From the NCBI RefSeq assembly GCF_000022085.1, contig NC_011892.1:423735-487734 (forward strand): a stretch of DNA of 64,000 nucleotides, in the 5' to 3' direction. The stretch is from Methylobacterium nodulans ORS 2060. Its GTDB lineage: Bacteria > Pseudomonadota > Alphaproteobacteria > Rhizobiales > Beijerinckiaceae. A program made the translations under genes and the position numbers. Positions within the stretch are counted from its first letter, which is position 1, and the number at the start of each line of letters is the position of its first letter. The notes beneath the pieces were generated by a model. That model saw nothing but the letters and a program-made list of their open reading frames with translations, made no database searches and was not told the DNA's origin. Below are positions 1 to 64,000 of the stretch, piece by piece.

Positions 1-231
1 CGTCTCGACGTAGCCCTGCTCGTCGAGCTGGCGGCGGTCTTCAGCGCTCACCAGATGCTCCAGCCGCCGTCGCCGCCACTCCGTCAACGCTGAAGCCGTG
101 TTGACGCGCCAGACGTGCAGCCCGCGCCGGTTCAGGCGGGCACTGCCGAGAATGGGATTAGTCCGAAAGGACTTGGCGCCGGTCAGGATCTGAGCGGCGT
201 GGATGGGCGCGAGCAGCACACGCGAAAGCAT
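1..231 (-). CDS. Phytanoyl-CoA dioxygenase-like protein, N-terminal part (cut by window edge)
   Basis: The minus-strand reading frame starts at ATG 231 (an alternative in-frame ATG is at 240) and runs off the left edge of the window. The visible ~77 residues align by eye with the N-terminus of the complete neighbour at 380-1360: both have a short hydrophobic start, then AK-S-F--NP--GS--LNR-GLH, and then an arginine-rich stretch followed by an (A/G)EDR motif. It is therefore read as a tandem paralogue. The catalytic part lies outside the window, so activity cannot be judged. About 150 bp separate it from the neighbour upstream on the same strand. Confidence 0.6.
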   Translation of the reverse strand, partial: MLSRVLLAPIHAAQILTGAKSFRTNPILGSARLNRRGLHVWRVNTASALTEWRRRRLEHLVSAEDRRQLDEQGYVET

Positions 232-379
232 GGTGATCATACCGGGCAACCAAATACACAGTCGCGCGTGGTACTTCGCGAACAGGGCCGGAAAGGGGCC
301 GTGTTTTGTTTCTATTTCTAATCTGAGGCGTGTTGCTAAATTGCAACTGCCTTTATAGCTTGAGCATTGGCCGGAACCG

Positions 380-1360
380 CTATTCGTCAAAAATCGAAAT
401 GCCTGTGCGCACCTCCCAATCGTTTCCGGTGCGCCCGATCGAAGACAGGGCCCCGACGGCTCGATCGAGCGACGTCCACGGGAGGAACGGGTTACGCTGA
501 CCGATTCCCCAGACTTCAACTCGCGTCGACGGACGGGCGCTCCGGCCGCGGGCGTGAAAGCCGAATGTGTCCGCAACCACAAGGGTATTGGCCGGCACGG
601 CAATAGGTATGGGCATCTGGAAACCAAGATCCTCCAGCTCGGCCTCACTGATCCGGAAGGAACCTTGCCTCGTCTCAAAATCAGCCGAGGAAACTGCGGT
701 TAGGCTCATGCGCCGTTCCCACTCAAGGCGCTGTGGAGTGAGTCGATGGGAGCCGCGGACATAAGTAAATGGACCGCTGTCCTCTTCAACATCTGTGAGA
801 AAAAGCCAAGCCTTGACCGTAGGATGAAACGTATCAGCGTGCAGCACCGTCTGCGGGTCGTCCTCACCGTCGGAGGCTTGCTGCAAAACGGCTTGCAGGA
901 ACATGCTCGGTTCCGAGTCCCGGCTGCCGACGTAACGGATGAGCCCTTGCCACGTCTCTGATCCACAAACCTGTTTCAAGCTCGGCAACTGATCAAGCAG
1001 CTTACTGCCAATCGTCACCTTGCGCAGAACCGTCCGCCCCTCGGCTTTTTCCCGGATGGGCCCTCTGTAAGCCTGGACCTCGTCGCGCAGTCTTGCGAAG
1101 GCATCATCAGGCAGAAAGCGACGCTTGATCACGAAGCCGTCTCGGTCGAAAGCGGCGCGGTCTTCGCCCGACACTCTGGACGCGAGCCTTGCGCGACGAG
1201 CCGCTGCGAGGCGGGCCGCAAGTTCGACCCGCTTGGCGTGCAGCCCCCACCGGTTGAGCTGGCGGCTTCCGATCAGGGGGTTGTGCTCGAACGACTTGGC
1301 AGCAGTCGCGAGCTGCAGAGGCCACAGCGGAGCAGTGGCTACATGTACTAAGCTGCGCAT
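380..1360 (-). CDS. Phytanoyl-CoA dioxygenase (PhyH) family Fe(II)/2-oxoglutarate oxygenase
   Basis: This 326-residue protein has the features of a PhyH-type non-heme iron oxygenase. An HAD (H-x-D) metal motif sits in the segment LHADTFHPTVKAWLFLTDV. It is followed by the ED-GPF-YVRGSH block, a distal histidine in FGFHARG, and a nearby arginine positioned to bind 2-oxoglutarate. The family hydroxylates small molecules or acyl chains, and the substrate here cannot be told. It is divergent from the glycosyltransferase at 1757, with about 400 bp between them, and upstream of its truncated paralogue on the same strand. A role in decorating a lipid or glycan is possible but only inferred from the neighbour. 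Confidence 0.82.
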   Translation of the reverse strand: MRSLVHVATAPLWPLQLATAAKSFEHNPLIGSRQLNRWGLHAKRVELAARLAAARRARLASRVSGEDRAAFDRDGFVIKRRFLPDDAFARLRDEVQAYRGPIREKAEGRTVLRKVTIGSKLLDQLPSLKQVCGSETWQGLIRYVGSRDSEPSMFLQAVLQQASDGEDDPQTVLHADTFHPTVKAWLFLTDVEEDSGPFTYVRGSHRLTPQRLEWERRMSLTAVSSADFETRQGSFRISEAELEDLGFQMPIPIAVPANTLVVADTFGFHARGRSARPSTRVEVWGIGQRNPFLPWTSLDRAVGALSSIGRTGNDWEVRTGISIFDE

Positions 1361-1756
1361 GCGCGCCTCCTCCCAACTGTGCTGATGTGTGCAAACGGAA
1401 ACGGTTCTGCCAGAAACGGTAGTTGATTTAACGACAACGTAGATGGATGTGTTCGGACGGATTGTGACATATTTTGGGCAGCAATCGAGTGATAACCTGT
1501 GTTTATTCTGCTGGGAAAATTCGTCGCGAGCCCGACGTGGTCAGCAGGACGATTACCGCGGGTCCATCGCAGACGCGAGTACCGCCGGGCCCGAGCGCCG
1601 TCGCCTCGCCCCCACACGCGGCGGTTCGCTGACGAGGGGGATCAATCATCACGGCTTAAGCTGGGGCGGTGCCCATGTGCGGCATCGCCCAGACGCTGGC
1701 CTCCGCAGGCAAGGCCGTCTATGGGCCGGCCCGGCTTCCTCCTCGACCAGTCCTGC

Positions 1757-3028
1757 ATGACAGATCGCCCCGTCGTCCTCGACATCACCCGCCTCGTCCT
1801 TCGTCTGGCCCATGCGAGCCCGACCGGCATCGACCGGGTCGATCTCGCCTATGCGCGGCACTACCTCGGGCAGGAGGCGCCGCGGTTCGGGCTGATCACG
1901 ACGCCCTTCGGACCCAAGCTCCTCGATCGGGGCGAAGCGTCGGCGATCGTGGAGGCGGTCGCCTCGGGCTGGGTCGAGGGCAGCACTGCGGAGGCCGACC
2001 CGGTCTACCGCGCCCTCGCGTTGCGCCTCGGCACCAGCGTCGCTCCGGCTCCGTTGGCGCCGCCTCCGCCCCGGCGCCGGCGGATCCAGGCGGCGATTCG
2101 GTGGCGGGTCGCCCGAGCCCCCGGGATCGGCGGGCTGCCGCGCGGCGCCCTCTATCTCCACACCTCGCACCTGCGCCTCGACCGGCCCCGCCGGTTCGAC
2201 TGGCTCTACGAGCGCTGCGACGTGCGGCCGGTCTTCTTTGTCCACGACATCATCCCGATCGAGTATCCCGAATACGGGGGTGACGGGGAAGCGGTGCGCC
2301 ACGCGGTGCGGATGCGGACCGTCTCGCGCCACGCCGCCGCCGTGGTGGTGAACTCGGCCGATGTCGGGTCGCGGTTCTCCGCTTACCTCGCGGCGCGGCG
2401 CCTCCACGTCCCGCCCGTCACGATCGGCCCGCTCGGCATCGAGCCGGCGTTCTCCGACCGCACGGGGCCGGCGCTCACGCCGGACCGCCCGACCTTCATC
2501 GCCTGCGGGACGATCCAGCCCGTCAAGAACCATTACGGGCTTCTCACCCTCTGGCGGGAGCTCGATGCCCGGCACGGGCCGCGCACGCCGCGCCTCGTCA
2601 TCGCCGGGCGCCGGGGCTGGAAGAGCCGGAACGTAATTGACCTCCTCGACCGCTGCCCGGCGGTGCGCCGGCATGTGGTTGAGGTCGCGGGGCTCTCGAC
2701 GGCGGGTCTCGTGCGGCTGATGCGGGGCGCCACCGCCCTGCTGATGCCCTCCTTCGCGGAGGGCTACGGCCTGCCCATGGTCGAGGCGGCCGCCGCGGGC
2801 CTTCCGGTCGTGGCCTCAGACATCCCGGTGCACCGGGAGGTCGCGGAGGCCTTCGCCGCGTTCATCCACCCGCTCGACGGATTGGGCTGGATGCGGGTCG
2901 TGGAGGAGTTAATGGCAACCCACTCGCCGCTACGCCGGACCCTGGCGGAGCGCCTGGTCGGCGTCGCTCCGCCGACCTGGGATGACCATTTCGCGCGGGT
3001 CGATCCGATGCTGGCGGATCTTGCATGA
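1757..3028 (+). CDS. Glycosyltransferase family 4 (GT-B fold)
   Basis: From ATG 1757 the product is about 423 residues. The frame is open further upstream, to 1499, but that extension is arginine/proline rich and reads as noise, so the later ATG is preferred. The C-terminal half carries the GT4 donor-binding signature: a GTIQPVKNH loop, a Rossmann segment with LVIAGRRGWK, and the E-x7-E region FAEGYGLPMVEAAAAGLPVV, followed by ASDIPVHREV. The N-terminal half is the acceptor domain. The family transfers a sugar from a nucleotide-sugar donor during polysaccharide or glycolipid synthesis; the acceptor is unknown. It stands alone, with the divergent oxygenase gene as its only intact neighbour. 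Confidence 0.85.
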   Translation: MTDRPVVLDITRLVLRLAHASPTGIDRVDLAYARHYLGQEAPRFGLITTPFGPKLLDRGEASAIVEAVASGWVEGSTAEADPVYRALALRLGTSVAPAPLAPPPPRRRRIQAAIRWRVARAPGIGGLPRGALYLHTSHLRLDRPRRFDWLYERCDVRPVFFVHDIIPIEYPEYGGDGEAVRHAVRMRTVSRHAAAVVVNSADVGSRFSAYLAARRLHVPPVTIGPLGIEPAFSDRTGPALTPDRPTFIACGTIQPVKNHYGLLTLWRELDARHGPRTPRLVIAGRRGWKSRNVIDLLDRCPAVRRHVVEVAGLSTAGLVRLMRGATALLMPSFAEGYGLPMVEAAAAGLPVVASDIPVHREVAEAFAAFIHPLDGLGWMRVVEELMATHSPLRRTLAERLVGVAPPTWDDHFARVDPMLADLA

Positions 3029-3066
3029 TGCGCGTGGCTTCCCTCGCGCGCGGGTGAGGGGATCCC

Positions 3067-3170
3067 ACGAGGCCTGTCGCTAACGCAGCGGCGTTCACGG
3101 GCTGTTAGGCATGCCCGCCCAGCGTGCTGCCTCCATCCCGGAGCTGGCCACGATCCGCACCGTCCTCTCT
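3067..3170 (+). mobile_element. Solo left end of the IS6-like element
   Basis: About 100 bp starting at GGCCTGTCGCTAACGC match, with substitutions, the left end of the IS6-like element at 6285. Both share the inverted-repeat core, the GCGTTCA and GTTAGGCAT blocks and the CCGGAGC-GGCC segment. No transposase coding sequence follows, so this is a truncated end. The remaining bases of the 3029-3402 gap show nothing recognisable. Confidence 0.6.
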
Positions 3171-3402
3171 ACCAACCGAGGGTAGTCGGTTCCATACGCC
3201 GCCCTTATGCGAATGGGATGAGGATCGGCAGGTGCGAGTCGAAGGGTTTCGACAGGTCCGCTCTCGGGTGTCGAGCGGCCAATTCGACGGCACTGATCGA
3301 AGGTCCACAAGTGGCGCATCTGAGCCATTGGCCGAACCGAATTTGAACGGGTGGGAACAGCGCTCAGCATACCGGCAGCTTTGCAGCAGAACGCTTTATA
3401 GC

Positions 3403-4489
3403 TGTCTGGTCGCGGAACGTCGCTGGGATCAGGTATATTGGCCGATCGAGGAGCAGGCTTGGCGCTTCAAGCCGACCCGGCGCTCCTCCTCCAGGAGGAC
3501 GCGCTGATGCTCGCGATCCACCCGAACGCCCGCACCACCCCGGCCGTGCGCGCCGAAATCGCCCGCTCCCCCGAGCCCTCCGGGGTGCTGGCCCAGCGCT
3601 TCGGCGTCTCCACCGAGACCATCCGCAAATGGCGCAAGCGCGGCCCGGCCGACTGCCAGGACCGCTCCGCTCGACCCCACAAGCTGCCCTGGAAAGCCAG
3701 CGCGGCGGAGCGCGCCGTCGTGTGCGCGCTCCGCCGCGCCACCGGCTTCCCGCTCGATGATCTCACCTTCATCGTCAGCCACTTTCTGCCGCATCTGAAC
3801 CGCGACGCGGTCTACCGCATCCTCAAGGCCGCAGGCCTCAACCGGCTCACCCCTGCCGACCGCACCCGCAAGCCGCACAGCGCGTTCAAGGAGGACGAGG
3901 TCGGCTTCGTGCACCTGGACGTGAAACACCTGCCCAAGCTGCAGGATCGGGACGGCATCACCCGCAAGCGCTCCCTCTAGGTCGCCATCGACCGTGCCGC
4001 GCGCTTCGTGCGTCTGGCCGTCAAAGACGACGAGATGGCTGCCTCGGCGATCGCCTTCCTGGAGGAGGCGCTTGCGGCCCTGCCGTTTCGGGTCACGCAT
4101 ATGCCGACCGACTGCAGCTCCTGCTTCACCGCCGATGAGTTCGAGACGGCCTGCCGGCGGCACGGTGTGGAGCACCGCACGACCCGGCCCTCCACGCCGC
4201 GCTACCTTCGGGATGGTGGAGCGCTTCAACGGGCGGGTGCCGCGCGAGGTCTTGGGCATCACGCTCTATCGCCATCGTGACCTTGAGACGGTGCTGGCCG
4301 GCTTGAACACGGCCGACAACGGCCGTCGTCAGCGTGCCCTGAAGAGCCGCTCCCCGGACCTGGTGCTGCGTGATCGCCTGAAGGCGAAACCCGCGTTGGC
4401 CAAACCCACCACGAAGCCGCCTGACCCGGACGCGCTCCCCAAAGCGCTCCAGGTTGTTGCGTCCACCAAGGAGGTTTCGCATCCAGACA
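3403..4489 (+). mobile_element. IS481-family insertion sequence, inactivated
   Basis: The ends are TGTCTGG-CGCGGAAC at 3403 and, in inverted orientation, GTTTCGCATCCAGACA ending at 4489. They are imperfect inverted repeats of the TGT...ACA type seen in IS481 elements. The body holds one broken transposase gene (see 3507-4494). Short flanking sequences do not match convincingly, so no target duplication is claimed. A second, solitary right end of the same element lies at 26957-26979. Confidence 0.6.
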
Positions 4490-4494
4490 GATAG
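3507..4494 (+). pseudogene. IS481-family transposase, broken by a stop and a frameshift
   Basis: The frame starting at ATG 3507 encodes the N-terminal helix-turn-helix (FGVSTETIRKWRKRG), a linker and the start of the DDE core (VHLDVKHLPKL). It hits TAG at 3978 where the family usually has a residue before VAIDRA. The core continues (VAIDRAARFVRLAVKD, then PTDCSSCFTADEF) and shifts frame near 4200, at THE point where a TP-TNGMVERFNGR block is expected; the remainder GMVERFNGRV reads in another frame to 4494. The glutamate-bearing part is therefore out of frame. The gene is dead in its present form and probably recently so, since all blocks are still recognisable. Confidence 0.8.
4467..4489. 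repeat. IS481 right-end repeat (copy 1)
   Basis: The right-end sequence AAGGAGGTTTCGCATCCAGA and the following CA match 26957-26979 at all but one or two positions. This supports an element end here and a remnant there. Confidence 0.6.
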
Positions 4495-4647
4495 ATGCCC
4501 TTGGGGTTCATACTCGCCCGGCTTGGTGCTCGGGAAAGCTGGGCGCGCCCATTCAGCTACCGCGTTGGGTGAGCCTTCCCGCTGAGGTGGATCCGGGACG
4601 TGCTGGCCATCGGCGCCGACGCGTATCGCTGATGCTCTCCGATGTGG

Positions 4648-5670
4648 TCAGGTCTTCAAGACGACACATGCGCCGCCGGCCACACGGATTTTCGTGCAGA
4701 GTGCATCCGCTTGCTCCCGGTTCTGGGCCGGGATGCGGACCCTGTAGAATGCCCCGCTACCCCGGTTCAGTAGACGTGTGCCAATGATCATCGGGCGTGC
4801 CTGCCCGATCACTTGCGCGTACGTGGAGCGCGCACGGGCGAAGCTCTCGAGTGCCTGCGCCTTCGAAAAGTTTCCGGCCAGTTGAACACCCCAGGGTCCC
4901 CACGGCGGGGGAGCTGGCGGAACGATGACGCGGTCAATCACAGGGGGCGTCGGACGCTCAAGACGTGAAGGCAAACGCAGGGCCGCCGTGACCTGCAGGC
5001 AATTCGGGGCAGCCTCTGCCCGCTGATAGGCGGCCATGTGCCCGGCTGGACCGGCGGCGGGCTTCGCGGTGTGAGCCTCTGCCGGCTCGCTTGCGGCGTC
5101 TTCGCGACCACCTTTACCGGTGAAGGCCGAGCTGCGACCCTCCGTGACGGCGGCCTGTCGCTGCCCGGCCGTGGCCGGCCGCCACTCTTCCGCTGGTCTC
5201 CCAGTTACCGCATAGACGTAGGCGCGGGTCTCAGCAGGCAAGCTGCCCGAGCCGGCAATCCAGCTGGCCACGCGGGCCGGTCCGCCGTTATAGGCGGCTG
5301 CGGCAAGACCGAGATTGCCGAACCGCTTGCGCAGGTCAGCCAGGAGGTGTGCTGCGTGTGGAATGGCTTGCTCAGGGTCGAAGGGATCGGCGAGGCCGCG
5401 CTCGCGTGCGGTGCCGGGCATGAACTGAGCCACTCCCTGCGCCCCCGCGGCGCTGACGGCACCCACCCGGAAGCTACTTTCTCGCCAGATCAGACGCGTG
5501 AGAAAGGACACCGGCAGCCCTTGGGCCCTAGCCGAGCTTTCGACGATCCGGCAGAGCGCCTGCTCGACGGTCTCCGTCGCAGCCGTGCCGGGGGCGGTTT
5601 GCGCCGCGGGTGCAACGAGCGAGGCCCCAACCACGCTGGTGAGGAGCGTACGCGCAAGCTTCTCAGTCAC
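4648..5670 (-). CDS. Lytic transglycosylase with C-terminal SPOR-like domain
   Basis: Reading from GTG 5670 gives about 340 residues beginning with a signal peptide (VTEKLARTLLTSVVGASLVA then PAAQT). The frame is open upstream to 5883, but that stretch has no signal sequence or domain. Residues ~34-155 form an SLT domain: catalytic Glu near residue 64 in WRESSF, then AGAQGVAQFMPGTA and a late AAAYNGGPARV. The last ~80 residues resemble a SPOR domain (WGVQLAGNFSKAQAL...YRVRIPAQNREQADALC), which binds denuded peptidoglycan. The enzyme cleaves the glycan backbone in the periplasm. On plasmids such enzymes often accompany conjugation or secretion systems, but none is seen here, so a housekeeping or septal role is equally likely. 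Confidence 0.85.
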   Translation of the reverse strand: MTEKLARTLLTSVVGASLVAPAAQTAPGTAATETVEQALCRIVESSARAQGLPVSFLTRLIWRESSFRVGAVSAAGAQGVAQFMPGTARERGLADPFDPEQAIPHAAHLLADLRKRFGNLGLAAAAYNGGPARVASWIAGSGSLPAETRAYVYAVTGRPAEEWRPATAGQRQAAVTEGRSSAFTGKGGREDAASEPAEAHTAKPAAGPAGHMAAYQRAEAAPNCLQVTAALRLPSRLERPTPPVIDRVIVPPAPPPWGPWGVQLAGNFSKAQALESFARARSTYAQVIGQARPMIIGTRLLNRGSGAFYRVRIPAQNREQADALCTKIRVAGGACVVLKT

Positions 5671-5883
5671 TGGGCCGATTTTAGCCTCTGCAGCCCGCGG
5701 TTCAACACAAGGACCATGATTGCGGGGCAATGTGACCGCAGTACCGAAACGCACCCATTCTCGATGAAGTGCTCCGGTTTGGCGTGCAGATAGCAAAATA
5801 CGCCAGGCAGGTCGCCATCGCATTCTGGAGAGAAAAGCGGCACGGGCGCGAAACGGCGTCTGCATGCCATCGTTGGCGGGCAT

Positions 5884-6120
5884 AGCTGGCGCGAGAGGTC
5901 AAACCGAGGGTAGCGGCTGAGGCAAATGCAGCACGGAGGCTCAACCGCCAGGAAACCACGCTACTCGTCGTCGCCCAGATCAGGGTTTCGGGCGGACATA
6001 AAGGGGCACAGCCCACGCCTGACATCGACGGTTTTGGGGCTGGAGCAGTCGATGTCGCCCGCCCAGGGATGTAGGCGGATCGTCCATGGGTCGACGTCGT
6101 CGATCCCGCCAATGGCATAG
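5884..6120. other. Intergenic stretch without a recognised gene
   Basis: This is the spacer between the upstream side of the lytic transglycosylase and the 60-bp tandem repeats. No protein family, RNA gene or strong hairpin was recognised on either strand. Confidence 0.4.
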
Positions 6121-6284
6121 GTTCTTCGGGTCAGGACGGCCCACCGGGGCGGCACTGGTCTGGAGGCCACGACGGGATGAGTTCTCCGGACCAGGGCGAC
6201 CTGCCGGGGCGGCTCCGGTCTGGAGACCACGACGGAATGGGTTCTTCGGGCCAGGATGGTCTGTCGGTGCGACACCGGTTTGGA
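6121..6284. repeat. 60-bp tandem repeat, 2.7 units, cut by an IS6-like element
   Basis: Units begin at 6121, 6181 and 6241 with GTTCTTCGGG / GTTCTCCGGA / GTTCTTCGGG. Each continues with a CAGG-CGG--C--CGGGGCGGC block, a GTCTGGAG block and CCACGACGG-ATG. The period is exactly 60 bp. The third unit ends at 6284, where the inverted repeat of the IS6-like element begins. The period is a multiple of three and open frames cross it on both strands; on the minus strand it would encode a 20-residue unit ending RRTH/RRTY. It may therefore be a relic of a repeat protein, but coding is not proven. Confidence 0.75.
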
Positions 6285-7181
6285 GGGGCCTGTCGCAAAC
6301 GCGAACGCGCCGGCGTTCATGGAGCGTTAGGCATATCCGCTCAGCTTGCCGCCTCCGCCCCGGAGCCGGCCCATGATCCTCACCGCCCTCGCCCTCAAGC
6401 TGAAGCGGCAGGCCCGTGGCGACTTCCGGAGTCGGCATGTCGAGGCCACGCTCATCGTCCAGGCCGTCTTCTGGTCCCTGTGCCCTATGCCCTGAGCGAC
6501 CGCGACATCGAGGAGATGCTCGTGTAGCGCGGCCTGAAGGTGGACCACTCCACCATCACCCGCTGGGTGCTCGCCGACGCCCCAACCATCGGGCGTCGCC
6601 TGCGCAGCTTCCACAAGCCGCACTGCGGATCCGTGCGCGTCGATGAGACCTCCATCCGGATCCGCGGCCAGGGGCGCTCCCTGGACCGGGCCATCGACAA
6701 GCATGGCGAGCCGGTCGATTTTCTCCTCACCGCCCACCGCGATCTCGATGCCGCCAAGCGCTTCTTCTGCAACATGCTGCACGATCAGCCGCTTCTCGCC
6801 CCGGACCGGATCGGCACGGATGGGGCCGGCCCCGACCCGCCGGCCCTCGCCGCGAGCCGGGAGGACGGCCTGCTGCCCCACGCGCCCACTCACCATGTCA
6901 CCAAGCCCCTGCAGCAAGGGGATCGCGAGCGACCACTTCCGGGTCAAGCGGCCCATGCCGCGGGTGGGTGGCTTTCCAGTCATTCGCGTCAGCGCGGCGC
7001 CCGATCCAGGGCTTCGCGGCCATGCGGTGGCTGCGCACGGGCTTCGGCTTCGCGGGGGCGTGGACGGTGCGCGAGCAGAACCAGCTGCTCGCCTCCTTCG
7101 GTCTTCCCGTCGCGAACAAAGCGTGAAAGCGAGACGGCGGAGCCCCTTCTGCGCCTCGGCTCCGAGTTTGCGACAAGCCCC
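6285..7181 (+). mobile_element. IS6-like insertion sequence, degenerate
   Basis: The left end GGGGCCTGTCGCAAAC (6285-6300) and right end GTTTGCGACAAGCCCC (7166-7181) are inverted repeats with one mismatch. They enclose a decayed IS6-family transposase. The flanks show no clear 8-bp duplication. Related remnants lie at 3067 (left end) and 17700-18248 (right part). Confidence 0.78.
6374..7125 (+). pseudogene. IS6-family transposase remnant
   Basis: Translated pieces in several frames give the IS6 order. A GDFRSRHVEATLIVQAVFW start is followed by YALSDRDIEEMLV, an in-frame stop, GLKVDHSTITRWVLADAP, the catalytic-region SVRVDETSIRIRGQ and AIDKHGEPVDFLLTAHRD. The line then runs DRIGTDGA, a broken stretch, and a C-terminal GFAGAWTVREQNQLLAS. 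Several frameshifts and a stop make it non-functional. The best open segment is about 6540-6930. Confidence 0.75.
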
Positions 7182-7339
7182 GCCGTAGCGTTTGGCGGCG
7201 CCCTCACGCTCATTGGTGCACTTTCCGGCCAGCGCACGCGAGCCTCCGCTGGCGTAGCGTGCGTCAGCCTGAGCATCTGCCTTGACGGCCACTCACGCTC
7301 GCCCCTCAAGAGGGCTCAAGAGAGACTGTTGCACAGCCG

Positions 7340-8529
<1,190 letters not shown>

Positions 8530-8781
8530 CCTTCAACACAGCCGCTCAGTCGTCGTGGCGCTGCCGTGGCGAATTTGTCCCATAGCGCGTCCCTTTACGC
8601 TAGGTCAGGCGTACCACCACACAACGGGACTGAACATCAGCTGGATGGGGCTCGAAGGGCAGCGTGACGGCGGCAACGATGGGGCAGAGAGCAGCCAGGG
8701 CAATCGATACGACTGACCACCCAGCGCACCGATGGATGATGATGCCGTGATCGCGGGCGCCTTCAAGGCCGAGGAGCCGGC

Positions 8782-9021
8782 CTAGATCGGCTTCAGATAT
8801 ACCGTCGTGTCGATGCCTGGCCTCTCGGCATCCTCGCCAGCGGCCTCTACTGCGTCTTCAATGATCGTCTTGAAGACAATGCCGGTGTGAACGGTCCCAT
8901 CCTTGGTAAGGATGACCTCATACCTGGGCGTGAATCCCTGATAGTCATGCTCAACGACCATTACGGCGTTGCCTGGATCAGGTGGCTTCTGTCCATCCTT
9001 CCAGATCTTCACTGCAAGCAT
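8782..9021 (-). CDS. Small hypothetical protein (79 aa)
   Basis: The gene starts at ATG 9021, preceded on its strand by a strong GGGAGGAGGG ribosome site. The product is acidic, soluble and of plausible amino-acid composition (MLAVKIWKDGQ... ending TTVYLKPI), with no signal peptide, membrane segment or known motif. It stands alone between the IS110 element and an empty stretch. Function unknown. Confidence 0.6.
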   Translation of the reverse strand: MLAVKIWKDGQKPPDPGNAVMVVEHDYQGFTPRYEVILTKDGTVHTGIVFKTIIEDAVEAAGEDAERPGIDTTVYLKPI

Positions 9022-9339
9022 GATCCCTCCTCCCGTTCCTGATTGTGTTTCAAGCCATAGTTATGCGCCAGAGCTCTGCGCGCTGATTTCTCGACTCTGG
9101 CAGAAGCACAACACATGCCCCCTGCACCCCTCGATGGCGTTGTGCCAGCGGGCCAAGGCCGCTTCGAGTGGAGATCCTGGCGCCTCGGCCCGGGGCAGGT
9201 GCTTCGCCCCCATCAGCAGAGCAGCGCCGCCTGAGCTTTGCTTATGGGATGCGACAACCCGCGAGCTCTCAGTCAACGTCGAGGACGGCCGGGTGGGTGC
9301 AATGGGTCGGCGCGCGGCCTGTGGGCGCCGGTTACCCGA

Positions 9340-9477
9340 GGCGGGGCGCCGAAGGAGCTCGCTGAGGCCCTGCACCGGCTCCCGCGCGCCGAGCGCGATG
9401 CCGTGAACCGGACGGTGGGTGAACTGGAAGTTGCGGCCTACGAGCGGGCGTTCGACCGCATCGGCACGGCCGCCTGA
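9340..9477 (+). pseudogene. Possible 3' fragment of a hypothetical gene
   Basis: The last ~45 codons before TGA 9475-9477 read as a helical, normal-looking protein tail (PKELAEALHRLPRAERDAV followed by an E/A-rich helix). The upstream part of the same frame is low-complexity and lacks a good start. It may be a truncated gene or chance. Confidence 0.25.
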
Positions 9478-9479
9478 CT

Positions 9480-10085
9480 ATCCCGAGATCCCGTGCCGGG
9501 GCACCGACCGGCACGGGTCGGCTCCTTGGGACCCATGCTGGTGATCTCCATTCACACCGCTGCTTGCTGAGGGATGGGTGGGGCCTTCGGGAGAAGCCCG
9601 CTGCGAGGGCTTGTCACGTTGGGCAGCGTTCCGGCTTGCCACGGCTGATCGAGCGCCGTAGCCGGTCCGGATGAACGCGCTCTCGTACGCCGGCTGCCGC
9701 TTCCCGCCCGATATCATCCACACGGCGTGCTGGATGATCTCGGCGGGAAACTGGTGGCGGGCTACGATAGGAACTGTATGCCCCCTGCCCTACCCCGACT
9801 AGCACTTCCCGTCACCGGTTCGCGTGACAAAGCTGTCTCACAAACTGCGGACGGTACAGAGTCTAGCTCGACTCGAATCCGGAGCACGATTCGCTTTGGC
9901 GCTGTTGATTCGCTCAGATTCGCAGTTGAATTCCATAACGGATCTGATCGGAGCAGAGTCTCGCCCCGTTTCGAGACAAAAGCGCGCAGCTGCAAGCTGT
10001 GCTATGTGCTGTACATAGTGATCTAAGGTTGCATCCACCGTCCAATTTCCGCTTGGCATTGCCCTTGCCGGCGGATTCATGACAG
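9480..10085. other. About 600 bp without a recognised gene
   Basis: GC drops locally around 9820-10060 compared with the flanks. The only structure noted is the inverted repeat at 10002-10018 (CTATGT-N5-ACATAG). No protein family was recognised on either strand. Confidence 0.4.
10002..10018. promoter_or_regulatory. Short inverted repeat upstream of the RHH-like gene
   Basis: CTATGT and ACATAG are separated by five bases, about 100 bp upstream of the gene starting at 10121. Position and symmetry suit a protein-binding site. The function is inferred. Confidence 0.3.
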
Positions 10086-10105
10086 GACTCGTAACGCTAC
10101 GAGTC
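10086..10105. promoter_or_regulatory. Perfect 8-bp inverted repeat, probable operator
   Basis: GACTCGTA-ACGC-TACGAGTC is a perfect dyad ending 15 bp before ATG 10121. This is where an autoregulating small DNA-binding protein would be expected to bind. The protein at 10121 is ribbon-helix-helix-like, so autoregulation is a reasonable guess. Confidence 0.5.
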
Positions 10106-10120
10106 GTGGAGCGGATGTGT

Positions 10121-10321
10121 ATGGCTGACCCTCTGTCTCAAGCGCGCGTGAAGAAGCTGCGGGAGGCCCGCAAGGCCCTCGGCGAGCGTGAGACGAATGT
10201 ATGGGTGCCGGCGCACATCCAGGCCGCGATCGACAGGGCTGTTGAAGCGGGGCAGTTCCCGAATCGGCGCCTGGCGATCATTCACGCCTTGGAGCAGACC
10301 TTTGCGGAGCGAGACATGTAG
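10121..10321 (+). CDS. Small ribbon-helix-helix-like protein, replication region
   Basis: ATG 10121 gives 66 residues. An upstream start at 10079 is possible, but it would run through the dyad at 10086, so the later one is chosen. After a basic helix (ARVKKLREARKALGERE) comes a short strand, TNVWVPAHIQAAIDRAVE, then two helices ending in ALEQTF. This is the strand-helix-helix order of RHH DNA-binding proteins. It is followed at once by a terminator and sits 190 bp before repC, so it may regulate copy number or repC. No toxin partner is adjacent. Confidence 0.6.
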   Translation: MADPLSQARVKKLREARKALGERETNVWVPAHIQAAIDRAVEAGQFPNRRLAIIHALEQTFAERDM

Positions 10322-10334
10322 GCGTCGGCAAAGC

Positions 10335-10369
10335 AAAAAGGCCCCGAGGTGGGGACCTCGAGGCCTTTT
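10335..10369 (+). terminator. Rho-independent terminator after the RHH-like gene
   Basis: AAAAAGGCCCCGAGGT pairs with ACCTCGAGGCCTTTT across a GGGG loop with one mismatch. It ends in a short T run 14 bp past the stop codon. Confidence 0.8.
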
Positions 10370-10508
10370 GGATCTCATAGGGTGCTGGGGAGCACCTAGA
10401 AGACCGGATTAGCACCCTCCTTCTAGCGCCTCCCTCCTGCATCGTCAATGACGCCCGACTCGGGCGAACGGTCCCGCTTTGCCTCCCTCAAGGAGGTGTG
10501 GAGTGGAG

Positions 10509-11654
10509 ATGGTTCAGACCGGGAGCCGGCCGCTGACGCGCGCCGCTCTCGCAGGGAGGAGACGCGCCCTCGATGATGGGCGGACGGTGACGCGCAGGGA
10601 GTTGTCTGCATCCGCCCGGGAGGCCGCCAAGGCGCTTAGCCTGCGCCCGGCGTTGCGCCTGGTGCTCTCCGAGCTCGTCGCCGCGTGGGGCGAGCAGGCG
10701 TGGTCGCGCCTGATCGTGTGGCCCTCGAACGAGTACCTCGTGTCGCGGACTGGGCTATCTGAGCGCGCCGTGCGCTACGCATTGCGCGATCTCGTGGCCC
10801 TGGAGCTCATGACGCCGAAGGACTCCGCCAACGGCAAGCGCTACGCCATTCGGGCGCCAGACGGCGCGATCGTCGACGCGTTCGGGTTCGACCTGACGCC
10901 GCTCTATGCGCGACGGGGTGAATGGGCGACCGCGATCAAGGCGCGCGCCGAGGAACTCGAGCGCCGCCGCCGCGCCTTCGATCTGCTGACGATCCACCAG
11001 CGTGCCGTCGCCGAGGCGCTGCGCGCGCTCGCGAGCCGCTACCCCGAAACGCCAATCGCCGACCTCGCCGAGGTCCGGGCAAGCCTCGAAGCGTCCTCGC
11101 CCAGCCGCCGGGGCAGCGGCGATCCGACGTTCGTGCTCGAGGCTTGGGTCGAACTGCGCCAGATGGTCGAGGAACGCTTCTACGCAGCCGGCAATGACGG
11201 CAAGCCCTGCCGCCACAATGAAACAAACAACGGATCCCCCAGTGAGTCTTGGAGCAAAAGCTCACCGGGAACGGTTGGGGCCGTCCGCTACATCGAACGG
11301 CCGACCGTGGGTCTGCAGCCATCGCTGGTGATGGAAGCCTGCCCTGTGGTGCGCGATCTGGTGAGCGGGGAGATCCGCGAAGAGCACGACATTCTCGATG
11401 CCGGCCGGCAGCTGCGGGCCTCGATCGGGGCGCACCAGAGCGCGTGGGTCGAGGCGTGCAAGGCGCTGGGACCACATCAGGCGGCTCTCCTCGTGCTCAT
11501 CGTTGCGCAGCTCCACGACGATGATGTCTCGTCGGGCCAGAACCGGATTCGCAATCCAGGCGGTTACTTCCGGCGTCTCGTGCGCCTTGCTGCGGAAGAC
11601 CGCTACAGTCCCGAGGCTGAGCTCCTGGCCATGCGCCGACGCCGCCTGACATAG
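10509..11654 (+). CDS. repC: RepC-like plasmid replication initiator
   Basis: ATG 10509 gives 381 residues; AAGGAGG at 10490 and GTGGAG directly before the ATG are possible ribosome sites. The N-terminal half is a winged-helix initiator: LVAAWGEQAWSRLIVWPSNE, then the recognition-helix region TGLSERAVRYALRDLVALEL, then DSANGKRYAIR and FGFDLTPLYAR. This is the pattern of RepC from repABC replicons. A long coiled region follows, then a C-terminal helical part (RNPGGYFRRLVRLA). RepC initiates replication at an origin normally inside its own gene, in an AT-richer patch; such a patch is at 11214-11275. Unusually, repC lies about 3 kb upstream of repA-repB instead of directly after repB. Confidence 0.8.
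   Translation: MVQTGSRPLTRAALAGRRRALDDGRTVTRRELSASAREAAKALSLRPALRLVLSELVAAWGEQAWSRLIVWPSNEYLVSRTGLSERAVRYALRDLVALELMTPKDSANGKRYAIRAPDGAIVDAFGFDLTPLYARRGEWATAIKARAEELERRRRAFDLLTIHQRAVAEALRALASRYPETPIADLAEVRASLEASSPSRRGSGDPTFVLEAWVELRQMVEERFYAAGNDGKPCRHNETNNGSPSESWSKSSPGTVGAVRYIERPTVGLQPSLVMEACPVVRDLVSGEIREEHDILDAGRQLRASIGAHQSAWVEACKALGPHQAALLVLIVAQLHDDDVSSGQNRIRNPGGYFRRLVRLAAEDRYSPEAELLAMRRRRLT
11214..11275. other. AT-richer patch inside repC, candidate replication origin
   Basis: A stretch rich in A runs (CAATGAAACAAACAACGGA and on to GGAGCAAAAGC) interrupts otherwise ~70% GC coding sequence in the middle of repC. In repABC plasmids the origin maps to an AT-rich region within repC. The match is by position and composition only. 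Confidence 0.4.
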
Positions 11655-11659
11655 AGGCC

Positions 11660-14460
11660 ATGATGTCAGAAAAGATCGTTCAATATGTGATGGTGCTGCG
11701 TCGTTGATTTCCTGTGTACGTCACCTTGACCATTGGGAGCGGCTGGCCACCTTCTGGTGGCATCTCGGGGGCGCAGCCTACGGGGAGCCAGGCTCGGCCC
11801 CGCGGTCCGAACAGGGCGGCACGAGATGCACGCGCAGAATCGACTGCACGATCGTCTTCAGCGGCGTCCGCTGGCGAACGATCTGGGTCGCGACGGGCGA
11901 TGAGACCGAGCTCGGCGTTCGCGTCCTGACGACCGAGGCCGTTTTCAAGATCGCCCCGGTCGGCGGCCGGCCCGCGGCTCGTCACATCCCAGGTGAGCCT
12001 CCCGTCCCCTGCCCCGAAGCGAGCGATGCCAGGATCCGGTCCGTGGCCGCGCGAGCCGTCGCTGCCGTGACAACCCATGCGGCCGGCCTGCCCCGGGTCA
12101 CTGCGGTCCACGCTGCCGAGAGCGACCATGCCACGCTCGGCCACGCGGCGGTCCGCGGGAGCCGCCAACCGTCTCGGCTTGATAGAACCTTCGGGCGCAA
12201 GCATTGCGGTGACGCGGGCCACGCCCGCGCGGCGCGTGTGGCGGACCGCGGGGCCGTGGTTCTGGTGCGCCGAGGCCAATCTGTCCCTGGAGCCGTGCGC
12301 GACAGCGCGTCCTGGATCTCCGTCCTGAGCGGCGACACACGCGCGATCATTTCGGCTGCCGTGCCTGCCGCACGGTCAAGGAACTCCACGGCCTGCAACC
12401 TGGCGCGCCCTCAAGGGAGATCAGAAACCGCCGGGCCCATACCGCGAACGGACCGGCGCTCTACGCCTATCCAGCCGCGCCCCCGACGCTGCCGCCCGAG
12501 GCGGCCTCTCCTCATCCGATCCTCATCACCCCGTCGCCTGATCCTGAAAAGGGCTGATCCGATGAGCGCTTGTGGTGAGACGCCCTCCCCGCCGCGACCG
12601 ACGCGCCCGCGATGACGATCATCCTGGTCGCCCCGGTCGCGGTCGTTCCCGAGACCGTCGGCCGTTCCGTCCGGACAGACGAGGCGAAGGCTCGACCGGA
12701 AGCACCGCGGCCGAGGGGCACCTGCAGGCCCTTGGTGTGGTTGCGGCCGGAGCGGACCGCAACGGGGACCCGGCTGGCGGACGCCACCTCGCCGCGCTTG
12801 TGCGCTGGGCCAAGGCCGGGCGGTGGTGCGGGCCGTCGCAGCCTTCGGCCGCCGCGGCCGAGGTCTTCGCGGCTTTGACCGAGTACGGGCACGGGCCGCC
12901 CGCGGTGGCCCGGAGCCTTGGAGCAATACTGCGCCCAGGTAAGCCGCGCCCGTGGTGTGTCACCGTCTCCCCTGCCCCGGCCCGGACGTCCCGGGCCAGC
13001 GCGCCAACCTTGGATCAGCCTCACCTCCCTCGCCATCATGCACGATCCTGCCCGGCCGGAAGCCGCTTGGACGGGCGCAGGCGGCGGACCCAGCCTGTCA
13101 CCCCGCAGCGTTCGCGCGCTGCTCCTGTCCGACCACGTGCCCACGGCGGACAAGCCCGTCCGCTTTATCAGGCGCGCGGCCTGCACCGAGACCGATGGTG
13201 CCGTCACCCGCGCGCTGTTCGGCGATGCGGGCCGGGTGCTCCTGGCCGACCTGCGACCTGCTGTGGCTCACGGTGGAGATGAGGCAGACCGCGGCGGAGG
13301 CGATACGGGCTGAGGACGGGGCCTGCGACGAGCCTCATCCGGCGTCCTCTCCGGCGGCGTCTGCCGCTATGTCTGGGTCCGTCCGGGCCCAATGGACGGG
13401 GGCGCAACGCGCCCGGGCCGACGCGGCTCCCACATTGGCGACCCCCGCGCGCGTGCGGCGGGGGGCTGCGCGCTCTATCGGCGTTCGATGCCCAAAGCTG
13501 GGAGGCAGTGTCGTGCGTCGAGGCGAGTAGCTTCGACTTCGGGCGCGCCCGGCGGATCGCGAACACCCGAGATCGACCTGCGCTGGCCGCTCGCGCCGAA
13601 GCGCGCGAGGTCGGGAGTGATCGCTTGTCCTGCGCGGTCGCCGACCGGTGGCCGTGGCCCATTGCGCAGGATAGGGATCCACGTCCCGACTACGCGGATA
13701 GGCTCCCATCCGGCTGCATCCCGCCCGTACGATTGACTCCCGAGCGGGGCTGGTCCTCACGCATGGGGCCTGCTGACCTGCTTGCGTGAGCGGCGGATCT
13801 CGACGGGCGGAGCTGCTCGAGGGCCGGCGACGTGGTCCTGTCTCGGCTTCAGCAAAGGCGTCGACCATGATGAGTGTCGCGGATCAGACAGCGGCCGAGG
13901 CCACGGTTCCGCGTGCAAGGCTCCCCCCAGGAGCCGTTGCTCGTTCCGTGCCGATCGGACCTCCGGCCGGCAGCGGGATGTTGCCGGGTCGCGCCGTCGC
14001 CAACCGGAGCGCCGGGACGGCGAGGGCGCACCAGGGGCACTGGCGAGGAGCCGATGCCGGTGCCGCTCCCGGCGCGATCACGCGGCCGGGGCTGCGGTCC
14101 CGGCACGCGCCCCTGCCTCAGAGACATGTCGACCGCGGGTCAGGAGTGCGGCGGCCCGGTCGCACCGGCGATGGACGTCCCCTTCGGCGTGACGCGCCGC
14201 GCCGGCCGCGCGCAGCACGCACCTCGGACCCGCTTTGATCCAGGACGTCCGCAGGCGTGAGGGACGGGTTGGGTCCACCGCGGGGCCGCGCAGCCGCGTT
14301 CCGTCCCGAGGGGATCGCCGGCGCGATCCCTTGCCCACAATCGCCATCCGGCCGATGTGGCACCGGATGGTGTGCTTCTCACGCCGGATGGCCGACGCGC
14401 GAGGCGCTGTCACTGATTGCGTGTCACAGGGCAGGGGCCGGCGCGCCACCACGGGTCGTA
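11660..14460. other. About 2.8 kb without a convincing gene
   Basis: Between repC and repA all six frames are open for long stretches because GC is very high. None of the translations shows a family motif, a sensible start with a ribosome site, or a stable domain. The longest plus frame, 11704-12615, becomes arginine/proline low-complexity in its second half. Fragments such as the 12398-12000 minus start (EFLDRAAGTAAEMIARVSP) look protein-like, but only briefly. It may be decayed coding DNA or a structural spacer. Confidence 0.5.
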
Positions 14461-14468
14461 GGCGGCAC

Positions 14469-14485
14469 TTTGACAGCCGTGCAGA
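14469..14485 (+). repeat. 17-bp direct repeat flanking repA, copy 1
   Basis: TTTGACAGCCGTGCAGA occurs here, 177 bp before the repA start, and again exactly at 15869-15885 immediately after repA. It contains TTGACA, so it could hold a -35 box, or it could be a binding site for a partition protein. Confidence 0.7.
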
Positions 14486-14579
14486 TGGGCAAAAACTGCT
14501 GATTTGCCAGAGCGTAAGGGACGAACCTGGCGCGCTCGCGGGAGCGCCCGCGGAGGTAAGAGTCTGTTAACGGAAAACG

Positions 14580-14661
14580 AATTGCTCAAGCTTGGCAATC
14601 GGGCATAATTCCCGCTTGGAATCGGGAATGATCCCAAAAAGCGTTATTCGGGATTGCCAGC
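14580..14661. promoter_or_regulatory. Inverted-repeat-rich leader of repA
   Basis: ATTCCCG and CGGGAAT face each other across eight bases (CTTGGAAT). An outer, imperfect pair GGCAATCGGG / TTCGGGATTGCC encloses them. The GC drops here. This looks like the operator/promoter where RepA and RepB would repress their own operon. A canonical repABC parS (GTT-N4-GC-N4-AAC) was not found by eye. Confidence 0.5.
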
Positions 14662-15873
14662 ATGGACATGTCGGTGCCAGCCAGGGACGGGGAGGCCTTC
14701 AGCTTCCACGAGACCATCCTCCAGCAGGGAGAACTGATCTCGGACAAGCTGAACATGCTCCGTCTGGAGCATTATCCGCCCAATGCCATGAAGGGGCTGC
14801 GGCCGTTCTCGCTCGCCGAGGTCGCCTACTTTCTCGGTGTCACGCAATCCAACGTCAAGAAACTCCACCTTGAGGGCAAGGGGCCGACCCCCGCGACCTC
14901 GCCGTCCGGTCGGCGCTCCTACACCGCCGCGCAAATGTTGGAACTGCGCCACTATCTCGATCGCCACGGCCGCGCCGAGGTCAAGCAATACGTCCCGCAT
15001 CGCCGCCCCGGCGAGAAGATCCAGGTCGTCTCCGTCATCAACTTCAAGGGCGGCTCCGGCAAAACCACGACCGCCGCGCACTTGGCCCAGCATCTTGCGC
15101 TGACCGGGCATCGCGTTTTGGCAATCGACCTGGATCCGCAGGCCTCGCTCTCCGCCCTGCACGGGATCCAGCCCGAGCTGGACAAGGTGCCCTCGATCTA
15201 CGACGCGCTGCGATATGACACGGCGCGCAAACCCATCAGCGAGGTGATCCAGCCCACCAACTTTCCTGGGCTCGACGTTATTCCTGCCAATCTGGAACTC
15301 CAAGAGTACGAGTACGACACCCCGCTCGAGGCATCGAACAACAACCCCGAGGGCAAGCTGTTTTTCACGCGGATCACCAATGCTCTCAAGGAGGTCGATG
15401 AGCGCTATGACGTGGTCGTAATCGACTGCCCGCCCCAGCTCGGTTACCTGACCTTGACCGCCCTGACAGCGTCGACCTCGGTCATCATCACCATCCATCC
15501 GCAGATGCTGGACGTGATGTCGATGGCGCAGTTTCTCCTGATGCTGGGTGGCATCCTCAAATCGATCACCGATGCGGGCGCCGCAGTGAACCTGAAATGG
15601 TTCCGGTATCTCGTCACCCGCTACGAGCCGACCGACGGCCCCCAGGCCCAGATGGTCGGCTTCATGCATGTCCTGTTCCCCAAGCAGATGCTCAAAAACC
15701 AGATGCTCAAGTCCACGGCCATCTCGGACGCCGGCATCACCAACCAGTCGCTCTACGAGGTGGAGCGGGGACAGATGATCCGCTCCACCTATGACCGCGC
15801 CCTTGAGTCCATGAATGCGGTCAACGAGGAGATTACCAGCCTCATCCATCAGACCTGGGGGCGCCGGGTTTGA
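14662..15873 (+). CDS. repA: RepA, ParA-type plasmid partition ATPase
   Basis: The product is 403 residues. The N-terminal ~110 residues include a MerR-like helix-turn-helix (SLAEVAYFLGVTQSNVKKL) for operator binding. A ParA ATPase domain follows, with the deviant Walker A INFKGGSGKTTTAAHLAQHL, Walker A' LAIDLDPQASLSALHG, and Walker B-like VVVIDCPPQLGYLTLTAL. Length and order match RepA of repABC replicons, where it drives plasmid segregation and autorepresses the operon. repB follows after 54 bp. ATG 14662 has no strong ribosome site; ATG 14668 in the same frame is an alternative. Confidence 0.93.
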   Translation: MDMSVPARDGEAFSFHETILQQGELISDKLNMLRLEHYPPNAMKGLRPFSLAEVAYFLGVTQSNVKKLHLEGKGPTPATSPSGRRSYTAAQMLELRHYLDRHGRAEVKQYVPHRRPGEKIQVVSVINFKGGSGKTTTAAHLAQHLALTGHRVLAIDLDPQASLSALHGIQPELDKVPSIYDALRYDTARKPISEVIQPTNFPGLDVIPANLELQEYEYDTPLEASNNNPEGKLFFTRITNALKEVDERYDVVVIDCPPQLGYLTLTALTASTSVIITIHPQMLDVMSMAQFLLMLGGILKSITDAGAAVNLKWFRYLVTRYEPTDGPQAQMVGFMHVLFPKQMLKNQMLKSTAISDAGITNQSLYEVERGQMIRSTYDRALESMNAVNEEITSLIHQTWGRRV

Positions 15874-15885
15874 CAGCCGTGCAGA
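15869..15885 (+). repeat. 17-bp direct repeat flanking repA, copy 2
   Basis: TTTGACAGCCGTGCAGA, identical to 14469-14485. It overlaps the repA stop region and lies 43 bp before the repB start. Confidence 0.7.
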
Positions 15886-15927
15886 ATGGAATTTTCCATC
15901 GCTCTCACAACGCGTTAGGAGCCTAGC

Positions 15928-16866
15928 GTGCGCAAGAACCTGCTAGCCAATGTCCTCGACACGCCGAGCGAGCCGCGCACCGATTATGCCCGGCGCGGTG
16001 CGTCCCGATCGATGCGGATGTCGATCGATGAGATGGCGGAGAATGCCAAGCGGATGATCGACGGCGAGGTTATCGTCAGCCTCGATCCATCCCTGATCGA
16101 CGCGTCCTTCGTCTCCGACCGCCTGACGGATGACGAAGTGGAGTTCGCACAGCTGAAAGCGGCGATCGAGGCCCATGGCCAGGCGACCCCGATCCTGGTG
16201 CGCCCCATCGAGAACGGTCGATACATGGTGGTGTTCGGGCACCGACGGCTGCGCGCCGCCCGGGAGCTCGGCCGGCCGGTGAAGGCGGTCGTCCGGCAGC
16301 TCGAAGAGATCGCGCATATCCTGGCCCAGGGGCAGGAGAACACGGCGCGCGCGAACCTCTCCTTCATCGAGAAGGCGCTCTTCGCCCAAAAGCTCCTCGC
16401 GATGGGGCAGTCCAAGGCCACCATCAAATCGGCGCTGACCCTCGATGATACGCTGCTCTCACGCATGCTGTCTGTGGTGGAGACGATCCCGCCTCCCGTC
16501 CTTGAGGCCATCGGCGCCGCACGGACGGTCGGCCGTGATCGGTGGGAGGAGCTCAAAAAGCTGCTCGCGCATCCCGCGAAGGCGGCGCTTGCGGCGGAGG
16601 TCATTCAGTCCGACGTGTTTCTGAGCAAAGAGGGGGCCGAGCGGTTCACTCATCTGTGCGCTCAGGTGAAATCCGGCCGGAGGGCCGCTCGCAAACCGGC
16701 GGAGCCGGAACGGTGGAGCGGGGAGGGCATCCAGGCCCGCTTCCGCAAATCCGGAAAGACCTTCAGCCTCTCGCTGTCGTCGGCCGACGCCGGCGAGTTT
16801 GGCGCCTATCTCGCGGCGCAGCTCGGACAGCTCTACGACGCGTTCAAGAAGGAGAAAGCGCGCTGA
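15928..16866 (+). CDS. repB: RepB, ParB-type partition protein
   Basis: GTG 15928 follows a TTAGGAG ribosome site and gives 312 residues. The ParB/Srx-like nuclease fold domain is visible as LKAAIEAHGQATPILVRPIE, then YMVVFGHRRLRAARELGRPV, with the ENTARANLSFIEKALFAQKL box. A helix-turn-helix region follows (SKATIKSALTLDDTLLSRML). The C-terminal part (RFRKSGKTFSLSLSSADAGE) is typical of RepB from repABC plasmids. It binds a centromere-like site and works with RepA. No repC follows it, which is the odd point of this replicon. Confidence 0.92.
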   Translation: MRKNLLANVLDTPSEPRTDYARRGASRSMRMSIDEMAENAKRMIDGEVIVSLDPSLIDASFVSDRLTDDEVEFAQLKAAIEAHGQATPILVRPIENGRYMVVFGHRRLRAARELGRPVKAVVRQLEEIAHILAQGQENTARANLSFIEKALFAQKLLAMGQSKATIKSALTLDDTLLSRMLSVVETIPPPVLEAIGAARTVGRDRWEELKKLLAHPAKAALAAEVIQSDVFLSKEGAERFTHLCAQVKSGRRAARKPAEPERWSGEGIQARFRKSGKTFSLSLSSADAGEFGAYLAAQLGQLYDAFKKEKAR

Positions 16867-17699
16867 CCGGCGGCGTGCATCGTCCCTCGCCACCGCGCCG
16901 ACGCATCGGTCAAATGCCCCCAGATCGATCGTCCTGGAAGCCTTTCTCGTGATTGGCGACCTGGGGGAGCACATTTTCCGCCCGTCGCCGTCGAGTGTCG
17001 GACGCCGATCCGGCGCGGATGTGCTTTGCTCGCGTGACGGCACCGACGATGCACCAGGCGTACCCACCCGACGCCCTTCAGACGGCGAACGATACGCGTG
17101 CCGCCGTGGCCGCCCACCGCGCAAGGCGGGCCAGTCCTTCAGACATGACGCGCATCAGGGGACGGTGCTGCTGTGAGCAACAGAAGCCTGGGGCAAGTTC
17201 GGGCTCACCGACCGCGCCTATCAGTGCGGAACGCCCTGCTGACCTGCCTGCCGGACATACCACTGATCCCCGGCCCCGATCTGACCTGTTTTGCGTCGCG
17301 CGCAGAGCCGACGCTGCGCGCCGCGGCCTGTCCGAGGCGACGCTGCGCCGGCATCCCCAGATCCTGGTTCAGGCAGGACTGGTCCTTCGCCGTGATAACC
17401 CGAACGGGCAGCGATCGGTGCGGCGCGGCAGAGGAGGGGAGGGGAGATCGAGCAGACGTTCGGGCCTGACCGGACGCCCTTGGTCACCTGCGGAGGAGAA
17501 CGAAGACCTCGCGGACAAAGCGCGTCGTCGGCATCGTACCGCACCACTCGCCCGCGATCGGATCTCCCGTCTCTAATGCAACATCGCGAAGCTGATCGCG
17601 GTTGACCGTGCGTGCCCGTGCATGCGTCTGAAGTGCTTGCGCATCGCACGGCCGAGAGACAGGTGGGGCGGCCTGCCCCGACACGGCGCGCCGTACGCG
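16867..17699. other. About 830 bp without a recognised gene
   Basis: Several overlapping open frames exist, but none carries a motif, and codon usage looks like high-GC noise. The stretch ends at the truncated IS6-like copy. Confidence 0.4.
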
Positions 17700-18248
17700 A
17701 CCAGGAGCAGCAGGCGCTTATCCGGATCCGGGGTCAGTGGCGCTCCCTGGCTGGGCCATCGACAAGCCCGGCGAGCCGGTCGACTTCCTCCTCACCGCCC
17801 ACCGCGACCTGGACGCCGCCAAGCGCTTCTGCCGCAAGATGCTCTCGGCCGAGCCACTGCTTGCCCCCGACCGGATTGGCACGGACGGGGCTGGTCTCGA
17901 CCCGCCGGCCCTCGCCGATAGCCATGAGGAGGGCCTGCTGCCCCGCGCGCCCACGCACTCCGTGACCAAGCCCCTGCAGCATGGGATCGAAAGCGACCAT
18001 TTCCGGGTGAAAACGCCGATGCCGCGGGTCGGGGGCTTCCGCTCATTCAACACGGCGCAGCGCACGATCCAGGGCTTCGAGGCGATGTTGTGGCTGCGCA
18101 AGGGCATCGGGTTCGCCGGAGCATGGACCATGCGCGAGCAGAACCAGCTGCTGGCCTCCTGCTTTGGGCTTCCTATCGCGAACAAAACGTGAAAGCGGGG
18201 CAGCAAAGCCCCTTCTGCGGCTTGTCTCCGAGTTTGCGACACGCCCCT
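17700..18248 (+). mobile_element. IS6-like element, right part only
   Basis: The sequence resumes the transposase at IRGQWRSLAG and ends at an inverted-repeat half GTTTGCGACACGCCCC (18233-18248) matching the right end of the 6285-7181 copy. The left end and first third are missing; the junction near 17690 marks a deletion. Confidence 0.7.
17737..18192 (+). pseudogene. IS6-family transposase, C-terminal fragment
   Basis: This is an open frame of ~150 codons: AIDKPGEPVDFLLTAHRD, DRIGTDGAG, then FRSFNTAQRTIQGFEAMLWL and REQNQLLAS. It is better preserved than the 6374 copy and shows what that copy lost (the FRSFNTAQRT block). The start is missing, with a frameshift just before 17745. Confidence 0.75.
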
Positions 18249-18521
18249 CGCGCGCGAAGCCCCGCTTGTTCCTCGTCCCCCCACGTAGCTGTGAAGCGGC
18301 GCAGCGATCGCGTACGCATAGCCGTTCCACGGCTCATCAGGAAGTCCGGCGAATCGCGTTCTGACAGGATGGTCGCGTTCAGCCGCGGTCTGACCTGCTT
18401 GCCCTGTCGCCGGACGGGAGACGGAGCGATACAGCCGCTCACGAGGATGTCTCCGAGGCAGGATCCCCGGCAGTGGAGCAGGGATCGAAGGGCTGGATGA
18501 CCAAACCAAACCGGCAGTCCT

Positions 18522-19180
18522 TCAGGGTCGACTCCAGAAAGGTCTCAGGGCTACGGCCGGCGTCACGCACCTGAACGCACAGGCGGCACGCCTCGAGACC
18601 GGCACGAACTCCGGTGTCTCGCACGTGCCCGTCAGCGCGACTGACGCGATCGCACCAAGCCGCGCAGCGCCCTCCAGAGATGCTTGAGGGTCTCTGGCTG
18701 GAGCAGGCCCCAGTAGTAGGGGAGGGGGGTCTCTGTCGGAGCAGCGGCCGAGCATGGCGATGATCGGGGCGAGAGCGGTGTTGAGCGCCCGGGCCGGTGC
18801 AGAAACCCCGCGATCGGCCAGGGCCGCATCGATCGCCGTGACGGTGATCCGGAGCGGCGGGGTGAGCAGATCGGCGAGGTCGACGGCCGCGATCTCGGCG
18901 TCGCGCCCGAAGGGGGCGGCCAGCGCGGTGCGGCGGGAGCACAAGAACGGCGCGGCAGGGTCCTGGATGACCAGGGCCAGTTGAGGCAGGCGCCGAAGAC
19001 GAGCCGCTCGATGGCCTGGGCGTGCCACTCCGGGTCGGTCGCGACATGAGTGCAACCCTGGGCCAGGTCCTCGCGCAGGAGCCAGACCTGCCGCCCGTCC
19101 GGGATCGTCACGCCGATCGGCCAGGTCGCCGCCCCACGCTTGCGGGTGGTGGCGTCACGGTAAGAACGGCAGCACGCGAT
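18522..19180 (-). pseudogene. Decayed gene of unknown function
   Basis: A minus-strand reading beginning near 19180 (IGVTIPDGRQVWLLREDLAQ then GCTHVATDPEWHAQAIERLV) looks like real protein, then shifts frame near 19010. It continues as QLALVIQDPAAPFLCSRRTA and LADLLTPPLRITVTAIDAAL to about 18522. It directly abuts the truncated IS481-type transposase. No family was recognised. Confidence 0.4.
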
Positions 19181-19776
19181 CATTGAGCAGGTCGGCCGCG
19201 GTCAGGGCCGTCTTGCGGTCGGAGAGCTGGGCAACGGCCACCTTGGTGTCGGTGTCGAGGAAGGTCTGCTGATAGCTGCGCCCGCCCCCCTTCATCGTGC
19301 CAGCGTAGAAGGTGTCCTGCGCTCCGCAATCGCCCGGGCACGCGCTCTCGAACTCGCCGTGGGTCTCCGTCTCGGCCTTCTCCAGGGCGGCCAGTTGGCT
19401 CTCGGTGAGGACCAGCCCGTCCTGGGCGACCTTGGCCTTGAGCGCCCTGAGCCGCTTCTTCATCGTTTCCAGATCATGGCGCTGCCAGACCCCGCGCACG
19501 CGCCCGAAGGCCGGCTGCTCCAGCGCGAGCTCGACGATCAGCGCCTCCGGCGCGGGGCGGTTCTTCAGGAGCGGCTTGCGCCGGCGCAGGTCCTGCAGCG
19601 CCACCTCGCCGCCGGTCGCGTAGAGCTCGCGGAAGCGGCAGAAGCTGTCGCGCGAGTAGCCCATCAGCTTGCAGGCTTGGCTGACGTTGCCGAGCTGCTT
19701 GGCCAGCTCCAGCAGGCCGACCTTGGCCCGGATGACCTTCCGCTCCTTCGTCAGGGCCGGTGTCCTCTCGAACGCC
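19155..19776 (-). pseudogene. Second IS481-type transposase, truncated and internally deleted
   Basis: The minus-strand protein begins around [20 protein letters not shown], then has the HTH line [58 protein letters not shown] and the DDE segment [21 protein letters not shown] stretch of about 20 residues normally present before GVWQRHD is missing, and the frame stops at PFLP near 19155, before the rest of the catalytic core. It is a different IS481 subgroup from the 3403 element. Confidence 0.75.
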
Positions 19777-19865
19777 GAGGCCGGGCGCTGCGCACCCCGA
19801 CCACTGCGCGCCCGGCCTCGGCTCGCGCCTCAGCTTCGCGACACCGTCCGTCAGATCAAGTCCTG

Positions 19866-20515
19866 ACTACTGCAGTTTCATAGATACCGATGTCGCATAC
19901 TCATCCCTGCCGGCGACATTCCGGAGCTACCTCGAGACGACGCTCGGGCTGAGCAGCACATTCCCGACCAGCATCTTTGCCGCGACTCAGACGAACTCAG
20001 TTACCGTGACCGCGTCGGCCGGCGCCCAGCTAACTGGCATCAACTTCACCGACGGGGCCGGTGGCGCGCTCACCGGCGATCCGGCAACGGATGACAGCGG
20101 GCTCGATACCGTCGATGGCAAAAGCATCCTGCTCGTTGCGGATGGCGCCGATACCGTGATCGGCAAATACGGCAGCGATGACAACGGGAGTCTCGACGCG
20201 ATCGCCTTCGTCATCCGCAAGACAGACGTCTTCAATACTGACAAGACGAGCGATCAGGTGACATTCCACCTGGTCACCTACGTGCCGATCTTTCATGGCC
20301 ACTCGGCCGACCCGGACGGGCACCGCGGCCTTCGGGTACAGTTTCGGCGCCGACGACCGAACGACGTTCTCGGCCACGAATTCCGATTTCGTCGACTCTG
20401 ACAGCAGCCGAGCGGGCACGCAACTTGGTCTAAGTGGCACGGTCGGCACCGGCCCGAACGCCACCATTACAAATGCCCACGTCGACTGGGCCTCCGAGAG
20501 TACCAGCAGTAGGGC
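19866..20515 (+). pseudogene. Fragment of a large RTX/T1SS-143-type repeat protein
   Basis: Open reading from about 19866 gives one repeat-like unit: TVTASAGAQLTGINFTDG, DDSGLDTVDGKSILLVADG, ADTVIGKYGSDDNGSLDAIA and DQVTFHLVTYVPIFHG. This matches the pattern of DUF5801/T1SS-143 domains of giant secreted adhesins. The frame shifts near 20300 (next part ATNSDFVDSDSSRAGTQLGL) and ends in unrelated sequence around 20515. Both ends are missing, so it is a relic next to IS debris. Confidence 0.55.
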
Positions 20516-20556
20516 GGGCCGTGTGGCCCACCGCATTGCAGAACCAGCGTGGCGGT

Positions 20557-20586
20557 CCTGCCCCACTCCCACGGGAGTGGGGCAGG
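20557..20586. terminator. Perfect 14-bp hairpin, terminator-like
   Basis: CCTGCCCCACTCCC and GGGAGTGGGGCAGG are separated by only two bases. No T run follows on either strand. It may be a transcription stop, a cruciform site or a palindromic repeat unit, and it lies right where the RTX fragment ends. Confidence 0.45.
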
Positions 20587-20764
20587 TGCCGCAGCCTTTG
20601 CCTTACTTGCGGCCGAGACAGATCGGTGTGGCATATAGTCAGAGTGGCTTGGGTTGCCGCCCGAAAGCAACGCAGGGTAGGGACAGAGGATGCTGAAGGT
20701 CGGGACCGCGGACCTCTGGGGTGTTAACATGAGTGAATTCCTCCCATCCCGTGTGGAGGAGCCC

Positions 20765-21016
20765 ATGTCCAACCACCTGTTTGCTCGGTCAGACCGGGCG
20801 ATCGAAGAGGCCCGCCGCCTCTGCGAGAACACGCTGCGGATCCGAGCGCTCGCGCAGCAAACAACTCTCGCTTCCTGCGCCATCCGTGAAGAGGTGGAGG
20901 CGTATCGGCAGGAAGTCGTGACTGACTGGTTGGCGAGGCGCAGGCTCCAGGCGCTGGCCCCGATGCCGGACACCATCATTCGCCCTCGCGCGCGTGAGGC
21001 GTTGCGGGGCGCGTAA
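20765..21016 (+). CDS. Small hypothetical helical protein (83 aa)
   Basis: ATG 20765 is preceded by GTGGAGGAG, a good ribosome site; upstream in-frame ATGs at 20690 and 20729 lack one. The product is helical and charged (SDRAIEEARRLCENTLRIRA ... VEAYRQEVVTDWLARRRLQA), with no membrane segment. Function unknown; its flanks are intergenic. Confidence 0.5.
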   Translation: MSNHLFARSDRAIEEARRLCENTLRIRALAQQTTLASCAIREEVEAYRQEVVTDWLARRRLQALAPMPDTIIRPRAREALRGA

Positions 21017-21137
21017 GGCGGCTTTATGGAACGCGAAGCAACTCCTCCGGACAGGGTTCGCAAGATTTCGCGCAGGCCTTCCCGGCCGCCAGTCGAAGGC
21101 CAGCCTACCGGCCTCCGGCGGCGCTTCGCGGCGGTAG

Positions 21138-21677
21138 CTAGTCTGACGTGATCTTTGCAGTCCAAAGGGGCTTGGAGGCCGCCTTTGCTCTCGTGCTGGC
21201 TTGACCCTGCCTGAGCATAGCCCATCCGCCGATCAGCATCGCAGCGCCCCAGAGCAAGAAGCCTCCATCCCAGTAGATCCATGTCTCGCGCGGGACCGTC
21301 TGGTTCACCTGGTGAGGACCACGCAGGTGATGATCGACCGTGCCCTCCACGAGGTTGAAGATCCCGAAGCCCATCAGGATCCCACCCGGGAGGAGAAGCC
21401 CCGACCAGCGGATGTGGTTCTGCCGGGCGTCGCGCCACAGGATGAACAGGCCGGCCCATGTGACGAGAGACGTGCTGGCGTGAAAGAGGCCGTCCCCGAG
21501 CGTGTTAGCCTTCAAGTTCCCAACCCTGTCGGCCGGGTAGCCGGCGCTTGTCAGCATGTGGGGCCCGTGCAGGATCTGGTGCCGCACGCTGCCATCGAAG
21601 AAGCCGCCGAGACCCAGCCCGAACAGAATGGCCGCCGCGGTTGGACCGCGCGAATGCCGGCTGCCGCTTCCATCCAT
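21138..21677 (-). CDS. DUF2243 family membrane protein
   Basis: ATG 21677 follows GGGAGGGG and gives 179 residues; the frame is open far upstream, but without motifs. About four hydrophobic segments are visible (AAAILFGLGLGGFFDG; LVTWAGLFILW; GLLLPGGILMGFGIFNLVEG; GGFLLWGAAMLIGGWAML). Between them are the DUF2243 hallmarks HQILHGPHML, DGLFHAS and VDHHLRGPHQVN. Function is unknown; the conserved histidines hint at metal or haem binding. Confidence 0.8.
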   Translation of the reverse strand: MDGSGSRHSRGPTAAAILFGLGLGGFFDGSVRHQILHGPHMLTSAGYPADRVGNLKANTLGDGLFHASTSLVTWAGLFILWRDARQNHIRWSGLLLPGGILMGFGIFNLVEGTVDHHLRGPHQVNQTVPRETWIYWDGGFLLWGAAMLIGGWAMLRQGQASTRAKAASKPLWTAKITSD

Positions 21678-22133
21678 GGCCCCCTCCCGACGATGGTGAC
21701 GACCTGACCTTCCTGACACCATGTGGTGCAGCAGGGGTGTTCCCGGATGCCCAATGGCGGATTTCGAGAACGGCTTCTGAAAGCGGGTACCATGTGTCAG
21801 GTCGGGCGGGACGTGCCCTGGCCGGATCGGCGCCGAGGCGCTCCGGAAGAACAAGCCTGGGCAGTATCGTGGTGTGCCGGTGTGGGAGTTCGGACGTGGC
21901 TGCGTCAGGCAAGGTGGGCCTGAAGAGCAGCAACAGGCGGGGTCATGCCGACCGGCTACGGCGATGCGGGCCCGCCCGCATGCCGCGCTGGTTCCCAATA
22001 TGACAAGCCCGGTGAAGGGGTCAGCCGCATAGCGGCTCAAAATCAGGCATACTGCATACCAAGCTTGCGCCCTCCGGCTCAAAGCGCTAAAGGTGCTTAG
22101 GGTATGCACCTTCTGAGCCGATTGGAGAACCAA
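21678..22133. other. 456-bp intergenic region upstream of the PAS gene
   Basis: No gene was recognised. A small hairpin (AGCCGCATAGCGGCT, near 22023) and a GC drop just before 22104 suggest that promoter signals for the PAS/frc block are here. Confidence 0.35.
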
Positions 22134-22526
22134 ATGGAGTTCTCTCGCTTCACCGATATCGTCCAGATTGCCTCGGCGGATGCCGTGGTCGCCGCAGGTC
22201 AGGACAGTATCATCCGCCTCGAGAATCCGGGTGCTGTAGGAATCTTCGGCTACAGCGAGGCAGAAGTAGTCGGGCACTCACTCGACATTGTTACGCTAGA
22301 GCGACCGGGGGTCAGCCGCCGGGAGAGCTTTCACCTCACGATGACAACGCGAGAGAGCCGTTACGGTGAGGGCGCGCACCTGCCGGTTCCGGACCTCTGC
22401 AAGGGCCGCCGGCAAATCTCCCTCGAAGTCCGCACCACCTCTAAGCCGCCATGGGGACTGCTTGGCGGCACCGGCCGGAACTGCACCGGACGTCCTGCAA
22501 CGCTAAGCGCTGAGAGCACCCGATGA
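22134..22526 (+). CDS. Short PAS-domain protein, translationally coupled to frc
   Basis: ATG 22134 (or 22104) gives about 130 residues that are nearly all one PAS fold: [54 protein letters not shown] and [10 protein letters not shown]. The tail after residue ~100 no longer follows the usual PAS pattern (RRISVEF...) and may be frameshifted, so the fold could be incomplete. There is no kinase, GGDEF or HTH output domain. The stop overlaps the frc start as ATGA (22523-22526), pointing to coupled translation. It could be a sensor adaptor for CoA-transferase expression, but this is inference. Confidence 0.6.
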
Positions 22527-23800
22527 CCAAGGCACTTGAAGGTGTGAGAATCCTGGACTTCACGCATGTCCAGTCCGGGCCGACCTGCACCCAGCTCCTC
22601 GCGTGGTTCGGGGCCGACGTCATCAAGATCGAACGCCCGGGCGTCGGCGACATCACCCGCACGCAATTGCAGGACGTGCCGGATGCCGACAGCCTCTACT
22701 TCACGATGCTGAACTCGAACAAGCGTTCGATCACGCTCGATACCAAGAACCGGACGGGCATGGAGGTCCTGGAGGATCTCGTCCGCGCCTGCGACGTGCT
22801 GGTCGAGAACTTCGCGCCCGGCGCGCTCGCCCGCATGGGCCTGACCTGGGAGCGCATCCAGACGCTCAACCCGCGCATGATCGTCGCCTCGGTGAAGGGC
22901 TTCGGCCCGGGGCCCTACGAGGAGTGCAAGGTCTACGAGAACGTGGCGCAATGCGCGGGCGGCGCGGCCTCCACCACCGGCTTCCGGGATGGGCTTCCGC
23001 TGGTGACCGGCGCGCAGATCGGCGACTCGGGCACCGGCCTGCACCTCGCCCTCGGCATCGTCACGGCCCTCTACCAGCGCACCCGGACCGGCCGCGGCCA
23101 GCGGGTCGACTGCGCCATGCAGGACGGCGTGCTCAATCTCTGCCGCGTGAAGCTGCGCGACCAGCAGCGCCTCGCCCATGGGCCGCTCAAGGAGTACAGC
23201 CAGTACGGCGAGGGCATTCCGTTCGGCGATGCCGTGCCGCGGGCCGGCAACGATTCCGGCGGCGGCCAGCCCGGCCGGATCCTGAAGTGCAAGGGCTGGG
23301 AGACCGACCCCAACGCCTACCTGTACTTCATCACGCAGGCCCCGGTCTGGGAGAAGATCTGCGACGTGATCGGCGAGCCGGACTGGAAGACGCACCCGGA
23401 CTATGCCAAGCCGGCCGCCCGCCTGCCCCGCCTCAACCAGATCTTCGACCGCATCGAACACTGGACGATGACGAAGACGAAGTTCGAGGCGATGGAGATC
23501 CTGAACCGGTACGACATCCCGTGCGGGCCGATCCTGTCCATGAAGGAACTGGCCGAGGAGCCCTCGCTGCGGGCGACCGGCACGGTGGTGGAGGTCGAGC
23601 ACCCGGTGCGCGGCCCCTACCTGACGGTCGGCAACCCGATCAAGCTCTCCGACAGCCCGACCGAGGTGAAGCGTTCGCCGCTGCTCGGCGAGCACACCGA
23701 CGAGGTGCTGCGCGACGTTCTCAAGTACACGGACAAGGAAATCGTGGAGATTTCCAGCTCCGGCGCGATCGGCGTGGTAAGGATGGCAGCCGCCGAGTAA
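22523..23800 (+). CDS. frc: Formyl-CoA:oxalate CoA-transferase (class III CoA-transferase)
   Basis: The 425 residues match the length of Frc (about 428). The start has [20 protein letters not shown] and [13 protein letters not shown], followed by [13 protein letters not shown]. The catalytic aspartate is D168 in [19 protein letters not shown], and a glycine loop (SGGGQPG) sits near residue 250. These are the features that mark Frc within the CaiB/BaiF family. The enzyme moves CoA from formyl-CoA (or succinyl-CoA) to oxalate in the cytoplasm. In methylotrophs it serves oxalate assimilation or detoxification. The next step enzymes (oxalyl-CoA decarboxylase or reductase) are not in this window. 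A CoA-ligase gene follows. Confidence 0.9.
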
Positions 23801-23968
23801 CAACAGCAACACCAACGGCACCATTTCTCTGCTCAGAGCGCCCGCCTGTGCGGAAGATGACCCGCATTGCCTGGACGATGATGCGGTGATGGACGTCAGA
23901 TGTATCGGTATTTGGCCCAAAACAAGAGGCCGAGATCTCGGCACGATTGCGATACAGGAGGAACGACG

Positions 23969-26137
23969 ATGGCCCTTGTAGCTCGGAAGCACCCGACACC
24001 GCACGTGTACGCTAACGGCCACGCCGAAGTCCGCGCTATCTTGGATCGTGTGAAGGCGGAAAGCCGCGATTCGCTCACTGCCCCCGAAGGTCGCCTCGTC
24101 TGCGACGCCTATGGCATTCCGGTGCCGAAGGAGGCTGTCGCGACCTCGGCCGAAGCCGCAGTGCAGGCTGCGGAGGAAATGGGCTTCCCCGTCGTCCTCA
24201 AGATCGTCTCGCCCGACATCCTGCATAAGACCGAAGCCGGCGGCGTCATCGTGGGCGTCTCGTCCGCGCAGGCCGTGGCCGACGGCTACAAGACCATCCT
24301 GGCGAACGCAAAGCGCTACAAAGCCGACGCACGCATTGATGGCGTGCAGATTCAGCAGATGCTGAAGGGCGGCACCGAGGTCATCATTGGCGCGGTCACG
24401 GACGGATCCTTCGGCAAGCTCGTCGCTTTCGGCCTCGGCGGTATACTGGTTGAGGCGCTGAAGGACATCACCTTCCGGCTCGCGCCCGCCACTCGTGAGG
24501 ACGCCCTTTCGATGCTCGACGGCATTCAAGCCGCCGAAATGCTGAAAGGCGTTCGCGGCTCCGAACCCGTCGACCGCGCGGCGCTGGTCGATGTCATTGT
24601 CAAGGTCTCGCAACTCGTTACAGACTTTCCCGAGATCTCGGAGCTCGACCTCAACCCGGTCTTCGCCTCAGCGCGCGGTGCGACTGCCGCGGACGTACGC
24701 ATCGTCATGGATTTTTCGGAGAAGCCCAAGTCTCAGACGCGGTCGCAAGATGAGATCGTAGCCGGGATGAACCGCATCATGCGCCCGGAAACAGTGGCGG
24801 TGATCGGCGCCTCGGCCGAGGATGGCAAGATCGGCAATTCCGTGATGAAGAACCTCATCAGTGGCGGCTATAAGGGCACGATCTATCCAATTCACCCAAA
24901 GGCCGACACGATCCTGGGCCTGAAGGCCTACAGGTCGGTGAGGGACGTGCCGGGCCCCATCGACGTAGCCGTCTTCGCGATCCCTGCCCAGTTCGTGGCC
25001 GCGGCGCTCACGGAATGCGGCGAGAAGGGTGTGGCGGGCGCGGTCCTCATCCCGTCAGGGTTTGCCGAGACCGGCAACGAGGCGGGTCAGCAGGAGATCC
25101 AGGAGATCGGGCGCCGCTACAACATCCGCCTAATGGGGCCGAATATCTACGGCTTCTACTACATGGCGAAAAATCTCTGCGCGACCTTCTGCACGCCCTT
25201 CGACGTGCAGGGCCAGGCGGCACTGTCGTCTCAATCCGGCGGCATCGGCATGGCCATCATCGGCTTCTCGCGCTCGACCAAGATGGGCGTCTCGGCGATC
25301 GTCGGCCTCGGTAACAAGTCCGATATCGACGAGGACGACCTGCTCGCCTTCTTCGAGCAGGACGACTCGACCAAAGTCATCGCTCAGCACTGCGAGGATC
25401 TGAAGGATGGCCGCAGCTTTGCCGAGGTCGCGCGTCGTGTCTCGAAGAAGAAACCCGTTATCGTGCTGAAGGCCGGCCGCACCTCGGCGGGTGCGAAGGC
25501 GGCGAGTTCCCACACAGGAGCGCTAGCCGGTAACGACAAGATCTACGAGGACGTGTTCAAGCAGTGCGGCGTCATCCGGGCCCGCTCGCTTCGCCAGCTT
25601 CTCGAATTCGCCCGTGGCGTGCCGGTGCTGCCGACCCCGAAAGGCGAGAACGTGGTCATCATCACGGGCGCGGGCGGCTCCGGCGTGCTCCTGTCCGATG
25701 CGGTCGTCGACAACGGCCTGTCGCTGATGACGATGCCCGAGGATCTCGATGCTGCGTTTCGGAAATTCATCCCGCCCTTCGGAGCGGCTGGCAACCCCGT
25801 CGACATCACGGGCGGCGAGCCGCCGGTTACCTACAAGAACACTATCCGCCTCGGGCTTGAGGACGAGCGCATTCATGCGCTCATTCTGGGCTACTGGCAC
25901 ACCATCATCACGCCGCCGATGGTGTTTGCTAAGAATGTCGTGGACGTCCGCGATGAGATGCGCGCCAAGGGCATAGAGAAGCCGATCGTTGCCTCGCTCG
26001 CCGGAGACGTGCAGGTCGAGGAGGCCTCACAGTACCTCTATGACCACGGTATCCCGTCCTATCCCTACTCCACCGAGTTGCCCGTCGAGGTGTTAGGGGC
26101 GAAGTACAGGTGGGCGCGCGGCGCAGGCCTGCTCTAG
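23969..26137 (+). CDS. ADP-forming acyl-CoA synthetase (acetate--CoA ligase family), fused subunits
   Basis: ATG 23969 follows ACAGGAGGAACGACG and gives 722 residues. The ATP-grasp part comes first (about 25-240: FPVVLKIVSPDILHKTEAGG, QMLKGGTEVIIG). A CoA-binding Rossmann domain follows (MRPETVAVIGASAEDGKIGN). Then comes the ligase domain with SQSGGIGMAI and the phospho-histidine motif KAASSHTGALAGNDK. This beta-then-alpha order is known from NDP-forming acyl-CoA synthetases. The reaction is acid + CoA + ATP to acyl-CoA + ADP + Pi, reversible. It lies 168 bp after frc on the same strand and probably supplies or drains the acyl-CoA used there, but its acid substrate is not readable from sequence. 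Confidence 0.85.
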   Translation: MALVARKHPTPHVYANGHAEVRAILDRVKAESRDSLTAPEGRLVCDAYGIPVPKEAVATSAEAAVQAAEEMGFPVVLKIVSPDILHKTEAGGVIVGVSSAQAVADGYKTILANAKRYKADARIDGVQIQQMLKGGTEVIIGAVTDGSFGKLVAFGLGGILVEALKDITFRLAPATREDALSMLDGIQAAEMLKGVRGSEPVDRAALVDVIVKVSQLVTDFPEISELDLNPVFASARGATAADVRIVMDFSEKPKSQTRSQDEIVAGMNRIMRPETVAVIGASAEDGKIGNSVMKNLISGGYKGTIYPIHPKADTILGLKAYRSVRDVPGPIDVAVFAIPAQFVAAALTECGEKGVAGAVLIPSGFAETGNEAGQQEIQEIGRRYNIRLMGPNIYGFYYMAKNLCATFCTPFDVQGQAALSSQSGGIGMAIIGFSRSTKMGVSAIVGLGNKSDIDEDDLLAFFEQDDSTKVIAQHCEDLKDGRSFAEVARRVSKKKPVIVLKAGRTSAGAKAASSHTGALAGNDKIYEDVFKQCGVIRARSLRQLLEFARGVPVLPTPKGENVVIITGAGGSGVLLSDAVVDNGLSLMTMPEDLDAAFRKFIPPFGAAGNPVDITGGEPPVTYKNTIRLGLEDERIHALILGYWHTIITPPMVFAKNVVDVRDEMRAKGIEKPIVASLAGDVQVEEASQYLYDHGIPSYPYSTELPVEVLGAKYRWARGAGLL

Positions 26138-26239
26138 AGCATTTTCCGACCGACGAAGTGGATACCGGTTCGTCGCAGAAAATGCGGCACAATCAAACAC
26201 CTGGAGCAGGATCCGTCCCAACGTGAACGGATCCTGCTC
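26131..26239. repeat. Interspersed palindromic element plus hairpin, after the CoA ligase
   Basis: A dyad GCATTTT...AAAATGC encloses CGACGAA...TTCGTCG around the core GAAGTGGATACCGGTTC (26155-26171); the same core is at 36827-36843. It is followed by a separate perfect 13-bp hairpin, GAGCAGGATCCGT / ACGGATCCTGCTC (26204-26239). This core is typical of repeat families scattered in Rhizobiales genomes. The location just past the stop codon suits a transcription end. Confidence 0.7.
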
Positions 26240-26312
26240 TAGAGCCAATTCGGGTTGCGCGGAGTCGGGTGATTGGCTCCCGAGGAGCTGATGGTGAGCG
26301 GGAGAACTCACG

Positions 26313-26953
26313 ATGGCAGCCTCTCTCTCAGCCGACCTGCGTCGCCGGATCGTGCCTGCGTGCAGGCGGGTAGTTCGCGCCGTGCCGCCGCGCGGTTTGC
26401 GGTCAGCCCCGCCAGTGCGGTGCGCCTGATGCCGCGTGTGGCTGAGACTGGAAGCGTTGAGCCCGGCCAGAGCGGCGGCCATCGCCGCTCGCCGTTGGAG
26501 GCGCACGAGCAGATCCTGCGGGCGCTTCTGGCCGAGACGAGGCCCATCACGCGTCGAGCATCCGGCAGGAACTGCAGACCCGTCTTGGCTTAGTGGTCGG
26601 GCTCACCGCCGCTCCTGCGGCCGTGAACCGGCTGGGGCTGCGTCACACAACAAGTCCTGCGCGCCGCCGAGCAGGACCGGCCTGACGTCGCGCGCCATCG
26701 GCACCGCTTTCGCGTCTGGCAGCGCTTCATGGACTTGGCTCGCTTCGTGTTCCTGGACGAGACCGCCGCTTCCACCATGATGACCCGTCGGTCGGGCTGG
26801 GCGCCGGTGGGGCAGCGCCTGATCGCGGCTGCTCCTTCGGGCATTGGCACACCACCACCGGCGTGGCGGGCCGGCGCCAGAGCGGGATCTGGTGCCGCAC
26901 CTGATCTCCGACCCGATGACCCGGTCGGCGTTCCTGATCTACGTCCAAGATGA
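26313..26953 (+). pseudogene. IS630-family transposase, multiply frameshifted
   Basis: ATG 26313 begins MAASLSADLRRRIV, the usual IS630 start. The reading then hops between frames: SSRRAAARFAVSPASAVRLM, HRRSPLEAHEQILRALLAET, then AEQDRPDVARHRHRFRVWQR and the first catalytic Asp in FVFLDETAASTMMTRRSGWA, followed by PVGQRLIAAAP. The second Asp/Glu part is lost, and the copy ends where an IS481 end begins (26957). Confidence 0.75.
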
Positions 26954-26956
26954 CGC

Positions 26957-26979
26957 TAAGGAGATTTCGCATCCAGACA
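26957..26979. mobile_element. Solo right end of the 3403-type IS481 element
   Basis: AAGGAGATTTCGCATCCAGA plus CA matches 4467-4489 at nearly every base. It directly follows the truncated IS630 gene, so an IS481 copy once sat or recombined here. Confidence 0.6.
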
Positions 26980-27082
26980 CCGCGAATTGGCAACGCCATT
27001 CATGCGTGAGCGCTCAGATCTGACATTTGTTGCCGACAGTGGCGTCTTCAGGCCGGTAAGAAACGACAATCGGAGGGGCGCC

Positions 27083-27295
27083 ATGCAGAAGTTGGTATAC
27101 AATATTCGTGAGGGGCGTAAGGGCTGGGACGTCTACGTTTCACATACGGGCAAACCCGTTGTGCTGAACGGACGCCCGCAGACAGGGCTGCCTCTTGAGA
27201 CTGCCGCGCGGCTCGCCGCGTCGCTGGAGATCATGGACTTCCTCCACGCCGAGAGCGCCCGTTGGGTGATCACCGATCGTCCCATCATCCACTAA
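27083..27295 (+). CDS. Small hypothetical protein (70 aa)
   Basis: ATG 27083 is preceded by CGGAGGGGCGCC. The product (MQKLVYNIREGRKGWDVYVS, then TGLPLETAARLAASLEIMDF, ending ITDRPIIH) has alternating strands and one helix, and GC is lower than in the neighbours. It resembles the many short orphan proteins of Methylobacterium plasmids. No function can be given. Confidence 0.55.
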   Translation: MQKLVYNIREGRKGWDVYVSHTGKPVVLNGRPQTGLPLETAARLAASLEIMDFLHAESARWVITDRPIIH

Positions 27296-27604
27296 GGAGG
27301 CGGCGAGGCGGGCGAGCACAGGCTGCACCAGCGTCGGCGTCCAGGACTTCAAGCCTTGCCCTTCAGGCTTCCACCATCCGCTTGGCCGCAGCGGCGCCGA
27401 ACATTTGCGGGAGACGATGGCGAAGGGCGAGAGCACATACACTTCTGCGCGCACTTCTACGCACCGGCCATCTTGGGAATCATCCTACTATGCTGTCCAG
27501 GCGAAGCGCCGTTTTCACGCAGCCTCGACTCATTGAGCGTCGGGATACCGGCGGCGAAGGCCCTCAACGGTAACACGCCGTGGCCCTTCGCCTGATCCGT
27601 CAGC
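27296..27604. other. 309-bp stretch without a recognised gene
   Basis: This lies between the small plus-strand gene and the end of the phosphoketolase gene. A minus-strand snippet (GLKSWTPTLVQPVLARLA) looks protein-like but has no continuation. Confidence 0.35.
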
Positions 27605-30106
27605 TCATGGACTGCCAGCCGGCTTCGTGCTCCCCCCGGTCCGCCCCATGGTTGCGCGGGCGCCCGCCTCGTCCGGCTTCACCATGCCCGGCTGCGGCCA
27701 GCGCCAGTCCCGGATCTCCGGCAGGTCCTCGCCGGTCCGACAGACATGCGCGCGATGGACGGCGAGCCGCTCCTGCAGCATGCGCTCGGCGCGGTCCGCC
27801 CGGGCGCCGAGGCGCGGCACCCGACGCAAGGCTGCGATCGCGAGATGGTGACGGTCGAGACGGTTCATCACAGCCATGTCGAAGGGCGTCGTCGTCGTGC
27901 CCTCCTCCATGAAACCGTGCACATGCAGGTTCGCGTGGTTGGTGCGCCGGTAGGTCAGCCGATGGATCAGCCAGGGATAACCGTGATAGGCGAACACCAC
28001 CGGGCGGTCCCGCGTGAACAGGCCGTCGAAGGTCGCATCGTCGAGCCCGTGCGGGTGGAGGTCGGGCGAGGGCAGCGTCATCAGGTCGACGACGTTCACC
28101 ACCCGCACCCGTAGATCGGGAACGACCCGGCGCAGCCAGTCCACCGCTGCCAGGGTCTCCATCGTGGGCACGTCGCCCGCGCAGGCCATCACCACGTCGG
28201 GCTCGCCCTCCCCTTCGGACGAGGCCCAGTCCCAGACGCCGATGCCCGCCTCGCAATGGCGCAAAGCTGCGTCGAGAGCGAGCCATTGGGGCGCGGGCTG
28301 CTTGCCGGCCACGACCACGTTGATGCGGTCATGCGTGCCCAGGCAGTGATTCATCACCCACAGCAGGCAATTGGCGTCCGGCGGCAGGTAGACCCGAGCC
28401 GTGTCGCCGCGCTTGTTGGCGATGAAGTCGATGAAGCCGGGATCCTGATGGCTGAATCCGTTGTGGTCCTGGCGCCAGACATGGGAGGACAGCAGGAGGT
28501 TCAGCGACGGGACCGGCCGGCGCCAGGGCAGCGCGCGGGAGGATTTGAGCCACTTGGCGTGCTGGCTCACCATCGAGTCGACCACGTGGATGAAGGCCTC
28601 GTAGCTCGCGAACAGGCCGTGGCGGCCGGTCAGCAGGTAGCCTTCGAGCCAGCCCTCGCAGAGCTGCTCGCTCAAGATCTCCATGACCCGCCCGGACCGG
28701 GCGAGATGGTCGTCGCCCGGCAGGATCTCCTCCTGCCAGACCCGGTTCGTCACGGACAGAACGGCGTCGAGGCGGTTCGAGGCGGTCTCGTCGGGACCCA
28801 TGATCCGGAAGTTCCGGCTCGCGGCGTTGAGGGTGACGACATCGCGCAGATAGGCGCCGAGCACCCGCGTCGCCTCGGCCGTGGCGGCCCCGGGCGCCTC
28901 GACCGCGACCGCGTGAGCGGCGATGGGGGGCCGGCGGAGCGGCTGGGCGTGGCGCCCGCCATTCGCCTGCGGGTTGGCGGAGAGCCGCCGCTCGCCCGCC
29001 GGCGCCAGGGCGGCCAGGTCCGGCATAAGACGTCCCGCGGCGTCGAACAGGGTCTCGGGATGGTAGGAGCGCATCCAGCGCTCGAGGATCGCCAGGTGCT
29101 CCGGGTTGTCGCGCATGGCGGCCACTGGAACCTGATGCGAGCGCCACGTCCCCTCGACGGGCAGGCCGCCGACGACCTTCGGGCCGGTCCAGCCTTTCGG
29201 GCTGCGCAGCACGATCATGGGCCAGCGCGGCCGCTCGCAGCCGGCCTCGCGCCGGATTTGCGCGATGCGGTCGAGCGCGCGGTCGAGCGCCGCCGCCATC
29301 GCCTGATGCATCGGCGCCGTCTCCTCGCCGGCGACGACGATTGGATCGTAGCCGTAGCCGACGAGCAGGCTCGTCAGCTCAGCCCCGGGCATGCGTGCCA
29401 GGATCGTCGGATTGGCGATCTTGTAGCCGTTGAGATGGAGGATCGGCAGGACAGTGCCGTCCGTCCGCGGGTCGAGGAACTTCGCCGAGTGCCAGGAGGC
29501 GGCGAGCGCCCCCGTCTCGGCCTCGCCGTCGCCCACCACGCAGGCGACGATCAGGTCCGGATTGTCCAGGGCGGCCCCGAAGGCATGGGCGAGCGAGTAG
29601 CCGAGCTCTCCGCCCTCGTGGATCGAGCCGGGCAGTTCGGGCGAGGCGTGGCTCGGAATCCCGCCCGGGAACGAGAACTGGCGGAAGAGCCGGCGCATTC
29701 CCTCCGCGTCCGGCGCGACGTCGGGGTAGACCTCGCTGTAGGTTCCTTCGAGATAGGCGTTGGCGACAAGCCCCGGCGCCCCGTGGCCCGGCCCCCAGAC
29801 CGCGATCATGTCGAGGTCGCGCCGCCGGATCACCCGGTTCAGGTGGGCGTAGATGAAGTTGAGGCCGGGCGTGGTGCCCCAATGGCCGAGCAGCCGCGGC
29901 TTGACATGCGCGGGGGCGAGCGGCTCGCGCAGGAGCGGGTTGTCGAGAAGGTAGATCTGACCGACCGACAGGTAGTTCGCGGCCCGCCAATAGGCATCGA
30001 GGCCCACCAGCTCCTGGGGGCCGAGCGGACCCGGCACGAAGTCGTCGCGCGCATCCGGCTGCGCGGGGTGCGCATCGTTCCGAGGCGATCCTGTCAGGAC
30101 TGTCAT
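27605..30106 (-). CDS. xfp: Xylulose-5-phosphate/fructose-6-phosphate phosphoketolase
   Basis: ATG 30106 is preceded on its strand by GTGGAGGACGAC, a strong site, and gives 833 residues, close to the family's ~800. Thiamine-diphosphate-enzyme marks are clear: the N-terminal [19 protein letters not shown], the GPGHGAPG and [20 protein letters not shown] blocks, and the cofactor motif [20 protein letters not shown]. Later come [23 protein letters not shown] [18 protein letters not shown] and the C-terminal [13 protein letters not shown]. The enzyme splits xylulose 5-phosphate or fructose 6-phosphate with phosphate to acetyl phosphate plus an aldose phosphate. It lies 109 bp downstream of the universal stress gene on the same strand, probably in one operon. 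Confidence 0.95.
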
Positions 30107-30215
30107 GTCGTCCTCCACCACACCGGCCGGCAAATGTCGCGCGGCCTCAGCCGGAAGTTTTATGGTCGGGACGGCTTCCGTCTTGATGGATCACCGTCCG
30201 CGGCGATCGGGCACC

Positions 30216-31058
30216 TCAGTGCGAGAGGAGCAGGGGGACCGGGCAGGCGGTGAGGAGCGCCTCCGTCACCCCGCCGAGCACCATCTCGCGCAGGCGGGCA
30301 TGCACGAAGCCTCCCGCCACCATCAGGTCGGCGCGGGACAGGATCGCATGGCGCCGCAGCGTCTCGGCGACGCTCCCCTCCTCCATGGGCAGATCCACGA
30401 CCGTGACGGGCACGCCGTGGCGCGCGAGATAGGGGCCGAGTTCGGCGCCGGGAACCGTCTCCGAGAGGTCCTTCTCTCCGGTGACCGTCACGACGTGGAC
30501 CTCGCGGGCCCCACGCAGGAAGGGCAGCGCATCGCCGACCGCGCGCGCCGCGGGGGCGCTGCCGTCCCAGGCGACCACGATCCGCTCCGCCGTGAACGCC
30601 TCCGCGGCGGGCGGGACGACCAGCAGGGGGCGGCCGCAATAGAGGATCAGATCCTCGATCAGGCCGCGCCGCGCCGCAACGAAATTCGGCTCCGCATCGA
30701 GCACGGTGACGTCGTGGATGCGCGCCTGGGCGGCGAGGCTCCCGAAGAGCTCGTTCGCGGTGAGGTGCCGCGCCCGTGTGGTGCAGCGCAGGCCAGCCGC
30801 CGACGCGTCGGCCCGCGCCCGCTCCGCCGCCGCCGCGGCGAGGCTGCGCAGCCGGCGGTTCTCGGCGGCCACCAGCGAGGCCGCAAAGCCGCTGATCCAG
30901 GCATTCGGCACGACGATGTCCACCGTCATCGCATGCACGGTGACGTGGGCCTCGGCCTGCAGAGCCAGGGAGAAGCCATAGGCGAGCGCCGCCGAGGGTT
31001 CCTGTGTGCCGATGGCCTCCGTCACTCCGATGAGGACGCTCTTGATCGATGCAATCAT
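30216..31058 (-). CDS. Universal stress protein with two Usp domains
   Basis: ATG 31058 gives 280 residues. The open frame extends upstream to 31172, but that part is basic and has no start signal. Two tandem Usp units are visible. The first starts IKSVLIGVTE and ends DLILYCGRPLLVVPP; the second starts AERIVVAWDGSAPAARAVGD and ends with LMVAGGFVHARLREMVLGGV then CPVPLLLSH. The second unit keeps the ATP-binding G-x2-G-x9-G-like end. Such tandem Usp proteins are often induced at low oxygen or in stationary phase. It is the first gene of the leftward unit with phosphoketolase and is divergent from the P1B-5 ATPase. Confidence 0.9.
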   Translation of the reverse strand: MIASIKSVLIGVTEAIGTQEPSAALAYGFSLALQAEAHVTVHAMTVDIVVPNAWISGFAASLVAAENRRLRSLAAAAAERARADASAAGLRCTTRARHLTANELFGSLAAQARIHDVTVLDAEPNFVAARRGLIEDLILYCGRPLLVVPPAAEAFTAERIVVAWDGSAPAARAVGDALPFLRGAREVHVVTVTGEKDLSETVPGAELGPYLARHGVPVTVVDLPMEEGSVAETLRRHAILSRADLMVAGGFVHARLREMVLGGVTEALLTACPVPLLLSH

Positions 31059-31274
31059 CGCGACGCTGCCTTCCCCAGCACGGCGCCCGTTCCGACGGGC
31101 CCATATCCCGCACCGACCGCGATGATGCCGTGTCCGCGGCGCCGGGCATTGATCCTGCGCAAGCCCCACCAAACAGGGGTTGCAGTGTGGCTATCGCGTG
31201 TCCGCCCAGCCCAGACACGTGCGAACCGACCGGAGCCAGGCATCCGTCAGAAGCAAAGAGCCCGGGGCGGCGAT

Positions 31275-31288
31275 CTGATCCAGATCAA
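31275..31288. promoter_or_regulatory. FNR/FixK-like box in the divergent intergenic region
   Basis: CTGAT-CCAG-ATCAA differs from the TTGAT-N4-ATCAA consensus at one base. It is centred about 70-95 bp before the possible ATPase starts (31351, 31375) and ~220 bp before the universal stress start. A Crp/Fnr-family regulator (FixK, Anr or FNR type) would be the expected binder, giving low-oxygen induction. Confidence 0.5.
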
Positions 31289-31374
31289 GCTGCGTTTCGA
31301 TCGCAGCTCCTAACGTTTGCCGCAAGGAGCCCGATCGGAGCGGCAGGCCAGTGGCGGAAGGCGGCGATGCATTG

Positions 31375-33783
31375 ATGCCGCTGGACTTGCGCCTGGAAGA
31401 GGTGATGCGGGGGCGGTCAGGGATCATCCGTCAGGCGGAGCCAACTCCGGTCATGGCCGAGCACAAGCGCATCCTGGATCTCGCACTGCTGGCCTTCGCT
31501 CTTGCGGGACTGGCCGCCGGACTGGTGGCACGAGGGCTGCACCAGGATGACTGGGCAGCCTGGCTGTTCCTGGCCGGTACCGTGCCGGTGCTCGTCGCCG
31601 TCCTAGCCGACAGCGCCGCGAGCCTGCTGCGGCGAGAGGTTGGGCTCGACATCATCGCACTCGTCTCCATCGGCGGGGCCCTCCTGCTTCACGAGTACGT
31701 CGCCGCAGCCGTCATCGGACTGATGCTCTCGGGCGGCCGGGCACTGGAGGATTTCGCCGATGCGCGGGCGCGCCGGGAAATGTCCGCACTCCTCGCTCGC
31801 GTGCCGAGAACGGCAAACCTCTACGAGGCAGAGCAGCTCAAGGCCGTGCCGCTCGAGAGCGTGCGAGCCGGGGACCGCCTCCTCGTGCGAGCGGGAGAGA
31901 CAGTTCCCGTCGACGGCATCGTGAGCGGAGGCACGGCCGTGCTCGACGAGGCGGCTCTGACGGGTGAGTCGCTGCCTGTGACGCGGGCCCGGAGCGAGCG
32001 TCTGCGCAGCGGCAGCATCAATGCCGGCGCCCCGTTCGACATGGCCGCAACGTCCAGCGCGGCCGACAGCACCTTCGCCGGCATTGTCCGCCTCGTCCAA
32101 GCCGCGCAGGAAGCCAAAGCGCCGTCGGCCCGCCTCGCCGATCGAGCCGCCTTCGTGTTCACGCCGCTGGCGATCGCCCTCGCCGGCGCTGCCTGGGCCT
32201 GGAGCGGAGACCCGGTGCGTGGTCTCGCCGTCCTGGTCGTTGCCACGCCCTGTCCGCTGATCCTCGCTGTGCCCGTCGCCATTGTCTCGGGCCTGTCGCG
32301 TTGCGCCGGACGTGGCGTGCTGGTCAAGGGCGGCGGTGCGCTGGAGCAACTGGCGCGGTTGCGGACGCTGTACCTGGATAAGACCGGTACGCTGACCGGC
32401 GGCCAAGCCCGGGTGGTTGCCGTCGAGACGGAGACGGGAGTGGCGAGCGACGAGGTCCTGCGGGTCGCTGCGAGCCTCGACCAACTCTCCCAGCACGTGA
32501 TCGCCGAGGCTGTTGTCGCGGCGGCCCGTCGCCGCGGCTTGGAGTTGTGCCTCCCGACGAATGTGGAAGAGGAGCCCGGTGCGGGTCTGACAGGCAACCT
32601 GGAGGGCCGGTGCGTTTCGGTGGGGAGCTACGCCTACGTCTCGGCCCGGGCCGGGCAGTCCGATTGGAGCGGGCGCTTCCTGAGGCGCATGGGCTATGAA
32701 GGGGCAACGGGCGTCTTCGTCGCCGCGGAGGGCCGGATGCTGGGCGCAATCCTGCTCGCCGACGAGATCCGCGCGGATTCCGCCCGGGCTCTGCGCCTGC
32801 TGCGCCGGGCCGGCATCGGCCGTGTGGTCATGCTGACCGGCGACCGGCACGACGCCGCCGAGCGGATCGGATCAGCTCTCGGCGTGGACGAGGTCCGGGC
32901 CGAGCAGCAGCCGCAGGACAAGCTCGCGGCCATTGCCGAGGCGAAGACGCAGGGGATCTGCGCCATGGTCGGTGACGGCGTGAACGACGCTCCCGCTCTG
33001 GCCGCCGCCGATATCGGGATCGCCATGGGCGCGCGCGGCTCGGGTGCCTCGTCGGAGGCAGCGTCCGTCGTCCTCCTGGTCGACCGTCTCGATCGCTTGG
33101 CAGACGCGCTTGCCATCGCTCAAGGGGCCCGTCGAATTGCCCTCCGGAGCGTGTGGATCGGCATGGGACTGTCCATCGCAGCCATGGTCGTGGCTGCTCT
33201 CGGGCTCCTTCCGCCCGTGGCCGGAGCTCTGCTGCAGGAGGCCATCGACGTCGCCGCCATTTTCAACGCGCTCCGGGTGCTGCGGGTCCGCATTCCCGGG
33301 CGTCCTCAGGTCAGCCTTCCACTTGCGGAGGTCACGCGCCTGAAGGAGGAGCACGAGCGCCTCATCGGCCCTCTCGCCCGGCTGCGCGCGGTCGCGGACC
33401 AACTGGCAACACTGCCGCCCGACGAGGCGGCCGTGGCGCTGAGGGAGGTCGAGAACCTCGTGCGCGAACGGCTTCTGCGGCACGAGCGCGAGGATGACCT
33501 TCAGCTCTATCCACGCATCGAGCGGGCGCTCGGGGGCGACGATCCGATCGCGGCGATGCACCGAACCCATCGCGAGGTGCAGGAACTGGGCAGCGTGCTG
33601 ACCCGGATGGTGGGGGAGTTGCCACCCGAAGGCATCGACTTGCCTGCGCTGAACGACTTCCGGCGCGTGCTCTACGGGCTCGACGCCATACTGCGGCTCC
33701 ACTTTGCGCAGGAGGACGAACTGTACCACGGCCTCGCCAGCACCGAAGCCGTCCGGCCCGAAAGCCAAGCGGCGCCTGCCTGA
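31375..33783 (+). CDS. P1B-5-type heavy-metal ATPase with C-terminal hemerythrin domain
   Basis: From ATG 31375 (or GTG 31351) the protein has about 800 residues. The N-terminal transmembrane part has no CxxC metal domain. Then come the actuator ALTGESLPV, the TM4 metal motif TPCPLI (TPC, not CPC or SPC), the phosphorylation site LYLDKTGTLTGG, a VMLTGDRH block and hinge MVGDGVNDAPALAAADIGIA. The last ~150 residues form a hemerythrin-like four-helix bundle (KEEHERLIGP, LLRHEREDDLQLYPRIERAL, HRTHREVQELGSV, LHFAQEDELYHGL). TPC plus hemerythrin defines the P1B-5 group, which includes the Ni/Fe exporter Nia of Sinorhizobium. It is therefore likely a Ni2+/Fe2+ exporter, possibly sensing O2 or iron. 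Confidence 0.9.
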   Translation: MPLDLRLEEVMRGRSGIIRQAEPTPVMAEHKRILDLALLAFALAGLAAGLVARGLHQDDWAAWLFLAGTVPVLVAVLADSAASLLRREVGLDIIALVSIGGALLLHEYVAAAVIGLMLSGGRALEDFADARARREMSALLARVPRTANLYEAEQLKAVPLESVRAGDRLLVRAGETVPVDGIVSGGTAVLDEAALTGESLPVTRARSERLRSGSINAGAPFDMAATSSAADSTFAGIVRLVQAAQEAKAPSARLADRAAFVFTPLAIALAGAAWAWSGDPVRGLAVLVVATPCPLILAVPVAIVSGLSRCAGRGVLVKGGGALEQLARLRTLYLDKTGTLTGGQARVVAVETETGVASDEVLRVAASLDQLSQHVIAEAVVAAARRRGLELCLPTNVEEEPGAGLTGNLEGRCVSVGSYAYVSARAGQSDWSGRFLRRMGYEGATGVFVAAEGRMLGAILLADEIRADSARALRLLRRAGIGRVVMLTGDRHDAAERIGSALGVDEVRAEQQPQDKLAAIAEAKTQGICAMVGDGVNDAPALAAADIGIAMGARGSGASSEAASVVLLVDRLDRLADALAIAQGARRIALRSVWIGMGLSIAAMVVAALGLLPPVAGALLQEAIDVAAIFNALRVLRVRIPGRPQVSLPLAEVTRLKEEHERLIGPLARLRAVADQLATLPPDEAAVALREVENLVRERLLRHEREDDLQLYPRIERALGGDDPIAAMHRTHREVQELGSVLTRMVGELPPEGIDLPALNDFRRVLYGLDAILRLHFAQEDELYHGLASTEAVRPESQAAPA

Positions 33784-33914
33784 CAATGCCGGGCTTTGGC
33801 TTAAAGCCGGCTGACACTACGGGTGTCATCCTGGCCCCCCGGGCTAGGGCAAGCCCTCTTACTCCGCCCGGTCCAAATCCGGCCGATCAACTGAGCACCT
33901 CGGTGGGCAATGAA

Positions 33915-36797
33915 ATGACAGAGATCTGGTCGCCGGAGGCCCGCACCGAGTATCTCGAGCAGCAACCGGCAGAGCCCTATCGCCTCGGCACGGAAGAGGT
34001 CCTCACGGTCCTGTGCGTCGATAAAGGCGCTGGGCTGAGCCGGAGAGAAGCACGCTCGCGCCTTGAGCGCTGCGGCAAGAACGAACTGCGCGCTGAAGAG
34101 CCCGTGCCCGCATGGCGCAAGTTCCTCGCCCAGTTCACGGACGTCCTCGTCGTGCTGCTCCTCGTCGCTGCGGTCGTCTCCGCAGGGCTGTGGCTGTACG
34201 AGCGCGATGCCGCTCTGCCCTACGAAGCCATCGCGATCTTCGCCATCGTGCTTCTCAACGCGGTGATGGGCTACTGCCAGCAGGCACGTGCCGAGCAGGC
34301 CATCGCTGCCTTGCGGCAGATGTCGGCCGCGCAGGCGAGGGTCATTCGGGACGCGGTGCACCAGACCGTTCCGGCAGCGGAACTTGTGCCGGGTGACATC
34401 ATCCTTCTCGAAGAGGGCGACACCGTTCCGGCCGACGCACGCCTCATCCAGTCGACCGCGCTGCAAACCGCGGAAGCAGCCCTGACAGGCGAGAGCCTGC
34501 CGGTGCGCAAGGACACTGCGACCGTCACTGGCGAGGTGGAACTCGGCGACCGCCATAACATGATCTACAGCGGCACTGCAGTGACCTACGGGCGTGGGCT
34601 GGCCGCCGTGACAGCAACCGGAATGCGAACCGAGATGGGGCGCATCGCGGGAATGCTGAGGGCTGCGCAGGACGAGACCACGCCTCTGCAGACGGAACTC
34701 ACTCGCGTTGGCAAGCTGCTCGGGCTCGTCGTCATTGCAATTGCCGTCGTGATGATCGCGGCGATCCTCTTCGTCGAGGATATCCAGGGAGTCTCCGCCC
34801 TCTTCGATGTGCTCATCCTGGGTGTGGCGCTCGCGGTCGCGGCGGTTCCCGAAGGTTTGCCGGCGATTGTCACCGCGGCGCTATCCCTGGGCGTGCAACG
34901 CATGGCCCAGAAGAAGGCCATCGTGCGCCACCTCGCGGCCGTGGAGACCCTCGGCTCGGCCGAAGTCATCGCGACCGACAAGACCGGTACGCTCACCAAG
35001 AACGAGATGACCGTGCGCGCCGTCGCGACGGCAAGCGGGCACGTCACCGTCAGCGGTATCGGCTACGCTCCCGTGGGACAGCTTACCCGGGACGATGGCG
35101 GTGATCTCGACGAATTGCTTCGGTCCGAAGTTGAGTGTGCTCTCTTCGCTGCTGAACAGGCCAACAATGCTGCCCTGCAGGAGCACGACGGGCGCTGGAT
35201 CGTGCAGGGTGATCCGACCGAAGGTGCGCTGATCGTTGCGGCGCGCAAGGCGGGCCTGGAGGCCGCGGCACTCGGCAATCGCTTCGTGCGCATAGCCGAG
35301 ATTCCGTTCTCATCCGAGCGCAAGCTGATGAGCACGGTTCACAGCGATGCCGAACACCAAGAGCATGTCTTCATCGCCACGAAGGGCGCTCCGGATGTTC
35401 TGCTCGCACGCTGTTCACACGAGTTCGTGGGTCGGCACCCGCGCGCGCTGACGGAGGAGCGTCGCAACGAGATTTTGGCAACGAACGAGGAACTGGCCGG
35501 CAAAGCACTCCGGACGCTCGCGGTCGCCTCCCGCTCGCTCCCGAAGGACAATTTCGGGAGCTCCGCTCCGGACGACGCCGTCGAGCAGGATCTCGTCTTC
35601 CTGGGCCTGATCGGCATGATCGACCCGCCCCGTGAGGAGGCACGTGAGGCGGTCGCGCGTGCGAGAGCGGCCGGCATTCGCCCCATCATGATCACGGGCG
35701 ATCATCCGAGAACCGCTTCGGCGATCGCTGTCGAACTTGGCATCATGGCTGACACCCGCGCCGTCACGGGTGCCCAACTCGAAGGGATGTCGGACGAGGC
35801 GCTGGACCATGCCGTGCGCGACGTATCGGTCTATGCGCGGGTCAATCCCGAGCACAAGCTGAGGATCGTGCAGGCGCTGCAGCGTAACGGCCTGACCGTG
35901 GCCATGACCGGAGACGGAGTGAATGATGCTCCCGCGTTGAAAGCCGCTGATATCGGCGTGGCCATGGGCATGACCGGCACCGATGTGTCCAAGGAAGCGG
36001 CCGACATGGTGCTTGCCGACGACAACTTCGCAACCATTGTCGCAGCTGTCGAGGAAGGCCGAGGAATCTTCTCGAACATCCGTAAGTTTCTGCGATACCT
36101 TCTTTCGTCGAACATCGGTGAAGTCATGACCATGTTCTTCGGAGTCGTGCTGATTGAGGCGCTCGGACTATCCGGGGCGAGCGGTGACAAAGTCGTCCTT
36201 CCGCTGCTGGCCACGCAGATCCTCTGGATCAACTTCGTCACCGACGGCGCACCTGCTCTCGCCCTTGGTGTCGATCCTGTGGATCCGGCGGTGATGAGGC
36301 GGCCCCCTCGGCCGCGGGAAGAGGGAGTACTCACCCCCCGGACATGGGCAGGCATCATCTTTGTTGGTGTGGTGACGGCGGTCGGCACCTTGTTCGTGCT
36401 CGATGCCTCTCTTCCCGGAGGGCTTGTCGAAGGGTCGGGCACATTGCGTTATGCCCAAACGATGGCGTTCACGACGCTCGTGTTGTTTCAGCTTTTTAAC
36501 GTGTTCAACGCGCGCTCGGACGAGGGAAGCGCATTTGAGGGGCTTGATCGGAATGCCTGGCTCTGGGGCGCGATCGCATTGGCGCTCCTCCTGCAAATCG
36601 CGGTCATCTACATTCCCTTCCTTCAGAAGGCGTTCTCGACCGTGAGCCTGAGCGTCTGTGACTGGTTGTTCTGTACGGCTGTCGCAAGCTCGGTGCTGTT
36701 ACTGCGCGAGCTGAGTAAAGTGGTGACCCGCGCGATGGACAGGCGCCACAGCTGCATACCAGATCGACTGAGGGGCGCAGGATCGATGAATAGCTGA
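33915..36797 (+). CDS. P2A-type cation-transporting ATPase (Ca2+-ATPase-like)
   Basis: ATG 33915 gives 960 residues; the frame is open from 33786, but that stretch is proline-rich and unlike the family. Domains in order: cation ATPase N-terminus (YRLGTEEVLTVL), TM1-2, actuator TAEAALTGESLPVRKD, TM4 VPEGLPAIVTAALSLG, phosphorylation site ATDKTGTLTKNEMTV near residue 354, nucleotide domain, hinge AMTGDGVNDAPALKAADIGV, then TM5-10 with LLSSNIGEVMTMFFGV and ILWINFVTDGAPALALGVDP. The TM4 and TM6 acidic residues fit calcium or a similar cation. It follows the P1B-5 gene by 131 bp on the same strand and may be cotranscribed. Confidence 0.92.
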   Translation: MTEIWSPEARTEYLEQQPAEPYRLGTEEVLTVLCVDKGAGLSRREARSRLERCGKNELRAEEPVPAWRKFLAQFTDVLVVLLLVAAVVSAGLWLYERDAALPYEAIAIFAIVLLNAVMGYCQQARAEQAIAALRQMSAAQARVIRDAVHQTVPAAELVPGDIILLEEGDTVPADARLIQSTALQTAEAALTGESLPVRKDTATVTGEVELGDRHNMIYSGTAVTYGRGLAAVTATGMRTEMGRIAGMLRAAQDETTPLQTELTRVGKLLGLVVIAIAVVMIAAILFVEDIQGVSALFDVLILGVALAVAAVPEGLPAIVTAALSLGVQRMAQKKAIVRHLAAVETLGSAEVIATDKTGTLTKNEMTVRAVATASGHVTVSGIGYAPVGQLTRDDGGDLDELLRSEVECALFAAEQANNAALQEHDGRWIVQGDPTEGALIVAARKAGLEAAALGNRFVRIAEIPFSSERKLMSTVHSDAEHQEHVFIATKGAPDVLLARCSHEFVGRHPRALTEERRNEILATNEELAGKALRTLAVASRSLPKDNFGSSAPDDAVEQDLVFLGLIGMIDPPREEAREAVARARAAGIRPIMITGDHPRTASAIAVELGIMADTRAVTGAQLEGMSDEALDHAVRDVSVYARVNPEHKLRIVQALQRNGLTVAMTGDGVNDAPALKAADIGVAMGMTGTDVSKEAADMVLADDNFATIVAAVEEGRGIFSNIRKFLRYLLSSNIGEVMTMFFGVVLIEALGLSGASGDKVVLPLLATQILWINFVTDGAPALALGVDPVDPAVMRRPPRPREEGVLTPRTWAGIIFVGVVTAVGTLFVLDASLPGGLVEGSGTLRYAQTMAFTTLVLFQLFNVFNARSDEGSAFEGLDRNAWLWGAIALALLLQIAVIYIPFLQKAFSTVSLSVCDWLFCTAVASSVLLLRELSKVVTRAMDRRHSCIPDRLRGAGSMNS

Positions 36798-36816
36798 AGG
36801 ATGACGACACTAGAGC

Positions 36817-36856
36817 GCTCCCCGCCGAAGTGGATACCGGTTCGGCGTGAGGGAGC
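36817..36856. repeat. Interspersed palindromic element, second copy
   Basis: The dyad GCTCCC...GGGAGC with inner CGCCGAA...TTCGGCG encloses the same core GAAGTGGATACCGGTTC (36827-36843) as at 26155. The arms differ in sequence but stay self-complementary, which points to selection on the hairpin and not only on the sequence. Confidence 0.7.
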
Positions 36857-36876
36857 ACGAAAAATAAAAGGCTTAG

Positions 36877-36912
36877 GAGCCGTGCCCGTTTCCGTTGAAA
36901 CGGGCACGGCTC
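36877..36912. terminator. Perfect 16-bp hairpin between the ATPase and HAD genes
   Basis: GAGCCGTGCCCGTTTC and GAAACGGGCACGGCTC are separated by CGTT. There is no long T run, but strength and position suit the end of the ATPase transcript. A similar GAGCCGTGCCCG motif recurs near 51145. Confidence 0.65.
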
Positions 36913-36989
36913 TCGTCAGCCGGACGCCCGCGTTGGGAAGAGGGACAAGGATCGCCAATTGACAAGCACGCGCATTGGAGGAGGTCACG

Positions 36990-37718
36990 ATGACATCGTC
37001 CAAGACAAAGCCGGATGCCGTCGACAGGGCCTGCATCTTTGACGTCGATGGTGTCCTGCTTGCCTCCCCGCACGAGCGTGCGTGGCGCGAGGCGCTCCGC
37101 GGTTTCGCCGATCCATCGCGCTTCACCACCGCCCTGTATCAGGCCTATGTCGCCGGCAAGCCGCGGCTCGACGGCGCCTTTGCGGGCCTGACCGCCTTGG
37201 GTTTACCCGATGCGCAGCGCCTTGCGGCGGCATATGGCGAGGCAAAGCAGCGTTGCCTGGACAGGATCATCGCAGCCGAGGGCGTCGCGGCATTTCCCGA
37301 TGCCCTCCGCTTCGTCCGAGCCCTCACCGAGCGGGGCTGGCGGTTGGCGGCAGCCTCATCCTCGAAGAATGCCGAGAGGATGATGCGGCTGGTGCTCCTG
37401 CACGAGGGCCGGACGCTCCTCGATGCCTTCGTGGTGACCGTCTGCGGTCGCGACCTGCGGCACGGCAAACCCGACCCGGAGATCTTCCTCCTGGCCGCCG
37501 CCGAATTGCAGGTCGGTCCGATGCGATGCATCGTGTTCGAGGATGCGCCTGCGGGCATCCAGGCCGCGCGCGCGGGCCATATGACCGCGATTGGCGTCGC
37601 CAGGCTCGGCGATGCAGCGGGATTGTGGGCAGCCGGCGCCCACCGCGTCGTGGCGAGCCTCGACGAACTCTGCATCGACGACCTCGTCCTGCATCAGCCT
37701 TCCGGAGAAGCGGCATGA
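36990..37718 (+). CDS. pgmB: HAD hydrolase, beta-phosphoglucomutase-like
   Basis: ATG 36990 follows GGAGGAGGTCACG and gives 242 residues. Motif I is CIFDVDGVLLASP, motif II AAASSSKNAERM, motif III GKPDPEIFLLAAAEL, and motif IV VFEDAPAGIQAARAG. A helical cap lies between motifs I and II. The stop overlaps the GH65 start as ATGA. Pairing with a GH65 phosphorylase is the classic arrangement for beta-phosphoglucomutase, which turns beta-glucose 1-phosphate into glucose 6-phosphate. A sugar-phosphatase role is the main alternative. Confidence 0.82.
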   Translation: MTSSKTKPDAVDRACIFDVDGVLLASPHERAWREALRGFADPSRFTTALYQAYVAGKPRLDGAFAGLTALGLPDAQRLAAAYGEAKQRCLDRIIAAEGVAAFPDALRFVRALTERGWRLAAASSSKNAERMMRLVLLHEGRTLLDAFVVTVCGRDLRHGKPDPEIFLLAAAELQVGPMRCIVFEDAPAGIQAARAGHMTAIGVARLGDAAGLWAAGAHRVVASLDELCIDDLVLHQPSGEAA

Positions 37719-40003
37719 TCGTGTCCGGCACCACAGCCCAGGCACTCGTACCAACCGCGGATCCGTCCTGGCTCCTGCGCGAGACAGGATACGAACTCCT
37801 GCGCGAAAGCACCTTCGAGACGCGCTTTGCCATCAGCAATGGCTTTCTGGGCGTGCGGGGCGGGCTCGCGACCCATCTCGGAGCCTGCCGGGCCATCCCG
37901 CCACGCACCTATGTGGCCGGGCTGTTCGACACGCCGACCCCGGACAGTGCGGTGCCGGAACTCGTGCCGGCCGCCGACTGGCTGCAGGTCCGCATCCTGC
38001 TGCCGGACGGTCCTCTGATGCGCTGCCCGAACCGGTCCTCGCGCGCGCTCACCTTGGACATGCGGCGCGGCACGCTGTTCACGGAAGCGCGACAAACCTG
38101 CAACGCCCCTCTCGATGTTCGCCTCCGCACGCTGCGCTTGGTTTCGTTGGACTTACGCGCCATTGGGATGCAGTTGATCGAGCTGGAAATCGAGAACGGT
38201 GTCAGTGACCTCACGCTCGAAGCCAGCTTCGGACCGACAGACTTCGAACTCGCACCGGAGCGAGCGGATCTCGATCTGAAGGCCTGGCGCACTTGGCGGT
38301 CCGGCAGGAGCCTTGCCATTGCGGCGGCGGCTTCGCTTCAGGTCGACGGCACAGAGCGCCAGCCCACTGCACGCGGAGACCTGAGCTGGTCTTGGAGTTG
38401 GACAGCCAGTCCGGGCCAGGTCGTAAGCTTCCAACGCATCATCGCGGTGACGCGGCACCATTCCGTGGATGTTCACTCTGGCGCCAGGGCGCGCAAGGAA
38501 CTGGCCGCCGCACGCACGCTGGGCTGGCAAGGCCTCATCGCCCGGCATGAGGCGGCCTGGGCTGGACGATGGCATTGCAGCGACGTCCGGGTCGAGGGCG
38601 ACCCGGCTGCGCAGGCCGCCTTGCGGTTCGCCATCTTCCACCTGAACGGAGCCGTGAACCCGTCAGACCCACAGGTCTCTGTCGCGGCCCGCGCCCTCAC
38701 GGGCGACGATTACCGCGGCCATGTCTTCTGGGACACCGAGATCTTCCTGCTGCCCTTCTACACGCTGACCTGGCCGGAGGCGGCGCGTACGCTCCTGATG
38801 TACCGCTTTCGCACGTTGGATGCCGCTAGAGCCAAGGCTGCCGCGATGGGCTGGCGGGGAGCCCTCTATGCATGGGAATCTGCGGATATCGGGGACGAAG
38901 TCACACCTAAGCAAACGGTCGGCCCAGACCGCAAGATCCTCGACATTCTCTGCGGTAGCCAAGAGCAGCACATCAGCGCCGATGTCGCCTATGCGGTCTG
39001 GCAGTACTGGCGGGCGACAGAGGACGAGACCTTCCTCCGGGAGGCAGGCGCCGAGATCATCCTGGAGACGGCCCGGTTTTGGGCAGCCCGAGCCGAACCT
39101 GAGGCGGATGGCCTACGCCACATCCGCGGCATCATCGGGCCGGACGAGTACCATGAGGCGGTGGATGACAACGCCTTCACCAACATGATGGCCCGGTGGA
39201 ACATCGAGCGGGGGCTCGACGTAGCAGCCCTGCTGCAAGAACTTTGGCCCGAGACCTGGGACGGCTTATCAGAGCGTCTCGGTCTTGATGAACCGGAGTT
39301 GATTCAGTGGCGCGAGGCTGCGCAGACGATCGTGACCGGTTTCGACCCGGCAACGGGCCTGTTCGAGCAGTTCGCGGGCTTCTCGGCCCTGGAGGAGATT
39401 GATCTGGCGGCCTATTCGGGACGCTCGGTTCCGATGGATGTGGTGCTCGGACGCGAACGGACACAACTGACGCAGGTGATCAAGCAAGCCGATGTGGTCG
39501 CCCTCCTCGCGCTGCTGCCGGAGGTGTTCGCCGGGAGGGCCGCAGAAACGAACTTCGACCATTACGAACCGCGGTGCGGGCACGGCAGTTCGCTGAGCCG
39601 GGCCATGCACGGTATCGCTGCGGCACGACTCGGGCGCTCCGAGACGGCGCTGCAATACTTCCGCCAGAGTGCAGCCATCGATCTTGCCGATACTCATGTG
39701 GCGATCAGTGGCGGTATTCACATTGCGGCTCTTGGCGGTGTGTGGCTGATCGCGATCTTCGGAATTGCCGGGCTGTCGCTGCGCCCCGATGGCTTGGCCT
39801 TCGACCCGCAACTCCCTGAGGCTTGGCGCAGCCTCGAATTCCGCCTCCACTGGAGAGGACGGCACCTGATCGTCACCATCGATCCTGCTGCGCGGGTTTT
39901 CAGAGTGGCCCTTGAGACGGGCTCCGGCATGCCGGTTTACGTGCGGGGAAGCCGGTATCTGGTTTCAGCCGACGAAGCCCTCGCCGTGCCGCTCGATCCT
40001 TAG
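37715..40003 (+). CDS. GH65 disaccharide phosphorylase (trehalose/maltose/kojibiose type)
   Basis: ATG 37715 overlaps the HAD stop; the open frame reaches back to 37082, but only as antiphase sequence of that gene. The 762 residues fit GH65. The N-terminal beta-sandwich starts TGYELLRESTFETRFAISNG then FLGVRGG. The (alpha/alpha)6 barrel carries DDYRGHVFWDTEIFLLPFY, the catalytic acid E478 in IIGPDEYHEAVDDNAFTN, a KQADVV segment and the phosphate-binding RCGHGSSLSRAMHG. Phosphorolysis of an alpha-glucosyl disaccharide gives beta-glucose 1-phosphate for the HAD enzyme. The exact disaccharide cannot be told; trehalose, a common osmolyte, is plausible. Confidence 0.9.
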   Translation: MIVSGTTAQALVPTADPSWLLRETGYELLRESTFETRFAISNGFLGVRGGLATHLGACRAIPPRTYVAGLFDTPTPDSAVPELVPAADWLQVRILLPDGPLMRCPNRSSRALTLDMRRGTLFTEARQTCNAPLDVRLRTLRLVSLDLRAIGMQLIELEIENGVSDLTLEASFGPTDFELAPERADLDLKAWRTWRSGRSLAIAAAASLQVDGTERQPTARGDLSWSWSWTASPGQVVSFQRIIAVTRHHSVDVHSGARARKELAAARTLGWQGLIARHEAAWAGRWHCSDVRVEGDPAAQAALRFAIFHLNGAVNPSDPQVSVAARALTGDDYRGHVFWDTEIFLLPFYTLTWPEAARTLLMYRFRTLDAARAKAAAMGWRGALYAWESADIGDEVTPKQTVGPDRKILDILCGSQEQHISADVAYAVWQYWRATEDETFLREAGAEIILETARFWAARAEPEADGLRHIRGIIGPDEYHEAVDDNAFTNMMARWNIERGLDVAALLQELWPETWDGLSERLGLDEPELIQWREAAQTIVTGFDPATGLFEQFAGFSALEEIDLAAYSGRSVPMDVVLGRERTQLTQVIKQADVVALLALLPEVFAGRAAETNFDHYEPRCGHGSSLSRAMHGIAAARLGRSETALQYFRQSAAIDLADTHVAISGGIHIAALGGVWLIAIFGIAGLSLRPDGLAFDPQLPEAWRSLEFRLHWRGRHLIVTIDPAARVFRVALETGSGMPVYVRGSRYLVSADEALAVPLDP

Positions 40004-40243
40004 AGATTGTACGGGTCCGCGAAGACGGCGTCGTGGTGAATGTCGGGCAGGGAAACGGGCCTCGCGGGTTCGTGCTGCCCGACCCCCGGGAAGGCTCCCT
40101 TCCACCTCCATGCATGCAGCCGCATGTGGGCCAACCCACCTTCCTCAGCGCCTTTGCGGACGATCGCCGTCTGCGCGTCAGTGGCTCATCAAGCAGCGGA
40201 CGCGCGCATCCTGCAGGATCAAGCGAATGGCGCCGCCGAACGC

Positions 40244-40432
40244 TTACTCGCGCAGCCGGCTGTTACCCGACAAGCCGAGGCGAGCGATAATGGTGCCGCT
40301 GAGGATGGCGCTTGCGGCCGGCATCCTCTGCTGGGCGTACCCCCAGACCCAAGGCGAGATGATCAGGAGCGCGCCCAGGCTGAGTCGTACAATGGACGGC
40401 AGAAGCCGAGCCTGTGTTCTATCGTTCGTCAT
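40244..40432 (-). CDS. Small membrane protein with SPW-like motif (62 aa)
   Basis: ATG 40432 is preceded by GAAGGAGGGTCATC. The product has a hydrophobic segment with the SPW signature (LSLGALLIISPWVWGYAQQR). SPW-repeat proteins usually have two such units and about 120 residues, so this looks like a one-unit or truncated member. Function unknown; inner membrane predicted. Confidence 0.6.
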   Translation of the reverse strand: MTNDRTQARLLPSIVRLSLGALLIISPWVWGYAQQRMPAASAILSGTIIARLGLSGNSRLRE

Positions 40433-41290
40433 GATGACCCTCCTTCAGAAAGCAAAGGTCATTGCTGCGCGTGAAACACCGCATTAGACAGGCCTCGTTG
40501 AGCACCTGTCTTTCACTTAGCGAGCGCATGCTCACTCGCGCGCGAAACGCAGAACCTGGCCGAAAGTTTCGTAAGCTAGACCTCGTTTCAGAGCGATCTT
40601 GCGAGGCGTCTGACGAGGATCATGGCGGCAGCGAGCGATCCAGCCGCAGGTCTGTTTGATGATCGATCGCCGTGGCTACACCGCAAAAGCTGTCGTCCCG
40701 TGCTCCGGCTCGACTGGAGGGCGGTCATCGCTGCGGCGGCATCCTGAGGCGCCAACCTCGGCAGATGTGGATCAGCCTGGAGCGCGCGCCTGCTGGTTGA
40801 GGCTTGAGCGAACTATCGGCAACAGGACGTGCGCAGAAAACGACCGGTTCCGGACAGGCCGCCCCCCACCGGTCGTGGGCACGAGAGACCTCCTGAGGGG
40901 CGCCATGGCCGCAGCGCCATGCGCAGACCTCGCCGAGGATCAGCGCCGGCTGGCCATCGCCCCTCGCGTCTCAGACGAGAAAAGCGCGCCACGGCGGGAG
41001 CCGGGCAGGCTGAGAAGGGCACTATTGCAGGAGCGCCAGACAACCACGCCGGCCGGCGCGGCGCCTTCACCCGCGTTACCGGATCAGCAGCGAGGCGGCG
41101 GCCGTGCTGGTCCAGAACCAAGACTAGCGGCATTGATCCAGGATGTTGCACGCCTCGCAACGTGACCATGTACAAGCTGCCCAGGGAAGTACAGGACCCA
41201 TCCAAGCGGCGGGCCGAACATGAAGGCCCACGGCCCTTCACGAGCCAGCGGCTGGGCCTTCGGGAGCTCAAACCAGGTGTCATCCCACGC
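40433..41290. other. About 860 bp without a recognised gene
   Basis: Two overlapping plus-strand open frames (40656-41165, 40829-41320) are proline/arginine rich and show no family motif. A hairpin AGACAGG...CCTGTCT followed by TTC lies at 40486-40513. Nothing else was seen. Confidence 0.35.
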
Positions 41291-42289
41291 TCAGGCGGCC
41301 TTGGCGTAAAACCGCGCTGACGCGCGCTCAACGGCGTTGACGACCTGATCTGGCGCCAAGTGATGGATCATGTGGCCCTGTCCCGGAACGACGATAAACT
41401 CGCTGTGCGGCAACTCGCGGTGGAGTCGCTCCGACTGACGCGCGACATCCGCGATCTGGTCGTCCGCGCCCGTGATGATCACCACCGGCAGCTTCAAGTC
41501 GCGGTAGTGCTCCCGAAGCTCTATGGTGACGGGCGTCATCAGCGCCGCATCCTCGGCCGCAGCGCGGAGCTGAGAGGGGCGGAGCATCAGCTCTTTCGGC
41601 ATCTGCTCGTCGAAGCGCTCCGGCACGTCAGCGGGCGCGAACATGGCCTTGATCAAGCCCGGCAGGATGAGCCGAGAGAGCAGCGGCGACACAGTGTAGC
41701 GCAGCGCATCCCCGAGCACCGGGATCGCCGGCGGCGAGAACACAGCCACATCGGCCCGCAGCGTCGGGTAGTAGTAGCCCGAGGCGAGCACGAGGCTGCG
41801 CACGAGCTGCGGCGCCTGCAGCGCCAGGGCGACAGCGACCAAGCTGCCCCACGAGTGCCCGAGCACAACGGCCTGCGACACACCAAGACGCTCCAGCGCC
41901 TTCTGGAACAGCGTCGCGTGTGCCCTGGGTGTCCAGAGAGCCCGCGGGCGCGCGCTGTAGCCGTAGCCGGGCCGGTCGATGAGGATGACGCGGTGACGTT
42001 TGGCGAGCTCCTCGACGATGCCGCTGACGAGGAAATCCTGGATCAGGGTGCCGTTGCCGTGGATGAGCACCAAGGGCTCGCCCCGCCCACGTTCCATGTA
42101 GTGCAGGCACACACCATCAACTGTCATGAAGCGGCCGACCGGCGGGTGGCGCCGCTCGGCTTCCCGGGCTTTCGCGACCGCGTACAGCGCCGAGGCGCCG
42201 AGGGCAGCCGCTGACCCGATCAGGGCGGGAGCTAACCACTTCCGGCGGTTGGTGTGCGGCTTCGTGATGGGGGTGCTGTCGGTGTGCAT
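41291..42289 (-). CDS. Alpha/beta hydrolase, membrane-anchored
   Basis: The 332-residue product has an N-terminal hydrophobic anchor (KWLAPALIGSAAALGASALY). The hydrolase core shows LVLIHGNGTLIQDFLVSGIV (oxyanion region), the nucleophile elbow VVLGHSWGSLVAVAL, the acid in VVIITGADDQIADV and the base in VVPGQGHMIHHL. All three catalytic residues are present. The substrate is unknown; esterase, haloperoxidase-like or epoxide-hydrolase-like activity are options. The gene stands alone. Confidence 0.85.
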   Translation of the reverse strand: MHTDSTPITKPHTNRRKWLAPALIGSAAALGASALYAVAKAREAERRHPPVGRFMTVDGVCLHYMERGRGEPLVLIHGNGTLIQDFLVSGIVEELAKRHRVILIDRPGYGYSARPRALWTPRAHATLFQKALERLGVSQAVVLGHSWGSLVAVALALQAPQLVRSLVLASGYYYPTLRADVAVFSPPAIPVLGDALRYTVSPLLSRLILPGLIKAMFAPADVPERFDEQMPKELMLRPSQLRAAAEDAALMTPVTIELREHYRDLKLPVVIITGADDQIADVARQSERLHRELPHSEFIVVPGQGHMIHHLAPDQVVNAVERASARFYAKAA

Positions 42290-42411
42290 ACATCCTCGCT
42301 TGGTCCGAGCGGGGTCAAGCCGAAGTTCTGCGATTTGTTCCGAGAGGACGGTGACGGCAGAAGCCCTTGCGGGCGAGCAGCGTCAGACACGCCCGATGGC
42401 GAGTGCTGGTC

Positions 42412-42624
42412 CTACTCCCGCCCATGAACCGCGGGCGCGGTGGGCGGGCTCTTGGCCGCATCGGCCCTCACCCGCGCCTGCTTCCTGTCACGCTCGGCCT
42501 TGAGTTCCCGCTCGGCCATGAGCCAGAACTGCATCTCGAAGCCCTCGGGCCGGTGGTTGCGCTCCCAGAGGTCGTAGGCGCGCTCGCGGATCTGCTCGGG
42601 CGTGATCTCGTCTGGAGCTTCCAT
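42412..42624 (-). CDS. DUF2934 domain protein (70 aa)
   Basis: ATG 42624 is preceded by AAGAAGGAGCAACAACC. The first 40 residues are the DUF2934 signature (ITPEQIRERAYDLWERNHRP, then EGFEMQFWLMAERELKAER). The frame is open far upstream through the antisense of the IS1182 transposase, which is not coding. It is a small cytoplasmic protein of unknown role, common in Rhizobiales accessory DNA. Confidence 0.8.
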   Translation of the reverse strand: MEAPDEITPEQIRERAYDLWERNHRPEGFEMQFWLMAERELKAERDRKQARVRADAAKSPPTAPAVHGRE

Positions 42625-42742
42625 CGGTTGTTGCTCCTTCTTGAGCCGATCAGAGGGGCCCATCAGGCGGGGTGGATGACCACAGCGGCCCTCAAGCACC
42701 AATCTGCTGGTTTCTACCGGCTGCAAGGTCAGCCATTGCACG

Positions 42743-44313
42743 AGGCTGTGTGAGAACGCCTGATCTGCTAAGCTTGTCACCGCTCTGAGGAGGTCGGGAT
42801 GACCCGCTTCATCGCAGGTGAGGATCGTCAGCAGGTCACGCTCCTTCCCGATTGCCTGGACGACTACGTCGCCGCGGACAATCCGGTCCGCCTCGCCGAG
42901 GCGTTCGTTGACGAACTCGACCTCGCCGCTCTCGGCTGTGCGGGAGCTGTGCCGGAGGCGACCGGCCGTCCGGCCTACGATCCGGCGACGCTGCTCAAGC
43001 TCTACCTGTACGGCTACCTCAACCGCATCCCGTCGAGCCGCCGCTTGGAACGCGAGAGCCCGCGCAACCTCGAGCTGATCTGGCTGACCGGCCGGCTGAT
43101 GCCGGACTTCAAGACCCTGGCCGACTTCCGCAAGAACAATGGACCCGCGATCCAGGCCACCTGCGCGCAATTCGTCGTCCTGTGCCGTCGGCTGAACCTG
43201 TTCAGCAAGGCCATCGTCGCGGTCGATGGCAGCAAGTTCAAGGCCGTCAACAACCGCGACAAGAACTTCACGGTGGCCAAGCTCGAGGCCCGTGTGGCCC
43301 AGGTCGAGGCGAGCGTCGCCCGCTACCTCGCCGCCCTGGACCGGGCCGACCGCGAGCCAAGCGATGTGGCCGAGGCTCGGACCGCACGGCTCACCGAGAA
43401 GATCGCAGCCCTGCGCGAGCAGATGCAGGATCTGCAGGCGATGCGGCAGCGGGTCGAGGAGGCGCCCGACCAGCAGGTCGCGCTGACCGATCCCGACGCG
43501 CGCTCGCTGGCCACCCGCGGCAAGGGAACCGGTCTCGTCGGCTACAACGTTCAGGCGGCGGTCGATGTCGAGCACCACCTGATCGTGGCTCACGCCGTGA
43601 CCAACGTCGGCAGCGATCGGGCCCAGCTCGCCCCGATGGGGGTCCTGGCGCAGGAGGCGACCGGCTGCGAGCCGATTACGGTGCTGGCCGACCGGGGCTA
43701 CCTCAACGGCGATCAGGTGCTGGTCTGCGAGGGCACCGGAGTGCTGCCGTGCGTGCCCAAAACCTTGACTTCGGGCAACGTCAAACGCGGGCTCTTCACC
43801 GGGCAGGACTTCATCTACGACGCTCAGAAGGACCACTACACCTGTCCTGCCGGTCAGCATCTGACGAAGGCCCCCGCCCGATCCGATCGTCGGGACGAGA
43901 TCGACCATTATCGCAACCGGACGGCGTGCCCGGCCTGCGCGCTCAAGCCTCGCTGCACGACGGAGGCGGCGCGGCGGATCAAGCGGTGGGTGCACGAGGG
44001 CGTGCTCGATGCGATGCAGGCGAGGCTTGATGGGATGCCGGACGCGATGAAGGTCCGCCGCCAGACCGTGGAGCACCCATTCGGCACGCTGAAGGCCTGG
44101 ATGGGGGCTACGCACTTCCTGACCCGAACGCTAGCGAAGGTCAGAACCGAGATGAGCCTCCAGGTTCTCGCCTACAACATGAAGCGGATGATCCAGATCT
44201 TCGGGGTCGGAGCGCTGATCACGGCGATCCGGGCCTAAGCCCCGTACGCGCGAGCCCGCCGCCAAGGCTCACCCATGAGCCACGTCGACAAAACCCGCGT
44301 TCTCACACAGCCT
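42743..44313 (+). mobile_element. IS1182-family insertion sequence, apparently intact
   Basis: Perfect 17-bp inverted repeats AGGCTGTGTGAGAACGC (42743-42759) and GCGTTCTCACACAGCCT (44297-44313) bracket one intact transposase gene. The flanks carry GCAC on both sides within one base of the ends, a possible 4-bp target duplication. Total length about 1.57 kb. Confidence 0.85.
42799..44238 (+). CDS. IS1182-family transposase
   Basis: The 479 residues are full length. The N-terminal DUF772-type helix domain (DPATLLKLYLYGYLNRIPSS, then RLERESPRNLELIWLTGRL) leads to FKTLADFRKNNG. The DDE core has VAVDGSKFKAVNN, YNVQAAVDVEHHLIVAHAVT and ITVLADRGYLNGDQV. The C-terminus has a four-cysteine segment (YTCPAG, CPACALKPRC) and the glutamate block RRQTVEHPFGTLKAWMG. 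A GGAGG ribosome site is present and no stops interrupt it, so it may be active. Confidence 0.92.
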   Translation: MTRFIAGEDRQQVTLLPDCLDDYVAADNPVRLAEAFVDELDLAALGCAGAVPEATGRPAYDPATLLKLYLYGYLNRIPSSRRLERESPRNLELIWLTGRLMPDFKTLADFRKNNGPAIQATCAQFVVLCRRLNLFSKAIVAVDGSKFKAVNNRDKNFTVAKLEARVAQVEASVARYLAALDRADREPSDVAEARTARLTEKIAALREQMQDLQAMRQRVEEAPDQQVALTDPDARSLATRGKGTGLVGYNVQAAVDVEHHLIVAHAVTNVGSDRAQLAPMGVLAQEATGCEPITVLADRGYLNGDQVLVCEGTGVLPCVPKTLTSGNVKRGLFTGQDFIYDAQKDHYTCPAGQHLTKAPARSDRRDEIDHYRNRTACPACALKPRCTTEAARRIKRWVHEGVLDAMQARLDGMPDAMKVRRQTVEHPFGTLKAWMGATHFLTRTLAKVRTEMSLQVLAYNMKRMIQIFGVGALITAIRA

Positions 44314-44470
44314 GCACCCATACGAGACGCAAAAAGCGTCTCACCGCCGCGTCCAGGATGGGTATACCCATAAACGACCGCGAGCCCGAATGGCCGCTCA
44401 AGGTGGGTACCGGCCGTTGCTGCTGGGCCCACAAGCGGACATTCCGGGCGCAGCTCTGCGCTGGAAAACA

Positions 44471-45385
44471 TCACCCCGCGCGTCCCTGGCCTGCGGTGCC
44501 AGCACCCTCCTGGAGCAACCGCCTCGCCAGGTAATCGATGAAGGCGCGTGCGGCCGCCGGGAGATGGACCCGCGACAGATAGAGGGCGTGGATGGGGTGA
44601 GGTGGTGGCCTCCAGGCTGGAAGCACGACCCGGAGGGCACCGCTGGCCAAGTGGCCCACTACGGCGAAGTCCGGGAGCATGGCGATCCCGAGGCCTGCGA
44701 GCGCCGCTCGCCTGAGGGCAAGGGCCTCGTTCGTGCGGAAAGGACCGTTCGCTTTCACGGTTACACTCTCGCCGCCAGCCTGTAGCGTCCACTCGGCTGC
44801 GCCGAAGTTGGTGTAGGTGAGGCAGGCGTGCGCGTGCAGCTCAGAGGGCTGCAGCGGCGTTCCGCGTTCGTCCAGGTAGCGCGGCGAAGCGCACAGGACC
44901 GAGCGGCATTCTCCAAGCTTCCGAGCGACACAGCCCAGGTCGAGCTGGTTGCCTATGCGGATCGCAACGTCGATCCGGTCTTCGACCAAATCGACCGGCC
45001 GGTCCGAGGCGCGCAGGTCGATGGAGAGCCGGGGATGCGCCCGCAGGAAGTCTGCCAGCAGCGGGGTAAGCTGCTCCTCGCTTAGGATCGTCGCGGCAGC
45101 GATCCTGAGCAGGCCATTCGGGCTGTCACCCTCACCCGCGACGGCGTGAAGGTTGGCGGCAAGGCGCACCATCTCGCGCGAGAGTTCGAGCACGCGCTCG
45201 CCCGCCAACGTGAGGCTCAGCCGCCGGGTGGTCCGGTGGAGCAGGCGCGTCCCGGTCCAATCCTCGAGTGCGCCGAGATGGCGCGACGCCATGGCCCGCG
45301 ACATGCCGAGCGCATCGGCAGCCGCCGTCGCGCTTCCGCGCTCGACCGTCTCCACGAAAACCTGTGCGGCGGTAAGGCGATCCAT
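44471..45385 (-). CDS. LysR-type transcriptional regulator
   Basis: ATG 45385 gives 304 residues. The N-terminal winged helix is clear: LTAAQVFVETVERGSATAAA, DALGMSRAMASRHLGALEDW, GTRLLHRTTRRLSLTLAGE. The C-terminal periplasmic-binding-like domain follows (PNGLLRIAAATILSEEQLTP ... RIDVAIRIGNQLDLG). It is divergent from the DsbA-like gene with ~90 bp between, the usual arrangement in which a LysR protein controls its neighbour. It likely regulates the 45477-46783 pair; the inducer is unknown. Confidence 0.9.
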   Translation of the reverse strand: MDRLTAAQVFVETVERGSATAAADALGMSRAMASRHLGALEDWTGTRLLHRTTRRLSLTLAGERVLELSREMVRLAANLHAVAGEGDSPNGLLRIAAATILSEEQLTPLLADFLRAHPRLSIDLRASDRPVDLVEDRIDVAIRIGNQLDLGCVARKLGECRSVLCASPRYLDERGTPLQPSELHAHACLTYTNFGAAEWTLQAGGESVTVKANGPFRTNEALALRRAALAGLGIAMLPDFAVVGHLASGALRVVLPAWRPPPHPIHALYLSRVHLPAAARAFIDYLARRLLQEGAGTAGQGRAG

Positions 45386-45476
45386 CAAACGCTCGATCCG
45401 TGCAACAGTGTGTCTACATAATGGCTCTATATGTTCGTTTCGTGCAACGTTAAATCGGCTGTCGAAAGGGACGGCC

Positions 45477-46142
45477 ATGTCGGATCTCGAACTCCGCTAC
45501 TACTTCGACCCCTTGTGCGGCTGGTGCTATGCCAGCGCAGAGGCGCTGGCGGCGCTTGCTGAACGACACGGCAGCCAGCTGCGCATGATGCCCGTGGGGC
45601 TGTTCTTCGAGCCCCGCCCAGTCAGCGCGATCGCGGACCATGCGTGGCGGAACGATCAGCGCATCGGCGGGCTGACCGGCCAGCCGTTCAGCGAAGCGTA
45701 CCACCGCAACGTGCTGCAGGCCCCGGACGGCGTGTTCACCTCGGGTCCGCTCACGCTGGCGCTGGCCGCCTTGGGCGAGACCGATGCCGCTCTCGAACCG
45801 CGCTTCCTTCATGCGGCGCAGCGCGCCCGCTACGTCGAGGGCCGCGATACGTCGCAGGTCGCGGAGGTCGTCCCGGTTGCCATTGCGGTGGCGACCGAGG
45901 CCGGACTGAAGCTCGATCCAGACGGGCTCGGCGCCCGGCTCCGGAATGATGCCGCGCTCGCCGAGCGGGTCGCTGACCGGATCACGGCCGCGCAGGCCGA
46001 GATGCATGGGCTACCGGGAGGCGGCGTGCCGCAGCTCCTCGTCCGTGTGGGCGGCAAGGCTCACGCGGTCAGCGGGCAGACCCTCTACGCGGGCCGCGAC
46101 GCGATACTCGCCGCCGTCGAGCAAGCGTCCCTCGCATCCTGA
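45477..46142 (+). CDS. DsbA-family thioredoxin-like oxidoreductase (FrnE/2-HCCA isomerase type)
   Basis: ATG 45477 follows GAAAGGGACGGCC and gives 221 residues. The redox motif CGWC is at residues 14-17 in YYFDPLCGWCYASAEALA, and a cis-proline region is at GGGVPQLLVRVGGK. There is no signal peptide, so the protein is cytoplasmic, as for FrnE-like members. It starts the unit controlled by the divergent LysR gene and is followed 32 bp later by an NAD(P)-binding protein; a redox or quinone-stress role is inferred. Confidence 0.87.
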   Translation: MSDLELRYYFDPLCGWCYASAEALAALAERHGSQLRMMPVGLFFEPRPVSAIADHAWRNDQRIGGLTGQPFSEAYHRNVLQAPDGVFTSGPLTLALAALGETDAALEPRFLHAAQRARYVEGRDTSQVAEVVPVAIAVATEAGLKLDPDGLGARLRNDAALAERVADRITAAQAEMHGLPGGGVPQLLVRVGGKAHAVSGQTLYAGRDAILAAVEQASLAS

Positions 46143-46174
46143 TCACACACCCTCCCCGTCGAAAGGATCATTCC

Positions 46175-46783
46175 ATGAAAATCGCACTCATCGGCGCCTC
46201 AGGTAACGCAGGCTCGCGTATTCTGGCGGAGCTGTCCCGGCGCGGGCATCAGGTCACGGCCATTGCCCGCGATACCTCCAAAATCCCCACCGCTCCCGGC
46301 GTCACCGCGGCTGCAGTCGACATCGCGGATGTGGCGAAGCTGTCCGCGATCCTGCGCGGCAATGACGCCGTGATCAGCGCGGTCCACTTCTCGGCGAGCG
46401 ATCCCGACAAGCTCATCGCTGCCGTCGAGGGTGCGGGTGTGCGCCGCTATCTGGTTGTTGGCGGGGCCGGGAGCCTTGAGGTCGCGCCGGGTCAGCTGCT
46501 GGTCAACACCCCTGATTTCCCGGCGCAATATCGCGACGAGGCCCTGGGCGGCGTCGCCTTCCTCGAAAGGCTGCGCCGCAACGACACGCTGGAATGGACC
46601 TTCCTCTCGCCTTCGGCGCTGTTCACTGCAGGCGAGCGGACTGGCCGGTTTCGTCTCGGCACGGATCAGCTGCTCACCAACGAGAACGGCAGCATCATCT
46701 CGTTCGAGGACTATGCCATCGCGCTCGCCGACGAGATCGAGCAGCCGCGCCACGTTCGCCAGCGCTTCACCGTGGGCTACTGA
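46175..46783 (+). CDS. NAD(P)H-binding atypical SDR protein
   Basis: ATG 46175 follows CGAAAGGATCATTCC. The 202-residue product starts with the Rossmann motif KIALIGASGNAGSRILAELS (GASGxxG) and continues with RGHQVTAIARDTSKI and VRRYLVVGGAGSLEV. The lack of a YxxxK catalytic pair places it among atypical SDR NAD(P)-binding proteins, often linked to quinone or stress responses. Probably cotranscribed with the DsbA-like gene. Confidence 0.87.
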   Translation: MKIALIGASGNAGSRILAELSRRGHQVTAIARDTSKIPTAPGVTAAAVDIADVAKLSAILRGNDAVISAVHFSASDPDKLIAAVEGAGVRRYLVVGGAGSLEVAPGQLLVNTPDFPAQYRDEALGGVAFLERLRRNDTLEWTFLSPSALFTAGERTGRFRLGTDQLLTNENGSIISFEDYAIALADEIEQPRHVRQRFTVGY

Positions 46784-46899
46784 GGGGTCGCGGAGCCCCC
46801 GAGGTCGGCTCGACGGATCCTCGCGGCGAGGACAGCAGGTGATGGATGGCCGTCTCGCCCCAAAGCTGACGGTCCGAACGTCCGGAAAGGATCGATGCT

Positions 46900-47082
46900 G
46901 TTGAAAAACTCTCCAACGCTCGTCGAGTGCACTGCATATAGTATGCAGATGAGCGATGAACATGATTGCCTCGCCGCGGCCCTTGATCGCCTCCAGCACG
47001 CCCGCGCCGAGCGCCTGATGGATCGACGCCTTGGGCTTCTTCTCCTTCTTCTCGCCCCCGCCCTTGGCCTTGCGCTTCGCGC
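46900..47082 (-). pseudogene. Primase-like gene, 3' remnant beyond the IS66 element
   Basis: On the minus strand, KGGGEKKEKKPKASIHQALG, then AGVLEAIKGRGEAIMFIAHL is a plausible continuation of the gene at 48502-49113 after removing the IS and one target copy, though a one-base shift is also needed. The reading loses sense near 46900. Confidence 0.5.
47075..47082. repeat. 8-bp target-site duplication of the IS66-type element, left copy
   Basis: CTTCGCGC lies directly outside the left inverted repeat and is identical to 48502-48509. Confidence 0.9.
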
Positions 47083-48501
47083 GTAATTACCCACGCCCGT
47101 GGCGGTAGGATCAGGCGCGGATGATGTTGAGGATAGTGGCGAAGGTGCCGGCCCCCGAGAGGCGGGCCGTGTCGACGACGGTGCGCACGTCCGCCTCACC
47201 CGCGGCCGCCCACATGGCCCGATAGCCGTTCGTCACCTTCCGCTGCACCACTGCCGGGCGCAGCGCGCGCTCGCAAGCGTTGTTGGTGACCGCCACGCGG
47301 CCGGGATGGTCGAGGAAGACCAGGAGCTGGTCGCGGGCTCGGCCGATCTTGGCTTGCAGAGCGCGGGTCAGATCGCAGCGGCTTGGTGCAGCGAGGATGG
47401 CGGACAGCTGCCGATCCAGGGCCCGGCGCTTGGCCGAGAGCGTCGAGGCGGCCAGGTCGGTGACGCGCTCGGCCAGGCTGAACACGCTTCCCAGCCAGAG
47501 TTGTAGGCGCAGCGGCACGGGGTCGTCGCTGACCTCGACCGCGTAGGCGACGTCACGGGCCAAATGCGCCAGGCAGGTCTGGTGATGCTCACCGTGGCCC
47601 TGCTGGGCGGTGTAGCGGTCCGACAGCCACACGGACGGCCGGTGTCCGTCCATCATCGCGTGCACCACCGCGGCGGCCCGCGTCGAGGCCGCGTGATGAA
47701 CGACCGCTGCGTCCGAGCGGAACACCCAATGATACGAGTTGCTGCCCTCGATGCGCACGCCGGTCTCATCCGAGGCGACTACCGCGGCCCGGCGCAGCGC
47801 CGAGACCGCAGCTTCGCGATCGGCACGGAACTGCCTCTGGGCCCGACGCAGCAGGTTCATCAGCCCGCCCTGGCTCAAGGTGAGCCCGAACAGGTCCGAC
47901 AACGCGGCCTGCAGCCGCTCGTAGGACAGAGCCTGGAAGGTCTTCAGATACACCGCCACCGCGTGCAGGCGCGGGCCGAACGGCGTGCCGCGTGCGGCCT
48001 GCGGCACTGGAGCGACGACGCGCGTGCCACAAGCCGGGCAGCGGACGGCGAGCCGTTGATGCTGGGTGACCATCGGTGCCACCGCGGGCAAGTCGATCTG
48101 CTCGCACACGCTGACGATCTCGGCCGGCAGATCCGGAGCCAGAACACCTCCGCAGCAGGGGCAGTGACCCGGGCGGTGAGCGACGATCTCGTCGGGATCG
48201 GGGCTGAGCGTTCGGCTATGTCCCTCGTGACCCGGCTTGGCGCCGCCGGGCTTGGCCTGCTCGCGCCGCTCCTTGCGGTCGGTCGAGGGCGGCTTGGACG
48301 AGGTGCGCGAGGTCTTCTCGGGGCGCTGCAGCCGCAGCACCAGCTCGATCAGCTCCTGCTTGCTCAGGCGTTCCAGCTCGCTGCGGCCCATCCCACGAGG
48401 GAATCAGCCAAATCGCCTCCCGGCAAGAGGCGCGGCGAACTCCCTCTAGCGGCCTCGCTTGTGGGTCACGCCGCGCTCGCGCGCACCCCGTGGGTAATTA
48501 C
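47083..48501 (-). mobile_element. IS66-family element with single transposase gene
   Basis: The ends GTAATTACCCACG (47083-47095) and CGTGGGTAATTAC (48489-48501) are perfect 13-bp inverted repeats, flanked by the identical 8-mer CTTCGCGC. At 1,419 bp it lacks tnpA and tnpB, as in the single-gene subgroup of IS66 elements. It sits inside a primase-like gene. Confidence 0.92.
47111..48391 (-). CDS. IS66-family transposase (TnpC-like)
   Basis: The 426 residues start with a basic, coiled N-terminus (LSKQELIELVLRLQRPEKTS, SSKPPSTDRKERREQ). A zinc-ribbon of the IS66 type follows (CPCCGGVLAPDLP, then VRCPACGTRVVAPVP). The DDE core has VVASDETGVRIEGSNSYHWV, VWLSDRYTAQQGHGEHHQTC and the C-terminal AVTNNACERALRPAVVQRKV. 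All blocks are in frame, so the element could be mobile, consistent with its perfect target duplication. Confidence 0.92.
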   Translation of the reverse strand: MGRSELERLSKQELIELVLRLQRPEKTSRTSSKPPSTDRKERREQAKPGGAKPGHEGHSRTLSPDPDEIVAHRPGHCPCCGGVLAPDLPAEIVSVCEQIDLPAVAPMVTQHQRLAVRCPACGTRVVAPVPQAARGTPFGPRLHAVAVYLKTFQALSYERLQAALSDLFGLTLSQGGLMNLLRRAQRQFRADREAAVSALRRAAVVASDETGVRIEGSNSYHWVFRSDAAVVHHAASTRAAAVVHAMMDGHRPSVWLSDRYTAQQGHGEHHQTCLAHLARDVAYAVEVSDDPVPLRLQLWLGSVFSLAERVTDLAASTLSAKRRALDRQLSAILAAPSRCDLTRALQAKIGRARDQLLVFLDHPGRVAVTNNACERALRPAVVQRKVTNGYRAMWAAAGEADVRTVVDTARLSGAGTFATILNIIRA

Positions 48502-48509
48502 CTTCGCGC
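48502..48509. repeat. 8-bp target-site duplication of the IS66-type element, right copy
   Basis: CTTCGCGC, identical to 47075-47082. Confidence 0.9.
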
Positions 48510-49113
48510 GCTCTGCCGCGAGGCTGTGCACCTTGGGCCGCCCTGGCGCTGCTCCCGGGCCGCCTCAGCGGCCTCTGCGCGCTCCTCGGCGGTCTCGATG
48601 CTCTCGTGTGCGTCGTCGCCCTCGTCGGCCTCGTCCATGGCTTCCTCGGCCTCCTGTTCGAGCACCTCCGGGTGCTTGCGGATCGCCCGCTCCTCGCGGG
48701 TCCAGTTCCAGCGCGCGCCGTAGTCACCGGCCGCGGCCTTCGTCGCGGTCAGGAGGATCTCGGTTGCCTCATCGATCGAGTGGCCGCGGTTGATCAGGGC
48801 CGCCGACACCTCAAGCTGTGTCGCGTGAATGCTGTCCGAGCCCGCGCCCTGGTAGGTCATCGCGGCGAGCCGGGCGTTGATGTCCATCGGCATCTTGAGC
48901 CCGAACTGCGCGGCGACCCGGGTGAACGGGTTGTCATCGAGCTTCGGGAGGGCCTTGCGGGCCTCCGGCGCACGCCTGTGCATGACCGGGCTCTGCCGGG
49001 CCGCGAAGTCTTCTAGCTCCTCAAGCTCGTACCGGGGCTCGAACCTCGCCTCGATCACCTCGACCGGGCGCCAGCCGTCCTCCTTGGTGTTATGGCTGCC
49101 GGGCAGCCGAACT
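48502..49113 (-). pseudogene. Plasmid/phage primase-like gene, internal part, split by the IS66 element
   Basis: The minus-strand frame after a TGA near 49113 reads VRLPGSHNTKEDGWRPVEVI, the 'LPGS-N-K' block seen near the end of primase/polymerase domains. Next come PMDINARLAAMTYQGAGSDS and IHATQLEVSAALINRGHSID, then a helix (AAAGDYGARWNWTREERAIR) resembling the PriCT-type segment. It lacks a start, is cut by the IS at 48502, and continues in degraded form at 46900-47082. A replication protein of a former phage or plasmid is likely. Confidence 0.6.
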
Positions 49114-49210
49114 CACACGATGCGTGTTTCACGTCACACTGTGGCAACGATACACTCGACTCTCGGCCCAGCTGTGCGGCTTTGATGGCCGTAACAGGTC
49201 AGGGGCGACG

Positions 49211-50308
49211 ATGATCGGACGTGTGCTGGGAGCAGGCATTGCTGCCTGCGCTGGGGTTGGTGTGCTCGGGACAGCTCATGCGCAGAGCCCCACGCCGGAG
49301 CAGATGGCCGCGATGATCCAGACTCTCCAAGCACGTGTCGAGGCGCTGGAGGAGCGATCCCGCCGCGATCGGGCCGAGGCACAAGCCGCGCGCGCGGAGC
49401 TGCGGGCGATGCGCCGGGCGCGCGGAGCAGCAGTCACATCGGCAGAGCCGACTCGGGTTGTAGTCTCAAAGTCCTCTGAGGCAGTTCTGGCGCCGGCCAC
49501 TGTCGCACCAGAACCGGTGAACGGGTTCGCTGGGCCCTATGCCGCCTTCCTGGCCGGGTATGGCTTTGGCCCGGACGCCAAGCCGGCTCCCCAGCCGTTT
49601 GGGGTCCCTGGCACCTTGTCCCAGAACACCTCGCGCCTCTCGGCGCTATCAGACGCTCGGGTCGGTGCCGCTTTGGGCTACAATCGGACCTTCGGCGACT
49701 TGCTTATTGGCGCCGAGGGGCGGGTCCGGGCAGCATTCGGGCAGACGACCGCAACAGTCTCTTCAACCGCGCCGTCACGCCCACTGCCCTTCGTGTTCGC
49801 GACCTCGTGCTGCGGGCCGAACGCTGCTGTGCCTACCTCCTTCGGCAACTTCGCGCTGTCACAGAACGTGATCAGTAGCGCCGTCTTGAACCGCATCGTG
49901 AGCGGGGACGCTGCCGTGCGAGCAGGTCTCATCTGGGATGATTGGCTGTTCTATGGCCGGTTCGGTGCCGGTGCAGATGTGCTGCGCTCTGTCACGACCC
50001 GCGACAACCGCGGAACTGTCACATGCGTCGATCCGACTGTCAGCGTAGCCACGACACCGGGGGGCGCGCGATCCTCCTCGGTGGTTGGATGCGGCGTCGT
50101 GAGCACCGGGCAGGTCATCAAGCTCTCCGACGCACTGGTCTCGCCCTACGCCGTCGTCGGACTCGGTATTGAGCGCAACTTCGGCCCGGTCTTCGCTCGC
50201 GTGGAGGGCAATCTCTACATCAACCTGCCGCCCTCGCTGGTCGCCCAGACCACCAGCAGCACCTCCTACACGACGGAGATCATGGGCGCGGTGGGCTATC
50301 GGTTCTGA
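49211..50308 (+). CDS. Outer-membrane beta-barrel protein
   Basis: ATG 49211 gives 365 residues; the frame is open from 49124 without a signal. A signal peptide (VLGAGIAACAGVGVLGTAHA) ends at AHA-Q. A coiled-coil follows (QTLQARVEALEERSRRDRAE), then a low-complexity linker and a barrel domain with alternating strands (GFAGPYAAFLAGYGFG, ARVGAALGYNRTFGDLLIGA, NFGPVFARVEGNLYINLP). The chain ends in AVGYRF with a terminal phenylalanine, the BamA recognition signature. Resembles Omp25/Omp31-type porin-like proteins of Rhizobiales. Confidence 0.82.
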   Translation: MIGRVLGAGIAACAGVGVLGTAHAQSPTPEQMAAMIQTLQARVEALEERSRRDRAEAQAARAELRAMRRARGAAVTSAEPTRVVVSKSSEAVLAPATVAPEPVNGFAGPYAAFLAGYGFGPDAKPAPQPFGVPGTLSQNTSRLSALSDARVGAALGYNRTFGDLLIGAEGRVRAAFGQTTATVSSTAPSRPLPFVFATSCCGPNAAVPTSFGNFALSQNVISSAVLNRIVSGDAAVRAGLIWDDWLFYGRFGAGADVLRSVTTRDNRGTVTCVDPTVSVATTPGGARSSSVVGCGVVSTGQVIKLSDALVSPYAVVGLGIERNFGPVFARVEGNLYINLPPSLVAQTTSSTSYTTEIMGAVGYRF

Positions 50309-50526
50309 GCGACGGCGGAACAGGCGACTGTAGGCGAAGCCGATTGAGCGGAGCGTCGGCAGGTCGTCGGCGACCACGCCGCGGTCTTGGTCGACGTGGA
50401 GCACCACGCCGGCAGTGACGGGCACCACGAAGTGAAAGTTGCGCCGGAGCACGTTGCCCACGAGCACGCGGTCGCCATCCTGGGCCTCTCTAGGAGTTCG
50501 GAGAAGCTATACACGTAGAGGGCTAG

Positions 50527-51069
50527 ATGAAGCTCAAGGCAACGTTGCTTACAGTGTTTATTGGGATGACGTCCTCCGTATCGGCACAATACAGCATCCG
50601 TGACGACGGATGGACGCTGAAGCACGACGGGCTGAAACTAACGGCTTCGGCAAATTTTGGCGACGACGCCATGTCGCTCTCAATGATGGAGATCTCCTGC
50701 GGAGCCGACGGCTTCCACATCGGGTTTTCGCTGAGACCCAAATCGCTCGGCGATGCCGACTTCAAGAAGATCCGTAGCGCCCAGATCGAGCTCCGGACCC
50801 GCGACCAGACCTTCAATACCAGCGGCAGCATCATAGGTGAGACCATCCTCGTTGGCAGCAGCAAAAACTTCGAGGAGAAGGAGTTCTTGGAGCTGCTGCG
50901 CCGCCTCTACGACCTTCGGTCCGTCGCGATCACTGTGGAGATTAAGGACGGGCACACGATCAGCGGCCTGTGGCTCCTAAACCCCTGGAATCCGAAGCTG
51001 GGCGGCTACGACGCGAGCAACGCTTTCGGCCGGATGACGAGCATGTGCCCGACCATGCTGCGGCGGTAG
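50527..51069 (+). CDS. Exported hypothetical protein (180 aa)
   Basis: ATG 50527 gives a protein with an N-terminal signal peptide (MKLKATLLTVFIGMTSSVSA, cut before QYS), then a soluble domain of mixed strands and helices with two cysteines (SCGADG; MCPTML) that may pair. GC is lower than its surroundings, suggesting transfer. No family was recognised. Confidence 0.7.
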   Translation: MKLKATLLTVFIGMTSSVSAQYSIRDDGWTLKHDGLKLTASANFGDDAMSLSMMEISCGADGFHIGFSLRPKSLGDADFKKIRSAQIELRTRDQTFNTSGSIIGETILVGSSKNFEEKEFLELLRRLYDLRSVAITVEIKDGHTISGLWLLNPWNPKLGGYDASNAFGRMTSMCPTMLRR

Positions 51070-51142
51070 CGAACTTCCGTGCCGACCCGCGGCAACTCTT
51101 TCGGACAATCAGAGAAACCCCGCCCCTGAGTGCCCCTTGAAG

Positions 51143-51187
51143 GCATTAGAGCCGTGCCCGCTCCGGTTGGGTCGGATCACGGCTCTA
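51143..51187. terminator. Hairpin with GAGCCGTG arms
   Basis: TTAGAGCCGTG pairs with CACGGCTCTAA across a ~20-base loop. It lies ~75 bp after the exported-protein gene and just before the minus-strand integrase remnant, so it may end transcription from either side. The arm GAGCCGTG is shared with the hairpin at 36877. Confidence 0.5.
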
Positions 51188-51239
51188 AGGTCTTGATTTC
51201 ATGCGCTCCCTTGCGCCGAACCGGCCTCCAGCTTGGCGG

Positions 51240-51563
51240 GGAGCGCTCTAGCCCTCCGAATGTAGCCCACCACGGTCCGCGGATCGCGGTGCCCGCTCTG
51301 GTCCATGATGCGGGCCATGTCGGCGCCACGCTCCGCGGCCGTGGTGATGTAGCGGCGCGCAGCGAGTGTGCCCCGAACGACGAGGCGTCGAGGCCGGCCG
51401 CCGTGGCGTACCGCTTCACGATCGCGGCGAATGGCGGCGCAGCGCCGGCTGATCGGGGGGGCGGCGCAATCCCCTTCATTCGTAGCCTGGCCTCCAGGCT
51501 GGCGACGACCTTCTGCCAGTGCTCCGGCGGCAGCGTCTTCAGCGCGCCGAAGCCGGGATTGTC
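51240..51563 (-). pseudogene. Integrase module remnant: X-type helix fused to tyrosine-recombinase C-terminus
   Basis: On the minus strand, [20 protein letters not shown], then [11 protein letters not shown] matches the protein at 55700-55921. It runs directly into [20 protein letters not shown] and HSLRA, the H-x-L-R box of a tyrosine recombinase. After a frameshift the rest reads [20 protein letters not shown] then YIRR, including the GH and catalytic Tyr. The catalytic N-terminal Arg and most of the protein are missing. Confidence 0.65.
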
Positions 51564-51893
51564 GGCGACAAAATCACGTTGTCGCCGGCAATGATGTCGG
51601 CCTGGACCAGGGAGAGGCCGGGCAAAGGAACGCCGGCGCGGGAGGTCCGGCCGGCACTCAAGGTATGCGCAAGGGGTGCCAAGTATGCGCAAGGGTGCGA
51701 TGGAAAGATCGCAACCCTGCAGGTCAATCACCGCTCGTTGCCGGCAGTTCCCCCCTCGCGCAACCCGTACGTTCACTGGGGGCCTCTACGCCTCCGGCAC
51801 AAAGCCGCCGGCTCGGGTGGGGGAACCCGGCCGACGTCGAGGTATCGCTTGCGTATATCCAGCGCGCGGCGGCCCGCGATGGTTCCGGGGCCC
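51564..51893. other. 330 bp without a recognised gene
   Basis: An AAGGTATGCGCAAGGG / AAGTATGCGCAAGGG near-repeat lies around 51659-51695; otherwise there are only high-GC open frames without motifs. Confidence 0.35.
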
Positions 51894-51897
51894 TCAG

Positions 51898-52100
51898 GCC
51901 GCCCGCTTCACGACCTTGAACCGCTCCCGGCCTTCCTGCCGGTTCCACTCCTCGCAGATGACGCGGGCCTCGTGCTCCGTCAGGAGGGTCAGGGTCACTT
52001 TGTTGCCCTGGCGCCTGTCGATCACGTCCCAGATGCTGCCGGCCTCGAAGAGGAGGGCGTTGAACTCGGCCACGATGTCGAAGGGCTGCTGATCCGGCAT
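51898..52100 (-). CDS. Small hypothetical protein (67 aa)
   Basis: ATG 52100 is preceded by CGAGGAGCCCCC. The product (MPDQQPFDIVAEFNALLFEA, GSIWDVIDRRQGNKVTLTLL, ending FKVVKRAA) is soluble with an ordered helix-strand pattern. No known family was recognised. Confidence 0.55.
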
Positions 52101-52403
52101 GGGGGCTCCTCGCAGGCGCCCGAGCCTATGAACCTGCCGCCGCGCTGTCACTCGCCGGACAAGAAAGAAGCCGGCCGGAGATGCGTGGATCCGGCCGGCA
52201 GTGCCAACGGGCCACCGGTAAGAGACGGTCGAGTGGCCCGATGAGTCAATCGAGGGGCGGTGAGGTCTGTTCCGCGGCTAGAGCGTCTTCGCGAAGCTTG
52301 GGCTCAGGCGCCCGGCAAGATCAGAGCCTCGTCCAGAAGTTCTACTGTCCAGATTCTCAGGTATTCAAGCCGATTGGACTGGAAACGTCACAATTATGGC
52401 ATA

Positions 52404-52431
52404 TTTAATGCCTACGAATACGTGCATTAAA
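52404..52431. promoter_or_regulatory. AT-rich inverted repeat, probable operator/promoter
   Basis: TTTAATGC and GCATTAAA are separated by 12 bases within a low-GC patch that ends 17 bp before ATG 52448. The symmetry suggests a dimeric repressor site. Confidence 0.45.
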
Positions 52432-52447
52432 CACGCAGTTGGTATGA

Positions 52448-52786
52448 ATGGCCAAGTTCTTGTTCGTCCTGCAGGCAGACGCTGACGTGCAGATCGCTGT
52501 CAGCACGGACTGTGCGTCGATCCAAGACGCTCAGGTCGAGGCGGATAAGCTTCTCGATGCCATGGTGCAAGGCGAGAACGCCACGCGTCGCGCCGGTTGC
52601 ATCTGCTGCGTGAAGGTCACCGATCCAGGGCACCATGTCGTGTACTTGGCCACACGGCAGTGTGGCACCTCCGGGGCCACCTGTGAGGGCGAAGATCAGG
52701 CTTCGATTGAGACGCCTCCTGTCGCCCCGAGCAAACGGGCCTGTTGCTGTCCTGGAGCCGTTGAGAATTCCTGCCGTCCCGGATGA
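52448..52786 (+). CDS. Hypothetical protein (112 aa), cysteine-rich tail
   Basis: ATG 52448 gives MAKFLFVLQADADVQIAVST, DCASIQDAQVEADKLLDAMV, then a CICCVKVTD stretch and a terminal CCCPGAVENSC. The first 45 residues vaguely recall the short DUF6894-type proteins of Methylobacterium (edge strand then acidic helix), but this is not a firm match. Preceded by the dyad at 52404. Confidence 0.5.
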   Translation: MAKFLFVLQADADVQIAVSTDCASIQDAQVEADKLLDAMVQGENATRRAGCICCVKVTDPGHHVVYLATRQCGTSGATCEGEDQASIETPPVAPSKRACCCPGAVENSCRPG

Positions 52787-52872
52787 GGCGGAACCCTGTC
52801 CGTCATCTCGTCCTCTAGCCCATACCCATATGGAGCATCCCCGTCTGGGAGTTCGGGCGCTAGTTCTCTGGG

Positions 52873-53130
52873 ATGCCTGACCACCCCACCATCAGCACGC
52901 TGATCGTGCGCAACGTTGTGACTTTCGACCAACTCGACGCTGCTGTCGAAGCCTACCTCTCCGATCCGACGTCGGGCCCGAGAGAGATCGGCAATGGGGT
53001 CACAATCGACATCGCGGCGGCTGTCCAAGCCTACTCGACCGCCAAGGGCTTGGCAGCGGAACAGAGCTTCGAAGAGAGCACACGGCGGCTTCTGGTTCGG
53101 ACCTCGATGCTGCTGGCGAGGCCCACATGA
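52873..53130 (+). CDS. Small hypothetical protein (85 aa)
   Basis: ATG 52873 gives a helical acidic protein (STLIVRNVVTFDQLDAAVEA ... DIAAAVQAYSTAKGLAAEQS). It ends in an ATGA overlap with a 23-codon frame (53127-53198). The VTIDIAAAVQAYS segment loosely resembles VDIAASVDTYLA of the 55944 gene, so distant paralogy is possible. Confidence 0.5.
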   Translation: MPDHPTISTLIVRNVVTFDQLDAAVEAYLSDPTSGPREIGNGVTIDIAAAVQAYSTAKGLAAEQSFEESTRRLLVRTSMLLARPT

Positions 53131-53198
53131 GACGTCGCAATCCCCGCCGAGCCTACGACGAGCACGGCCGGGAGATCCTGCCCCTGACAAGCACGTGA
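53127..53198 (+). pseudogene. Very short frame (23 aa), likely 5' fragment of a small gene
   Basis: It starts in ATGA overlap with the previous stop and reads MRRRNPRRAYDEHGREILPL then TST. The RRAYDE-GREI pattern is like the start of a small Methylobacterium protein type, cut short here. Confidence 0.35.
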
Positions 53199-53558
53199 GC
53201 GCCGCCCTTTGCCGTTCCGCTCAACCTGTGTGAAGGACGGCCGGCGCGGTCTGCGCCACACAGAGACCGTGGCGCTATAAAGGCATGCTGAGTGCACGCT
53301 ATAAGAGCGCGGTCCTGAATGGACTGCACCTGTGGTCAAGAGCCGTCGCTCCAAAGCGAACACTTGGCGGGTCTAGACCCCCGGCCGGGCGCTTTCATTT
53401 GTTATTGAACCTGCTTGGCGCGGCAAAATAGGCCTGCCCCATCATGGCTCCTCCATCTCCCGATCTGGCGGGGTGCCATGATCGGTGGCCGGGTGGTCTG
53501 AACCCGCCGGCCCGGCCGCCGCTCTCCAACCCGGACCAGTTCTCACACCGAGCAGGAG
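53199..53558. other. 360 bp without a recognised gene
   Basis: Neither strand gives a credible start, motif or RNA structure. Confidence 0.35.
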
Positions 53559-53723
53559 ATGATCCTCTACCACCACCTTCGCGAGCAGGGCTTTAGTCGC
53601 GCCGGAGCCATCAGTCTTATCGTCGTGAACCTCACGCTCCTTGTGATCGGGGCGTATTTCGCCATTCTGGACGGGACCGGCACAATCGAAGCGCTTGAGC
53701 AACTCCGCTCGCGCCTGAACTGA
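53559..53723 (+). CDS. Small membrane protein (54 aa)
   Basis: ATG 53559 gives a short basic N-terminus (MILYHHLREQGFSRAGA), one transmembrane helix (ISLIVVNLTLLVIGAYFAIL) and a soluble C-terminal helix (TIEALEQLRSRLN). The codon pattern and the clear single-pass layout support coding, although the ribosome site is weak (GAGCAGGAG overlapping the start). Function unknown. Confidence 0.5.
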   Translation: MILYHHLREQGFSRAGAISLIVVNLTLLVIGAYFAILDGTGTIEALEQLRSRLN

Positions 53724-54069
53724 GGACCTGACAGCACCCGAGAGTGCACGCCGGCCGACAGGGTCAGCAGCGCAGACCACCGGAGCGGCGGCTGCCTGCT
53801 CAGAAAAGAAAGGGACCTGCACGGCCAAAGCTGGCGGGCTCAGTCTCTGTAGCCCGAATGCCAGCACAATCGAGCCACGTACGAGAGCAGCAGCAAGAGG
53901 GCTGACGATGCTGGTGTGGTTCAAATGAGCGTTGCATAGCATAGGGCGATGTGATGAAATATGTGCTGCCTGGATGGTAAGTAGGCGCTAAGCTTGTCGG
54001 CAATCCAGGATGCACGATTGCTGCATGTTTCGATGGCGACCTCCTATCGTCTGGCGAACAATAAGGGAG

Positions 54070-54426
54070 ATGATGGACATGCCACGCGCTAACGTCATCA
54101 ACGATACGAACTTTACTTCTCCATCAAATGTCACCGATTATATCCTTGGGCCCGATGCTCATCTGAATGTTCTCACGGGGACGCAATTTCATGCCGTTGG
54201 TCAGGGCCAGATCACGACTGACGAAGGCTTTCAGGCGACCGTGAACTTCATTCTGCATGATAACCCAAGCTTCAACACCTTGAATGCTGTGGCTCATACA
54301 GACGTTGGTGTCCTCCACTTCAACTCCAGCAGTTACCAGCACACAGACCAGCTGACGGGCCCTGCTGCATCGCTCTTCGACATTGATCCGAGCGAGTACC
54401 TTTCAGGCTCTCCGACACCTTATTAG
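54070..54426 (+). CDS. Hypothetical protein (118 aa), low GC
   Basis: ATG 54070 follows AATAAGGGAG. The product (MPRANVINDTNFTSPSNVTD, YILGPDAHLNVLTGTQFHAV ...) is rich in Asn, Thr and Ser, with no signal peptide and few charges, suggesting a beta-rich fold. Its GC is clearly below the neighbourhood, pointing to separate ancestry. No family recognised. Confidence 0.6.
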   Translation: MMDMPRANVINDTNFTSPSNVTDYILGPDAHLNVLTGTQFHAVGQGQITTDEGFQATVNFILHDNPSFNTLNAVAHTDVGVLHFNSSSYQHTDQLTGPAASLFDIDPSEYLSGSPTPY

Positions 54427-54982
54427 CGGAAGGCGCCGGTCCGGGCTCTCTCCTCGGCCGGCGTTTCTCTGTGCATCTCACTGAGACCCACCACCGATCT
54501 TATTGCGGACCCTCGCCACTTGCGTGGCTGACCACTCACCACCGCGAGCCACAGGGACACCCTCTCCGCTCTCCGCCAGCAGGTCCCGCCGAGAGGGCGG
54601 CCCTTGCGCTTGAAGCAAGGCTGAGAGCTAGAGAGGCTTTCAACCGCAGCCGCTGCGGCCCGGCATCCACGAGTGAGCCAGGGCAGGTTCTGAACCCTGT
54701 CAGGCGGTTGGCAGCAGGCAGTATTTCGTCAACCATTCCGCCGCAGGCTGCCGACAGCCGACCCGGAGATCCCGAACCGGCAAAGGCGGCGGCCCGGCAT
54801 CAACTCGTTCGCAGAGCGCCGGGCCGTCGCTCCTGAATTTCCGAGACCGCCTGCTCGCGTTGCGTACCAGAGCGGGCGAAGGCAGCGGCCGGCAGACCGC
54901 CACGAGGGCCAGGCGGAGTGGTCGCTGTAGCTGGCGGCCGGGTTGATCGACCTGTCGGCCCGGCCGCCGGCCCACTGCTGTG
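54427..54982. other. 556 bp without a recognised gene
   Basis: High-GC open frames exist on both strands, but none shows a motif or a good start. Confidence 0.35.
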
Positions 54983-55168
54983 TCAATGCCAGCTCGTCCG
55001 TGCCCGCGCCGCACGCGCCATCGCGATCAGCTCTTGAGGAGTAAGGCTGCGGTCGGCCGGCGGCACGCTCAGCAGCTTGTAGGCGGCGAGGGATGCCCGA
55101 TGACCACTCTCGCCTTGTGCTGGGCGCCTCTCGGAGAGCTTCGCCCGCCGCGTGCTTGCTAGGCTCAT
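54983..55168 (-). CDS. Small hypothetical protein (61 aa)
   Basis: ATG 55168 is preceded by GGAGGGCCATTCCC. The product is basic and ends in a helix (DRSLTPQELIAMARAARART then SWH). Moderate support from the ribosome site only. Confidence 0.4.
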   Translation of the reverse strand: MSLASTRRAKLSERRPAQGESGHRASLAAYKLLSVPPADRSLTPQELIAMARAARARTSWH

Positions 55169-55242
55169 GGGAATGGCCCTCCGCAACTCAGCTTAGCCGG
55201 AGCCTAGCGAAAACGTGGCGGTTGGAAAGAGGTGACGGCAGG

Positions 55243-55281
55243 CAAAACAAAACCCCGCTCGCAGCCGTGCTGGGCGGGGTT
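55243..55281 (-). terminator. Rho-independent terminator of the 55308-55463 gene
   Basis: On the minus strand AACCCCGC and GCGGGGTT pair around a GC-rich loop and are followed by TTTGTTTTG, 27 bp past the stop codon. Confidence 0.8.
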
Positions 55282-55307
55282 GATGGGCTGAGCCGATGCG
55301 GAACCGC

Positions 55308-55463
55308 TTAGGCAGCCAGCTTCGCGGTCAGGATCTCGTTCTCGTTGCTGGCGACCAGCGTGGACGCAGAAGCCTTCGGGGTCAGCCGGTCCGCAACGCC
55401 CAGGACGAGCGACGCGTTCACGGCAGCGGCGGCGACGAGGCTGAGGAGGACGAGAGCGGTCAT
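55308..55463 (-). CDS. Small exported or membrane peptide (51 aa)
   Basis: From ATG 55463 the product starts MTALVLLSLVAAAAVNASLV, a signal-like hydrophobic stretch, then a short tail rich in Ser, Ala and Asn. A strong terminator follows. The upstream part of the open frame to 55559 lacks signals. A secreted peptide or lipid-associated small protein is possible. Confidence 0.55.
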   Translation of the reverse strand: MTALVLLSLVAAAAVNASLVLGVADRLTPKASASTLVASNENEILTAKLAA

Positions 55464-55699
55464 CTGCGGCGGTTCCGTGTGGCGTTGTGCGATGCACCAT
55501 CTATGGCAATGCACAATGCGCTTTGGAATGTGGAATACCAGATGGCTGGCATGCAGCATTGGTATGACCGGCCCTCTGTCCCCTCCGCCGACCCGGTCGG
55601 GCCACCCACCGGGCGCCGCGCCAGCCTGGGCTGTTGCCCGCGCATGTGACCGGCCGTAACTTTCGAGAACGGGTGTTCCCGCTGGTTTCGGAGCGGCGC

Positions 55700-55921
55700 A
55701 TGGCGGAGGAGTTTGGGTCGCCCCTGCCGCGGGATTGGCGGGACGCCGCCGACACCGCCGCGCATAATCTCGGCTTCGGGCGCGACCTCACCGGGCTCCC
55801 GGCCGAGCACTGGCAGCGCGTGCTCGCCGCCGTCGAAGCCCGGATGCGGATGAAGGGGGTCGACCTGCCCGAGAACTGGCGCGAGCGCCTGACCCGGCAG
55901 GTCGGCCGGGAGAACCCCTGA
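55700..55921 (+). CDS. Small protein of an integrase module (73 aa)
   Basis: ATG 55700 gives MAEEFGSPLPRDWRDAADTA, then LGFGRDLTGLPAEHWQRVLA and AVEARMRMKG. The second half is near-identical in pattern to the sequence fused to the integrase relic at 51468-51563. It is followed 22 bp later by another small gene and then an integrase. This suggests an accessory protein of the integrase, such as a directionality or DNA-binding factor, but no motif proves it. Confidence 0.55.
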   Translation: MAEEFGSPLPRDWRDAADTAAHNLGFGRDLTGLPAEHWQRVLAAVEARMRMKGVDLPENWRERLTRQVGRENP

Positions 55922-55943
55922 CCTCCTACGCGAGGGTTCCAGC

Positions 55944-56279
55944 ATGCCCCCTCCCGATCCGCTCGCCGTCTCTCCCGGCCTCATCGGTCACTACGTGAAC
56001 TGGGCGCTCGAACTCGCCGCCCAGCACCGGGCGCAGCCGAGCGTCGATATCGCGGCGAGTGTCGACACCTACCTCGCGGAGGTCCGAGCGCGGGCGAGGG
56101 CACTCCCGAGCAAGATCCAAGGCGCGTGGTTCCTGAGTGCAGTGCGCACGCAGGTCAGGCTGCAGATCCCGCGCGACCCGAAGGTCCTGGCCGCGATCGC
56201 GTCCGATGTGAGCGAGGCCCGCCGGCTCGATACCCTCACCCTGATCGTCGACCGGCTGGTGGAGCGGGCGGACGCGTGA
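55944..56279 (+). CDS. Small protein of an integrase module (111 aa)
   Basis: ATG 55944 follows GAGGGTTCCAGC. The product is helical (IGHYVNWALELAAQHRAQPS, VDIAASVDTYLAEVRARARA, ending LIVDRLVERADA). Its TGA overlaps the ATG of the integrase frame (TGATG), so the three genes form an operon. Confidence 0.6.
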   Translation: MPPPDPLAVSPGLIGHYVNWALELAAQHRAQPSVDIAASVDTYLAEVRARARALPSKIQGAWFLSAVRTQVRLQIPRDPKVLAAIASDVSEARRLDTLTLIVDRLVERADA

Positions 56280-56895
56280 TGCCGATGATCCCTGATCGCC
56301 TCGCCCTGCCGGCACCGGAGCGCGCGACGGTGGCGCCCTTACCGGATGAGGGCACCCTGCCGGTGGAGGCCGCGGCCCTCGTCCACGCCTATCAGCGCGC
56401 CAGCAAGGCGGATGCGACCATGCGGGCTACTGGGGCGACGCTGCGGTGTTCGAGGCTTGGTGCTCGCGCTACGGCTTCCGCTCCCTGCCGGCCTGCCCCG
56501 AGGCCGTGGCGGGCTTCCTGGTCGGAGGCCGAGGCGGGCCGCCTCCACGATTGGCCGGCGCTGCGCCGCCATCCGCTATGCGCACAAGCTCACCACGCTG
56601 CCGGACCCAACCGAGGACGAGGCTGTGCGCGCGGCCGTGAAGGGGATCCGCCGCAGGATCGGCACGGTCCCGACCCGCAAGGCGGCTGCCACGGTCGACG
56701 TGCTCTCGGCCATGCTGGTGCACACGCCCCAGACGCTCGCCGGCCAGCGCGATCGCGCGCTGCTGGCGCTCGGCTTCGCGGGCGCCTTTCGCCGCTCTGA
56801 GCTCGTCGCCCTCGACGTCGCGGACCTGCAGGAGGATCTGGAGGGTCTGCGGGTGCGGGTGGCCTCGAGGCCTCGTTGTTCGGGGCGCACTCGCT
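56279..56895 (+). pseudogene. Tyrosine recombinase/integrase, frameshifted and deleted
   Basis: Starting at ATG 56279 (overlapping the previous stop), the reading passes AAALVHAYQRASKADATMRA. It shifts to VFEAWCSRYGFRSLPACPEA (SAM-like core-binding domain) and shifts again to YAHKLTTLPDPTEDEAVRAA, VKGIRRRIGTVPTRKAA, and LAGQRDRALLALGFAGAFRR then SELVALDV (box with the first catalytic Arg). It jumps at ~56875 straight to [12 protein letters not shown], the H-x-L-R box. The segment between the two boxes and the catalytic Tyr are gone. Confidence 0.75.
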
Positions 56896-56914
56896 GCGGG
56901 CCGGAGGCGCAACG

Positions 56915-57079
56915 CGACCGTGTCGCCTTCGTCAGCTCGATGGCCTTGCGGCTGATCTGCTCGCCCTTGCCCTGAAAGATGGCCTCCAGCGCAAGCGTCG
57001 CCTTGCTGCGCGAGCCCTTGGGGCGGCCGGCCGGGTTGCCGCTCCGCCCCTTCTCGAAAGGCTTGCCTGAAGCCGGCAT
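56915..57079 (-). pseudogene. DUF5681-type protein, N-terminal fragment
   Basis: From ATG 57079 the first ~55 residues are the DUF5681 signature (FEKGRSGNPAGRPKGSRSKA, TLALEAIFQGKGEQISRKAI). The protein then dissolves into the integrase relic. DUF5681 genes are common in phage-like and integrative regions; the junction at ~56910 is a recombination seam. Confidence 0.7.
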
Positions 57080-57371
57080 CAGCTAACCCTCGTACTCCGC
57101 TATGTTCATTGTAGATCGCGTAGAACATCCGCCAGCGGCTCGTCTGCAGACAACATGGTCAGCAGGCCATTGGCTGTTGATATCTGCCAGGAAACAGCCT
57201 GGGGCGCCCATCTCCAGAGAAGTCGAGCGCGGTACCAGCGCAGTTAGGGGTTCCGGCATCACCGGCATCTCTCAAGCGTAGCAATATTCCACGTAATCGT
57301 TCTGCAACGGCTCAGCTTTAGACGTCTGCTTCAGCGAATGGTCATCAACGACCGCGAAGGGAGACCGAGCC

Positions 57372-57536
57372 ATGCTGAACATCATCAGGATCATCGCCGC
57401 AGGTGCCGTTCTGGTCGTGTGGAGCCACGTCGTTCCCGCCCTGTCGGCCATCGAATCCTCTGTCGAGCAGACGACCAGCGAGGCGCCTTCAACGGAGAAG
57501 AGCTGCCCCCTGCGGGCTTGGCCTTATATCGGCTGA
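57372..57536 (+). CDS. Small exported protein (54 aa)
   Basis: ATG 57372 follows GGGAGACCGAGCC. The product starts with a hydrophobic signal (MLNIIRIIAAGAVLVVWSHV) and ends EKSCPLRAWPYIG. Short proteins ending in a CPLR-WPY pattern recur in Methylobacterium, so this is considered real. It has a single cysteine and its function is unknown. Confidence 0.6.
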   Translation: MLNIIRIIAAGAVLVVWSHVVPALSAIESSVEQTTSEAPSTEKSCPLRAWPYIG

Positions 57537-58186
57537 GCGGCTCTCCAATGCGCGCGCGAGTGGCCGAGCGGCTCTTCGAGCAAGAAGGGCTCGGACCGAC
57601 CGGCGGAGCCCTCGTACGGGAACAAACAAAGTCCATATTAAGAATCTAACTAGAACTGCTATGCTTAAGGGATAGCCGCTCCCCGACGGAGCTGCGGTCC
57701 GGGTGGTTAGCCAAGCCAGATCCGGGGAGCCGTAGAACAAGCCGGAGGGCACCGGCAGCAAGTGGCGCTCTGCGCCGCAGGAGTGGGAACGGGTTGCCCC
57801 GACCCCACAGACAGCCGGGCGGCCGATCGATGAGCCTCCCGGTGGTTCCGCGTCAGACCTCGCGAGAGGTGAAGCGGTGAGTAAAGGCCGACCGCCTGAC
57901 CCCGGCCTCCCCGATGAGGGTTTCGTCCATCGATCTGTGACCGGCTCGTACGGCGGCTCCGTCCTGTCAGGCCAGTCAGGCTTCGCCCCTGCTAGGCGAA
58001 GCTATGCTCTCTCCCCAGCCCACCATCCCATCAGGGACCAGACAGATTGGCTAGGTGGAACACCCGACGACCTGACCCTGGTAGCCCTGGAAACCGGCAA
58101 CCGCGTCCCTTCGAGCGGCGGCGTGGAAATCAAAACCTGCCACGAAATTTCGCAAAATCCTGAGGGACAAAAAGGCAGGTGCGCAC
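57537..58186. other. 650 bp without a recognised gene
   Basis: A low-GC patch occurs at 57620-57670. A plus frame from 57877 is open into the next gene but has no motif of its own. Confidence 0.35.
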
Positions 58187-58819
58187 ATGGGCGGGACCGG
58201 CAGTGGACGATGGGGCGGACGGCCGACCGTCGAGAGCGGACTGACCCTCAACCTCGGCAAACTCCTGCGCGACGGCTTCTGCCAGCCGGGCCAGAGCCGG
58301 GCCGGGTCGTTGGTCTGGACCAACTCGCGCACCGGCACGCCGGTCGGCTCCATCGGCTACGAAGCCCATCTCGGCACTGAGCCCGGCTGGATGCGGCTGC
58401 ACTACACCACGACGCGCTGGAACGGCGAGAAGCAGCGGGCGGACTACTGGGTTAAGCTGACGACCACGGCCCAGCCGTTCGGCGGCCGGCGCTGGTGGTT
58501 CATCTGCCCGCACACGGGAGCGCGGGTTACCAAGCTTCACCTCCCGAACGGGGCTTCGACCTTCGCTTCGCGCCAAGCCTACAGGCTCGGCTATCGCTCT
58601 CAGCGGGAGACGCCGACGGACCGCGCGATCAGCCGCGCTTTCAAACTGCGCGACCGTCTTGGCGCCAAGGACGGGATCGGTGACTACATCGATAAACCCA
58701 AGGGCATGCACTGGGCCACCTTCGAGCGCGAGATGGCGAAGGTCGGCGCGGCTGAGGCCACGGTCACGGCTCTCTCCTGGCAGCTGCTCAAAAAGCTCAA
58801 TCCGCGGCTCGAACCATAG
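58187..58819 (+). CDS. Hypothetical protein (210 aa), MGGTGSGRW type
   Basis: ATG 58187 gives MGGTGSGRWGGRPTVESGLT, then a W/R/T-rich beta domain (RLHYTTTRWNGEKQRADYWV, RRWWFICPHTGARVTKLHLP) and a C-terminal basic helix region. The GGTGSGRW-G start with a following CP--G knuckle is a recurrent conserved pattern in alphaproteobacterial accessory genes, often near phage genes. No function is assigned. Confidence 0.72.
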   Translation: MGGTGSGRWGGRPTVESGLTLNLGKLLRDGFCQPGQSRAGSLVWTNSRTGTPVGSIGYEAHLGTEPGWMRLHYTTTRWNGEKQRADYWVKLTTTAQPFGGRRWWFICPHTGARVTKLHLPNGASTFASRQAYRLGYRSQRETPTDRAISRAFKLRDRLGAKDGIGDYIDKPKGMHWATFEREMAKVGAAEATVTALSWQLLKKLNPRLEP

Positions 58820-59102
58820 AGCAGCGGCCCGCTACGGTTCGAAGAGCGCTCGTGGTTTCAGCGCCGGTTTCAGGCCATTCTGCGCGCACGAGGCGGCTTG
58901 GTTTCCGCTGGTTTCCACCCTCTATGCACGGAGCCGCCGGGCATGGTTCGCGGTTTGGTACGCGGACAAGTACGCACCCTCCACGCGCGCGTGAGCCGCC
59001 GATTACGGTGGCGCATGCGAGCTTGATCCGGGGCGTGCTGGAATGAGCGGGGATCGAGTTCCCGACAGGCGCTTCGACCGGCGTGGCCCTGCGCACGAAG
59101 TC

Positions 59103-59179
59103 AGCCGCGTAGCTCAACCGGAGAGAGCCTCAGCCTTCGAAGCTGAGGGGTGCAGGGTCGAGCCCTGCCGCGGTCGCCA
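59103..59179 (+). tRNA. tRNA-Arg (anticodon UCG), with unusual bases
   Basis: The cloverleaf folds: D arm GCTC...GAGC, anticodon arm TCAGC-CTTCGAA-GCTGA with TCG at positions 34-36, T arm GCAGG-GTCGAGC-CCTGC, acceptor AGCCGCG with CGCGGTC, then G and an encoded CCA (59177-59179). Odd points: position 54 is G instead of T, the first acceptor pair is A:C and the second G:T. It may be a degenerate or horizontally acquired tRNA. Confidence 0.75.
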
Positions 59180-59180
59180 G

Positions 59181-59206
59181 AAAAAAGAAGCGCCCCGGAG
59201 GGCGCT
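59181..59206 (-). terminator. Terminator of the 59233-59463 gene, abutting the tRNA
   Basis: On the minus strand AGCGCCC and GGGCGCT pair across a four-base loop and are followed by TTCTTTTTT. It starts one base after the tRNA end and separates two converging genes. Confidence 0.8.
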
Positions 59207-59232
59207 GGTTCTCGAAACACTTGGCCTACGCG

Positions 59233-59463
59233 CTACTTGCGCTTGCCTGATCCGGCTGCCGCATCACGGGCGTGCTCCAGCTTATCGCCCTGCCGCTTGG
59301 GGCTATCATCAGTCTCTGGCGCATCCGAGCGGCGCGAAGCCTTCTTCGCTTTTATCTCAGCGGCTCTCTTCTCCAACGCCGCCTCGGCTTCCTGGCTCGT
59401 TTTGACGTAGTCGACCGCGCGAGCTTCCTGGCGGTCCGAACTGCTGCTCTTTGAGCCTGCCAT
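59233..59463 (-). CDS. Small basic/acidic coiled protein (76 aa)
   Basis: ATG 59463 is preceded by GGGAGGGTTCATC; an earlier in-frame ATG at 59484 has no site. The product (MAGSKSSSSDRQEARAVDYV, then EAEAALEKRAAEIKAKKASR) is very hydrophilic, predicted disordered with a coiled helix. Role unknown. Confidence 0.65.
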   Translation of the reverse strand: MAGSKSSSSDRQEARAVDYVKTSQEAEAALEKRAAEIKAKKASRRSDAPETDDSPKRQGDKLEHARDAAAGSGKRK

Positions 59464-59563
59464 GATGAACCCTCCCTCGTTCATGCCAAGTCAACAGAGG
59501 AGGTTACGAGCGGGTTGCCTTCGAAGCGCACACAGGTCCGGCTTGCCGAACAGCTCGCGTGTG

Positions 59564-59719
59564 TCAGCGAGCCCGCTCCAGCACCCACTTAACCTGCATC
59601 GCTGTCCACGTCCCGCCCTGCGCGGTCTGGATGCCACGCTGGTTGAGGCCCGCCGCAATCTGCCGAAAAGACGACGCTCCCGACGCCCGGACGTAGGCGA
59701 TGGCGGACTTGTGGGTCAT
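59564..59719 (-). pseudogene. Serine-recombinase C-terminal fragment A (51 codons)
   Basis: The minus-strand frame reads SFRQIAAGLNQRGIQTAQGG, then TWTAMQVKWVLERAR before TGA. This matches the end of the 'Recombinase' domain of large serine recombinases or resolvases (IA--LN-RGI-TA-GG-W). It is a paralogue of fragment B at 60548-60682. The catalytic N-terminus is absent. Confidence 0.65.
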
Positions 59720-59752
59720 CGGCCTGTGTCACAGGCAGACGAAGGTTTGCGG

Positions 59753-60544
59753 TTAGTGCAGCCTCTCTGAGAGAAAACGCAGCACACGCTCAACGGCCTC
59801 ATGCGTCGGCTCGCCCTCGCGATCGATCAGGCCAATGGTGAGCACACTGTGCGGCGGCTCAAACTGAGGCTTTGCCGATGCAGCTGGAAGCTCAATCCCC
59901 TCGAAACCGTCGCCGAGTTCGCGGCGCAAGGTCTCGAACCGCGCCGCTCGACAGAACAGCATGTCGCCGTGGAAGCGCACACCCAGCACCTTCAGCCCCT
60001 CCTCGGTCGTCCGGCGGCGCGCATTGGCGAACGTCTCGGGCGTGACGTGGACAGCGGCAGCCTTGGCGCGCGTAATCGGCAGCGGCAACGACGGATGCCC
60101 CATAACCGGCGCCAGGACCCACGGATCGAGGGTGAGCGTCAGCGCGAAGTTGCCGGTGACGCACATGCCGACTACGCCGATGCCGCGGCCGTCCATCTCG
60201 TCATGGATGTGGCGAGCAAGCGCGCGCAGCCAGTCCGCAATCGGGCTCGACCGATTTTCTGCAAGCACCTGGAACTCGCGGCTGATGCAGATCCTCAGCA
60301 GCTCCGCCACACGGTTGACCGGTGTCGTCTTGACCCCCACCGGACCGAACAGGCGAGGCATGAACACAGTGAAGCCTGCGTCGACGACACGCCGGGCGAA
60401 CCGCACGACCTCGGCCGAGATCCCGGGCACCTCATGCATGATCAACACCGGTGGACCTTCGCCCTTTCGGTAGATGGTTCGCTCGCGACCCGCGTGCGTG
60501 AACGCGAAGGTCGTAAAGTCTGGCAGCGTGGGCATGGCAATCAT
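59753..60544 (-). CDS. Dienelactone hydrolase family protein
   Basis: The 263 residues (ATG 60544, or 60535) show the DLH fold. The substrate-binding Glu region is at LIMHEVPGISAEVVRFARRV, the nucleophile elbow GVVGMCVTGNFALTLT carries Cys in place of Ser as in this family, and the C-terminal His is in FEPPHSVLTIG. It hydrolyses lactones or esters in the cytoplasm; the true substrate is open. It is flanked on both sides by matching serine-recombinase tails in the same orientation, so it may be cargo of a recombination event. Confidence 0.82.
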   Translation of the reverse strand: MIAMPTLPDFTTFAFTHAGRERTIYRKGEGPPVLIMHEVPGISAEVVRFARRVVDAGFTVFMPRLFGPVGVKTTPVNRVAELLRICISREFQVLAENRSSPIADWLRALARHIHDEMDGRGIGVVGMCVTGNFALTLTLDPWVLAPVMGHPSLPLPITRAKAAAVHVTPETFANARRRTTEEGLKVLGVRFHGDMLFCRAARFETLRRELGDGFEGIELPAASAKPQFEPPHSVLTIGLIDREGEPTHEAVERVLRFLSERLH

Positions 60545-60547
60545 CCC

Positions 60548-60682
60548 TTAAGCATGATGCCGCGCCAGAACGCGGGCGACCTGAACCGGGGTCCATTTGG
60601 CTCCGCCCCGTGCGGTTGGGATGCCCCGCTGGTTTAGCCCCGTCGCAATCTGCCGGAGTGATGCCGCCCCGGATGCCTGCAT
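60548..60682 (-). pseudogene. Serine-recombinase C-terminal fragment B (44 codons)
   Basis: It reads SLRQIATGLNQRGIPTARGG then AKWTPVQVARVLARHHA, clearly paralogous to fragment A. It ends four bases before the dienelactone hydrolase start, so that gene's upstream region is made of recombinase DNA. Confidence 0.65.
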
Positions 60683-60688
60683 ATCCGC

Positions 60689-60934
60689 GTGATCACGACT
60701 GACCTCGTGCCGCTCGTGGACGCGCCGCGGGCACTGTTCGGCTCGCTGGACCGGGAGCGTGGCGGAGCGCTGATGGCGGCGATGGACGCCTGCAACGCCC
60801 GCTTCGGCCGGGGCGCTGTCGTGCCGGCCCGGGCGGGCTTGGTGGACAAGCGCACCTGGTCGACGAAGTTCGAGATGCGCACGCCGCGCTACACAAGGCT
60901 AGCCGAGCTGCCGGTCGCGACAGCACAACTGTAA
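60689..60934 (+). pseudogene. umuC C-terminal fragment (DNA polymerase V-like)
   Basis: The plus-strand frame reads PRALFGSLDRERGGALMAAM, DACNARFGRGAVVPARAGLV, then FEMRTPRYTRLAELPVA. This is the DUF4113-type tail of UmuC (R--LM---D--N-RFGR ... R-SP-YTTR--ELP). The first ~350 residues of the polymerase are absent; the sequence begins exactly at the recombinase fragment B seam. Confidence 0.75.
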
Positions 60935-61083
60935 GCGGCGCCTTAGCATACCAGCTCAGTCTATCGGGCCAGAATGCTTATGCCGCCGTATAGAAAAATG
61001 TCGTTTCCGGCCTAACCGGCACGATTATACGTGAGGCGGGGGCGAGGTTGCAGGCAAGCGGGCTTTTCGTTGTCAACGACGCG

Positions 61084-61130
61084 CCTAGACACAAAAAAGG
61101 CCGCCCTTGCGGAACGGCCCGAAGTCTAGG
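61084..61130 (-). terminator. Nested hairpin with T run on the minus strand
   Basis: On the minus strand GGCCG...CGGCC is followed by TTTTTT, and both are enclosed by CCTAGAC...GTCTAGG. This is a good intrinsic terminator for leftward transcription, although the next confident leftward gene is ~440 bp away. Confidence 0.65.
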
Positions 61131-61261
61131 GAGGAAGCGCCCAAAGGAGGGCAGGCACGGCCGCGACGCCATCGCGGCGGTGCATCTGCTTTGTGCCATG
61201 TTGCAGTGCACAACTCAATCGGCTCAAAGTGGCATGCGACCGGGTGTTGCATTTATGGAAC

Positions 61262-61408
61262 TTATTGCTGCCCGGGGCTGAGCATCGCGAACCTGCTCCA
61301 GGTGTACGGGCGGGGGTTGCCTCGCCGCAGTCCCGTCAGTGCCATCTGCGAGCCAAAGAAGAAGGCCCCGCCGCCGGTCGGTGCCGAGCGCACGAAGGCC
61401 ATCTCCAT
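61262..61408 (-). CDS. Possible small protein (48 aa)
   Basis: The minus-strand ATG at 61408 opens MEMAFVRSAPTGGGAFFFGS and ends FAMLSPGQQ. It lies between mucR copy 1 and the leftward terminator, which would fit, but the ribosome site is weak and no family is known. Confidence 0.3.
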   Translation of the reverse strand: MEMAFVRSAPTGGGAFFFGSQMALTGLRRGNPRPYTWSRFAMLSPGQQ

Positions 61409-61573
61409 GACTGATCTCTGTCGATCCGGGTCGTTGCCCGGCTGCCTCGGGTTCTGCCTCCCAGCCCCGAAGTCATGAGGGCAGAGTAGGCGGCAACCTT
61501 GAACCGTCAGCTAAAAAGCGCAGTGAACGGCAGGGCAACGAACCTTGACGAAGGCTTGCCAGCCTCACGCGCC

Positions 61574-62101
61574 CTACTCCGACGCAGCAGCCTTCTTTGG
61601 CCGTCCGCGCCCCTTCTTCGGCTCCGCAGGCGCACTCACCTTCGCGTCAGTGTCAGCACGCTTCTCAGCAGCACGCTGACGGCGCATCTGGCCCAGCCCA
61701 AGGCTCTTGGCGAGTTCGGAGCGCTGGGCCGCATAGTTCGGCGCCACCATCGGGTAGTTGGCCGGCAAGCCGTACTGCTGGCGGTACTCGGCAGGGGTCA
61801 GGCCGTTCTTGGTCAGGTGCCGCTTCATCGACTTGTACGGCTTGCCGTCGATGAAGCTGATGAGGTGGTCTGGCGTGATGGACTTCCGGATCTGGGCGGC
61901 GGTCGGCTTCAGCACTTCCTCGACAACAGGTGTAGCGGGCTTGCTGAGTTCATCAAGTGCCCGGTCAACTATTGCGATCAGTTCGGGCAATTCGGCTGCG
62001 GGCACGACATTGTTTGATACGTACGCAGAAACGATGTTGGCGGTTAGTCCTATCGTCTCGGTTTCGGGCTTGAGCGTGATCGATTTTGCCTCTTCACCCA
62101 T
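61574..62101 (-). CDS. MucR/Ros-family transcriptional regulator, copy 1
   Basis: GGAGGAT lies two bases before one ATG (62107) and eight before the next (62101), so the second is chosen; 175 residues. The N-terminal helix (GLTANIVSAYVSNNVVPAAE) is followed by the DNA-binding core SITPDHLISFIDGKPYKSMK, RHLTKNGLTPAEYRQQYGLP, then NYPMVAPNYAAQRSELAKSL. The usual zinc-finger cysteine position holds serine (LISF), so zinc binding as in Ros is unlikely. A basic KKGRGRPKK tail resembles an AT-hook. MucR proteins act as H-NS-like silencers of AT-rich, horizontally acquired genes. Confidence 0.9.
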   Translation of the reverse strand: MGEEAKSITLKPETETIGLTANIVSAYVSNNVVPAAELPELIAIVDRALDELSKPATPVVEEVLKPTAAQIRKSITPDHLISFIDGKPYKSMKRHLTKNGLTPAEYRQQYGLPANYPMVAPNYAAQRSELAKSLGLGQMRRQRAAEKRADTDAKVSAPAEPKKGRGRPKKAAASE

Positions 62102-62452
62102 GGACATATCCTCCGCGGTGAGGCAGGTGTCTTAATAACCGCAGCCATGATCAATGCGATCTGAAAACAACCCACAGCTTTTTTTTGCAACTTTCTCATC
62201 CAGAGGTTGCATTCGGTGCAGTGCATCAAACTACGTACGCAGTTGCATCACCGCTAGACGGTGAGCTACGGCAACCATAACGGTTACCGCATCCCTGCAT
62301 CTTCTATCGCTTATTACCTACGCCGACCCAGTCCCACCGATTTTGCAAGTCCGGAGCGTGCGGTCACAAAATTAGCAGCCCGCCAGATACGGGTCTTCTG
62401 TTTTGACGCCGGCTCAACTCTCACCAGCTCGAGCCGGCGTTCTCTCGTGCCG
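62102..62452. promoter_or_regulatory. AT-rich intergenic region between the two mucR genes
   Basis: It contains a T8 run, a TGCAAC...GTTGCA pair, repeated TGCAT/GCATC motifs and a TCACCG-N-CGGTGA dyad near 62250. GC is clearly low. MucR regulators bind AT-rich sites with T runs, so autoregulation and cross-regulation are likely. Confidence 0.5.
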
Positions 62453-62884
62453 CTACTTCGAGGCGGTCCTACGAGGACGCGCAGCCTGCTGCCGCGACCG
62501 GCCAAGCCCGATGCTCTTGGCCAGTTCCGAGCGCTGCGCCGCGTAGTTTGCCGCCACCATCGGGTAATCCGGTGGCAGACTCCATTTCACGCGGTACTGC
62601 TGGGGCGTCAGGCCGCGCGTCGTCAGATGGCGCTTGAGTGACTTGTACGGCTTGCCGTCCTCCAGGCTGATGATGTGATCCGGCGTCACGGTCTTCTTGA
62701 TCGGCACGGGAGGCGTGAGCTTCACCGGCTCCGGCTCGGCGGGTCTCCCGAGGGCGCCGAGGCTCTGGTAGACGCTCTGAATGAGGGCCGGCAGCTCGCT
62801 AGGCGGTACGCTGTTCTTCGACACGTAGGCCGAAACGATGTCGCTGACCAACTCGATGTGGCCAGCCGCAGTTTCTTCGCTCAT
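62453..62884 (-). CDS. MucR/Ros-family transcriptional regulator, copy 2
   Basis: ATG 62884 gives 143 residues; the frame is open upstream without a start signal. The layout is as in copy 1: ELVSDIVSAYVSKNSVPPSE, then TVTPDHIISLEDGKPYKSLK, RHLTTRGLTPQQYRVKWSLP, YPMVAANYAAQRSELAKSIG. Here, too, the cysteine is replaced by serine (IISL). The C-terminal tail is shorter. Same strand and 351 bp upstream of copy 1; probably an old duplication or two acquisitions. Confidence 0.9.
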   Translation of the reverse strand: MSEETAAGHIELVSDIVSAYVSKNSVPPSELPALIQSVYQSLGALGRPAEPEPVKLTPPVPIKKTVTPDHIISLEDGKPYKSLKRHLTTRGLTPQQYRVKWSLPPDYPMVAANYAAQRSELAKSIGLGRSRQQAARPRRTASK

Positions 62885-63005
62885 TGAAGATCCTGATTTC
62901 GAAGGACAGCATACCTGAAGCGTGATCAAAGCTGCGTCAATACGTAAGCCGATCATCAGGTTAGAAATTTGGCCCAAGATGGCCGGTTCACGGCGAATTG
63001 GATAC

Positions 63006-63359
63006 TCAGAGTGAGTATGGACCGTGGAATAGGTCGCCCATGGCCTTCCTGCGGAGCAATGTGAACCGGCGTCGTCGCTGGTGCTCCGATCGGTCGTGCA
63101 GCATGTGACAGCGCTGGCAGAAGTCCGCCCGGATCGCTCCGGTCGTCGGCCCCACCCCGAACAGCGTGAGGGGGTCCCAGCCCAGCTCGGCGGCTTGCAG
63201 GCCGAAGTCCTCCACGAAGCGGCGGGCGTTCGTGAGCGTCTCGATCCACTCGTCCGGCTTAAACCCGGGGCACGGCGGCTGGCCGGCTGACAGAGAGGCG
63301 AGGCCGCGGCTCCATTCCTGGACGAGGCCGGCGGGGTCGGTGGGCGCGTTGGTGATCGG
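63006..63359 (-). CDS. Hypothetical protein, possible chimera with HNH-like tail
   Basis: From the internal ATG (~63359; the frame is open to 63455) the first part (WIETLTNARRFVEDFGLQAA, ELGWDPLTLFGVGPTTGAIR) is of a type common in Methylobacterium, but it then normally continues differently. Here it runs into FCQRCHMLHDRSEHQRRRRF, an HNH-nuclease-like Cys/His tail. It may be a fusion of two genes or a frameshifted one. Confidence 0.45.
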   Translation of the reverse strand, partial: PITNAPTDPAGLVQEWSRGLASLSAGQPPCPGFKPDEWIETLTNARRFVEDFGLQAAELGWDPLTLFGVGPTTGAIRADFCQRCHMLHDRSEHQRRRRFTLLRRKAMGDLFHGPYSL

Positions 63360-63589
63360 CATGGCGGCCCTGTACGGCCGCGCGGTGTTGTGGAGCTTGC
63401 CGCCAGCTGGAGCCTGAATGAGGCAGCGGAAGTCGGCCTCGGCTGCGGCAGTCATGCGTCCGCGTCAGTTCAGGATGGATATGCCCCTGGCGAACCAGCG
63501 CGGAACTGGTTCATTACAGCCAACTTGACCATTCAAAGCGAACCGAAGATCACTGAACCATCCTAAGCGAACTGATGGTGCACCGTGTC

Positions 63590-63735
63590 TGCAGGGCGAA
63601 GCGCCCGTGCGCGGTGTCGCTGTCGAACTGCTCGGTGACGCTGCGGAAGTGGACGTTCTGCCGGCGCAGGTCATCGATGGTGCGCATCATCTCCATGAAA
63701 GAGCGACCGAGGCGGTCGAGCTTCCAGAGCCACTT
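63590..63735 (-). pseudogene. Tn3-type resolvase N-terminal fragment
   Basis: On the minus strand LWKLDRLGRSFMEMMRTIDD, then NVHFRSVTEQFDSDTAHGRF matches the helix-D region of serine resolvases (KLDRLGRS---L---L---G--F-S-TE--DT-T--GR). The N-terminal catalytic Ser and the rest are missing. Confidence 0.7.
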
Positions 63736-63818
63736 CCCCGACCTCGTAGACGCGCCGCGCCTGCCCGACCTGCCGCCTGGGCTCGTCTCCCTGAAAGTGC
63801 TGCGCGGGGGGAAGCCTC

Positions 63819-63959
63819 TTATACGGACATGACCGATACGTCACCTGTCGAGCCCGGCCTGATGATCGTCAGCTTCTTGAATTCCCCCGGATAGACCGTT
63901 TCGGCGCCGGCCCAGGTCGAGACGAGCACAAGTAAAAGCGCGAAGACGAGACGGCCCAT
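63819..63959 (-). CDS. Small exported protein (46 aa)
   Basis: ATG 63959 is preceded by GGGAGTACTGTC. The product is a classic signal peptide (MGRLVFALLLVLVSTWAGA, cut before ETV) with a 27-residue mature part (ETVYPGEFKKLTIIRPGSTG then DVSVMSV). Probably periplasmic; function unknown. Confidence 0.6.
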   Translation of the reverse strand: MGRLVFALLLVLVSTWAGAETVYPGEFKKLTIIRPGSTGDVSVMSV

Positions 63960-64000
63960 GACAGTACTCCCAACCCGATGATGTTTCGCAATAGGCTCCT

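Follow-up and report, generated by a model that had tools for sequence, protein, structure and literature searches.

A plasmid gene set of Methylobacterium nodulans with FixK-type boxes, probably a low-oxygen, energy-saving cassette

The DNA analyzed here (the window, a stretch of 64,000 nucleotides from Methylobacterium nodulans ORS 2060) spans positions 423735-487734 of a 487,734-base contig. Because a RepABC-type RepA is encoded at window positions 14710-15864, this contig can be regarded as a plasmid-type replicon; nodA is present in the genome. The genes of interest encode a phosphoketolase (XFP), a universal stress protein (USP), a P1B-5 metal-transporting ATPase, a Ca-type ATPase, a beta-phosphoglucomutase-like enzyme (beta-PGM) and a GH65 enzyme (Table 1). 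These identities, proposed in an initial annotation of the DNA, are supported by Pfam and NCBIfam models. The same annotation grouped the genes at 31275-40003, an interval that contains four of them; usp and xfp lie to its left. The identical six-gene order was absent from the other loci examined, and a simple scan of 27400-40300 for sigma-70-like promoters found none.

Table 1. Features of the gene set and its upstream regions (window coordinates)
Feature	Position	Strand	Remarks
xfp, phosphoketolase	27605..30133	-	842 aa from first start (start in vivo uncertain); Pfam XFP_N, XFP, XFP_C; NF003621 above cut-off
Disrupted FixK-type box GTGATCCATCAA before xfp	30183..30194	-	spacer 2 bases shorter than in chromosomal GTGATCCACATCAA
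usp, universal stress protein	30216..31058	-	280 aa; Usp PF00582
FixK2-consensus box TTGATCCTGCGCAA (as TTGCGCAGGATCAA on usp strand)	31149-31162	-	centre 97.5 nt before USP ATG
FNR/FixK-type box CTGATCCAGATCAA	31275-31288	+	centre 93.5 nt before P1B-5 ATG
Junction, CBS-BON gene upstream region to P1B-5 gene	31365..31376	+	2-nt overlap GC at 31369-31370; compared with both chromosomal flanks
P1B-5 metal-transporting ATPase, C-terminal hemerythrin-like domain	31375..33783	+	E1-E2_ATPase, Hydrolase, Hemerythrin; ATG 31375, in-frame GTG 31351
Ca-type (P2) cation ATPase	33912..36797	+	Cation_ATPase_N/C, E1-E2_ATPase
Dispersed, strongly folding repeat	36810..36913	+	~104 bp; between Ca-ATPase and beta-PGM
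Beta-phosphoglucomutase-like HAD enzyme	36990..37718	+	HAD domain
GH65 glycoside phosphorylase-like enzyme	37712..40003	+	Glyco_hydro_65N/m/C; overlaps beta-PGM

The P1B-5 protein contains the P1B ATPase core motifs DKTG, TGES and GDGxND, as well as TPCP at 291 and QEAID at 621; TPCP and QExxD are membrane signatures of the P1B-5 class. In its tail we found EEH, HEREDD, THRE (HxE) and HFAQED, so that three of the four elements of the hemerythrin-like motif H-HxxxE-HxE-HxxxxD, as given in a portion of PMC9388753, are matched, and one has Asp for Glu at +4. The best solved relatives of the Ca-type ATPase are calcium-transporting ATPases (6zhf; lmo0841, 9euq). Beta-PGM scores under the cut-offs that NCBIfam sets for beta-PGM models (for TIGR02009, 127.2 bits against a cut-off of 153.35). 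The GH65 protein, which aligns with 3wiq and 4ktr, has GPDEYHE at 476, which holds the catalytic Glu, and HGSSLS at 624, HxSSLS being a further functional motif of GH65 phosphorylases. The nearest solved chain is kojibiose phosphorylase 3wiq, a likeness that does not fix the substrate.

The initial annotation pointed to an FNR/FixK-type box in the divergent region. This box is indeed present, at 31275-31288, but the number of such boxes in the window is no better than chance, with 8 matches to TTGATN4ATCAA at up to two mismatches versus 7.5 expected. The published FixK2 consensus, TTG(A/C)N6(T/G)CAA, occurs 5 times in the window, versus 0-4 times for 11 column-permuted controls, again no significant excess; it is fitted in full by the site at 31149-31162, which had been overlooked. 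Both of these candidate 14-bp boxes are at a promoter-compatible distance from the start codons. Across the whole genome we counted 141 sites versus 14 for the reversed pattern. This contrast carries little weight, since the control includes CTA/TAG, which may be rare for other reasons.

The orthologous genes are more informative. Of the two sites, that at 31149-31162 is conserved upstream of USP genes: a FixK2-consensus box precedes 21 of 25 USP relatives (controls, 0-1), and 20 of the 21 boxes sit at -88 to -106. Relatives of less than 44% identity or with short matches were excluded from this count, a threshold of our own choice. Among the 58 XFP loci scanned, an upstream box was found in 35/39 places of at least 77% identity and in 0/19 of the low-identity places examined, one further place having been left out as it was not fetched, while each of 19 control palindromes gave 0/58; these conservation counts, like those for USP, span related sequences rather than independent events. 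The xfp gene of the window itself has a broken box, as seen in the upstream scan and on alignment with the chromosomal copy and with the congeners nearest by XFP (G805 and G806), which have no box of one mismatch or fewer before XFP. From the conserved boxes, we consider FixK/FNR-type low-oxygen control of the usp and xfp orthologues likely.

The origin of the box at 31275-31288 appears to be different. The gene set has a rearranged near-duplicate on a 7.77-Mb chromosomal contig (C7) of the same genome, where the counterpart of this box precedes a gene whose CBS and BON domains were confirmed. On the plasmid, the P1B-5 gene is joined at the start of this CBS-BON gene. That is, the box seems to be a captured, and not the original, switch of this gene set. 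Among tail-less P1B-5 genes of congeners, a FixK2-consensus site was found within 200 bp upstream in 7/8 of those examined (controls, 0); two further congener genes were also inspected, G801 having such a site and G805 none nearby. When the region upstream of the chromosomal P1B-5 gene was aligned with those of the congeners, the result gave no convincing sign of kinship. Outside the genus, a box precedes 1/20 hemerythrin-tailed P1B-5 ATPases, and a mixed set of P1B-5 relatives from genome contigs gave 0/21, with one control palindrome scoring 4 (21/28 were kept; the others had less than 40% identity or too little matched or upstream DNA). In these sets, no general conservation of a box before hemerythrin-tailed P1B-5 ATPases was found. 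Of the two protein families put forward earlier as frequent FixK targets, the USPs gain support, whereas the tailed P1B-5 ATPases outside the genus are mostly boxless. Relatives of the Ca-type ATPase have a box in 2/14 cases.

The initial annotation named a lack of co-occurrence elsewhere as part of what would refute it; across the 111 genomes of the genus that we searched, the genes do occur together. XFP is encoded in 16/16 genomes with GH65 (Fisher p 1.3e-6, uncorrected for kinship), at a distance of up to 20 kb in 11 of these, and in 32/34 genomes with the P1B-5 ATPase, 15 of which have the two genes no more than 20 kb apart. A dispersed arrangement is seen in G805, where the Ca-ATPase and GH65 are at other sites. 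The chromosomal pta and ackA genes of M. nodulans lie behind two perfect boxes, at C7:6991713 and C7:6991733, and a box precedes 4/13 ackA relatives (L110, with too short an upstream region, was left out). Six Crp/Fnr proteins that contain an ETVSR helix are candidate regulators; one of them is encoded inside the chromosomal gene set and has FixK2 (4i2o) as its nearest solved chain. A PAS kinase and a LuxR-type regulator, a pair that is fixLJ-like by its domains, are encoded in a box-rich region.

We compared the gene set with known systems. The nia locus (SMa1163) of Sinorhizobium meliloti pSymA, which is also carried by a large plasmid in a nodule bacterium, encodes a P1B-5 ATPase that is 52-53% identical across query residues 31-787, a range that includes the tail, along with a Ca-type ATPase, a USP (52% in strain 1021) and a partly matching alpha/beta hydrolase, and has FixK2-consensus boxes. 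Its gene order differs, however, and the XFP, GH65 and beta-PGM of the window are unmatched in the 20 kb examined. In Bradyrhizobium diazoefficiens, according to sections of PMC9104804, a phosphoketolase-acetate kinase operon with a box at -89 drops about 10-fold without FixK2, and a USP is also FixK2-dependent; a compact plasmid cassette, a tailed P1B-5 ATPase and GH65 are absent from the parts examined. Differential-expression tables of a microoxia study of this species, seen in excerpt, include phosphoketolase, USPs and CBS proteins (PMC6515984). Part of a study of Rhodopseudomonas palustris reports that fixK deletion affects phosphoketolase in one of six conditions (PMC3050613). The lxa locus of Burkholderia cenocepacia is a further cluster with USPs that is induced at low oxygen, as described in portions of PMC3759415 and PMC6127331 (see also PMC9733578), but the words phosphoketolase and ATPase are absent from the main text of PMC6127331. 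On plasmids of Shinella, Agrobacterium and Rhizobium leguminosarum, XFP is accompanied by acetate kinase in 3/3 cases. Its neighbors also include USPs and a P-type ATPase in Shinella; a USP, a CBS protein, a P-type ATPase, a response regulator and a PAS kinase in Agrobacterium; and a CBS protein, Hsp20, a response regulator and a PAS kinase, with neither USP nor P-type ATPase, in R. leguminosarum. In these three neighborhoods P1B-5 and GH65 are unmatched, whereas in the M. nodulans window it is ackA that is located elsewhere. The mycobacterial DosR dormancy regulon likewise combines USPs with a Ca-type ATPase and a HAD-GH65 protein, but under another regulator and in another phylum, and is a lead only. 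Among the literature matches listed, no paper on this gene set was evident by title or abstract opening, and pMNOD01 was unmentioned. The gene set thus resembles those already known in other root-nodule bacteria; the main surprise is the way in which it is assembled.

Taken together, these data suggest that the six plasmid genes probably form a low-oxygen, energy-saving cassette under a FixK/FNR-type regulator. The initial proposal of such regulation gains from the boxes of the USP and XFP orthologues and from the Bradyrhizobium FixK2 data, and loses in that the box it cited was seemingly captured and the xfp box of the window is disrupted. According to our model, when oxygen drops, a FixK-like protein would bind at 31149-31162 and induce usp and xfp leftward, and the same protein at 31275-31288 would induce the P1B-5 and Ca-type ATPases rightward. 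XFP would convert sugar phosphates into acetyl phosphate, from which the products of chromosomal pta-ackA would yield acetate and ATP, and disaccharide phosphorolysis by GH65 with beta-PGM would supply glucose 6-phosphate. The ATPases may maintain the balance of iron/nickel and calcium. Fusion of the P1B-5/Ca-ATPase block to the upstream region of a CBS-BON gene, with its box, would have given rise to the plasmid arrangement. As a tentative extension, which we ourselves hold to be possible rather than probable, some methylobacteria might carry out a phosphorolytic phosphoketolase fermentation: GH65 and beta-PGM would provide glucose 6-phosphate without ATP cost, XFP would form acetyl phosphate and AckA ATP, with FixK switching on the parts of this route; the plasmid cassette would pack most of these steps together with ion pumps, covering the energy cost of their upkeep, behind a captured promoter.

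A competing explanation, to which we assign somewhat less than an even chance, is that usp and xfp, perhaps with the two ATPases, are oxygen-controlled, while beta-PGM and GH65 are an independent sugar-utilization unit that happens to be nearby. The dispersed hairpin repeat that parts the Ca-type ATPase from beta-PGM and GH65 folds strongly, which makes a single transcript for all six genes doubtful; as there is also no box within 300 bp upstream of beta-PGM in the window, one promoter for the whole set is likewise doubtful. A box precedes 2/10 beta-PGM relatives (L116 and L117, with too short an upstream region, were left out), and at L125-L129 a low-identity, boxless XFP gene adjoins beta-PGM-GH65. 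Moreover, the plasmid and chromosomal GH65 proteins are 78% identical, versus 97-99% for the ATPases. Against this independence stand the constant company of XFP in GH65 genomes, mostly at close range, a FixK2-consensus site at -153 of the chromosomal beta-PGM gene, and, in G834, boxes between beta-PGM and a divergent Ca-ATPase gene.

It is unlikely that the locus is mainly a metal-homeostasis island of the two ATPases with incidental neighbors. Nia of S. meliloti handles Ni and Fe, according to part of PMC4932525, and many stretches with P1B-5 relatives have neither other relatives of the set nor a nearby box, although dissimilar USPs would escape this comparison; yet XFP accompanies P1B-5 in nearly all genomes of the genus that have it, and USP and Ca-ATPase accompany nia. 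A chance gathering of plasmid stress genes with a chance box would accord with the ordinary motif statistics of the window, the scattered genes of G805 and a six-gene order not found at the other loci examined. We consider it highly improbable and reject it, given the conserved box positions before XFP and USP with clean controls and the linkage that recurs in the genus; the same kinds of genes also occur on rhizobial plasmids.

In the preferred reading, that of a FixK-controlled low-oxygen cassette, a guess based on one box becomes a FixK-type regulon that can be tested across the genus, for which the box-bearing XFP orthologues and the boxless low-identity XFP genes provide a clean comparison set. 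The genome of M. nodulans is in addition a natural experiment, with two copies of the same genes whose promoters were assembled differently, one of them apparently by joining an ion pump gene to the box-bearing promoter of another stress gene. If the link between GH65, beta-PGM, XFP and AckA is true, it would suggest a possible non-respiratory route to ATP in an aerobic nodule bacterium.

The cassette lies in a window that spans positions 423735 to 487734 of a contig of 487,734 bases, one of eight in a genome of 8,839,022 bases; nodA is present on the 7,772,460-base contig of the same genome, C7. From left to right, the cassette contains genes for phosphoketolase (XFP) and a universal stress protein (USP) on the minus strand, followed on the plus strand by those for a hemerythrin-tailed P1B-5 ATPase, a Ca-type ATPase, a HAD enzyme resembling beta-PGM, and GH65. 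The genes named in the initial annotation are real, but USP and XFP fall outside the range of 31275-40003 it gave. The P1B-5 ATPase contains TPCP and QEAID; its tail includes the HxE element described as peculiar to P1B-5 ATPases (PMC9388753), and one element with Asp in place of Glu. Among solved structures, kojibiose phosphorylase is nearest to GH65, which retains GPDEYHE and HxSSLS.

Positions of features in the window and at compared loci (window coordinates unless a locus or contig is named)
Feature	Position	Strand	Remark
RepABC-type RepA	14710-15864		
Acetate-CoA ligase gene (ADP-forming type)	23969-26137		left of cassette; distantly similar gene (30-37%) by the nia (P1B-5 ATPase) locus of S. 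meliloti plasmid
XFP	27605-30133	-	
Disrupted XFP site	30183-30194	-	GTGATCCATCAA
USP	30216-31058	-	
Site before USP	31149-31162	-	TTGATCCTGCGCAA
Box before P1B-5	31275-31288	+	
P1B-5 ATPase	31375-33783	+	
Ca-type ATPase	33912-36797	+	
Dispersed ~104-bp repeat	36810-36913		strongly folding; predicted folding of its 192-nt gap -84.5 kcal/mol, z -4.18; at least 64 matching rows in genome, from scoring 40 of 143 first-look candidates; some are arm-to-arm matches within same copies
beta-PGM	36990-37718	+	
GH65	37712-40003	+	
IS1182-family match	42743-44236		directly right of cassette; 84.8% DNA identity to transposase record of Methylobacterium sp. DM1
Shared stretch	47080-48502		99.93% identical to L061:3083-4505 in the insertion that splits the chromosomal cassette; the chromosomal stretch encodes an IS66-family transposase
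Chromosomal Ca-ATPase	C7:6278599-6281463		2837/2886 coding bases match; one TGA inside match
Possible P1B-5 remnant	L001:10899-11219		M. currus plasmid; beside beta-PGM-GH65
Possible Ca-ATPase remnant	L133:9849-10025		genome G805; beside beta-PGM-GH65
Crp/Fnr-type regulators (L176, L177)	C7:4003864, C7:5103273		identical; cysteine-rich N-terminus; one chromosome
Apparent cbb3 operon copies (by eye)	L062:11083, L068:8791		identical perfect box; three ORFs with seemingly identical beginnings

The FixK/FNR-type box proposed upstream of the P1B-5 gene is present in the sequence, but by count alone it is unconvincing (8 sites of TTGATN4ATCAA against 7.5 expected, at up to two mismatches). The site before USP matches the FixK2 consensus TTG(A/C)-N6-(T/G)CAA quoted in PMC9104804, which occurs 5 times in the window, against 0-4 times for 11 permuted patterns. 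The first box is centered 93.5 nt from the start codon of P1B-5, and the second 97.5 nt from that of USP. Neither site would convince by numbers alone.

To assess conservation, we scanned the 500 bp before residue 40 at 58 of 59 XFP places, with two pieces in genome G783 counted once and one low-identity place in G802 left out. TTGATN4ATCAA, with at most one mismatch, precedes 35 of the 58, a count over related sequences rather than independent events; each of 19 control palindromes with permuted half-sites scores 0/58. All 35 boxes (33 distinct upstream sequences) fall within the 39 places at 77% identity or more, and none was found, at this mismatch limit, in the 19 examined at 62-72%. The four box-less members of the 39 are those of the window, G147, G805 and G806. 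The chromosomal counterpart of the disrupted site in the window, GTGATCCACATCAA, is two bases longer. Before USP, a FixK2-consensus site is found in 21 of 25 stretches (24 distinct), a non-random sample from loci chosen for holding other cassette genes and limited to USPs of at least 44% identity; 11 permuted patterns score 0-1, and 20 of the 21 sites lie at -88 to -106.

P1B-5 was matched at 36 places in congeneric genomes; of the eight whose upstream DNA was examined, seven have such a site within 200 bp (controls, 0). Of two further congeners, G801 has a site close to the start, and G805 lacks one in the vicinity. Matches to the congener proteins stop at residues 611-674 of 802, so the tail is absent there. 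Among tail-bearing relatives outside the genus a box was found in only 1 of 20, and a mixed set of P1B-5 relatives from genome contigs gave 0/21 at up to one mismatch, with one control palindrome scoring 4. Boxes precede 2 of 14 Ca-ATPase, 2 of 10 beta-PGM and 4 of 13 ackA relatives. On these counts, USP and XFP have strong evidence; that for P1B-5 is fair within this genus, and that for the remaining genes is weak. At five loci (L035, L037, L039, L044, L049) from Rhodanobacter, Lysobacteraceae and one proteobacterium, USP is divergent from P1B-5, with an FNR-like box between them, closer to USP.

The cassette has a near-duplicate on C7, and coding DNA is 97.1% identical for P1B-5, 98.7% for Ca-ATPase, 94.0% for USP, 93.8% for XFP, 77.6% for beta-PGM and 78.2% for GH65. 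These uneven identities argue against a single clean duplication. On C7, USP and P1B-5 are separated by about 6.5 kb holding an IS66 transposase and other genes. There, the stretch before USP extends as far as the ATG of a gene for a CBS-BON protein, and a box, TTGATCTGGATCAT, is centered 82.5 nt before that ATG; on the plasmid the same stretch reaches the same point and then gives way to the P1B-5 gene, the two parts overlapping by two bases. Judged by eye, the C7 copy aligns with the G806 locus across the CBS part as well, which suggests that the older arrangement is the one on the chromosome. We read the plasmid junction as a putative promoter capture, whose direction we infer. A further box-like site, differing at a single base, lies at -48 before the chromosomal P1B-5 gene.

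To examine linkage, best candidates per genome were scored under strict E-value limits in 111 genomes of the genus, the window's own included. XFP is present in at least 52, GH65 in at least 16, Ca-ATPase in at least 24 and P1B-5 in at least 34. Among the matches listed, XFP is co-present in 16/16 GH65, 24/24 Ca-ATPase and 32/34 P1B-5 genomes, and within 20 kb of it lie GH65 in at least 11, Ca-ATPase in at least 10 and P1B-5 in at least 15 genomes (Fisher p 1e-6 to 5e-12 for co-occurrence, uncorrected for kinship). All four genes share one contig in G820 (about 33 kb) and G275 (about 53 kb). Of 20 places with low-identity XFP, 7 have GH65 no more than 25 kb away, with XFP, beta-PGM and GH65 consecutive at loci L126-L129. 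At L115-L117 XFP and acetate kinase diverge around one common box. The window's exact gene order was not seen at the other loci inspected. In G805, whose XFP makes it one of the two closest congeners, XFP-USP, Ca-ATPase-USP and GH65-beta-PGM occupy three separate sites; its P1B-5 is nonetheless within 20 kb of XFP. The possible remnants at L001 and L133 hint that P1B-5 and Ca-ATPase, respectively, may once have neighbored beta-PGM-GH65 there.

In B. diazoefficiens, FixK2 dependence is reported for phosphoketolase-acetate kinase, which has its box at -89, and also for a USP (PMC9104804), and tables of a microoxia study give positive fold values for phosphoketolase, USPs and CBS proteins (PMC6515984). 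In an R. palustris fixK deletion, phosphoketolase is down 9.4-fold in one of six columns, the others being about 2-fold or less (PMC3050613). A comparative study places phosphoketolase and a CBS protein in a block, which we take as the FixK block, that contains FixL and stands ahead of the FNR block; it assigns Methylobacterium to a group in which the FixK regulon is well conserved (PMC2908626). S. meliloti plasmids carry Ca-type ATPase, USP and P1B-5 ATPase together, with boxes and a partly matching alpha/beta hydrolase; the P1B-5 ATPase Nia reportedly handles Ni and Fe, and deletion in strain CCNWSX0020 reportedly altered none of five tested metal tolerances (PMC4932525). Shinella, Agrobacterium and R. 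leguminosarum plasmids carry XFP, accompanied by acetate kinase. The phosphoketolase neighborhood of S. meliloti Ak57 shows none of these features, which counts against generality.

Within the genome, perfect boxes precede a phosphotransacetylase-acetate kinase pair. A PAS kinase and LuxR-type regulator pair, fixLJ-like by domains, is preceded at about 0.75 kb by a perfect box, and a box with one mismatch lies immediately behind; further perfect boxes lie near apparent cbb3 oxidase and nitrate reductase genes, read by eye rather than by profile search. Six Crp/Fnr proteins have the ETVSR helix; one is encoded within the C7 copy of the cassette, and among solved structures FixK2 is the best match to it.

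Taken together, these data make low-oxygen control of the cassette likely. The functions gathered in it are known; their assembly is new. Most interesting are that a promoter was putatively captured, that the XFP box is disrupted, and that GH65-beta-PGM is repeatedly linked with phosphoketolase.
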